From assembly GCA_024692605.1 (NCBI GenBank), contig JAILMQ010000234.1, positions 1 through 35,361 on the forward strand: a stretch of DNA of 35,361 bases, given 5' to 3'. How positions within the stretch are numbered: position 1 is the stretch's first letter; the number at the start of each line of letters is the position of its first letter. This document shows, piece after piece, positions 1-35,361 of the stretch. The notes beneath the pieces were generated by a model. The model was not told where the DNA came from. It ran no database searches and worked only from the letters and a program-made list of their open reading frames with translations. A program made the position numbers and the translations under genes. The stretch comes from Eubacterium sp. Lineage in GTDB: Bacteria > Bacillota > Clostridia > Lachnospirales > Lachnospiraceae.

Positions 1-978
1 TAAAATTTCCTTTACATCTCCAACAACAGCATGATCAGTAAGAATATTTTTATTAATTTCAGCAGGATCTACATCAAACTGTAGAATCTTTGCATTGCTA
101 GCAAATTTGTCTGGATTTCCAAGAACTCTATCAGAGAATCTTGTGCCCACTGCAATAAGCAAATCACACTCTGAAACGCTAAGGTTTGATGCCTTGCAGC
201 CATGCATACCAAGCATGCCTGTGTATCTTTCATCTCTACCATCGAATGCACCCTTGCCCATAAGAGTATCGCAAACTGGCGCATCAACGAGCTCTACAAA
301 CTTCTTTAATTCCTTTGAAGCATTTGCAAGAACTGCTCCACCACCAACAAAGATAACTGGCTTTTTAGACTTTTTGATAAGCTTTACAGCCTCTTTGATG
401 GCATCCTCAGTAATGCTCTTTTTAACACGACCAACTGGGATTGGCTTCATTGGCATGTATTCATATTTATTATTTGGAGCTGTGACATCCTTTGGCACAT
501 CAATGAGAACTGGACCTGGGCGACCGCTCTTTGCAATAGTAAATGCACGGCGGATTGTCTCTGCCAAATCCTTGATATCCTTAACGATGAAGTTGTGCTT
601 TGTGATAGGCATAGTGATACCAGTGATATCAATCTCCTGGAAAGAATCCTTGCCAAGCAAAGGCACAGTAACATTGCATGTGATTGCAACAATAGGAACT
701 GAATCCATGTGAGCTGTTGCAATACCTGTCACAAGATTTGTTGCGCCAGGGCCACTAGTAGCGAAGCACACACCAACCTTTCCAGTAGAACGAGCGTAGC
801 CATCTGCAGCGTGAGCCGCTCCCTGCTCGTGGCTTGTAAGCACATGATGAATCTCATCACTATGCTTATAAAGCTCATCATATAAGTTAAGAATTGCTCC
901 ACCCGGATAGCCGAAAACTGTATCAACTCCCTGTTCCTTCAAACATTCTATAATTATTTCTGAACCATTTAATAACAT
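1..978 (-). CDS. ilvB: Acetolactate synthase large subunit (partial, C-terminus outside window)
   Basis: This is the N-terminal 326 codons of the thiamine-diphosphate enzyme that condenses two pyruvates to acetolactate (or pyruvate with 2-ketobutyrate) in valine, leucine and isoleucine synthesis. The frame is open from an ATG at 978 to the window edge with no stop. The start reads MLLNGSEIIIECLKEQGVD. Visible landmarks are YPGGAILNLYDEL, the catalytic-glutamate segment SHEQGAAHAADGYAR (residues about 49-63), TSGPGATNLVTGIATAHMDS, and GRPGPVLIDVPKD at the end of the first domain, followed by the central domain. The start lies 1 nt after the ilvD stop, with GGAGG inside the ilvD end, so the pair is translationally coupled. 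Proline codons are mainly CCA and GGC glycine is common, unlike ilvD. Identification is firm; a catabolic acetolactate synthase is unlikely in this operon. Confidence 0.95.
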   Translation of the reverse strand, partial: MLLNGSEIIIECLKEQGVDTVFGYPGGAILNLYDELYKHSDEIHHVLTSHEQGAAHAADGYARSTGKVGVCFATSGPGATNLVTGIATAHMDSVPIVAITCNVTVPLLGKDSFQEIDITGITMPITKHNFIVKDIKDLAETIRRAFTIAKSGRPGPVLIDVPKDVTAPNNKYEYMPMKPIPVGRVKKSITEDAIKEAVKLIKKSKKPVIFVGGGAVLANASKELKKFVELVDAPVCDTLMGKGAFDGRDERYTGMLGMHGCKASNLSVSECDLLIAVGTRFSDRVLGNPDKFASNAKILQFDVDPAEINKNILTDHAVVGDVKEIL

Positions 979-979
979 C

Positions 980-2656
980 TTAAACCTCCGGTGTTTTTAA
1001 AATTGCCCCTCTATTTCCGCTAGTTACCTGCGCAGCATATCTTCTCAAATAACCTGTAGTAACCTTAGGCTCTCTAGGACTCCACTTAGCTTTACGAGCT
1101 GCAAGTTCTTCGTCGCTAACCTTTAAAGTCATAGTGTAATTTGGTATATCGATAGCGATGATATCGCCTTCTTCTACAAGTGCGATTGGTCCGCCAACAG
1201 CTGCCTCTGGTGAAACATGGCCGATAGATGCACCACGGCTGGCACCTGAGAAACGTCCATCTGTGATAAGAGCAACTGATGAGCCAAGTCCCATACCTGC
1301 AATAGCTGATGTAGGATTAAGCATTTCTCTCATACCAGGGCCACCCTTAGGTCCTTCATAACGAATAACAACTACGTCTCCATCCACGATCTTTCCACCT
1401 AGGATTGCAGCTATTGCATCTTCCTCTGAATCAAAGACTCTTGCAGGGCCTTCATGTTTAAGCATTTCAGGAACAACTGCAGATCTCTTAACAACTGATC
1501 CGTCCGGTGCAAGGTTACCCTTAAGTACTGCAAGACCACCTGTCTTTGAATAAGGATTATCTGTAGGTCTGATAACCTCAGGATTTCTATTAACCGCATT
1601 CTTAACTGCTTCACCGATTGTCTTTCCTGTTACAGTCATACAATCTTCATTTATAAGACCCATATCACAAAGCTCTTTAACAACCGCATATACACCACCG
1701 GCTTCATTCAGGTCTTCCATATATGTAGGACCTGCAGGAGCAAGATGACAAAGGTTAGGTGTCTTCTCACTGATTGGATTAGCAAATGATATATCAAAAT
1801 CAAATCCTATCTCATGTGCGATTGCAGGAAGATGAAGCATTGAGTTTGTTGAGCATCCCAGTGCCATATCTACTGTAAGTGCATTAAGGATTGCATCCTT
1901 TGTGATGATATCTCTAGGACGGATATTCTTCTCCAGCATATCCATAACAGCATATCCTGCTTTCTTTGCAAGACGAAGTCTCTCTGAATAAACTGCAGGG
2001 ATTGTTCCATTTCCGGGAAGTCCCATACCAAGCACCTCTGTAACGCAGTTCATTGAGTTAGCTGTATACATACCTGAGCATGAACCACAGGTAGGACAAA
2101 CCTTTTCTTCGAACTCTAATACTTCAGCATCATCAATCTTACCGGCTGTTCTTTCTCCTACTGCCTCGAACATTGAGGAAAGACTTCTCTTTCTTCCATG
2201 AATATGACCGGCAAGCATAGGACCACCTGATACAAAAACAGTTGGAACATTTACTCTGGCTGCTGCCATAAGAAGTCCCGGAACGTTCTTATCACAGTTA
2301 GGTATCATTACAAGAGCATCAAACTGATGAGCTATAGCCATAGCTTCTGTTGAATCAGCAATAAGGTCTCTTGTTACAAGACTATACTTCATTCCTATAT
2401 GACCCATGGCAATTCCGTCACATACTGCAATAGCCGGGAACATAACAGGTGTTCCACCTGCTTCAGCCACACCAAGCTTAACAGCCTCTGCAATCTTATC
2501 AAGGTTCATATGTCCCGGTACGATCTCATTGTAAGAACATACGATACCAACCATAGGTTTTCTAATCTCTTCTGCAGTATATCCAAGAGCGTTCAGAAGT
2601 GAACGTGCCGGTGCCTGCTGAAGACCACATTTCATATTATCACTTTGCATTTTCAT
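980..2656 (-). CDS. ilvD: Dihydroxy-acid dehydratase
   Basis: This 558-residue enzyme, the usual family length, dehydrates 2,3-dihydroxy-isovalerate and 2,3-dihydroxy-3-methylvalerate to the 2-keto acids in valine, leucine and isoleucine synthesis. It is a cytosolic iron-sulfur enzyme. Cluster ligands are visible in [10 protein letters not shown] (C121) and [18 protein letters not shown] (C187, C190, C193), and the Mg site lies around [13 protein letters not shown] (D80). The C-terminal domain carries [14 protein letters not shown] and [27 protein letters not shown] lies 3-4 nt before the ATG. A second ATG two codons in (MKMQ) is possible but the first fits the ribosome site. It sits between leuB, 26 nt upstream, and ilvB, 1 nt downstream. 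Confidence 0.97.
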
Positions 2657-2682
2657 ATCTCCTTTTTATATTTTTAATAAAA

Positions 2683-3765
2683 CTACACTCTTGCAGCAAT
2701 AAGGTCACCCATTTCATCACATTTAACTGAGCTTTCTCCGGCCTTAGCAATATCTCCGGTTCTGTAGCCTTCCTTCAGAACCTGCTTCACAGCATTTTCT
2801 ATTGCATCCGCCTCTTTGTCAAGGTCAAATGTGTATCTAAGCATCATTGCCGCTGAAAGAATAGTTGCGATTGGATTAGCGATGTTCTTTCCTGCTATAT
2901 CAGGAGCTGATCCACCTGATGGTTCATAAAGACCGAACTTTGTCTCATTCAGTGATGCTGAAGGAAGCATACCGATGGAACCTGTTATCATTGATGCTTC
3001 ATCAGAAAGGATATCACCGAACATATTCTCTGTAAGAACCACATCAAACTGTGCAGGATCCTTAACCAGCTGCATTGCTGCATTATCAACCAGCATTACA
3101 TCATATTCCACATCCGGATACTGCTTAGCCACTTCATTTGTAATCTTTCTCCAGAGTCTTGAGGAATCAAGTACATTTGCCTTATCAATAAGTGTAACCT
3201 TGTTATGACGCTTACGAGCTATATCAAAAGACTTGATTGCAATTCTTCTTATCTCACTTTCTGTATACTTCAGTGTATCAACAGCTGTCATCTCGCCGTC
3301 GATTTCCTTTGTATATCTCTCTCCGAAATAAAGACCTCCTGTGAGCTCACGCATCATCATCATATCAAAGCCCTTATCTGCCACTGACTCTTTAAGAGGG
3401 CAAGCCTCTTTAAGTTCAGGATAGAGATATGCAGGTCTCAGGTTTGCAAAAAGCTTAAGTGCCTTTCTGATTCCCAGAAGTCCTGCCTCAGGTCTTTTTT
3501 CCGGTGGAAGCTTGTACCATGGAGAGGTCTGTGTGTTACCACCGATGGAACCCATGAGCACTGCATCCTTAGACTTTGCTATATCAATAGTTTCCTGTGT
3601 GAGGGGCTCACCATATGCATCTATGGAACAGCCTCCCATAAGAAGCTGTTCATAGTTAAATGTGTGTCCGTACTTTTCTCCGACTGCATCCAGAACCTTC
3701 ATAGCCTCTGTAACTATTTCCGGTCCTATGCCGTCTCCTTTAATAACTGCTAATTTACAAATCAT
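2683..3765 (-). CDS. leuB: 3-isopropylmalate dehydrogenase
   Basis: LeuB oxidatively decarboxylates 3-isopropylmalate to 2-ketoisocaproate with NAD+ in leucine synthesis. The 360 residues match the family. Landmarks are the N-terminal VIKGDGIGPEIVTEAMKVLD, the LeuB-type loop GLLGIRKALKLFANLRPA that supplies substrate arginines, the MMMMRELTGGLYFGER stretch, the KANVLDSSRLWR segment, and the metal-binding LTENMFGDILSDEASMITGS. The coenzyme region is YEPSGGSAPDIAGKNIANP. The segment order and the RELTGG form favour LeuB over isocitrate or tartrate dehydrogenase. It follows an unknown membrane gene by 4 nt and precedes ilvD. Confidence 0.96.
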   Translation of the reverse strand: MICKLAVIKGDGIGPEIVTEAMKVLDAVGEKYGHTFNYEQLLMGGCSIDAYGEPLTQETIDIAKSKDAVLMGSIGGNTQTSPWYKLPPEKRPEAGLLGIRKALKLFANLRPAYLYPELKEACPLKESVADKGFDMMMMRELTGGLYFGERYTKEIDGEMTAVDTLKYTESEIRRIAIKSFDIARKRHNKVTLIDKANVLDSSRLWRKITNEVAKQYPDVEYDVMLVDNAAMQLVKDPAQFDVVLTENMFGDILSDEASMITGSIGMLPSASLNETKFGLYEPSGGSAPDIAGKNIANPIATILSAAMMLRYTFDLDKEADAIENAVKQVLKEGYRTGDIAKAGESSVKCDEMGDLIAARV

Positions 3766-3769
3766 TTTA

Positions 3770-4315
3770 CTACCCTTTCTTTTTTATTGTTAAAAATCCA
3801 TCTATACATAAGATAATCGCAGGAACAAATATAAGAATAATGCCCACACTGTTAATAGCAGATTGATTGTTGAAAAATGCCATCAAAAATGAAGTTCCAT
3901 TATCTATTCCATTTACAATGTTGGTCATTCCGTATATCACACGTACACGGAACAAACAGTAGAAAAAGCATACTACAGTGGAAATTATATATATTAATCC
4001 AACCCATCTTGAAAGCATGTATTCACAGAATACTTTAAATGCAGCCAGCATAGCCACATATCTAATCATATGGCATCCAAACAAAACCAAAAAATAAGCA
4101 ATTTGACTTTGACCGCTTCCCAAAAGGAATGGCAAAAAATATGCTGCCAGATATGCTGCTGCAAGAAGCAGTATTCCACCAATGATTCTCACAGAACCAG
4201 CTTTTCCTGATCTTTTTGAAAGAATGATTCCGACTATTGCCGTCATCAGATATACAAATATTTCGCCATATCTGAAGAAGACTATTTCAATGATCATCTT
4301 TATCCATTCATTCAT
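3770..4315 (-). CDS. Unknown polytopic membrane protein inside the leu operon
   Basis: I do not recognise this 181-residue protein. It has about five hydrophobic spans: residues about 18-33, 44-68, 72-96, 105-124 and 157-172. Short basic turns follow some of them (LSKRSGK, TIKKKG at the C-terminus), and there is no cleavable-looking signal peptide. The frame is intact. The start lies 11 nt after the leuD stop, and that gap is entirely AGGTTTACATAA (last A shared with the ATG), a motif also found before nadK and xseB. leuB begins 4 nt after its stop, so it must be made from the leu transcript. It could be a small transporter or membrane sensor linked to branched-chain amino acids, but position is the only evidence. 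Confidence 0.8.
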   Translation of the reverse strand: MNEWIKMIIEIVFFRYGEIFVYLMTAIVGIILSKRSGKAGSVRIIGGILLLAAAYLAAYFLPFLLGSGQSQIAYFLVLFGCHMIRYVAMLAAFKVFCEYMLSRWVGLIYIISTVVCFFYCLFRVRVIYGMTNIVNGIDNGTSFLMAFFNNQSAINSVGIILIFVPAIILCIDGFLTIKKKG

Positions 4316-4326
4316 TATGTAAACCT
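4315..4326 (-). promoter_or_regulatory. AGGTTTACATAA start-site motif, copy 1
   Basis: The 12-mer fills the whole gap between the leuD stop and the start of the downstream membrane gene, with its last A serving as the A of the ATG. The AGG can act as a weak Shine-Dalgarno. The same 12-mer occurs before nadK and xseB, always on the coding strand and 0-2 nt from the start. Confidence 0.6.
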
Positions 4327-4824
4327 CTATGCCTCTTTTGCATTTATGGAATTAATAAGTCCACCCTGCTGAATAATGTTCTGCATAAACGGAGGGAATG
4401 CCTGTCCCTGATAGGTCTTACCTGTTGTTACATCTGTTATAACTCCTGTATCGAAGTTTACTTCAACCTCGTCACCCGCCTTTATCTCCTCACTTGCTTC
4501 CTTACACTCAAGGATAGGAAGGCCGATGTTGATAGAATTTCTATAGAAGATTCTTGCAAAAGACTCTGCTATAACACATGAGATTCCGGAAGCCTTAATA
4601 GCAATCGGTGCATGCTCTCTTGAAGAACCACAGCCGAAGTTTTTACCGGCAACCATAATATCTCCATCCTTAACTCTTTTAACAAAATCCTTGTCAATAT
4701 CCTCCATGCAGTTCTTAGCCAGCTCAGCAGGATCTGCTGTATTAAGATATCTTGCAGGAATAATTACATCTGTATCTACATTATCACCATATCTATGTAC
4801 TAAACCCTTTGCTTGCATATTCAT
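4327..4824 (-). CDS. leuD: 3-isopropylmalate dehydratase small subunit
   Basis: LeuD is the small, swivelling subunit that pairs with LeuC to isomerise 2-isopropylmalate to 3-isopropylmalate. The 165 residues match the short clostridial/archaeal form rather than the roughly 200-residue enterobacterial form. Motifs are [18 protein letters not shown] near residues 12-29, the substrate loop [21 protein letters not shown] around residues 60-80, and [28 protein letters not shown] precedes the ATG. It is separated from leuC by 337 nt holding a MITE-like insertion, whereas leuC and leuD are normally nearly adjacent. Its mRNA leader therefore includes that element unless an internal promoter exists, and I do not see one. 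Confidence 0.95.
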
Positions 4825-4853
4825 TTTCCTTTCTTTCTCTCAATATATTTCAC

Positions 4854-5150
4854 AATGTATACTTTTATAGTTATTCTTGTATATCCGGAATCACTTAAAA
4901 ATATACACTAGTAAATTCGCGAGTGAGTTTGCGAAGCTGAAGTCACGATGTTTGGCTGAGGGACCGTTTCGGGTCTCGGCGCTTAGCGATTCACGAGCTC
5001 TGCGATGTGAGAGCTTAGCGAACGAAGCATAAGCGAAGTGGTCCGCTAGGGGTGGCCCGAAATCGAGTGGAAACGATGTCCTCTCAGACAAATAGGCGTG
5101 ACTGTGAGAATAAACTCACCGCGGAAACACTGTATATAAAAGTATACATT
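4854..5150. mobile_element. MITE-like non-coding element with 16-bp terminal inverted repeats
   Basis: The 337-nt gap between leuC and leuD holds a stretch unlike its AT-rich surroundings. Its ends are perfect 16-bp inverted repeats: AATGTATACTTTTATA at 4854-4869 and its reverse complement at 5135-5150. The interior (about 4917-5130) is visibly GC-richer and full of recurring GCGAAG, TTAGCG and CGAG words, including two copies of GCTTAGCG at 4981-4988 and 5013-5020. A local stem is possible at GAGCTCTGCGATGTGAGAGC. No credible gene lies inside: the one 66-codon frame starts at TTG with no ribosome site. Size, TIRs and lack of coding sequence suit a MITE or an intergenic repeat family, but only one copy is in the window, so repetition elsewhere is inferred. 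Confidence 0.6.
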
Positions 5151-5161
5151 CTCAATTTATT

Positions 5162-6445
5162 TTATAAATCTTCCGGACTACTAATCTTTCCGGTAATAGC
5201 TGATGCAGCTGCCACTGCCGGGCTTGCCAGATATATCTCTGAATCAATTGCACCCATACGTCCGATGAAGTTACGGTTTGTTGTCGATACCGCTCTCTCA
5301 CCGTGTGCAAGGATTCCCATATGTCCGCCAAGACAAGGACCGCAGGTAGGTGTACTTACTATAGCACCTGCTTCAATGAAGATTTCTACAAGTCCTTCGC
5401 GAAGCATCTGAAGATAGATTTCCTGGGTTCCGGGAATTACGATAACCCTGAGCCAGTCTGCAACCTTACGACCATTCATAACATCTGCAGCAATTCTCAT
5501 ATCTTCAATACGTCCGTTTGTACAGGAACCGATAACTACCTGATCTATCTCGATGTCACCCTCAGCATGGATTTCATCGATTGTCTTTGTATTTTCAGGA
5601 AGGTGAGGAAATGCGATTGTTGGGCGAATGCTTCCAAGATCAATCTCGATAACATCATCATATTCGGCATCCTCATCTGCCTCGTATACTGTATATTCTT
5701 TATTTGCAAACTTCTCCGGTGCATGTTCCTTCATATATTCAAGAGTCTTGTCATCTACCGGGAATATACCATTCTTAGCGCCGGCTTCAATTGCCATATT
5801 GGCAATTGTGAATCTGTCGTCCATAGAAAGTGATGAAACACCTTCTCCGGTAAATTCCATTGACTTATATCTTGCACCTTCAACTCCTATCATACCTATA
5901 ATATGAAGGATAAGATCTTTACCACTTGTCCACTGAGCCTTTTCACCCTTAAGTACAAACTTAATTGCAGAAGGAACCTTGAACCAGGCCTGACCTGTTA
6001 CCATTCCCACTGCCATATCTGTTGAACCCACACCTGTTGAAAATGCACCAAGCGCACCATAAGTACAAGTATGTGAATCAGCACCAATACAGGTATTACC
6101 TGCAACGATAAGTCCTTTCTCAGGAAGAAGGGCATGTTCTATACCCATCTGACCAACGTCGAAAAAGTTTACGATATTGTTAGCCTTTGAAAAGTCTCTT
6201 ACCTGCTTTACGTGTTCTGCACTCTTAATATCCTTATTAGGTGTAAAGTGATCCATAACAAGTGCAATCTTTGTATTATCAAAAACTGTCTTCTTTTTAA
6301 ATTTATCCAGCTCATTTATGGCAACCGGAGTTGTTACATCATTTCCCAGTACCAGATCAAGCTTTGCCTCAATCAATTCTCCGGCCTTTACAGACTCAAG
6401 TCCTGCATGAGCCGCAAGAATCTTCTGTGTCATTGTCATTCCCAT
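5162..6445 (-). CDS. leuC: 3-isopropylmalate dehydratase large subunit
   Basis: LeuC is the aconitase-family large subunit carrying the 4Fe-4S cluster and works with LeuD in leucine synthesis. The 427 residues match the shorter HacA/archaeal-type LeuC rather than the roughly 465-residue enterobacterial type. Cluster cysteines are C308 in [10 protein letters not shown] and C368/C371 in [14 protein letters not shown]. Active-site segments include [31 protein letters not shown] and the C-terminal [16 protein letters not shown] lies about 7 nt before the first ATG; ATGs at codons 3 and 5 are less well placed. It is the first gene of the leu-ilv operon and is read from a promoter interleaved with that of lysR. 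A homoaconitase role cannot be excluded from sequence, but leuD, leuB, ilvD and ilvB beside it argue for leucine. Confidence 0.95.
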
Positions 6446-6480
6446 GATTTGTCCTCCTACATTATTACTTTGATTTTTAC

Positions 6481-6509
6481 ACTATAGCACACTTGATAAA
6501 TATAATCAA
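6481..6509 (-). promoter_or_regulatory. Predicted promoter of the leu-ilv operon
   Basis: On the minus strand, TTGATT (6504-6509), a 17-nt spacer and TATAGT (6481-6486) give a good sigma-A promoter. Transcription would begin near 6474, leaving a leader of about 29 nt. That is too short for a T-box or a leader-peptide attenuator. The -35 lies inside the spacer of the opposing lysR promoter. Confidence 0.7.
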
Positions 6510-6521
6510 AATATATATAAT
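6493..6521 (+). promoter_or_regulatory. Predicted promoter of lysR
   Basis: TTGATA (6493-6498), a 17-nt spacer and TATAAT (6516-6521) form a near-consensus promoter with transcription starting near 6528. Its -35 falls within the spacer of the leuC promoter. The two -35 boxes together form the dyad TTGAT-N7-ATCAA (6493-6509). Confidence 0.7.
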
Positions 6522-6532
6522 GAATATTACAT

Positions 6533-6547
6533 ATAACTTTAAGTTAT
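6533..6547. promoter_or_regulatory. Candidate LysR operator (15-bp palindrome)
   Basis: ATAACTTTAAGTTAT is a perfect inverted repeat with 7-bp arms and one central base. It contains the T-N11-A pattern usual for LysR-type operators (T6534, A6546). It lies just after the predicted lysR transcription start and directly before its ribosome site (GGGAGAG), a good position for autorepression. Confidence 0.55.
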
Positions 6548-6559
6548 GGGAGAGAAATT

Positions 6560-7606
6560 ATGATAGATAATCTGAATTATTATAGAGCATTTTATATGGT
6601 GGCCTCCACCGGAAGTATAAGCAAAGCAGCTGAAAGGCTCTTTATCAGTCAGCCTGCAGTAAGTAAATCTGTAAAGCTGCTGGAGGATGAACTGGGCACA
6701 CGACTTTTCAACAGAGTAAGCCGCGGTGTTGAGCTTACTGATGAAGGACGCCTTCTTTACGACCATCTGAGAAAGGCCTTTGATACCATATCAAAAGCTG
6801 AGGATGAGCTTGAACATATAAGCAGTCTGGGTATTGGAGAACTGCGTCTGGGCATAAGCACTTCTCTCTGCCGTTATATTCTCATGCCACACCTGAAGTC
6901 ATTTATCGCCGAGAATCCCCATATCAAACTGACCATAGACTGTCATTCAACATATAACACCATCCATCAGCTTCAGGATGGTAATATTGACGTAGGCTTC
7001 ATATGTGAAACCAATCTGCCACCTGATTATACTTACCAGCCCTATGCAGAGATTCACGATACTTTTATAGCCTCCGAATCCTATCTTCACAACCTTTCTG
7101 TACGTGAAGGCAGTTCTGCCGGCTCCAATGATTCTAATAATGATAAGATAAGTCCTCTTTTTATGGCAGGAAATGTAACTGGTTTTATTGACAATACGAA
7201 TCCTCCAGAAGCCCCTGATTCCACAGATTCCTTAAGCTACAAGGATATCCTGGAACGCTCCAATCTTATGCTTCTGGACAAGACCAATATCACCAGAAAA
7301 CATATTGAAGGTTATTTTTATAACTATGATATTAATCCATCCCAGATTCTGGAGATTAACAACATGGATCTTCTTATCGATTTTGCTTCCATTGGAATGG
7401 GTGTATCTGCGGTGGTAAGGGAATTTGCACTGGAGCAGATAAAAAACGGCACAGTTATGGAACTGGAGTCTGAAACTCCAATCCCATCCCGTACCGTTGG
7501 ATTTATATATCGTAGCGGCTTATCTGACGATTCGCCTACCAGACATTTTATTGACTTCGTCAGTTCTTCCCCTTCATCTTTTCGAGATAATTCTTATCAG
7601 GAATAA
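6560..7606 (+). CDS. LysR-family transcriptional regulator
   Basis: This 348-residue regulator is divergent from the leu-ilv operon. Residues 1-62 form the LysR winged helix (YYRAFYMVASTGSISKAAER, then LFISQPAVSKSVKLLEDELG and RLFNRVSRGVELTDEGRLL). Residues about 92 onward form the periplasmic-binding-like co-inducer domain (LRLGISTSLCRYILMPHL, DVGFICET, GMGVSAVVREFAL). It is about 40-50 residues longer than the usual LysR length. The excess is a Ser/Asn/Asp/Pro-rich stretch at about 183-226, between the two effector subdomains. GGGAGAG precedes the ATG. Position suggests control of leuC and downstream genes by a branched-chain pathway intermediate; the ligand is not deducible. Its last 47 nt overlap the convergent 404-residue membrane gene. 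Confidence 0.92.
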   Translation: MIDNLNYYRAFYMVASTGSISKAAERLFISQPAVSKSVKLLEDELGTRLFNRVSRGVELTDEGRLLYDHLRKAFDTISKAEDELEHISSLGIGELRLGISTSLCRYILMPHLKSFIAENPHIKLTIDCHSTYNTIHQLQDGNIDVGFICETNLPPDYTYQPYAEIHDTFIASESYLHNLSVREGSSAGSNDSNNDKISPLFMAGNVTGFIDNTNPPEAPDSTDSLSYKDILERSNLMLLDKTNITRKHIEGYFYNYDINPSQILEINNMDLLIDFASIGMGVSAVVREFALEQIKNGTVMELESETPIPSRTVGFIYRSGLSDDSPTRHFIDFVSSSPSSFRDNSYQE

Positions 7607-8774
7607 GTCCGCCGTATCTTACATTTTCATAAAGACCTGTGAGGTCACTGTCATACTCCTCTTCCAGGGTCTTAAGAGCCTTATCTATATCACCTGCGGT
7701 GTCCTTGCTGTCGGGCATAAAGAACTTTCTGTATGTAAGCACTCTTCCTCTATATATCTTTCTGGCCTTCATTTCAGGAGAAAGACGACCTGCTTTATCA
7801 GAGGAAACTATTCTTTCTCTTATTATTCTCAGATTCGACTTTTTGTTCAGATTCTCAGAATCCTCATAGGATCTGTCCTGTCTCTCAACTATTATCTTTA
7901 TTACAAGCTTTATTACCCTTATCAGTACATAGGCACATACTGCAAAAACAGCAACTGCAAAAATAAAGTAAATAATATCTGCCAGAAGACTGTGACCCTC
8001 TGCCACCTTCTTAACATCATCCAGAGCTTTATGTTCATACATGCCTCCACCCAGCAGTCCAATGATCAGATTCATGAACGCCAGGAACAAAAGCATTGCC
8101 AGATAGATAAGTCTTATAACCGCCACAAACATATTGTAAACAACCTTAGGAAAATTCAGCAGATTTGATATACCGATAAATACGATTATAAGCACCATTA
8201 TTCCGGCTATTATAACACTGTTAACTGAGATGATCTGTCCAAGGGGTGCCCCTGTGATATTCTTTGCGGAATGAATATACCTCTCCAGCCCTTGAAAATA
8301 CATGGAAAACAGGTAGATAAAAATCAGAATAACAGGAATTATAAATCCCATCATTTTCAGACTTTCATTTTCCAGATATTCGGAAATCGCCAGAGTCGCA
8401 ATACCTCCAAGGAATGGAAACCAGGGAAGATCACTTATTTCTCCCAGTTCATAGCCCCTCTTTATGTAAACCAATCCATCCATAAAGAAAAAGAATAATG
8501 CAACTATAATAAGCCACTTAAGAGAAGTATTTCCCACCAGGAAAAATGTAACTACCCCTAAAGGGATATGCATAAGAATAAGATAAATACCTCTTGTGGT
8601 CTGCTCTCTTGCAAAAAACGAGATGAGCAGCAAAAGAGAGATATATCCAATCCATTTAATCTCAAGAAATGGTTTATAATACATTGCATATATGGTATTT
8701 AGAATAAGAATTATATAAAGCACCTGAGCTATATATTTCAGCCCACGTCTTACCAGTTTTATCCACTCATACAT
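7560..8774 (-). CDS. Multi-pass membrane protein of a MoxR-DUF58 module
   Basis: The protein has 404 residues: about eight or nine hydrophobic spans over roughly residues 10-295, then a charged cytoplasmic tail. The tail (about 300-404) has ARKIYRGRVLTYRKFF and LTGLYENVRYGG, which recall the C-terminal DUF4129-like segment of the TgpA-type proteins that commonly follow MoxR and DUF58. There is no transglutaminase domain with a Cys-His-Asp triad. The ATG overlaps the end of the DUF58 gene by 8 nt, so the two are coupled. The 3' end overlaps lysR on the other strand by 47 nt, with both ends coding, leaving no room for a terminator between them. Exact function is unknown; the context implies envelope-related assembly with the MoxR ATPase. 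Confidence 0.75.
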   Translation of the reverse strand: MYEWIKLVRRGLKYIAQVLYIILILNTIYAMYYKPFLEIKWIGYISLLLLISFFAREQTTRGIYLILMHIPLGVVTFFLVGNTSLKWLIIVALFFFFMDGLVYIKRGYELGEISDLPWFPFLGGIATLAISEYLENESLKMMGFIIPVILIFIYLFSMYFQGLERYIHSAKNITGAPLGQIISVNSVIIAGIMVLIIVFIGISNLLNFPKVVYNMFVAVIRLIYLAMLLFLAFMNLIIGLLGGGMYEHKALDDVKKVAEGHSLLADIIYFIFAVAVFAVCAYVLIRVIKLVIKIIVERQDRSYEDSENLNKKSNLRIIRERIVSSDKAGRLSPEMKARKIYRGRVLTYRKFFMPDSKDTAGDIDKALKTLEEEYDSDLTGLYENVRYGGLIPDKNYLEKMKGKN

Positions 8775-9885
8775 TTATAGGAACCTCCCATCCCTGGGAA
8801 TAAGCCCTGTTAGAAACATAAGGATATTCGTCATAGCAGGGAACCAGCATCTGCACCACACCACCCTTACTTTCCAGTCTGTCCAGCAAAGTCATGAGAT
8901 CATCTCTTGTATAAGGACTTATTATCAGATAAAGCATATCCTTTCTTACATTGTTGATCTCATCATTAACGTAATCCAGGAATCTGTCCTTGCTTTCTGA
9001 ACCGGCTATCTCACAGAGCATCTTGTCAATGGTTATGCCGTGTTTAAGATCGGAGCCATATTCCACATCCGCAAGAGGCTTTCCCTCAGCAGTGGTTCCA
9101 TTTGAAACAACTGAAACTCCGATACCTCTTGCAATAAGCTGTCTCGATATACTGCTGGCAAGCCTAATTGCCTCCTCCAGAAGGCGGTCGGTCTCGATCA
9201 TGTAATCATTATCCAGATCCAGCATTATCCTTACACGGCAGTCCGTGGTGTAGTTATAAACATTTACCATAAGATCCTGAGCCTTGGCACTCTGTTTCCA
9301 GTTAATGCTTCTGTACGGATCAAAGGACTGATAATCCCTTATGCCTCTGAAGGTAAGGGAATCTTCTATTATACTTTTTTTCGCCTCAAGCTCTCCTATA
9401 ATACCTTTAAGGATCATCTTGAACCGTTCAGTATGAATCTTTTCGGGAAAAACATAGATACTGTCCACACTCTTAATGGACATTGCATAGGTACTGACCA
9501 TAAAAAAATCGTGCACAGAGATGCTGGCATTATTGACCACAACAACACCTCTGGAAGTTCCTTTAAAGCTCAGCTTTCTTGTGATACGCTGATGACCAAG
9601 AATAGAAAAAACTTCATTTTTATGATAAAGGTCTGTTACGCTGGAGTTTCTTACGTCATCAAAAATAAGACTTCTGTCTACGGAAAATCTCAAATGAAAA
9701 ACAGGAAGAGGCAGCATCTTATCATTACTGACAACCTCAATAAGATCAGCCTTCTCCCCGCACTCAATATAGTCCCGGTCGAAGCTGAGACTAGCCTCGA
9801 GATTTCTATCCCAGAACTTCATATACAGAAGTTTTTGCAAAATGTATATAAGTGTAAAAATTATTATACCTGCAAATAATTTCAT
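8767..9885 (-). CDS. DUF58 domain protein
   Basis: This 372-residue protein has an N-terminal membrane helix (residues about 3-21), a beta-rich region, and the DUF58 signature RGIRDYQSFDPYRSINWKQSAK at about 180-201. A vWA-like segment follows, with MLDLDNDYMIETDRLLEEAIRLASS around 221-245. DUF58 proteins are encoded next to MoxR ATPases and are thought to be membrane-anchored partners or substrates. The gene follows moxR by about 40 nt. That gap contains a small perfect hairpin, CCATTTA-AC-TAAATGG (9894-9909), with a GGGGG run upstream and no standard ribosome site near the ATG, so initiation may be structure-dependent. It overlaps the next gene by 8 nt. Confidence 0.88.
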   Translation of the reverse strand: MKLFAGIIIFTLIYILQKLLYMKFWDRNLEASLSFDRDYIECGEKADLIEVVSNDKMLPLPVFHLRFSVDRSLIFDDVRNSSVTDLYHKNEVFSILGHQRITRKLSFKGTSRGVVVVNNASISVHDFFMVSTYAMSIKSVDSIYVFPEKIHTERFKMILKGIIGELEAKKSIIEDSLTFRGIRDYQSFDPYRSINWKQSAKAQDLMVNVYNYTTDCRVRIMLDLDNDYMIETDRLLEEAIRLASSISRQLIARGIGVSVVSNGTTAEGKPLADVEYGSDLKHGITIDKMLCEIAGSESKDRFLDYVNDEINNVRKDMLYLIISPYTRDDLMTLLDRLESKGGVVQMLVPCYDEYPYVSNRAYSQGWEVPINV

Positions 9886-9925
9886 TTATTATACCATTTA
9901 ACTAAATGGCCCCCTGATAAAACCT

Positions 9926-10876
9926 TTAATTCCAGTTTTCCACCGGAACATCTACCCCGGAAACAATCTCCTTGATAAGATCTCTGGTTTCTCCAAGTCC
10001 GTTTATTCCTGCTCCGGCTATAATCCTATGAGAGAATACATATGTAGAAAGGAATCTTACATCATCCGGTGTCACATAATCTCTACCGGATATGGCAGCA
10101 AAGGCCTGTGAGATTCTCATAAGATTAAGGGATGCCCTCGGGCTGACACCTGAGAAAATCTTCTTGGATTTTCTTGTGGCATCAGAAAGAGCCACTATAT
10201 ATTCCATAACAATCTTTGAAACCTTAACAGTACTTATGGCCTCCCCTGCTTTTATAATCTCTTCAGATGTACAGACAGGAGTTACATTTTCCTGAGGCTT
10301 ATCATTGATGAAACGTTCAAGCATCATAACTTCGTGCTCGTTAGTCATATCACCCATAGTCAGCTTTATCATAAATCTGTCCAGCTGAGCCTCCGGCAAT
10401 GGAAATGTACCGGTGGTCTCTATAGGATTTTCGGTAGCTATTACAATATATGGAACATTTAATTCTCTGGTAACTCCATCTACTGTAACCTTCCGCTCTT
10501 CCATAGCCTCCAGAAGTGCCGACTGGGTTCTTGGTGTGGCACGGTTAATCTCATCAGCAAGAAGAATATTGGTAAAAACCGGTCCCGGAATAAACTCAAA
10601 TTCCTCAGACTTACGGCTGAAGATATTAAGTCCTGTGATATCCTGCGGCATAAGATCCGGTGTGAATTGCACACGCTTAAACTCTGCATCTATACTGTCT
10701 GCAATACATTTAGCCATTGTGGTTTTACCGGTTCCCGGCATATCCTCCAGGAGCACATGTCCACCTGAAAGCATCGCGGAAAACACAAGGGAAAAAACCT
10801 CTTCACTTCCGATCATTACTGATCGGATATTATCCAGAACCTTCGTATATAATTCTCTTATTTCTTTAACTTCCAT
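9926..10876 (-). CDS. MoxR-family AAA+ ATPase
   Basis: With the start at MEVKEIRELY the protein has 316 residues, the usual MoxR length. It has Walker A MPGTGKTT (residues 46-53), Walker B LLADEINRATPRTQSALLEAMEE (about 105-127), and a sensor region VIATENPIETTGTFPLPEAQLDRF. The lid domain includes GVSPRASLNLMRISQAFA. MoxR ATPases act as chaperones that assemble or activate vWA and DUF58 partners, which fits the two genes that follow. The frame extends upstream to an ATG at 10888 and a TTG at 10912, but the TTG lies inside a palindrome and family alignment favours 10876. No start has a strong Shine-Dalgarno (only GATGGG nearby), suggesting low or coupled translation. Confidence 0.92.
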   Translation of the reverse strand: MEVKEIRELYTKVLDNIRSVMIGSEEVFSLVFSAMLSGGHVLLEDMPGTGKTTMAKCIADSIDAEFKRVQFTPDLMPQDITGLNIFSRKSEEFEFIPGPVFTNILLADEINRATPRTQSALLEAMEERKVTVDGVTRELNVPYIVIATENPIETTGTFPLPEAQLDRFMIKLTMGDMTNEHEVMMLERFINDKPQENVTPVCTSEEIIKAGEAISTVKVSKIVMEYIVALSDATRKSKKIFSGVSPRASLNLMRISQAFAAISGRDYVTPDDVRFLSTYVFSHRIIAGAGINGLGETRDLIKEIVSGVDVPVENWN

Positions 10877-10889
10877 AATAATACCCATC

Positions 10890-10918
10890 AACCCATTGGG
10901 GTCAGACCCCAATGGGTT
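10890..10918 (+). terminator. 29-nt perfect palindrome between purL and moxR, terminator-like on the + strand
   Basis: AACCCATTGGGGTC, one central A, and the exact reverse complement form 14-bp arms around a GGGGTCAGACCCC core. On the plus strand it runs into TTATTTTTTTA, a classic terminator layout, yet no plus-strand gene ends here. On the minus strand it starts 6 nt after the purL stop and is followed by GATGGGTATTATT, a poor U-tract. It may partly terminate purL transcripts, block antisense transcription, or be a dispersed palindromic repeat. It also lies upstream of the moxR start. Confidence 0.55.
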
Positions 10919-10924
10919 ATTTTT

Positions 10925-13900
10925 TTACTTAAAGTACTCTACTCCGGATTCGAATATCTTCTGATCCTTATCGCCATAGATGTTGAGATATGTACTTCTG
11001 TCGCGACGCTCTGAATGTCCCATCTTTCCAAGTACTCGTCCGTCAGGACTTGTGATTCCTTCGATTGCCATGTAGGAACCATTGATGTTGTAGTCTTCAT
11101 CCATTGTAGGATTTCCGTCTATATCAACATACTGAGTTGCAACCTGACCATTCTCAAAGAGTTTCTTCAGCCACTCATCCTTAGCAACGAATCTTCCTTC
11201 ACCATGAGAGATAGGAATTGAATATACTCCGCCAAGGGTTGCCTTTCTAAGCCATGGGCTCTTGTTTGAAACAACCTTTGTATAAGCAATTCTTGACTGG
11301 TGACGACCTATGGAGTTACGTGCAAGTGTAGGACTGGTCTCTGTCTGCTCAACAATCTCACCTGTAGGAACAAGTCCCAGCTTAATAAGTGCCTGGAAAC
11401 CATTACAGATACCAAGTACAAGTCCGTCTCTCTCATTAAGAAGCTTCAGCATCTCTTCTTTAATCTTTTCATTTCTAAATGTAGTCGCTATGAATTTACC
11501 TGAACCATCCGGCTCATCACCACCGGAGAATCCTCCAGGGAACATTACTATCTGAGACTGGCTGATAGCCTTGCTGAAGGCATCAACAGAATCTCTGATC
11601 CCCTGTGCATCCATATTGTTAAGAATGATAACCTCAGCCTCAGCTCCTGCTCTTTCAAATGCTCTTGCACTGTCATATTCGCAGTTTGTTCCAGGAAATA
11701 CCGGAATAAATACCTTTGGCTTTGCAATCTTATGCTTTGCAACAACTATATTCTTTGCCTGATACAGTCCACCTTCGTAGCCTGTAAGTTCAGGATTATA
11801 TCTCATCTTATTGCTGCTACCGGCTTTGAATTCCTCAGCATGCTTCTCAAATCTTCCCTCAACTCCGCTTTCTGTAGAGAACACATCCAGAAGACTTCCT
11901 GTCCATGCCTTAAGTGCCTCGTCCATGGTAATCTTTACAGAGCCATAAGTGAATCTGTCTTTATCAGAAACCATACCGATAACCTTTGCAGGAAGGTTAA
12001 GTGACTTAACATCCTCAGGACGAACCTCCATGATTATTGAACCATAGTCTTTACGTCCCAGCTCCTCTTCACTAACAACCTTCTCATCAAGAGTAACACC
12101 GAGCTTATTACCAAAGGCCATCTTGCTGACTGCTTCAATGATTCCACCAAAGCCTACTGCAAATGCACTCTGAATCTTGCCTGCTTCAACAGCAGCTCTT
12201 ATCTGTTCATACTTTTCAAGGACATCTGAGTAAACAGGAACGTCATATTCATCCTTATCTATATCAAGCTTCAACAGCACATTTCCCGGCTCTTTAAGTT
12301 CACTTGTTACAACATTTTCTACTGTGTTCATATCAACTGCAAATGAACAAAGTGTAGGAGGTACATCGATCTCATTAAATGAACCTGACATACTATCCTT
12401 ACCACCGATTGATGGAAGTCCGAGACCAATCTGTGCTGAATATGCTCCGAGAAGTGCTGCAAGAGGCTTGCCCCAACGGGTCTTATCCTCTGTCATTCTC
12501 TCAAAATATTCCTGGAAGGTAAGACGTATCTTTGATACATCACCACCGGCAGCTGCAATCTTTGCAACTGAATCAATTACTGCATAAATTGCACCATGAT
12601 ATGGGCTCCAGCTAAGAAGATATGGATCAAGACCGTAGCTCATCATGCTGACACTGTCTGTTCTTCTTGTACCTGTCATAGGAACAGTTGCGATCATTGT
12701 CTGCATTGGTGACAGCTGATAACGTCCACCATATGGCATTGTAACTGTACATGCACCGATGGTTGAGTCAAACATTTCCACCAGACCTCTTTCAGATGCA
12801 ACATTCAGATCTGAAAGGATATCCAGCCATTTTGTCTTAACGTCTGAACCGGCTTTGCTGTAAACCTCAGTACTTCCTTCAGCGTCTATTCCTGCAAAAG
12901 GCTTAACGTCTTCTGCCGGCATGAGCACCTCTGCCTGTGTCTCCTGATGAGCACCATTGGTATTAAGAAATGCTCTGCTTATATTTACTATCTCCTTGCC
13001 TCTCCATTTTAGAACGAGACGTGGGCTCTCTGTTACTGTAGCAACCTTAACTGCCTCAAGGTTCTCTTCTCTTGCATAATCAAGAAGCTTATCAGCATCT
13101 GCTGCATCAACAACAAGTGCCATTCTCTCCTGTGACTCAGAGATTGCAAGCTCTGTTCCATCAAGTCCGGCATATTTCTTTGGTACGAGATCAAGATTGA
13201 TATCAAGACCATCTGCCAGCTCTCCGATTGCAACAGATACACCACCAGCTCCGAAGTCGTTACATTTCTTTATAAGTGTTGTAACCTCAGGACGACGGAA
13301 AAGTCTCTGAAGCTTACGCTCTGTAGGTGGGTTACCCTTCTGAACCTCAGCACCACAGCTTTCAAGAGAATCTGAATTGTGAGCCTTTGAAGATCCTGTT
13401 GCTCCACCACATCCGTCACGACCTGTACGTCCTCCAAGAAGAATGATCACATCTCCCGGATCAGATGAAAATCTCTTTACGCTATCCTTTGGAGCCGCTC
13501 CGATAACTGCACCGATCTCCATACGCTTTGCTACGTAATTAGGATGATAAACTTCCTGAACAAGACCGGTTGCAAGACCAATCTGGTTACCATAGGAAGA
13601 ATATCCCTTTGCAGCAGTTGTAACAATCTTCTTCTGTGGAAGCTTGTTAGGAAGTGTTTCCTTAAGTGGTCTTGTAGGATCAGCAGCACCTGTTACACGC
13701 ATAGCCTGATATACATAGGTACGGCCTGACAGCGGATCTCTGATAGCTCCACCAAGACATGTTGCTGCACCACCGAATGGCTCGATTTCTGTAGGATGGT
13801 TATGTGTCTCATTCTTAAAGGATATGAGCCAGTCTTCAGTTACGATATTTCCATCCTCATTCTTTACATTTATCGGAACTACTATTGTGCAGGCATTGAT

Positions 13901-14794
13901 TTCGTCTGAAACATCCAGATCCTCAAGCTTTCCATCCTTACGAAGCTTCTTCATTCCCATAAGGGCTATATCCATAAGGCAGGTAAACTTGTCGTCTCTT
14001 CCTGCATTTATCTCTGCAGCATCAGCAAGATACTTTTTAAATGTACCTTCAATCGCAGCCTTATACTTTCCTTCATCAAACTTTATACTGGTAAGCTCTG
14101 TGGCAAATGTAGTGTGACGGCAGTGATCTGACCAGTAGGTATCAAGAACACGGATTTCTGTCATAGTAGGATCTCTATGCTCTTCATTTCCGAAGTAATT
14201 TCTAATATGTTCAAAATCCTTATAGGTCATTGCAAGTCCCAGAGAATCATAAAGCTTTTTGAAATCCTCATCAGACATGCTGCAGAATCCGTCAAAAATC
14301 TTTACATCTGCAGGCTCCTCAAACTCAGTAACAAGAGTTTCAGGCTTATCTCCATTGGAAAGTCTTGATTCCACAGGGTTGATTACATATTCTTCGATTG
14401 TCTTCTTATCCTCATCAGTGAGTGTTCCTGAAATAACATATGTTATTCCTGATCTGATGATTGGCTCTGAACTGTCATTCAGAAGCTTTACACATTGCTC
14501 AGCTGAATCAGCTCTCTGATCAAACTGTCCCGGAAGATATTCCATGGAGAATATAAAATCATTTTCTTCATGAGGAAAATCCTCTTTATATACTATGTCT
14601 ACCGGAGGCTCTGAAAATACAGTTACGATGGCCTCTTCAAAAACTTCGTCAGAAAGATTTTCAACATCATATCTGACCAGTTCTCTGACCACCACATCCT
14701 TAAGTGACAGATAACGTCTGAATTCATTTGTCAGCTCATCTGCTCTTACTGCATACTCAGGTCTTTTTTCCACATAAATTCTTCTTACACTCAT
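10925..14794 (-). CDS. purL: Phosphoribosylformylglycinamidine synthase, single-chain
   Basis: This 1,289-residue enzyme converts FGAR, glutamine and ATP to FGAM in purine synthesis. It fuses the N-terminal and synthetase domains with a C-terminal glutaminase, unlike the split PurS/PurL/PurQ of Bacillus. The synthetase part shows TYWSDHCRHTTFATEL, the KNETHNHPTEIEPFGGAATC motif, and SIGGKDSMSGSF. The glutaminase starts near residue 1025 (VFIPVFPGTNCEYDSARAF). Its triad is C1130 in GICNGFQAL with H1260 and E1262 in GKMGHSERR. The length and the divergent N-terminus match the clostridial large form. It starts 10 nt after the second AstE-like gene with GGAGAG before the ATG, so it is read from the upstream transcript. 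There is no room for a purine riboswitch directly before it. Confidence 0.97.
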   Translation of the reverse strand: MSVRRIYVEKRPEYAVRADELTNEFRRYLSLKDVVVRELVRYDVENLSDEVFEEAIVTVFSEPPVDIVYKEDFPHEENDFIFSMEYLPGQFDQRADSAEQCVKLLNDSSEPIIRSGITYVISGTLTDEDKKTIEEYVINPVESRLSNGDKPETLVTEFEEPADVKIFDGFCSMSDEDFKKLYDSLGLAMTYKDFEHIRNYFGNEEHRDPTMTEIRVLDTYWSDHCRHTTFATELTSIKFDEGKYKAAIEGTFKKYLADAAEINAGRDDKFTCLMDIALMGMKKLRKDGKLEDLDVSDEINACTIVVPINVKNEDGNIVTEDWLISFKNETHNHPTEIEPFGGAATCLGGAIRDPLSGRTYVYQAMRVTGAADPTRPLKETLPNKLPQKKIVTTAAKGYSSYGNQIGLATGLVQEVYHPNYVAKRMEIGAVIGAAPKDSVKRFSSDPGDVIILLGGRTGRDGCGGATGSSKAHNSDSLESCGAEVQKGNPPTERKLQRLFRRPEVTTLIKKCNDFGAGGVSVAIGELADGLDINLDLVPKKYAGLDGTELAISESQERMALVVDAADADKLLDYAREENLEAVKVATVTESPRLVLKWRGKEIVNISRAFLNTNGAHQETQAEVLMPAEDVKPFAGIDAEGSTEVYSKAGSDVKTKWLDILSDLNVASERGLVEMFDSTIGACTVTMPYGGRYQLSPMQTMIATVPMTGTRRTDSVSMMSYGLDPYLLSWSPYHGAIYAVIDSVAKIAAAGGDVSKIRLTFQEYFERMTEDKTRWGKPLAALLGAYSAQIGLGLPSIGGKDSMSGSFNEIDVPPTLCSFAVDMNTVENVVTSELKEPGNVLLKLDIDKDEYDVPVYSDVLEKYEQIRAAVEAGKIQSAFAVGFGGIIEAVSKMAFGNKLGVTLDEKVVSEEELGRKDYGSIIMEVRPEDVKSLNLPAKVIGMVSDKDRFTYGSVKITMDEALKAWTGSLLDVFSTESGVEGRFEKHAEEFKAGSSNKMRYNPELTGYEGGLYQAKNIVVAKHKIAKPKVFIPVFPGTNCEYDSARAFERAGAEAEVIILNNMDAQGIRDSVDAFSKAISQSQIVMFPGGFSGGDEPDGSGKFIATTFRNEKIKEEMLKLLNERDGLVLGICNGFQALIKLGLVPTGEIVEQTETSPTLARNSIGRHQSRIAYTKVVSNKSPWLRKATLGGVYSIPISHGEGRFVAKDEWLKKLFENGQVATQYVDIDGNPTMDEDYNINGSYMAIEGITSPDGRVLGKMGHSERRDRSTYLNIYGDKDQKIFESGVEYFK

Positions 14795-14804
14795 TTTACT
14801 CTCC

Positions 14805-15764
14805 TTATTTATGTACTTTTTTGATTACTCTGCTGAGGATTACGTTCTGATAAATAAGTGGCGCATCCTGCATATAGAATATAATTCCTTCACATGGTGA
14901 TTTTACTTCACTCAGGATATGACCATCCATAGGATCGATTATCTCACCTATGACATCCCCACGTCTGATTTCCTGATTTACATTTTTAAGTCTTCTGAAG
15001 AAGCCGGCAGCCTCTGATTTGATGCTGACCATCTCATCTTCGTCTATTACTGTTGAAATGTTTCCACCCATACTATTATATCTTATTACACCCATTCGTG
15101 ACAGAAATCTGAGAACTGCACTTACTGCCACCTCAGCATACTCTTCGTTTATTCTGCTGGTTCCGCCGGAATAAAGGGAAAAGGCTTCTGTTCCTGCTTC
15201 ACACCAGTTGTAGTTAAGAGTACATTTATCAAATGGTCTGAGATCGTTTAATGTAACGAAGGGAAGGCCAAAAAGATTAGCCAGGTTAGTGCTTTCATTT
15301 CCGGTTTTCATCATTCGTATATGAGGTATGAATCTTCCTCTCATATAGAAGGACGGGAACTGCACTCCATAGGTATAATCCTTCAATGTTTCCAGCAGGT
15401 AATAAGCAAGACGGCTGGTGGCCGGTCCCTCCGGATTTCCCGGGAATTCTCTGTTAATATCTGAGTCATCCGACAGCCAGTACTTATGACTTGCATTAAG
15501 TGCACTGTAATTGACTGAAGGAACCACCATTATAGATTTGCCGGAAACAATATCTCCAGCTTCCTCCAGCATAGCCAGCCTTGCAGAAAGCTTTGAGCAT
15601 ATGTAAAGTTGCTGATGCTCATTTCCTCTCATGGCTCCGACTATTGCTGCACTTTTTTCAGCCTCCATAGGTTCAGAATAAGAACCCGCTCCATATATGT
15701 AACCATAGATATTATGCTCACCACTGAAGGGTGTTTCATAGGAAAAGAGAATTTTTTGTCTCAT
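14805..15764 (-). CDS. Succinylglutamate desuccinylase/aspartoacylase-like protein (copy 2, altered zinc site)
   Basis: This 319-residue member of the AstE/ASPA branch of M14-type zinc hydrolases has GAMRGNEHQQ at residues 43-52, where the family has an H-G-N-E motif. R46 replaces the first zinc histidine while E49 remains. DSDINREFPGNPEGP (about 101-114) matches the family's D-x-NR-x-FPG region. The usual DLH zinc-histidine site is not evident: the corresponding stretch reads GVQFPSFYMRG. A C-terminal barrel-sandwich domain (about 235-319) ends IIFYMQDAPLIYQNV. It is likely not a standard zinc amidohydrolase and may be catalytically changed or dead. The start overlaps the upstream paralogue by 4 nt (ATGA). 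True substrate unknown. Confidence 0.78.
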   Translation of the reverse strand: MRQKILFSYETPFSGEHNIYGYIYGAGSYSEPMEAEKSAAIVGAMRGNEHQQLYICSKLSARLAMLEEAGDIVSGKSIMVVPSVNYSALNASHKYWLSDDSDINREFPGNPEGPATSRLAYYLLETLKDYTYGVQFPSFYMRGRFIPHIRMMKTGNESTNLANLFGLPFVTLNDLRPFDKCTLNYNWCEAGTEAFSLYSGGTSRINEEYAEVAVSAVLRFLSRMGVIRYNSMGGNISTVIDEDEMVSIKSEAAGFFRRLKNVNQEIRRGDVIGEIIDPMDGHILSEVKSPCEGIIFYMQDAPLIYQNVILSRVIKKVHK

Positions 15765-16738
15765 GCTTCCACCCCCTCACCATGATCATTTGGATAACCG
15801 ATTATTCTTGCAAGAAGTGAACCAACCTCAATAGAAGGATAATCTCTGATACCACTGATGATACCTCTCTTAGGAGCAATAATAACCTCCTGAATGGATC
15901 CTGTCAGAACATCTACCACAGAACCGATCTTCATTCCTGCTTCAACCTTTTCGTGAAGCTTTACATTTGGAATAAATATACCACTGGTTTCCGAATTAAG
16001 ATATGCAACCTGATCATCAAATACAACTATTGGCTTGGAAGGTTCAACTACTTCACCCTTCCACATTCCCATCTGCTTCATAAGAGCAAATATACCATCC
16101 ACCAGTCTGCTTCCATATTTCTGATGAATTCTGTAAGCCACTGTTGATTCAGTAACAAATGCAGCAACGCCTCTCTGATTCAGCTCATATACAAGACTGC
16201 CGCCCTTAACCTGTGTAGATGGATGTATCCAAACCATATCAGTATTAAGAGCCATGGCATATGGCATCAGTTTATCAACAGCATCATCATTCATTCTTAT
16301 CTGAAGTATCTCATCTAAGTAAAGGTTACTTCCATGGATATCAAGACAGAATTCCGTTTTACGGCCATCATCATCGCTTATTATATCATCAATAAGACAA
16401 CTTGCGGCATATTCTCCGATAGCACCACTCTTGGCTCCCGGGAAAAGCTCATTCATATCCAGCTCAGAACCCGGAATCTCTCTTGTTTTCGCTTCCAATG
16501 CCAGAGGATTTACACATGGATAAACATCCACAATACCTGTAAGCGAATCAAAATCCTCTTTTATTCTTCTAATAACCTCGTAACAAACATACTGTCCCTG
16601 AAGCTCATCACCATATACCCCGGAAACAAGACTTATTCTTCTCTCCTTTCCGGTAAGAACATCAGGGCAGAGTCTGTTTTTCTTAATCTTCAAAACCTCA
16701 TTTACCATAAGGTTTACTCTAGCTACAGTCTCAATCAT
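15761..16738 (-). CDS. Succinylglutamate desuccinylase/aspartoacylase-like protein (copy 1, altered zinc site)
   Basis: This 325-residue AstE/ASPA-family protein has SGVYGDELQG at residues 39-48, where a tyrosine (Y42) stands in place of the first zinc histidine; E45 is kept. PCVNPLALEAKTREIPGSELDMNELFPG (74-101) is the family substrate region, and CLDIHGSN supplies the expected second zinc histidine (H135). FVTEST (about 195-200) is the likely catalytic-glutamate segment (E197). The C-terminal domain (about 225-325) is a barrel-sandwich fold with SGIFIPNVKLHEKVEAGMKIG. It is partnered by a 4-nt overlapping paralogue, suggesting a heteromer. No clear ribosome site beyond GGGG about 11 nt upstream. 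Substrate unknown; it follows recN by 46 nt. Confidence 0.8.
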   Translation of the reverse strand: MIETVARVNLMVNEVLKIKKNRLCPDVLTGKERRISLVSGVYGDELQGQYVCYEVIRRIKEDFDSLTGIVDVYPCVNPLALEAKTREIPGSELDMNELFPGAKSGAIGEYAASCLIDDIISDDDGRKTEFCLDIHGSNLYLDEILQIRMNDDAVDKLMPYAMALNTDMVWIHPSTQVKGGSLVYELNQRGVAAFVTESTVAYRIHQKYGSRLVDGIFALMKQMGMWKGEVVEPSKPIVVFDDQVAYLNSETSGIFIPNVKLHEKVEAGMKIGSVVDVLTGSIQEVIIAPKRGIISGIRDYPSIEVGSLLARIIGYPNDHGEGVEA

Positions 16739-16784
16739 TTTAGTTTAACCCCGTTGATTTTAATAATATTATGTCAACCAAAAT

Positions 16785-18443
16785 CTAATTTCTGTTGATC
16801 ATTTCCCGTGCACTGGAGATAACACTATCAGTAATGCTTGCTCCACCAAGAAGTCTTGCCAGCTCCATAACCCTGCCTTCTTCATCAAGGCGTCTTATAC
16901 CGGTTATGGTCTTGCCGGAGGTCACTTCCTTCTGTATCACATAAGCCGTATCAGCAGCTGCCGCTATCTGTGGCAGATGTGTGATAGAAAGCACCTGTCT
17001 GGACTCCCCTAGTCTGTGCATCATATTTCCAACCTTCTCAGCGGTTATACCACTTATTCCCACATCAATTTCATCAAATACAAGAGTCGGCGTATCCTCT
17101 GTCTCGGATATAACAGACTTTATGGCCAGCATTACTCTTGAAAGCTCACCACCTGAAGCCGTATCCACCAAAGGCTTCATCTCCTCACCAATATTGGTGG
17201 AAATGTAAAACTCGGCTTTATCTGTTCCATTGGCAGAGAATTTACCCAGCGGTTCGAACTTCATCTCAAATCTCACATCATTGAAATTCAGTTCCTTCAT
17301 AGCATCAGATATTTCTGCACATAAAGCCTTTGCCGCCTTCTTTCTTGAATCGGAAAGCTTAGCTGATGCCTTCTCCAGCTTAGACTTTTGAAGCTCCAGC
17401 TCTTTTTCCAGCTTCTGCTTTGTTTCCTCAAAGGATGAAAGACTATCCTCCTCTTCCTTTAATCTGTCAAGTGTTGCAAGCACATCTTCTATGCTGTGTC
17501 CATACCTTGCTTTTAAAGTATTGATAAGATTAAGTCTATCCTCTGCAGATCTAAGAGTCTCCTCATCGAATTCCATAGATGCTGCATATTCAGAAAGCTG
17601 TCTGTTAAAGTCACTTACAAGTCCCTCTATATCAGCAATCATATTCAGAAGATCCTGAGCACCTTCATCCACATGGTTTAGGCTCTGGATAACTCTTGTT
17701 GCCCTTGATATCTTATTACCTGCTGAGCCATCAGTATCATACCCTGTCAGCTGCAGAGCTTCGCTTGTAAGTTCAGCAACCTCTCTGGAGTTACTTGCCT
17801 TTTTATAAAGCTCCTCCAGTTCATCATCCTCACCTGCATTAAGTCTTGCGGATTCGATATCATTTATCTCATATCTGATATAATCCAGCCTTTTTGCTCT
17901 TTCAGTCTCATCTAAGCATAAAGCCTCCAGCTTTTCCGATACAGCCATGTAATCAGAATAAGCAGCTTTAACCTTCTGCTTTAAATCAGCGATATCTTGT
18001 GAATAACTGTCCACTATCTCAAGATGCTTTGACGATGCAAGCAGAGTTCTCTGCTCATGCTGTGCATGCAGACTGATAAGATACTGAGCCACATTCTTAA
18101 GCTTTCCAACTGTGACTGTTTTGTCATTTATCCTGTTAACGGACCTTCCATTAACAAGCCGTCTGGAGATAAGTACCTCTCCATCCTCTACTTCTATTTC
18201 TTCCTCTTCCAAAAGTCCTGCAACACGACTGTCTACAGAGAAAAGAAGTTCCACAAGTCCGTCCTTTTCCGTATCTCTTAGAAGTGAATTATCAAATCTT
18301 CCTCCAAGACCGATGCCTATTGATCCTATGATAATAGATTTACCGGCTCCCGTTTCACCTGTCATAATGTTCAGGCCTTCGGAAAAATCAATATCTATTT
18401 CATCGATCAGAGCAAGATTTACTATGTGTAAATTAATTAACAT
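16785..18443 (-). CDS. recN: DNA repair protein RecN
   Basis: RecN is an SMC-like ATPase recruited to DNA double-strand breaks. The 552 residues match the family. Walker A is GETGAGKSIIIGSI (residues 29-42). A coiled-coil region (about 150-370) is rich in Glu, Lys and Leu, and the signature is TASGGELSRVMLAIKSV followed by Walker B LVFDEIDVGISG and the switch histidine SITHLPQIAA. It sits right after argR, the usual partner in Bacillota, with GGAGGAATAAAAGGAAAAC before the ATG. I see no SOS box directly upstream, so it is probably read with the housekeeping operon. Confidence 0.96.
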   Translation of the reverse strand: MLINLHIVNLALIDEIDIDFSEGLNIMTGETGAGKSIIIGSIGIGLGGRFDNSLLRDTEKDGLVELLFSVDSRVAGLLEEEEIEVEDGEVLISRRLVNGRSVNRINDKTVTVGKLKNVAQYLISLHAQHEQRTLLASSKHLEIVDSYSQDIADLKQKVKAAYSDYMAVSEKLEALCLDETERAKRLDYIRYEINDIESARLNAGEDDELEELYKKASNSREVAELTSEALQLTGYDTDGSAGNKISRATRVIQSLNHVDEGAQDLLNMIADIEGLVSDFNRQLSEYAASMEFDEETLRSAEDRLNLINTLKARYGHSIEDVLATLDRLKEEEDSLSSFEETKQKLEKELELQKSKLEKASAKLSDSRKKAAKALCAEISDAMKELNFNDVRFEMKFEPLGKFSANGTDKAEFYISTNIGEEMKPLVDTASGGELSRVMLAIKSVISETEDTPTLVFDEIDVGISGITAEKVGNMMHRLGESRQVLSITHLPQIAAAADTAYVIQKEVTSGKTITGIRRLDEEGRVMELARLLGGASITDSVISSAREMINRN

Positions 18444-18497
18444 GTTTTCCTTTTATTCCTCCATGAAGTGTTTGCTTAATCCATTAGGTCAACTGTC

Positions 18498-18956
18498 TCA
18501 ATTCACTTCACGTAATTCTGACATTATTCTATCTATTTCGGCCACGTCTATTACGGCAACAAAAACAGTATCGTCACCTGCGATGCAGCCTGCCACTCCG
18601 GATATATTCATATTATCTATAGCTGCCCCTACAGCCATAGCCATTCCGGAAAATGTTTTCACCACGATAAGGTTTCCGGCAACAGTAATTCCCTGAATTC
18701 CGCCGGAAAAAATCTGTCTGTAGGAATCACTGTCCTGATCCTGCACTCCTTTTATCCCACCATCGGAAACCACATATTTCTGTTTCCCGGGACCCATACT
18801 TTTTTTCTTAAGATGCAGTTCTCTGATATCACGTGATAATGTGGCCTGGGTTGTAACATACCCCTCTTTGGCAAGAGCATTTTTCAGTTCTTCCTGAGTT
18901 CTTATCTCCTGTTCGGAAATAAGCTTCACTATCACTCTTTGTCTGTCATCCTTCAT
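18498..18956 (-). CDS. argR: Arginine repressor ArgR
   Basis: This 152-residue arginine-sensing repressor has an N-terminal winged helix (residues about 1-70) with TQATLSRDIRELHLKK as recognition region. Its C-terminal oligomerisation and arginine-binding domain contains GVAGCIAGDDTVFVAVID, including the arginine-contacting GDD. Length and both domains are standard. It controls arginine biosynthesis and catabolism genes elsewhere on the chromosome; none are in this window. AGAGGT precedes the ATG. It lies between nadK and recN as in many Bacillota, with gaps of about 50 nt on each side. Confidence 0.95.
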   Translation of the reverse strand: MKDDRQRVIVKLISEQEIRTQEELKNALAKEGYVTTQATLSRDIRELHLKKKSMGPGKQKYVVSDGGIKGVQDQDSDSYRQIFSGGIQGITVAGNLIVVKTFSGMAMAVGAAIDNMNISGVAGCIAGDDTVFVAVIDVAEIDRIMSELREVN

Positions 18957-19007
18957 ACTGACTACCTCTTACATCAAACAGTCTGCTATCTTCAGAAGCA
19001 TCTAATA

Positions 19008-19898
19008 TTAATTCCCCAGTTTTCTGGTGAGAATCTCATAAAGACTTGATTCATCCAGCTTAACAAGCAGCAGTTTATCCTTGGATGGTTCAATTTCCAC
19101 AGTATCTCCAACTTCCATACTGATGCTTTCCTCTCCATCGTGGGAAAGAAGTCCCTTACTTGGAGCATCCTTTCTCTTCTGCAGAAGCTCAAGTGTTATA
19201 TGATCATCTGCTCCGAAGATTACACTTCTTCTGGAAAGTGAATATGGAGAAATAGGTGTCATCACCATAAGGCGGGCGTCCGGCTGAACTATGGGTCCTC
19301 CGGCGGAAAGATTATATCCCGTTGATCCCGTTGGAGTTGCAATCATAATACCATCAGCCTCACAGGTGTCAAAATGACTTCCATTCACCAGTATTCTCAG
19401 AGCAATAATTCTAAGAGCATTATCTCTTGCAAGAACGATTTCGTTCAAAGCCTGGATATCTATACATCTGCCACCTTCTGGTGTTGTTCCATCTGATGAA
19501 GTGCCCTCTGACGAAGTTCCATTCAGATGAACCCTGCCGGAAAGCATCATGCGCTCCTCCAGCTCATAATCCCCATTTGAAAGTCTTTCTAACATGGAGC
19601 TTATCTGAGTCACTCCCACTTCAGTAAGGAAACCAACTGTTCCAAGGTTAACACCTATAACCGGTATCTGTCTTCCAGCCAGTATATGAGCCACTCTCAG
19701 GATTGTACCATCACCACCCATCACAATGATAACATCCGTATCCTTCAGGTAGCCTTCAACCCCTTCAGATTCAAGACCCACATACATATTTACCTCAAAG
19801 CCCTTTGCCTTTAAGGCATCATAAGTAAACCCGGACCACTTAAGATCCACGTCCTTAGTCTCATTTACGATTATCAGATACTTTGTACATTTCTTCAT
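19008..19898 (-). CDS. nadK: NAD kinase
   Basis: NadK phosphorylates NAD+ to NADP+. The 296 residues are near the family length. The ATP/NAD motif is VIIVMGGDGTILRVAH with GGDG at residues 61-64. NEIVLARD follows at about 152, and TPTGSTGYNLSAGGPIV at about 189-204 is the signature loop. An unusual tract, GTSSEGTSSDGTTPEGG, sits at residues 127-143 just before the conserved core strand and looks like a short tandem expansion. The start follows AGGTTTACATAA by 2 nt, the 12-mer shared with two other genes. The nadK-tlyA gap is 41 nt and contains a small TTTTGAG tandem on the coding strand. Confidence 0.95.
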   Translation of the reverse strand: MKKCTKYLIIVNETKDVDLKWSGFTYDALKAKGFEVNMYVGLESEGVEGYLKDTDVIIVMGGDGTILRVAHILAGRQIPVIGVNLGTVGFLTEVGVTQISSMLERLSNGDYELEERMMLSGRVHLNGTSSEGTSSDGTTPEGGRCIDIQALNEIVLARDNALRIIALRILVNGSHFDTCEADGIMIATPTGSTGYNLSAGGPIVQPDARLMVMTPISPYSLSRRSVIFGADDHITLELLQKRKDAPSKGLLSHDGEESISMEVGDTVEIEPSKDKLLLVKLDESSLYEILTRKLGN

Positions 19899-19900
19899 AG

Positions 19901-19912
19901 TTATGTAAACCT
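19901..19912 (-). promoter_or_regulatory. AGGTTTACATAA start-site motif, copy 2 (nadK)
   Basis: This is the exact 12-mer, ending 2 nt before the nadK ATG. The upstream sequence has AGTTTTGA, also present in the repeats before xseB, so the two leaders may be related. Confidence 0.6.
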
Positions 19913-19939
19913 ATTTATCAGAGTCTCAAAACTCAAAAA

Positions 19940-20767
19940 CTACTTATCCAAAACCTCATGACTTTCCTTCACCAGATCCTCTGATGATATCCCGGTGGTA
20001 TTCTCACCTGTCCTGAAGTCCTCTGCTTCATCATCAGTCTTTTTTATATACATCAGATATTCAATATTCCCCTCCGGTCCCTTTACCGGTGAAAAATCAA
20101 GTCCAAGTATGTCAAAGCCCTCCTTCATGGTGAAGTCCAGTACATTATCAATAACCTCTACATGCACTGCTCTGTCTCTGACAACACCTTTTTTACCAAC
20201 CTTTTCACGTCCTGCTTCGAACTGCGGCTTTATCAGACATACCACACTTCCATCTGCCCTCAGCAGCTTTCTCAGAGGTGGCAGCACCTTCGAAAGCGAT
20301 ATAAATGAAACATCCACAGAAGCAAAGCTTACCGGCTCATCTATATCCTTGGGCTCCACATATCTGATATTGGTCTTTTCCATACAAACGACTCTCTCGT
20401 CGTTCCTGAGCTTCCAGTCCAGCTGTCCATGTCCCACGTCCACGGAATAAACCTTCACCGCTCCACACTGAAGCATACAGTCCGTGAAACCACCTGTGGA
20501 AGCCCCAACGTCCATACATACATTTCCGGTAAGATCTATAGGAAATGATTGCATGGCCTTTTCCAGTTTCAGGCCACCACGGCTGACATACTTAAGGGTC
20601 TTTCCCCTGACCTCGATGAGAGCTGTCTCTTCAAAGGTACTTCCTGCCTTATCTTCCTTCTCACCGTCCACATATACTATTCCGGACATTATTATCCTTT
20701 TGGCCTTTTCCCTTGACTCTGCAAGATTCTTTTCCACCATCAGGATATCTAATCTCTTCTTACTCAT
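19940..20767 (-). CDS. tlyA: TlyA-family rRNA 2'-O-methyltransferase
   Basis: The 275 residues comprise an N-terminal S4 RNA-binding domain (about 3-60) and a FtsJ-like methyltransferase domain. The SAM site is CMDVGASTGGFTDCML (84-99), and VKVYSVDVGHGQLDWKLRND and LIKPQFEAGREKVGKKGVV follow. TlyA proteins methylate cytidines in 16S and 23S rRNA; older annotations call them hemolysins. The ATG directly abuts the dxs stop. The C-terminal tail after about 245 is acidic and low-complexity. The gene's place between dxs and nadK is standard for Clostridia. Confidence 0.92.
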   Translation of the reverse strand: MSKKRLDILMVEKNLAESREKAKRIIMSGIVYVDGEKEDKAGSTFEETALIEVRGKTLKYVSRGGLKLEKAMQSFPIDLTGNVCMDVGASTGGFTDCMLQCGAVKVYSVDVGHGQLDWKLRNDERVVCMEKTNIRYVEPKDIDEPVSFASVDVSFISLSKVLPPLRKLLRADGSVVCLIKPQFEAGREKVGKKGVVRDRAVHVEVIDNVLDFTMKEGFDILGLDFSPVKGPEGNIEYLMYIKKTDDEAEDFRTGENTTGISSEDLVKESHEVLDK

Positions 20768-22663
20768 TTATGGATTCAAAACCACCTTTATCATTTTATT
20801 ATAGATGCCTTCTGCATCGAGTCCCAGTGACTCCTTCACTCTGGCAACACTTCCGTGCTGAACGGTTTCCTCTTCAATGCAGAAATGTAACAGCTTGCTT
20901 TGGGCTCCCAGCTGGGCCATCTCGTAGCCCACAACTTCACCCACACTTCCACGTCTTACAGCCTCTTCCATAACTGCAATAACTTCAAAATCTTTTATGG
21001 TTTCCCTGATTCTCTCCTTATCAATCGGATTTATAAAACGCACATTGATGAGCTCAGGTTCATAATTGGTTTCTTCCTTAATCCTGTCTCTGACTTCAGC
21101 TGCAGTCCGGACCATATTTCCAACAGCCATAATGGCAACCTTCTTACACTTGGTCTCACCCTTCTGTGAGCTGAAATTAATAATCTCGGATTTACCTTCA
21201 ACAAACTTTACATTTTTATCATCAAGTTCTGTGTAGGCATCTCCCTTAGGATATTTAATACAAACCGGTCCATCTGCCTTAACGGCATAGTCCATGGCAG
21301 CTTCCAGTTCCTTTGCACCCTTTGGTGCTATGACCGTAAGCTTCGGAATACTTCTGAGGTATGCAGTATCATAGATTCCGCTATGAGTCTCTCCATCCTC
21401 TCCCACAATTCCCGAACGGTCTATCATGATGATCACGTGAAGGTTCTGAAGTGCCACATCATGCAGCAGCTGGTCATAGCCTCTCTGAAGGAAGGAACTG
21501 TAGATTGCAACCACCGGAATATATCCTCCCTTTGCCAGACCTGCGGCAAATGTAATGGCATGCTGTTCGGCTATTCCCACATCAAAGGTCCTGTGGGGAA
21601 ATCTTTTCTGGAAAGCCCGGATTCCCGTACCGTAAGCCATGGCGGCAGTAATGGCAACTATCTTGTCATTTTTTCCGCCCAGACTTATAAGCTTCTTTGC
21701 AAAGATATCTGTATAGGAAGGCTTCTCCTTTATCTTAAGAGACTTTCCTGTTTCAACATCAAAAGGTCCTACTCCATGGAAATGCTCCGGATATCTTTCA
21801 GCGAATTTGTAGCCCTTTCCCTTAACTGTCTTGATATGAACTATTACAGGACGGTTCAGCTTAAAGGCTGACTCAAATATCTCAGTCATAGCATCTATAT
21901 CATGCCCATCTATAGGGCCGACATAGGTAATACCCATATCTCCAAAGATTGTTCCCGGAACAATAAGGTTCTTGATGGAATCCTTGGATTTCTTGATTCC
22001 CTTTGCCATAGTCTTACCTACAGCAGGAATATCCTTCAATGCATTTTCCACACTGGATTTCAGTTCGTTGTATTGCTTACCTACTCGGAACTTACTAAGA
22101 CTGCTGGACAGTCCACCAACGTTCTTGGATATGGACATCTCATTATCATTCAGAATTATAAGGCAGTTGGAGTTAAGACTTGTCATCTGATCAAGAGCTT
22201 CGAAAACCATTCCACCTGTCATAGAGCCATCACCGATGACAGCACAGATTTTCTCATTGCTTCCTCTCAGCTCTCTCGCCTTGGCCATACCAAGGGCCGC
22301 CGATATAGAGGTTGAGCTGTGTCCTGTATTAAAGGCATCACACTCCGACTCCGAACTTTTAGGGAAACCGCTTATTCCCCCAAACTGTCTAAGCTTGTAG
22401 AATTCATCCTTACGGCCTGTGAGAATCTTATGGGTATAGGACTGATGTCCTACATCAAAGATCACCTTGTCCTCAGGGAGATTAAGACATCTGTGAAGTG
22501 CGATGGTCAGTTCAACCGCGCCAAGATTAGAGGCCAAATGACCTCCCGTCTTGCTAACATTCTCCAGCAAGAACTCTCTTATCTCACCGGCAAGCTTATC
22601 CAGATCATTTTTACTGATCTTCTTTATGTCATTTTCTTTATTTATCTTATTTAATAATTTCAT
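20768..22663 (-). CDS. dxs: 1-deoxy-D-xylulose-5-phosphate synthase
   Basis: Dxs condenses pyruvate and glyceraldehyde-3-phosphate to DXP, the first step of the MEP isoprenoid pathway, using thiamine diphosphate. The 631 residues are the usual size. HLASNLGAVELTIALHR, IFDVGHQSYTHKILTGR, and the TPP motif IGDGSMTGGMVFEALDQ through ILNDNEMSIS are in place. The second half has YVGPIDGHD, the catalytic-glutamate segment VGIAEQHAITFAAGLA, and DRSGIVGEDGETHSG. The ATG overlaps the ispA stop by 1 nt (TAATG) and the stop abuts tlyA. Being next to ispA it supplies prenyl precursors. Confidence 0.97.
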   Translation of the reverse strand: MKLLNKINKENDIKKISKNDLDKLAGEIREFLLENVSKTGGHLASNLGAVELTIALHRCLNLPEDKVIFDVGHQSYTHKILTGRKDEFYKLRQFGGISGFPKSSESECDAFNTGHSSTSISAALGMAKARELRGSNEKICAVIGDGSMTGGMVFEALDQMTSLNSNCLIILNDNEMSISKNVGGLSSSLSKFRVGKQYNELKSSVENALKDIPAVGKTMAKGIKKSKDSIKNLIVPGTIFGDMGITYVGPIDGHDIDAMTEIFESAFKLNRPVIVHIKTVKGKGYKFAERYPEHFHGVGPFDVETGKSLKIKEKPSYTDIFAKKLISLGGKNDKIVAITAAMAYGTGIRAFQKRFPHRTFDVGIAEQHAITFAAGLAKGGYIPVVAIYSSFLQRGYDQLLHDVALQNLHVIIMIDRSGIVGEDGETHSGIYDTAYLRSIPKLTVIAPKGAKELEAAMDYAVKADGPVCIKYPKGDAYTELDDKNVKFVEGKSEIINFSSQKGETKCKKVAIMAVGNMVRTAAEVRDRIKEETNYEPELINVRFINPIDKERIRETIKDFEVIAVMEEAVRRGSVGEVVGYEMAQLGAQSKLLHFCIEEETVQHGSVARVKESLGLDAEGIYNKMIKVVLNP

Positions 22664-23592
22664 TATTTATCTCTGCCTATCATTGAATTGATTAATTCAA
22701 TCAATCTGTCCGCCGCCTGATTTGCCGGCAGTATACTTTCAAGTATTTTTATTGCATTTTCTGACTTTTCTCTTACATACCGGGATGCTTCCTCAACACC
22801 ATATGCAAGGGCAAATGTATTCTTTTCGTTTCTCGCATCCTGATTAACTTCCTTACCCAGCTTCTCAGCATCTCCGATAACATCCAGAATATCGTCCTGC
22901 ACCTGAAAAGCCATGCCGATACATTCTCCTGCTTCCTCAAGTTTTTCGATAACAGAAGCTTCGGCACCTGCAAGAATCCCACCGATCATCATTGGTGCTT
23001 CAATAAGTGCACAGGTTTTATTTTTATAGATGTAGTCTCTTTCCTCATCACTTATCCTGCTGCCGGAAAGCTGCACATCCAGACCCTGACCGCCAAGCAT
23101 TCCATTAATTCCGGTTTTGGAAAGAAGAACCTTAAGCGCATCACTGAAACTGCTGAGATTTTCTTTCACCTCTGCACCCTTACAGGCAGTTTCATATGCA
23201 TAGTTCAAAAGTGCATCACCTGCAAGTATGGCAGTGGATTCACTAAATTCCACATGAACTGTTGGTCTTCCTCTTCTAAGATTATCATTATCCAGTGCAG
23301 GAAGATCATCATGGATAAGAGAATGTGTATGAATCATCTCAATAGCTGCCATGAAGGGTTTTATCACCTTATCCCCGGCAGTTCCTTCAGATATTATTTC
23401 TGCCTTATCTTCTTTTTCGCCATCTATAATGGCTCTATAGGAAAGATACATAAGTGTGGGTCTTATCCTTTTTCCTCCAGCTGTCATTGCGTAGTTCATT
23501 GCCTTTGCAAGATCCGACGGACAGCCTTCCTCAGATGGAAGAAACTCACGGATAACTTCTTCCACATATTGGTTGATTTCTTTTAAGTCCAT
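22663..23592 (-). CDS. ispA: Polyprenyl (farnesyl/geranyl) diphosphate synthase
   Basis: With the start at MDLKEINQYV the protein has 309 residues. It condenses isopentenyl diphosphate with allylic diphosphates to make short-chain prenyl diphosphates. The first aspartate-rich motif is HDDLPALDND (D95, D96, D101) and the second is FQVQDDILDVIGD (D233, D234, D237). GGKRIRPTL and FSESTAILAGDALLNYAYE also match. The frame stays open 55 codons further upstream into xseB, but those codons overlap xseB out of frame and match no family sequence. The chosen ATG is 1 nt after the xseB stop with GGATGGTGA as ribosome site. Product chain length (C15 likely) cannot be fixed from sequence alone. Confidence 0.93.
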   Translation of the reverse strand: MDLKEINQYVEEVIREFLPSEEGCPSDLAKAMNYAMTAGGKRIRPTLMYLSYRAIIDGEKEDKAEIISEGTAGDKVIKPFMAAIEMIHTHSLIHDDLPALDNDNLRRGRPTVHVEFSESTAILAGDALLNYAYETACKGAEVKENLSSFSDALKVLLSKTGINGMLGGQGLDVQLSGSRISDEERDYIYKNKTCALIEAPMMIGGILAGAEASVIEKLEEAGECIGMAFQVQDDILDVIGDAEKLGKEVNQDARNEKNTFALAYGVEEASRYVREKSENAIKILESILPANQAADRLIELINSMIGRDK

Positions 23593-23593
23593 T

Positions 23594-23812
23594 TTATTCA
23601 CCATCCGCAGATAGAATTTTGATTTCCTTCTCCACACCCTCCAGGTTTTCTTTGCATTTATCAGCAAGTTCAACCCCTTCTTTATAGAGTGCCAGTGATT
23701 CCTGAAGAGAAGTTCCTGACTTGCTGAGGGATTCATTAATCTCCTCAAGTCTAGCAAGGGCCTTCTCTATATCAAATTCTTCCTTGGCTTTTGTTTCCTT
23801 TTTACTTGGCAT
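23594..23812 (-). CDS. xseB: Exodeoxyribonuclease VII small subunit
   Basis: The 72 residues match the very small XseB family. It is a helical hairpin (FDIEKALARLEEINESL, then GTSLQESLALYKEGVELADKC) that binds XseA to form the single-strand nuclease. A Lys-rich N-terminus precedes it. The ATG is 1 nt beyond AGGTTTACATAA, and four 14-bp tandem repeats separate it from xseA. ispA begins 1 nt after its stop. Confidence 0.94.
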   Translation of the reverse strand: MPSKKETKAKEEFDIEKALARLEEINESLSKSGTSLQESLALYKEGVELADKCKENLEGVEKEIKILSADGE

Positions 23813-23813
23813 A

Positions 23814-23825
23814 TTATGTAAACCT
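23814..23825 (-). promoter_or_regulatory. AGGTTTACATAA start-site motif, copy 3 (xseB)
   Basis: This is the exact 12-mer, ending 1 nt before the xseB ATG and directly after the tandem repeat array. In this copy the AGG forms GAGG, a better ribosome contact. Confidence 0.6.
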
Positions 23826-23826
23826 C

Positions 23827-23882
23827 ATTATTCAAAACTTATTATTCAAAACTTATTATTCAATACTCATTATTCAATACTT
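23827..23882. repeat. Four 14-bp tandem repeats at the xseA stop codon
   Basis: On the plus strand, ATTATTCAAAACTT occurs twice, then ATTATTCAATACTC and ATTATTCAATACTT, back to back with period 14. The fourth copy holds the xseA stop codon and last codons, and the array fills nearly all of the xseA-xseB gap. There are no spacers, so it is not a CRISPR array. Confidence 0.85.
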
Positions 23883-25066
23883 TTCACTTCTGAAATAACA
23901 GTACCATCATGGATTGTAAGACTGACTGTATCACCCTTCTTTATCTGCTTAACAGATTCCAGTGGCTTATTTCCTGTTTCCAGATATCCGAAACCACCTC
24001 TTAGCTTAGCCGTTGGAGAAAGTCCGTCGAGCCTGGCAACACCTACTTCGTAACGTCTCAGATAATTCTTAAACTTATTATCCATAGAGTGATGAAGCGA
24101 GTCCGTAAGACTTGCCAGATACTGCTGTCTGTCCCTAAGAGTTTTTTCAGGACTAAGTCTTTCTAGCATATTCTGCTTTTTCTGAAGCTCCAGCTTCTTA
24201 CTCTGCAGAACTGCATTTATATTTCTGTGGAGACTCTGTCTCTCATTTCTTATATTCCTTACTGCAGTCATGACATCAGGTATGGCAAGCTCTGCAGCAG
24301 CTGAAGGTGTGGGTGCCCTGAGGTCTGCCACGTAATCAGCTATAGTGTTGTCCACCTCATGTCCAGTTCCGGATATAATAGGTGTCTTTGCGGCATATAT
24401 GGCACGGGCAACTATCTCCTCATTGAAGGCCCACAGGTCTTCGATGGATCCACCACCTCGGCCGATTATGATGGTATCCAGATCCATCTTATCCAGAGTC
24501 TCGATACCCTTTGCTATGGTGGCAGCCGCTCCATCCCCCTGAACCTTTGCAGGGTACAGATAAAGCTGTACATATGGATTACGGCGCTTTGCGATATTCA
24601 TAATATCCTGGATAGCAGCTCCCGTCTGGGCAGTAACTATTCCCACTGCCTTGGGGAATTTAGGAATCTCCTTCTTTACCTCAAAATCAAAAAGTCCTTC
24701 TTCATAAAGTCTGGCTTTAAGCTTTTCATATTCAGCAAAAAGCTTTCCCTTGGTGTCCTCGTCAGGTGCTATCTTTCTGGCATACAGCTGATATCTTCCA
24801 TCTCGCTCATATACACTTACGCTTCCCTGAACGAAAACCGACTGGCCATCCTCCAGGCGAAACTTTAGGCCGGTAGATACATTTCCCTTAAACATAACAC
24901 AAGGCATGGAACCTGTTTCGTCCTTAAGGGAGAAATAGATGTGGCCCATGCTATGGTATTTGCAGTTTGATACTTCCCCTTTTATAACAATGTTCTTCAG
25001 GAAGTAATCATTGGATATTAGGTTTTTAATATATGTATTTACCTGTCCGACTGTATAATATTTCAC
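23870..25066 (-). CDS. xseA: Exodeoxyribonuclease VII large subunit
   Basis: XseA is the catalytic subunit of exonuclease VII, which degrades single-stranded DNA to oligonucleotides. The 398 residues are slightly shorter than the E. coli protein (about 450) and typical for Bacillota. An N-terminal OB-fold (about 1-100) includes VKGEVSNCKYHSMGHIYFSLKD. The nuclease core has VGIVTAQTGAAIQDIMNIAKRRNP, IIIGRGGGSIEDLWAFNEE and ISGTGHEVDNTIADYVADLRAPTPSAAAE. A coiled coil follows. The ATG overlaps the nusB stop by 4 nt. The stop lies inside a 14-bp tandem array. Confidence 0.96.
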   Translation of the reverse strand: MKYYTVGQVNTYIKNLISNDYFLKNIVIKGEVSNCKYHSMGHIYFSLKDETGSMPCVMFKGNVSTGLKFRLEDGQSVFVQGSVSVYERDGRYQLYARKIAPDEDTKGKLFAEYEKLKARLYEEGLFDFEVKKEIPKFPKAVGIVTAQTGAAIQDIMNIAKRRNPYVQLYLYPAKVQGDGAAATIAKGIETLDKMDLDTIIIGRGGGSIEDLWAFNEEIVARAIYAAKTPIISGTGHEVDNTIADYVADLRAPTPSAAAELAIPDVMTAVRNIRNERQSLHRNINAVLQSKKLELQKKQNMLERLSPEKTLRDRQQYLASLTDSLHHSMDNKFKNYLRRYEVGVARLDGLSPTAKLRGGFGYLETGNKPLESVKQIKKGDTVSLTIHDGTVISEVKSIE

Positions 25067-25452
25067 TGTGCAATAACCCCGGATAAAACACCATTTATAA
25101 ATGGTGCAGACTTTTCGTCGCAGTATTCCTTCGCAAGTTCAACAGCCTCATTGACTGCCACCTTGTCGGGAATATCATCGTCGTATTTGATCTCATAAAC
25201 AGCAACTCTCAGGATTGCAAGCTCCGCCTTACCCATTCGGGTGGTTTTCCATCCGTTACTGTTTTTTTCTATGGATTCATCAATCGTATCAAGTTTTTCT
25301 ATTATGGCTTCAACTTTATCATTGATATAAAGAAGATCATCTTCCTTAACCTTATAGTCCTCAGTAATATCTATCTGAGGCACCTCTTCCCCTTGAAAGG
25401 GCAGCTGAAATATTCTTTTAAAAATAACTTCTCTTAATTCATGTCTGGTCAT
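25063..25452 (-). CDS. nusB: Transcription antitermination protein NusB
   Basis: NusB is a 129-residue all-helical factor that binds boxA RNA with NusE (S10) for rRNA operon antitermination. MTRHELREVIFKRIFQLPF is the family start, and WKTTRMGKAELAILRVAVYEI with VAVNEAVELAKEYCDEKSAPFINGVL is the conserved C-terminal half. AGGAGT lies 8 nt before the ATG. It precedes xseA with a 4-nt overlap and follows the Asp23-like gene. Confidence 0.95.
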   Translation of the reverse strand: MTRHELREVIFKRIFQLPFQGEEVPQIDITEDYKVKEDDLLYINDKVEAIIEKLDTIDESIEKNSNGWKTTRMGKAELAILRVAVYEIKYDDDIPDKVAVNEAVELAKEYCDEKSAPFINGVLSGVIAQ

Positions 25453-25498
25453 CTTTTTTACTCCTGTCTACTTGGAAATGTGATTCATGACGTTTCTT

Positions 25499-25879
25499 TT
25501 ATTCTGAAAAATCTATTCCGGATACTCTTACATTTACAACGTCACATTCCAGACCTGTCATTGTATAAAGTGACTGCTTTACCTTCTTCTGAATAGATGT
25601 TGAAACATCCACGATATTGTAGCCGTACTTTATCTCAACAGATACAGCAACTCTAAGCTTATTCTCATCATAGACCACTCTTATGCCCTTTGAAAGACTC
25701 TTCTTTCCCAGCATGGCGATAAGATCTCTGGTAATATCGCCGGTAAGCTTAGACACTCCATCAACCTCAGTAACAGCCAGAGCAACTATACTGGTAACAA
25801 CATAATCCGCTAACTGGATAATGCCCTCTCCCTCATCACTCTGAATAACGAAAATATTCTCCTTGATATTATCAGCCAT
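25499..25879 (-). CDS. Asp23/Gls24 family envelope stress protein
   Basis: The protein has 126 residues and an Asp23 domain over most of its length: GIIQLADYVVTSIVALAVTEVDGVSKL, then LSKGIRVVYDENKLRVAVSVEIKYGYNI and a C-terminal amphipathic strand-helix. Asp23/YloU-type proteins are cytosolic and associate with the envelope stress response. It is the first gene of the long housekeeping operon, as in other Clostridia. AGGAGT lies about 10 nt before the ATG. The promoter must lie in 25880-25979, but I see no convincing hexamer pair. Confidence 0.92.
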   Translation of the reverse strand: MADNIKENIFVIQSDEGEGIIQLADYVVTSIVALAVTEVDGVSKLTGDITRDLIAMLGKKSLSKGIRVVYDENKLRVAVSVEIKYGYNIVDVSTSIQKKVKQSLYTMTGLECDVVNVRVSGIDFSE

Positions 25880-25979
25880 AATAAAATCACTCCTATTTTT
25901 CTATCATAATTCATCGTTAGATTACATAGTTTCACACTGCGAATCAGAAGTAAATCACAGATACCAACATAATACCAAA

Positions 25980-26013
25980 AAAGAGCGATTTTCACAATAG
26001 AAAACCGCTCTTT
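25980..26013 (-). terminator. Rho-independent terminator after the NCS1 permease
   Basis: On the minus strand, AAAGAGCGGTTTTC pairs with GAAAATCGCTCTTT as a 14-bp stem with one G-T wobble and a 6-nt loop, followed by a run of T. It starts 37 nt after the permease stop and ends the licCA-like operon before the asp23 gene. Confidence 0.9.
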
Positions 26014-26050
26014 TATATAATATTGAAAAACTATCCAATAACCCACAAAT

Positions 26051-27481
26051 TTACACTATATCCAGACTGTTTCTGTCCCTGAGCATATACTTCTTAAGAG
26101 GAGTAAGACTTGCCAGCCAGTAAAGCAGTCCACCAGATATTGCTGTAAATCCACTTCCGGTTGTAACCATAAAAATATTACTCTTTATAGCTCCGTTTAC
26201 AGGATTGTATACAAAAAGTATTCCGAGAACAAATGCAATCAGCATACATCCTAATCCAACAAAATTAAATCCATTATTAAACTTATATTCATCATGATCA
26301 TCAAGGTAGTATAAACCTCTAAGAGATATCTTCCTCTTCTTTACTATCAGATAATCCACCACCGTCATACCAATTATAGGTCCCTGGATATAAGCCGCAC
26401 AAGAGATAAAGGAACCGAAGTTATCCATTACCCAGCCCCATACTGTAAGAGCACTTACATAAAACATGGCTATAATAACAAGCGTCTTATATCTGATATT
26501 CGGAAGTCCTCCCTTTACTATCATGCAGTTTACATATGAACCTGTACCCTGCGTACCAATATTAGCAAATGCAACAAGAAGCAGACTGAGAAGTGAGAAT
26601 CCGGGACCGGCAAGTTTTGCAAGCATAGTTGTTGGATCTGATTCATAATATCCATACTTAACAAACATTGCCAGCGCCATAACACCACCTGCCGCAACAA
26701 AGAATGGTGCTACTACTCCATATGCAAGTGATGTAGCCCAGTAACCACTTCTTTCTGTCTTTGCAAGTCTAGGCATAACAAGTGCCTGGGTAGACCAGGA
26801 AAATGCAAATGCTACATTTCCTTCTGCAGAAAGCATAAAACGACCTAAAGGACTGCTATATAATGAATCATCAGGAACGACTTTATTGATATCCCCAATA
26901 GGAACAGAAGTAAAGCAGATAATAACGATTATGATACCTACTGCCAGAAGTGCTGTAACCAGAAAACGGTTTGTCCACTTTATAACTTCAGGTCCACCTA
27001 AAGCAATAAGCGTTCCAAGAATAACACATAAGACACCCAAAACCGGTTTCCATATACTGGGATTTAATGCTATTCCGAAGCCTCCGAGAAGGTTGATCAT
27101 GGAGGATGCAAAAAGCTGTGAATCTACTGCATACCATCCAAAATTCGCCATACTTATGACGGTTGCAAATATGGCAACACCCTTAATGCCCAGAACAGAT
27201 CTAAGCCATATCCATAGATCGATACCATATCTCACTGCAAAAAGAATAGGGATACACTCTATAAGTATCCATACAATATTAAAACAGAATATATTGATAA
27301 GCATCTGTTTAAAGCTGAGATACTGTGCAACATATGCTCCCTGGGTGTAACACCATGTTGCTATTGAAAAACCACTTGTGGCAAGGAACAGATCAATAAA
27401 AGAATACTGTCTGTCCTTTTTCAGCATCGGCACAGCACCGGTTATTGTTTCCTGTTTGATATAATCAGAATGTGCACTCAT
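26051..27481 (-). CDS. NCS1-family permease (cytosine/purine-type fold)
   Basis: The protein has 476 residues and about twelve membrane spans. Near the N-terminus, DLFLATSGFSIATWCYTQGAYVAQYLS resembles the NCS1 substrate and cation site region. FGWYAVDSQLFASSMINLLGG, FSWSTQALVMPRLAKTERSGYW and AYIQGPIIGMTVVDYLIVKKRK also fit the family. Known members carry cytosine, purines, uracil, allantoin, hydantoins or thiamine precursors, so the substrate is open. The context (kinase-nucleotidyltransferase fusion) suggests an amine-bearing alcohol or a pyrimidine-like compound. The ATG overlaps the upstream 60-residue gene by 1 nt (TGATG), so the two are coupled. A terminator follows. Confidence 0.88.
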   Translation of the reverse strand: MSAHSDYIKQETITGAVPMLKKDRQYSFIDLFLATSGFSIATWCYTQGAYVAQYLSFKQMLINIFCFNIVWILIECIPILFAVRYGIDLWIWLRSVLGIKGVAIFATVISMANFGWYAVDSQLFASSMINLLGGFGIALNPSIWKPVLGVLCVILGTLIALGGPEVIKWTNRFLVTALLAVGIIIVIICFTSVPIGDINKVVPDDSLYSSPLGRFMLSAEGNVAFAFSWSTQALVMPRLAKTERSGYWATSLAYGVVAPFFVAAGGVMALAMFVKYGYYESDPTTMLAKLAGPGFSLLSLLLVAFANIGTQGTGSYVNCMIVKGGLPNIRYKTLVIIAMFYVSALTVWGWVMDNFGSFISCAAYIQGPIIGMTVVDYLIVKKRKISLRGLYYLDDHDEYKFNNGFNFVGLGCMLIAFVLGILFVYNPVNGAIKSNIFMVTTGSGFTAISGGLLYWLASLTPLKKYMLRDRNSLDIV

Positions 27482-27663
27482 CAGTTAATTACCCCCACCA
27501 TACATAAAACTATTAAAACCAGTGAGATAACAACACCCACTACAATACCAATAACATCTCCCTTCCCAATCTTCTTCGGGAATTCGTATGATGGATCACT
27601 CATCTCATTAAGACGTTTAGACGTCTCTTCCTGTATAAGCACCTCAATATTTTCTTCACTCAT
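27481..27663 (-). CDS. 60-residue single-pass membrane protein
   Basis: An acidic N-terminal part (MSEENIEVLIQEETSKRLNE) is followed by a short basic patch (FPKKIGKGD, about 28-36) and one hydrophobic helix (VIGIVVGVVISLVLIVLCMVGVI, about 37-59). There is no cleavage-like motif. AAGGAGAAG precedes the ATG at a good distance, so it is a real gene. It is 36 nt after the licC-licA-like gene and its TGA overlaps the permease ATG. The likely topology is N-in by the positive-inside rule. It looks like a small accessory subunit or stabiliser of the permease. I know of no family for it. Confidence 0.8.
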   Translation of the reverse strand: MSEENIEVLIQEETSKRLNEMSDPSYEFPKKIGKGDVIGIVVGVVISLVLIVLCMVGVIN

Positions 27664-27699
27664 TATACTTCTCCTTAATACTTATTTATATTTAAGTCA

Positions 27700-29463
27700 T
27701 TAGTTATACATTTCAAGACCAATCATTGTATAATCTAATGAACTCTTATACCATAAATACTGCCACTCTCCCACCGGATTACCTACTGTATCCTGATATA
27801 TTGACCAGATATACCAATAGAAAGATAATACAGCAACATAGCCCACATAATGAGCCAGTTCTCCACTTTCCGGTTCATGACGCAGATATCTTTTTATAAT
27901 ATCCTTAGCCTCATCATATGTATAATCCGAACAGGCGATAAATGTACCCAAATCACTTGCCGGATCAGCCATTCCGCTGTATTCCCAATCTATAAGATAC
28001 ATCTTTCCGGATTTATCTATAAGGAAGTTGGGATCGTAGCAATCCGAATGACATAAACACGGGCTTACATTATCAGCATCAAGATAATCCTTAAGCTTAT
28101 GAATATCTGATAGCATTTGGGTCAGTTCCTCAGTTTTTCTGCTCTGAGGAAGTCTTTCATAGAAATTATTAATCTCAGTAAAAATATCAAACTTAAATCC
28201 CGTATCTTCCCCACAGTTATGCAGCTTTCTTACCATATCAAGTGCAGTATCAACTTCCTTGTCATTATGATAATCCAGTGTTCTTGCATCTTCTACAAAT
28301 TCAGATATCTTCCAGCCCTTTTCAGAATCTATATAGATAAATGTATCATCCAGTCCAAGCGACTTGGCAATATGCATGGAACTCGCTTCACTTTCTCTGT
28401 TAATATAATTTTCTGTTCCTGCTCCCGGATGTCTGTATACGTATTTTTTATCCTTTACCAGGAAGGAAAAGGAGGAATTAGTAAGTCCATTTTTAATCGG
28501 TTCTATCCTATGTATATCCTTTTTATCACATTTTAAAACCTTACATATATTATCCATTATGGTTGAGTTAATATTGGATATATAGTTTTCATCAAACTGT
28601 CTCAGTTCATCGAGAGAATCAAACTCGTAAATCACCCCATCTTTATATTTTCTTATATAAATATCCAGTTCACCCAGATGAGCCTTTAGAAAGTTCTCCC
28701 ACAGATTTTCTTTTACTTCAGCAAGATGATACTCAGCTTTTAATAATCTTTTGAATACCCCGGAAAATGCGCGATCAAAATATGCATGACCTATCATATA
28801 CCAGGAGTCCCTTCCTCCATATAAAACATCTGTAATCTTATCAGAATTATCTGTTACAAGAAGATATTCATCCGTTTCTCCATCACAGTATTGTGCGGAA
28901 TAATACGCTCTATAGACATATGGTTCAAAAACATTTTCTGTAAAATAATTATCAGAGGAACATATATATGTATTGTCGAGCTGGTCTAATACTCTTATTA
29001 ACGTTGAGGTATTGTTATAACGAAAATAATCTTCGTTGATTACAATTTTTACACCATATTTTTCTGCCAGATAAAAAAGTTTATCCTGCATATAACCTAC
29101 AACAACAGTAATGTCATTTATTCCTGCATCATGAAGCTGGTTTATCTCCCTTTCAATAAGTTTTTCTCCCCGAACATTAATTAAAGCTTTGGGATTTTCA
29201 AAGGAAAGAGGTGCAAACCTAGTGCTCATGCCTGCTGCCATAATGACAGCATTTTTTACTTTATATGGTTTCAGAGCATTTAAGCCCTCTTCGGTGAGCC
29301 TGTAATCCTGATTAATAAGCCTCTCTTCCTTTAATTCATTAAGGACTGAATTGACCTTACCCAATGAAAAGTCAGTCGCTTCAGCAATTTTCCTTTGGGT
29401 AATGGATTCATTTTTAATTTTTAAAAGACTAAATAAAACATTAAATTGATTTTTGTTTATCAT
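27700..29463 (-). CDS. wHTH + CTP-type nucleotidyltransferase + choline-kinase-like fusion (LicC-LicA type)
   Basis: The 587 residues hold three domains. Residues 1-68 are a MarR/DeoR-like winged helix (ESITQRKIAEATDFSLGKV). Residues 71-290 are a nucleotidyltransferase with the NTP loop AAGMSTRFAPLSFENPKAL (76-94), VVVGY, NNTSTLIRVL and CSSDNYF. Residues about 300-587 are a choline/ethanolamine kinase-like domain with KNGLTNSSFSFLV (324-336), the catalytic HSDCYDPNF (H472, D474, N479) and the metal-binding LIDWEYSGMADPASDLGTF (D492). It should phosphorylate a small alcohol and activate it with CTP. LicCA fusions are known from Treponema denticola; the added DNA-binding domain suggests self-regulation. 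TGAGGA precedes the ATG. Choline is the likeliest substrate but is not proven. Confidence 0.85.
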   Translation of the reverse strand: MINKNQFNVLFSLLKIKNESITQRKIAEATDFSLGKVNSVLNELKEERLINQDYRLTEEGLNALKPYKVKNAVIMAAGMSTRFAPLSFENPKALINVRGEKLIEREINQLHDAGINDITVVVGYMQDKLFYLAEKYGVKIVINEDYFRYNNTSTLIRVLDQLDNTYICSSDNYFTENVFEPYVYRAYYSAQYCDGETDEYLLVTDNSDKITDVLYGGRDSWYMIGHAYFDRAFSGVFKRLLKAEYHLAEVKENLWENFLKAHLGELDIYIRKYKDGVIYEFDSLDELRQFDENYISNINSTIMDNICKVLKCDKKDIHRIEPIKNGLTNSSFSFLVKDKKYVYRHPGAGTENYINRESEASSMHIAKSLGLDDTFIYIDSEKGWKISEFVEDARTLDYHNDKEVDTALDMVRKLHNCGEDTGFKFDIFTEINNFYERLPQSRKTEELTQMLSDIHKLKDYLDADNVSPCLCHSDCYDPNFLIDKSGKMYLIDWEYSGMADPASDLGTFIACSDYTYDEAKDIIKRYLRHEPESGELAHYVGYVAVLSFYWYIWSIYQDTVGNPVGEWQYLWYKSSLDYTMIGLEMYN

Positions 29464-29520
29464 ATCGTCCTCATACTTAACCTATATAATATTTATCTTT
29501 ATTCAAAAGATTATTGTATT

Positions 29521-29528
29521 TTGTTCAA
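29521..29528. promoter_or_regulatory. Candidate operator half 1 (TTGTTCAA)
   Basis: TTGTTCAA on the plus strand lies downstream of the -10 of the lic-like promoter, 23 nt from its inverted partner at 29552-29559. It is itself an imperfect dyad (TTG-NN-CAA). Confidence 0.45.
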
Positions 29529-29540
29529 CTCATATAGAAT

Positions 29541-29568
29541 ATTATAAAACATTGAACAACGATGTCAA
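29541..29568 (-). promoter_or_regulatory. Predicted promoter of the licCA-like operon
   Basis: On the minus strand, a consensus TTGACA (29563-29568), a 16-nt spacer and a consensus TATAAT (29541-29546) form a strong sigma-A promoter. Transcription would start near 29534, leaving a leader of about 70 nt before the fusion gene. Confidence 0.75.
29552..29559. promoter_or_regulatory. Candidate operator half 2 (TTGAACAA)
   Basis: TTGAACAA on the plus strand lies between the -35 and -10 boxes and is the inverted copy of the site at 29521-29528. A protein bound at both would occlude the -10. Confidence 0.45.
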
Positions 29569-29573
29569 TAAAC

Positions 29574-29616
29574 AAAAAGAAGAGCCTTTTCCTTTATGTG
29601 AAAACACTCTTCTTTT
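29574..29616 (-). terminator. Terminator after the CDP-glycerol transferase gene
   Basis: On the minus strand, AAAAGAAGAG pairs with CTCTTCTTTT across a 22-nt loop and is followed by T residues. It is the only stem between the transferase stop (29639) and the licCA-like promoter. The A-rich 5' arm would also let it work in the other direction. Confidence 0.75.
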
Positions 29617-29638
29617 AGCTTTTGTATCTTTAATTCCA

Positions 29639-30913
29639 CTAATTCAACTGTAACTCTGCATCTTCTACTTTTTCATTAAGAGTTTCCAGCTTTTTCATTA
29701 CATAATCAACTGTTCTTACAGTTCCTTCACCCATATGACACCAGGTCTCATTTCTCGCCTGTTCACGACCTTTGCTAAACTTTTCACTACTGATTGTATT
29801 ATCAATTATTGTCTTTATATCCTCAAAGTTATCTTCATTCAGAACCTGACCTATTTCAGGAAGAATCTTAAAGGTCCAGAGTTCGTCATCCACCCAGCAG
29901 GCATCATATGGAGATTTATCAAACTCAGTATCTGTATATATAACAGGTTTATTAAATACAAGGGTATAATCGAAGATTACACCTGAAAAATCAGAAATAA
30001 GAATATCAGAATTCATAAGGGAATTAAAGTTATCACTTTCTCTATCCCATTTGAAATTGTCGTTTTCAGGGAACTTACTCATAAGCTCATCCATCATATC
30101 CTTTTCTGAAGTATAAGACTGTGGATGTGGTCTTACGATAATGTTATATCCTGTATCAATGAGCAGTTCAATAAACTTTGCACCATACTTGGATAATATA
30201 CCACTTTTACCCCAGGACGGAGCAAGAAGTACGGTAGGCTTTTTCTTTTCAGAAGAACCAGACTCTTTTTTAGCCGCCAGCTCCTTATCAAGCCTCTTCT
30301 TCATCTCATCCATATAAGGAATACCAACGATTTCCAGTTCTTTCTCTGGAAGATTTCTAAGCTTCTCAATATCTCTGATCTGCTTTATCTGATACTTACC
30401 GGATAATAGAATCGCATCATAATAGTCTATTCCAAACATTCTATATAGAATAATATCACTGGAGGCATGAGGAATATGTATATAGTATTCCACATCTCTT
30501 GAACGCTTCCACTGGAAAACATCCAGACTAGGTGTTGTAGATAATACAACCTTTGCGTTAAGGTTATTAAGTTTGGCAAAGGCTTTATTACCCTCACCTA
30601 TATACATGCACTCTATATTTTCATATTTCTTACTAAGGGCAGGATCATCCTCAGAAGCTGTCATGAAAATAACCTTCTGTCCTCTTTTTTCAAATTCATC
30701 ACAGATAGGTTCAAAAACATTCCAGTATCTTTTATGATCAGAAAAAATAACTATATCTTGTTTGTCAGAGTCTCCGCCTGCATCTTTTCCTCCTGAAATC
30801 CACATTTTAAACTTCATAAAGAAGTTTCTAAGAAAATAAAATGCAGCACCTAACACACCAAGTAATATTGTAAAAAGCATACTCCCGGTTCCGGGATCAA
30901 TATAAAGTATCAT
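29639..30913 (-). CDS. CDP-glycerol glycerophosphotransferase-family protein
   Basis: The 424 residues have an N-terminal membrane helix (about 12-31) followed by a GT-B-like glycerophosphotransferase domain (about 55-405). HIPHASSD stands where TagF/TagB have WHGT, LLAPSWGKSG matches the APTWR region, IIVRPHPQS supplies the HP motif, and DILISDFSGVIFDYTLVFNKPVIY matches the SDYSSVMFD signature. TagB/TagF relatives build or prime poly(glycerol/ribitol phosphate) wall polymers from CDP-alcohols at the inner membrane. The HGT-to-HAS change may mean another acceptor or donor. AAGGAAGAG precedes the ATG. Terminators lie on both sides, so it is probably monocistronic. The neighbouring LicCA-like operon, which should also make a CDP-alcohol, supports a cell-envelope role. 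Confidence 0.85.
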   Translation of the reverse strand: MILYIDPGTGSMLFTILLGVLGAAFYFLRNFFMKFKMWISGGKDAGGDSDKQDIVIFSDHKRYWNVFEPICDEFEKRGQKVIFMTASEDDPALSKKYENIECMYIGEGNKAFAKLNNLNAKVVLSTTPSLDVFQWKRSRDVEYYIHIPHASSDIILYRMFGIDYYDAILLSGKYQIKQIRDIEKLRNLPEKELEIVGIPYMDEMKKRLDKELAAKKESGSSEKKKPTVLLAPSWGKSGILSKYGAKFIELLIDTGYNIIVRPHPQSYTSEKDMMDELMSKFPENDNFKWDRESDNFNSLMNSDILISDFSGVIFDYTLVFNKPVIYTDTEFDKSPYDACWVDDELWTFKILPEIGQVLNEDNFEDIKTIIDNTISSEKFSKGREQARNETWCHMGEGTVRTVDYVMKKLETLNEKVEDAELQLN

Positions 30914-30937
30914 AAACTCATCTCTTCCTTTAGTTTA

Positions 30938-30966
30938 TTTATATCAATAGCAGTAGACTATCACAA
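30938..30966 (-). promoter_or_regulatory. Possible promoter of the CDP-glycerol transferase gene
   Basis: On the minus strand, TTGTGA (30961-30966), a 17-nt spacer and TATAAA (30938-30943) lie right after the upstream terminator. The predicted start is only about 18 nt from the ATG, so the leader barely holds the ribosome site; treat as tentative. Confidence 0.35.
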
Positions 30967-30967
30967 A

Positions 30968-30996
30968 ATAGGACAGGGAGCAAGCCCCTGTCCTAT
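30968..30996 (-). terminator. Terminator after the LRR/Ig surface protein gene
   Basis: ATAGGACAGGG and its exact reverse complement form an 11-bp stem with a 7-nt loop, followed on the minus strand by TTTTG. It starts 30 nt after the surface-protein stop codon. Confidence 0.9.
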
Positions 30997-31026
30997 AATA
31001 CTTCTTAGTATATAAGTCACAATATA

Positions 31027-34000
31027 CTATTTTGTAACTTTTGCCTTCTTTGGAAGACCAGACTTCTTAAGCATCTTCTTGTAAGCTTTAAGCTTCTTCT
31101 TTGGACACTTAAACTTAGCACCCTTCTTGATTGTCTTAAATGCCTTAGCTCCGACCTTCTTAAGCTTTGTAGTCTTGAATGTTACAAGCTTCAGTTTTGA
31201 ACATCCGGCAAAGGCCTGCTTACCAATAGTTTTTACACTCTTAGGAATAACTATCTTAGTAAGTGACTTACAATTTTTGAATGCAAAGTTTCCAATTGTA
31301 GTAACTTTAGCTCCAATTGTAACAGTCTTAAGCTTTGTACATCCGTCAAATGCATTTGCACCAATGGTTGTAACATTAGCGCCTATAACAACCTTAGTAA
31401 TCTTTGTATTACCCTTGAATGCACCAGGCTTAATAGATGTTACAGGAATTGTCTTACCGCCAACACTTACTGTTGCAGGAATTGTTACAGCACCTGCTGC
31501 CACTACTGAACCTTCATAGGTTGCAGACTTACCATCACTATTAACTCTAACCTTAGCATCTCCTGAAACTGCTGTTGAACCAGGATCTCCAGGATTAACC
31601 TTCTTGGTTACAACAACCTTACAATAAGCCTTTTCACCACCAGGTACACTCTTAGCTGTAATTTCTGTTTCACCAACCTTTACACCCGTGATCACACCAT
31701 TTGCATCAACCTTGGCAATAGAAGGATCATCACTTATATATTCAACTAATTCATCAGATGTAGAAGGAGTCTTAGTAACCTTTGTTGCAACTGTAGAACC
31801 AGCCATAACTGTGTATGTTTCCTTAGCGAACGCAAGTTCTTCTATCTTAATTCCAATAACTCTTACTGTGTAGATAGCTTTAAGTCCACTTGCTGTCACA
31901 CATTCAATTGTAGTTTCACCGGTCTTAAGTCCCTTATAGTAACACTTCTTAGTTGAAACACATGACCTTCCATAAGTTCCCTCATCATCAGTTGCACTAA
32001 CCTGAATAATAGTAGGATCTTTAACGGTAAATGTAACCTCTTCGTGACTATCTTCCGGTGCTATGATAAGTCCTTCATCCGCATCTTCTTCTGTTGTAAT
32101 ACTAATTGAATGAATTTCATCTTTGTAAACTGCATCCTTGTCCTTATTGAATAACAAACTAGTTGCCTTCTTGGTTACTGTTACATAATAATAATCATCT
32201 TCACCACTAAGAACACCTTCAGCATAAATTCTAGTTTCTCCCGCTGCTACAGCAGTTACTTTTCCTGTTGAAGGATCAACCGTTGCAATGCTAGGATCAT
32301 TACTGCTATAAACTATCTTTTCTGTAGAATCAGCAGGAACTATTGTAGCAGTATTAGCTCTGCTTTCTCCTTCATAAAGTGTAATATCCTCTGTATCAAA
32401 ACGTATATCTGTAATAGGTTTTTCAACTACATTAATTGTTATCTGTGAGGTCGAACCATTCTTGGTACTTGCTGTCAGAACAGTAGAACCATTCTTAATT
32501 CCCGTAAAGTATATAGTATCCTGAGTAGAAGCAGATTTTCCGTAAACACCATCTCTGCTGGTTGAAACTTTTGCAATATTTGAATCTTCTACAGTAAATG
32601 TAACTATATCCTTACTTTCAACAGGAAGTCTTAAAAGTCCTTCCTTTTCATCTCTTGAGCTGACTATATCAATATAATCTTTGTCACCGGCTTCAATACT
32701 CAGCTCATTCTGAAGGAACTCAATTCCTTCTGACATCTCTATTACATTTATTTTTAATTCAGCCTTTTCACTTCCACTTGTAACAGTTGTCTTTCCAATC
32801 AGATAATCGTAATCAAGAAGAAGACCTTTCACAACAGCTATTCCATTATCATTTGATAAAGTCATTACTCCATCGTTATCATCAAGGCTCCAATCAACTG
32901 ATTGTGTAGCATACTTAGGAAGACAAACAGCTTTGAATCTGGATGTCTGATTCTGATATACAAAACCATTACCTTTACCATCGATGTATTCAGGATTACC
33001 GTCTTCGTCTACAGTTTCTGATTCAATACTAACGACAACCGGAGCCACTCCATCTGCAGGTTTCTTTACTCTGATAGAGAAGTCCTCACGTTCTGACTTA
33101 GTAGCTGACTCAAGATAAACATCTGCTTCGCCTTCACGAAGAGCCATTATCTCCAGTTCTCCCTTGGAAGGATCATTTGAAACTATGCTGATTATAGGAA
33201 GATTTTGCTCATTAAGGTTATTCTTTGTATAAACTATAAGATTATCTGTTCTGTCTGTGGCATCTCCATCTTCGTCATATTCATATGAATATTTAATAAC
33301 TTCAGTAGTACCGCTAGGTGTATCACTTTCCGGATTAGGCGCCTCAGGCATTTCAAAATAACTTATTCTCTTAGACTCTTCAATTCCAACTGAATCCATG
33401 TAGTATACAATATCATCAATTGGATTACAGATACTTACAGCAATCTTATTAATTTCAGCATTTTCTTTATTAGGTCCTACCCAAGCTTCAATTTCCTGAG
33501 CCGGAAGAGCCTTCTTGATTTCATACTGAGCAGCACTGTAAAGAACTCTTCCCTTTACATCCTTTTCATCTACTACTCCATCTTTGTTTGTATCTTCTAT
33601 CTCGTCACCGTCTTCATCAACCAGCCACTGTCTTACCTTTTTCAGTGCTTCAGTCTCTTCTGTCCAGTTAACATTCTCTGTAACATGGCCTTCTGCTTCT
33701 TCAGGAAGTCTAGGATCCACTGCTGCTACAAGTGTAAGCTTTCTTCCAACATAATCACCATTAATATAAAGTGTATCAGGAACGTTAGGGCGTCCACTTT
33801 CTACTACATGTCCCGGAGTTCCACTTGACATCTCAAAGAGTTTTTCTTCGAATCTGACTGATTCAGCGGGAACAGCCTTTATATCAAGAGGATACTCAAT
33901 ACTCATATTAATAGTTTTTTCTTCAAACTGAACATAAGCCGATACTATTGCATAAGCACCAGGATTACCTTCTGTACCTACAAATTCAGCGTCAGAGCCT

Positions 34001-35361
34001 ATTATGTCAAGGGCAACCTTTTCTCCATTAACAATTTCAAATATTCTTTCTTCCGGTTTTAGATCTGTCTGAGGAACCTCACTTTCTCCGTAAACCCTCT
34101 GAGATATTTTCATATTTACACGATTTCTAAAGGAATTAGAAGGAAGAGCAATCCTCTGTCCCATTGGTACTGTAAATATCTTTCCTCTATATCTTCCGAG
34201 GTTAGGAATAAGTGTTACCTTCTTACACTCCTTATTTATCATGTTTTGAGTAAGGGTTGCATAAACCGGGAAGGTTACCTGTTCAAGCTTTCGACAATTT
34301 ACAAAAGCTTTTCCCTTTATGGCTTCCACTGTATCCGGACATAATGCAATCGTAAGATTATAACAATCACTAAATGCCCCATATGAAACTTCTGGTATAG
34401 CAGTACTTGATAAAGTATCAAGTTCTTTTATAGGTGAACGATAAAACGCCTCATCGTCTATTCCATAATCAAACCACTTTTCATCCGGAGTTTTAGCACT
34501 TTCTTTTCCAAGATTTGCAGCAATAGCGAAGTTCACATCCTGCAAACCATTCTTTCCATTGGACAATCCACTATTTGTGAAGTCGGCCACCATAAAAATA
34601 TAGTCGCCATCAATGTTCTCATCCAATATACCGGTATTAGAAAATGCTTCCTCACCTATATAAATGATTTCTGTACCAAAATCGAGACTATTGGTGTTAT
34701 ATACCTGATAAAATGCTTCGTCACCTATAGCACGAAGACTGTCAGGAAGAGCAGCGCTAAGGCAATAATTTCTCAAAAATGCATCTTCCTTTATATATAA
34801 AAGATTTTCCATTTCATCAAGATTAATTGTTGTTAATCCATGATACTTTCCTGGATTTGGGGCTTCTTCAACTCGTCCATCTTCATCAAAGTCAGTATAC
34901 TGAGGTTTTTCTTCAATGAAACCACATCCGCTAAAACAGTTTTCCGGAATTGTTCTAAGACCTTTTATCGGAAGGTGAACTGACTGAAGCGAATAATCAT
35001 ATCTGAAAGCACTATTGCCTAACTCAGACATTTTATCAGGAAGTACAACATTCTTAAGTCCATAGTAGGTATAAAGCGACTCATCTGTACCTTCAATTTC
35101 TTCATCAGTTTCATATGAACAATACATAAAAGCTTCTTCACCTATACCCACAAGTGTATCAGCAAACTTGGCATTGTCTATATTATCAGTTACATCTTCA
35201 TTAGTAAGACATATTGTACTAAGATTGCACTGTCCATGGAAAGCTCTATCACCAATAGAAACTAATTTATCCGATAACTGAAGAGTATTCATTCCTGTCT
35301 GACTAACCATTTCATTCATATATGGGTCATAACTAAACTCATCATGATCGTCATCAATATT
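31027..35361 (-). CDS. Large LRR (BspA-type) and Ig-like (Big_2) surface protein, N-terminus outside window
   Basis: The frame is open from the right edge to a stop at 31027, giving 1,444 residues; the ATG at 35319 is internal. The N-terminal third has irregular BspA-type LRR_5 units (LVSIGDRAFHGQCNLSTICL, LRAIGDEAFYQ). A beta-rich middle has one EF-hand-like loop, DTNKDGVVDEKD, at residues 590-601 of the visible part. Two duplicated units of about 190 residues follow, each with two Ig-like domains; the second of each is a clear Big_2 domain (SSNDPSIATVDPSTGKVTAV; ISDDPSIAKVDANGVITGV). A regular LRR_5 block (about 1300-1400) is then capped by 46 residues of which 21 are lysine. There is no LPXTG anchor. 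Such proteins are secreted adhesins or matrix binders in gut Lachnospiraceae. Promoter, signal peptide and true length are not visible. Confidence 0.9.
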   Translation of the reverse strand, partial: NIDDDHDEFSYDPYMNEMVSQTGMNTLQLSDKLVSIGDRAFHGQCNLSTICLTNEDVTDNIDNAKFADTLVGIGEEAFMYCSYETDEEIEGTDESLYTYYGLKNVVLPDKMSELGNSAFRYDYSLQSVHLPIKGLRTIPENCFSGCGFIEEKPQYTDFDEDGRVEEAPNPGKYHGLTTINLDEMENLLYIKEDAFLRNYCLSAALPDSLRAIGDEAFYQVYNTNSLDFGTEIIYIGEEAFSNTGILDENIDGDYIFMVADFTNSGLSNGKNGLQDVNFAIAANLGKESAKTPDEKWFDYGIDDEAFYRSPIKELDTLSSTAIPEVSYGAFSDCYNLTIALCPDTVEAIKGKAFVNCRKLEQVTFPVYATLTQNMINKECKKVTLIPNLGRYRGKIFTVPMGQRIALPSNSFRNRVNMKISQRVYGESEVPQTDLKPEERIFEIVNGEKVALDIIGSDAEFVGTEGNPGAYAIVSAYVQFEEKTINMSIEYPLDIKAVPAESVRFEEKLFEMSSGTPGHVVESGRPNVPDTLYINGDYVGRKLTLVAAVDPRLPEEAEGHVTENVNWTEETEALKKVRQWLVDEDGDEIEDTNKDGVVDEKDVKGRVLYSAAQYEIKKALPAQEIEAWVGPNKENAEINKIAVSICNPIDDIVYYMDSVGIEESKRISYFEMPEAPNPESDTPSGTTEVIKYSYEYDEDGDATDRTDNLIVYTKNNLNEQNLPIISIVSNDPSKGELEIMALREGEADVYLESATKSEREDFSIRVKKPADGVAPVVVSIESETVDEDGNPEYIDGKGNGFVYQNQTSRFKAVCLPKYATQSVDWSLDDNDGVMTLSNDNGIAVVKGLLLDYDYLIGKTTVTSGSEKAELKINVIEMSEGIEFLQNELSIEAGDKDYIDIVSSRDEKEGLLRLPVESKDIVTFTVEDSNIAKVSTSRDGVYGKSASTQDTIYFTGIKNGSTVLTASTKNGSTSQITINVVEKPITDIRFDTEDITLYEGESRANTATIVPADSTEKIVYSSNDPSIATVDPSTGKVTAVAAGETRIYAEGVLSGEDDYYYVTVTKKATSLLFNKDKDAVYKDEIHSISITTEEDADEGLIIAPEDSHEEVTFTVKDPTIIQVSATDDEGTYGRSCVSTKKCYYKGLKTGETTIECVTASGLKAIYTVRVIGIKIEELAFAKETYTVMAGSTVATKVTKTPSTSDELVEYISDDPSIAKVDANGVITGVKVGETEITAKSVPGGEKAYCKVVVTKKVNPGDPGSTAVSGDAKVRVNSDGKSATYEGSVVAAGAVTIPATVSVGGKTIPVTSIKPGAFKGNTKITKVVIGANVTTIGANAFDGCTKLKTVTIGAKVTTIGNFAFKNCKSLTKIVIPKSVKTIGKQAFAGCSKLKLVTFKTTKLKKVGAKAFKTIKKGAKFKCPKKKLKAYKKMLKKSGLPKKAKVTK

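Follow-up and report, generated by a model that had tools for sequence, protein, structure and literature searches.

Closest described systems

NadR of Enterobacterales combines in a single chain an N-terminal HTH with the nucleotidyltransferase and the kinase of one salvage pathway, and excerpts of PMC12421817 describe it as a repressor whose targets include pnuC, a permease gene. The locus examined here lies in a window of 35,361 nucleotides (the whole stretch of DNA analysed) from Eubacterium sp., and its fusion protein has the same order of activities. However, kinase and transferase belong to other families than those of NadR and serve another substrate, the fusion lies in the operon that it is predicted to control, and its architecture spans phyla while NadR is found in one order. 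Since its domains are LicC-like and LicA-like, and not an NMN adenylyltransferase and a ribosylnicotinamide kinase, the fusion is not a NadR, although by analogy it appears to work like one.

Clear homologues of both enzyme domains are LicC and LicA of the lic1 (phosphocholine) pathway of Streptococcus pneumoniae, whereas here the two enzymes and a winged helix make up a single polypeptide and an NCS1 permease replaces LicB. A LicC-LicA fusion occurs in Treponema denticola. The 2-aminoethylphosphonate cytidylyltransferase PntC differs from the window fusion, which has a kinase domain. The permease belongs by sequence to the family of Mhp1, from which it is set apart by a small TM partner gene, an altered pocket and a context of amino-alcohol activation. 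A transporter of another family, the ethanolamine permease EutH, is encoded next to close relatives of the fusion in an actinobacterial class which we take to be Coriobacteriia from the Collinsella record of locus L008. In the open-licence literature, as far as titles and the opening lines of abstracts go, no account of this regulator or its operator was found. We consider it probable that the locus is a self-regulated operon that takes up and activates a small amino alcohol, ethanolamine being the likeliest.

Domain architecture and operon organisation

The operon consists of three minus-strand genes (26051-29463) coding for the wHTH-LicC-LicA fusion, a 60-residue single-TM protein and the NCS1 permease (Table 1). 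Both the three-domain chain and the operon composition proposed in the initial annotation were recovered, the former by agreement of Pfam, structure model and alignment, the latter by identification of the three genes with a promoter and a terminator. Pfam and the structure model place the HTH at the N-terminus, followed by the nucleotidyltransferase and the kinase; the matches listed in structure searches with the fusion, which hardly covered the wHTH, were homologues of both enzyme domains.

On alignment to LicC and LicA both catalytic domains keep most of their catalytic residues, which agrees with the active kinase motif presupposed at the outset. Homology to LicC spans the whole catalytic domain and includes D107, presumably a residue with a metal role. 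The metal-coordinating E216 of LicC (PMC6697681) is present as well, and Asp105 is changed to Ser, Arg129 to Cys and Asp192 to Glu. For LicA, excerpts of PMC4364537 name T29, D176, N181, D194 and E196 as key residues and Y197, W251, W254 and Y268 as the amine pocket; their equivalents in the fusion are T328, D474, N479, D492, E494, Y495, W550, W553 and W567, with Y268 replaced by Trp, Val178 by Tyr and Glu213 by Cys. The fusion probably acts on a small amino alcohol, either ethanolamine or choline, by phosphorylating it and converting it to the CDP-activated form. Glu at LicC position 192 was considered as a discriminator between the two and discarded, because it occurs in every transporter group. 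PEP mutase or phosphonate genes, by which a PntC would be recognised, were absent by Pfam from four nearby proteins, and the C50 paralogue in the same genome is encoded beside PEP mutase.

The neighbouring CDP-glycerol-transferase-like gene had been brought forward as a hint at wall or lipid decoration. It is not counted as an operon member, because an inverted repeat (29570-29591/29600-29621, absent from the list of predicted terminators) and the promoter stand between, and it seems to be a transcription unit of its own. Even so, homologues recur near the operon in L003, L089 and L092 and adjoin HTH-PntC genes in L124 and L128; the protein is a possible downstream transferase or polymerase.

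Table 1. Features of the operon and its surroundings in the window
Feature	Position	Strand	Evidence or remark
Terminator-like hairpin at operon end	25979..26014	-	Stem of 15 pairs, then T run
NCS1-family permease, predicted amino-alcohol transporter	26051..27481	-	Pfam PF02133, E 1.1e-17; gene pairing; pocket comparison
Single-TM microprotein, 60 aa, predicted NCS1 partner	27481..27663	-	One base common to its stop and the permease start
wHTH-LicC-LicA fusion gene, 587 aa	27700..29463	-	
LicA-like amino-alcohol kinase domain, residues 299-587	27703..28569	-	
LicC-like cytidylyltransferase domain, residues 67-296	28576..29265	-	
Winged-helix domain, residues 1-68	29260..29463	-	Pfam PF13412, PF24409; structure model; alignment; recognition helix SLGKVN
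Predicted operator TGTTCA-N25-TGAACA	29522..29558	.	Half-sites 29522-29527 and 29553-29558
Sigma-70 promoter of the operon, TTGACA-16-TATAAT	29541..29568	-	12/12 match to consensus; top-scoring in region
PF04464 CDP-glycerol phosphotransferase-like gene, adjoining the operon, probably separate unit	29639..30913	-	Pfam

Transporter neighbours and the likely substrate

An NCS1 permease in place of a LicB-type transporter had been pointed out in the initial annotation; this is so in the window, but NCS1 shares this place with at least three other families (LicB, BCCT, EutH) whose transporters adjoin relatives of the fusion. BCCT was found in 8/8 large TM neighbours tested, the BCCT label of L061 and L062 in the comparisons resting on size and TM count. 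In L009 and L013 the LicB neighbours match no Pfam family; they, like those of Coriobacteriia, were called by one purpose-built four-sequence LicB HMM. EutH stands beside the fusion in 8 of the 13 Coriobacteriia loci that at first sight had neither LicB nor NCS1.

In a tree of 51 chosen fusions, which leaves aside L012, L058, L068, L145, L146, L151, L152 and any locus lacking a transporter label and whose long branches (L086 group, BCCT group) may join falsely, two NCS1-linked Coriobacteriia fusions sit inside the EutH clade (96/96), while LicB-linked and BCCT-linked fusions form separate clades. Furthermore, at the 16 positions that separate EutH-linked from LicB-linked fusions, the most frequent residue in the NCS1-linked ones is EutH-type at 11 and LicB-type at none, with one tie. 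The LicA Val178 position is Tyr in 16/17 NCS1-linked fusions, Val in 7/8 BCCT-linked and Phe in 18/19 LicB-linked ones. Residues common to the EutH- and NCS1-linked fusions may be ancestral.

As to the substrate, an amino alcohol is most likely; ethanolamine is favoured, because the NCS1-linked fusions resemble the EutH-linked ones, and choline comes second. The same autoregulated operon could serve choline, NCS1 replacing LicB and CDP-choline leading to phosphocholine decoration: LicB, described as a choline permease (PMC10434233), or BCCT adjoins related fusions, the aromatic pocket Y495, W550, W553 and W567 is retained, and the genome itself holds three LicD matches and choline-binding PF01473 repeats in seven open frames. 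Against this, the resemblance to EutH-linked fusions, the Tyr at the Val178 position and the separate LicB and BCCT clades make choline a possible but rather unlikely substrate. Pyrimidine alcohols, also suggested initially, gained no support.

A conserved putative operator at the promoter of the fusion

The predicted operator straddles the -10 element, one half-site lying within the -35/-10 spacer and the other directly downstream of -10, and the half-site centres are 31 bp apart, i.e. about three helical turns. It was first spotted by eye in the window, L003, L004 and L016, leaving the other 11 NCS1-type loci as a test set, in which it was found in 8 with at most one mismatch (9 with L092). 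A match was defined by at most one mismatch at a spacing of 24-26, and a fusion as HTH-bearing by an HTH match at E < 1e-5; L012 was counted in despite its partly deleted HTH helices. On these terms, the operator is present upstream of 13/14 HTH-bearing LicCA-NCS1 operons, fusion-first or microprotein-first alike, and of 34/53 HTH-bearing fusions (0.29 expected), many of these loci being close relatives. Among 30 Coriobacteriia loci fetched later, whose HTH state was judged from N-terminal sequences, 24 carry it, 20 exactly, against 0.06 expected; the nearly identical upstream DNA of L144, L145, L146, L149, L151 and L152 means that these six are not independent. Half-site spacing peaks at 24, 25 and 26 nt in 9, 25 and 3 of the 53 loci respectively, and direct half-site pairs cluster slightly too, at 18-19 nt (3 and 6 loci).

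The operator also tracks the DNA-binding domain. Three HTH-less fusions (L014, L050, L053) show no operator at one mismatch and none is found at L012. Moreover, where the recognition helix begins with Gly instead of Ser, position 6 of the half-site, its innermost base, tends to be G (6/8 versus 2/124 half-sites), whereas the microprotein-first group has the recognition helix S[IT]GYIS with the operator unchanged. The motif stays with the fusion despite differences in gene order and transporter and across two phyla, and it recurs in 3/5 HTH-PntC relatives. Hence, from comparison of these loci, the fusion very likely binds its own predicted operator and represses the operon. The earlier proposal of binding by the catalytic protein to the promoter of its own operon, within 29515-29570, thereby receives strong comparative support, and the doubt attached to the winged helix is eased by the distribution of the operator.

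The operator could instead be read by a separate free regulator, with the fused winged helix acting as a dimerisation or allosteric module that does not bind DNA. Indeed, 19/53 HTH-bearing fusions and 6/30 Coriobacteriia loci have no operator at one mismatch or fewer, five of the 53 (L009, L012, L031, L052, L063; raw count) have none even at two mismatches, none was found upstream of the HTH-bearing LicC gene in L088, and one exact operator lies in G007 near transport genes where the fusion is absent. However, its absence at the four fusions without an intact HTH, its covariation with the recognition helix and its company with the fusion in such varied settings render a free regulator improbable.

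That the fusion would be an activator, or would control other promoters too, we regard as quite improbable. Position alone is compatible with either sign of control, and a scan of 11 genomes gave five further exact operators in four of them, one of which precedes a second, divergent HTH-LicC-LicA gene by about 10 bp. On the other hand, with one half-site between -35 and -10 of a consensus promoter and the other just past -10, the arrangement is that of a repressor. A genome-wide regulon was rejected: in the 2.7 Mb genome of the window the exact operator and a reversed control pattern each occur once, and at one mismatch there are 9 and 8 occurrences respectively, so that near-matches stand at control level.

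The NCS1 permease and its microprotein

Besides repression by the fusion, the preferred reading includes uptake by the permease. The latter reaches a PF02133 score of 64.5 bits (gathering score 23.5). All five full-length Bacillota fusions of at least 40% identity (L003, L004, L016, G021, G436) have an NCS1 permease, and 10/10 permeases of at least 69% identity stand beside a fusion, as would be expected if the pairing were conserved in related genomes. At 39-43% identity 0/5 permeases from one search do so; two other permeases at 39% (L058, L068) are beside a fusion. Of the 14 other LicCA-NCS1 loci, 13 gave a microprotein homologue by tblastn, the 15 loci having been picked for holding both fusion and permease. 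As a small TM protein (ORF of 50-89 aa, raw count) precedes the NCS1 gene in 22/22 loci, five of them without LicCA, the microprotein is probably a subunit of the permease.

Transport of a nucleobase or pyrimidine alcohol, with the pairing incidental or the enzyme acting on that compound, is very improbable: PF02133 membership, weak similarity to Mhp1, conservation of its pocket residues W116 and N318 and the cargo of NCS1 relatives speak for it, but the 10/10 close permeases beside LicCA, the LicB, BCCT and EutH neighbours of related fusions and the replacement of Mhp1 Gln42 and Trp220 (residue 220 being acidic in 22/22 sequences, E, or D in L058 and L068) speak against it. Asp at the Mhp1 Gln121 position was rejected as a marker of the NCS1 clade, which has Asp, Ala or Cys there.

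Proposed mechanism and distribution

From these comparisons we infer that a small amino alcohol would enter through the NCS1 permease, of which the microprotein would be a small membrane subunit, that the LicA domain would phosphorylate it and the LicC domain convert it to the CDP derivative, and that transferases would then attach the activated group to a lipid or surface polymer. Acting as a dimer or larger oligomer, the winged helix at the N-terminus would bind TGTTCA-N25-TGAACA across the core promoter and repress the operon, and occupancy by substrate or CDP product would presumably tune DNA binding, as in NadR.

We advance tentatively a broader proposal: a single wHTH type, reading a single operator, may have become joined to cytidylyltransferases from two pathways of surface tailoring, one for amino alcohols and one for 2-aminoethylphosphonate, in Bacillota and Actinomycetota, giving a widespread, undescribed class of enzyme-repressors that sense their CDP/CMP product and shut the operon, with NCS1 and an obligate microprotein as a new amino-alcohol transporter. 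If so, activation of phosphocholine or phosphoethanolamine in many bacteria would be controlled by the enzyme itself, the operator could be searched for in any genome, and the NadR principle would have been invented independently in another pathway. The proposal also suggests which class of substrate an NCS1 subfamily may carry and what a family of membrane proteins of 50-90 residues may do. Both ethanolamine and choline serve as nutrients derived from the host and as tags in host mimicry, therefore a regulator of their capture would be of wide interest.

That the three-domain form is unique was considered and rejected: it is common, with matches to the fusion in 77/246 sampled genomes of the one actinobacterial class, far more than the 30 Coriobacteriia loci scanned for the operator. 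G296 (L051) has LicC and LicA as two genes, and an EamA transporter is encoded between them.

Predicted operator at the LicCA-NCS1 loci

The operon of the window, which encodes the LicCA fusion (wHTH-LicC-LicA), a microprotein and an NCS1 permease, is preceded by a predicted operator, TGTTCA-N25-TGAACA, whose position at the promoter suggests repression rather than activation as the sign of control. Inspection by eye first revealed the motif, in the window and in three fetched loci (L003, L004 and L016), and it was tested on other loci afterwards; mismatch counts refer to this pattern at a spacing of 24-26.

Coordinates of the operator and of the genes and sites described in the text
Feature	Sequence	Position	Strand	Remark
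Operator	Window	29522-29558		Half-sites: one between -35 and -10, other just 3' of -10
HTH-PntC	L065 (own genome G000:C50)	8135-9031	-	
LicCA, altered HTH	L050	8800-10476		
LicCA, altered HTH	L012	10001-11728		
Second HTH-LicC-LicA	L104 (G782)	4296-6227	-	
Operator-like site	L103 (G007:C32:39915)	near 6916		
Nucleotidyltransferase-aminotransferase	L049	6954-8768	-	
Extended NCS1 permease	L094	9148-11808		
Extended NCS1 permease	L095	9055-11793		
Extended NCS1 permease	L097	9385-12204		
YidC-type protein	L003	3277-6033		
YidC-type protein	L089	11860-14631		
YidC-type protein	L092	3518-6643		
BspA-type protein	Window	31027-35319	-	

With at most one mismatch, the operator was found within 220 bp in 8 of the 11 other LicCA loci with an NCS1 permease; L092 carries an exact copy at -246 and L086, as read by eye, has CGCTCA-N25-TGAGCG in its place. 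Out of 2000 dinucleotide shuffles per locus, between 0 and 14 produced a one-mismatch operator. Among 180 ORF upstream regions in the LicCA-NCS1 loci, 10 held a one-mismatch operator, 9 belonging to operon ORFs and the tenth to a divergent neighbour using the same intergenic DNA. The operator stands 5' of whichever gene leads, the fusion in fusion-first loci and the microprotein in microprotein-first loci, and it also accompanies Actinomycetota fusions and more distant fusions (about 29-35% identical) from the window's genus and order. In the 2.7 Mb own genome the exact pattern (spacing 24-26) occurs once, as does the reversed control pattern, and at spacing 25 there are 9 one-mismatch sites and 8 for the control. 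Since the control is equally frequent, site frequency in this genome alone is uninformative and location is what counts.

Probable dependence on the fused winged helix

Among 53 full fusions bearing the HTH, the operator was present at up to one mismatch in 34 (15 exact; 0.29 expected) and at up to two in 48. In the 30 Coriobacteriia loci, fetched once the motif was fixed and including 6 with near-identical upstream DNA, it was exact in 20 and present at up to one mismatch in 24 (0.06 expected). A clear operator (at most one mismatch) was missing from 19 of the 53 and 6 of the 30 loci, and GTTC..GAAC at the correct spacing was seen in 66 of all 83, many of which are related to each other. One-mismatch inverted pairs are concentrated at spacings of 24, 25 and 26 nt (9, 25 and 3 of the 53 loci); a minor peak, in 6 loci, lies at 35 nt, roughly one turn of the helix beyond. 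For everted pairs no spacing is shared by more than 2 loci, and direct pairs form a small cluster at 18-19 nt (3 and 6 loci).

None of the three HTH-less full fusions (L014, L050, L053) has a one-mismatch operator, nor was one found in L012, a fusion with partial deletions in the HTH helices that was included among the 53 on E-value. The L050 and L012 fusions, with HTH truncated or partly deleted and both without operator, come from different phyla. For LicC-only genes, a one-mismatch operator occurs in 2 of 25: L041 precedes an HTH-bearing fusion and L065 is itself HTH-bearing; at the HTH-bearing LicC-only gene of L088 none was found. Furthermore, half-site position 6 is G in 6 of 8 half-sites with a Gly-first recognition helix (L006, L009, L013, L154, possibly of common ancestry) and in 2 of 124 with Ser, Ala or Thr helices. 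Of 11 genomes scanned, 10 contain the exact pattern. The exception is G436, where the HTH of the fusion is truncated; the control pattern occurs twice in G436 and once each in three others. Taking together the site distribution, the absence at HTH-less fusions, the helix/half-site covariation and the genome scan, we hold that the operator is probably read by the fused winged helix.

The genome scan gave five extra exact matches, one of them, in G782, ~ 10 bp 5' of a second HTH-LicC-LicA gene, a divergent one (LicC 31% and LicA 22% identity) that was detected only through this site. An exact operator-like site in L103 lies near genes that by eye are ABC-transporter-like, and could be chance or a further target.

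Architecture and logic are shared with NadR of Enterobacterales, described in PMC12421817 as an HTH-nucleotidyltransferase-kinase that represses pnuC. The fusion is thus predicted to work like NadR but, because its catalytic domains belong to other families, is not a NadR. Neither a winged helix nor this operator is mentioned in the portions consulted of a PntC/LicC paper (PMC6697681), a Lic-1 gene survey (PMC10434233) and a review (PMC7368946).

Transporters and substrate

An NCS1 permease adjoins all five full-length Bacillota fusions of at least 40% identity (L003, L004, L016, G021, G436); in G296 (L051) LicC and LicA are encoded by two separate genes that flank an EamA transporter gene. 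From the permease side, a fusion adjoins 10 of 10 relatives of at least 69% identity and 0 of 5 at 39-43%, but the 39% identical permeases of L058 and L068, found from the fusion side, do adjoin one, as do those of L137 and L141 (52%). All eight large TM neighbours tested beside related fusions are BCCT. In the first set six loci have LicB/EamA, as do 15 of the 30 from Coriobacteriia. Of the 13 Coriobacteriia loci without LicB or NCS1 seen earlier, 8 have EutH beside the fusion; two EutH proteins of L133 are Pfam-confirmed, and the others share 67-71% identity with one of the two. The Coriobacteriia cluster around L133 (L171) combines two EutH genes with one HTH-LicC gene and three LicCA-type genes. 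Directly 3' of LicCA in L049 is a nucleotidyltransferase-class I/II aminotransferase fusion.

In a 51-row fusion tree, LicB-linked and BCCT-linked fusions each fall on one side of a branch (100/100), and the NCS1-linked Coriobacteriia fusions L137 and L141 nest within the EutH clade (96/96), each pairing with an EutH row at modest support (90/57, 91/74). At 16 positions separating EutH- from LicB-linked fusions, the commonest NCS1-linked residue is EutH-type at 11 and LicB-type at 0, with 1 tie; at 332, 476, 478 and 571 it is EutH-type in 17, 16, 16 and 17 of 17. Position 476, corresponding to Val178 of the LicA choline pocket (PMC4364537), is Tyr in all 8 EutH-linked fusions and in 16 of 17 NCS1-linked ones, Phe in 18 of 19 LicB-linked ones and Val in 7 of 8 BCCT-linked ones; L058 and L068 have Asn. 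LicC position 192, Glu in every transporter group compared, does not discriminate. Given this resemblance of NCS1-linked to EutH-linked fusions, we lean towards ethanolamine as the substrate of the window operon. Choline is a possible substrate too, as the aromatic pocket of the window LicA domain is complete and the own genome has three LicD matches and choline-binding repeats in seven open frames.

Microprotein and permease

An ORF of 50-89 aa with one TM segment lies at most 120 nt 5' of the NCS1 gene in 22 of 22 loci, five of which have the permease away from LicCA; in L137 an ORF of 57 aa likewise precedes the NCS1 gene. By tblastn the microprotein was recovered in 13 of 14 other LicCA-NCS1 loci, L004 giving no match. 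As it tracks the permease and not the kinase, we take it to be a putative permease subunit. Compared with Mhp1 (pocket residues Gln42 and Trp220, from PMC4195764), the permease pocket differs at both positions: Gln42 is replaced by Tyr or Phe, and Trp220 by an acidic residue in 22 of 22 sequences. The NCS1 permeases of L094, L095 and L097 (886-939 aa), all preceded by a small TM ORF, carry a C-terminal extension; in L094 it matches a PlsC-like acyltransferase in Pfam at a score below cut-off, and in L095 it is similar by eye.

HTH-PntC and other neighbouring genes

The HTH-LicC-like gene on C50 of the own genome is classed from its context as HTH-PntC, because PEP mutase, a TPP enzyme and aminotransferase V adjoin it. 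Its one-mismatch site, with spacing 26 and overlapping the start codon, may be chance. Among five relatives, the operator is exact in L124 and L126, has one mismatch in L125 and was not found in L127 and L128. L003, L089, L092 and L052 have homologues of the window PF04464 neighbour no more than 7 kb from LicCA, and in L124 and L128 homologues lie directly 5' of HTH-PntC, so this protein may act downstream of both. Near the LicCA-NCS1 operon, L003, L089 and L092 encode proteins of 918-1041 aa that join a YidC-type (60KD_IMP) domain to a subsequent sulfatase/LTA-synthase-like stretch, which passes the Pfam cut-off only in L003. Near its own operon, the window encodes a 1430-aa BspA-type leucine-rich-repeat protein with Big_2 domains.
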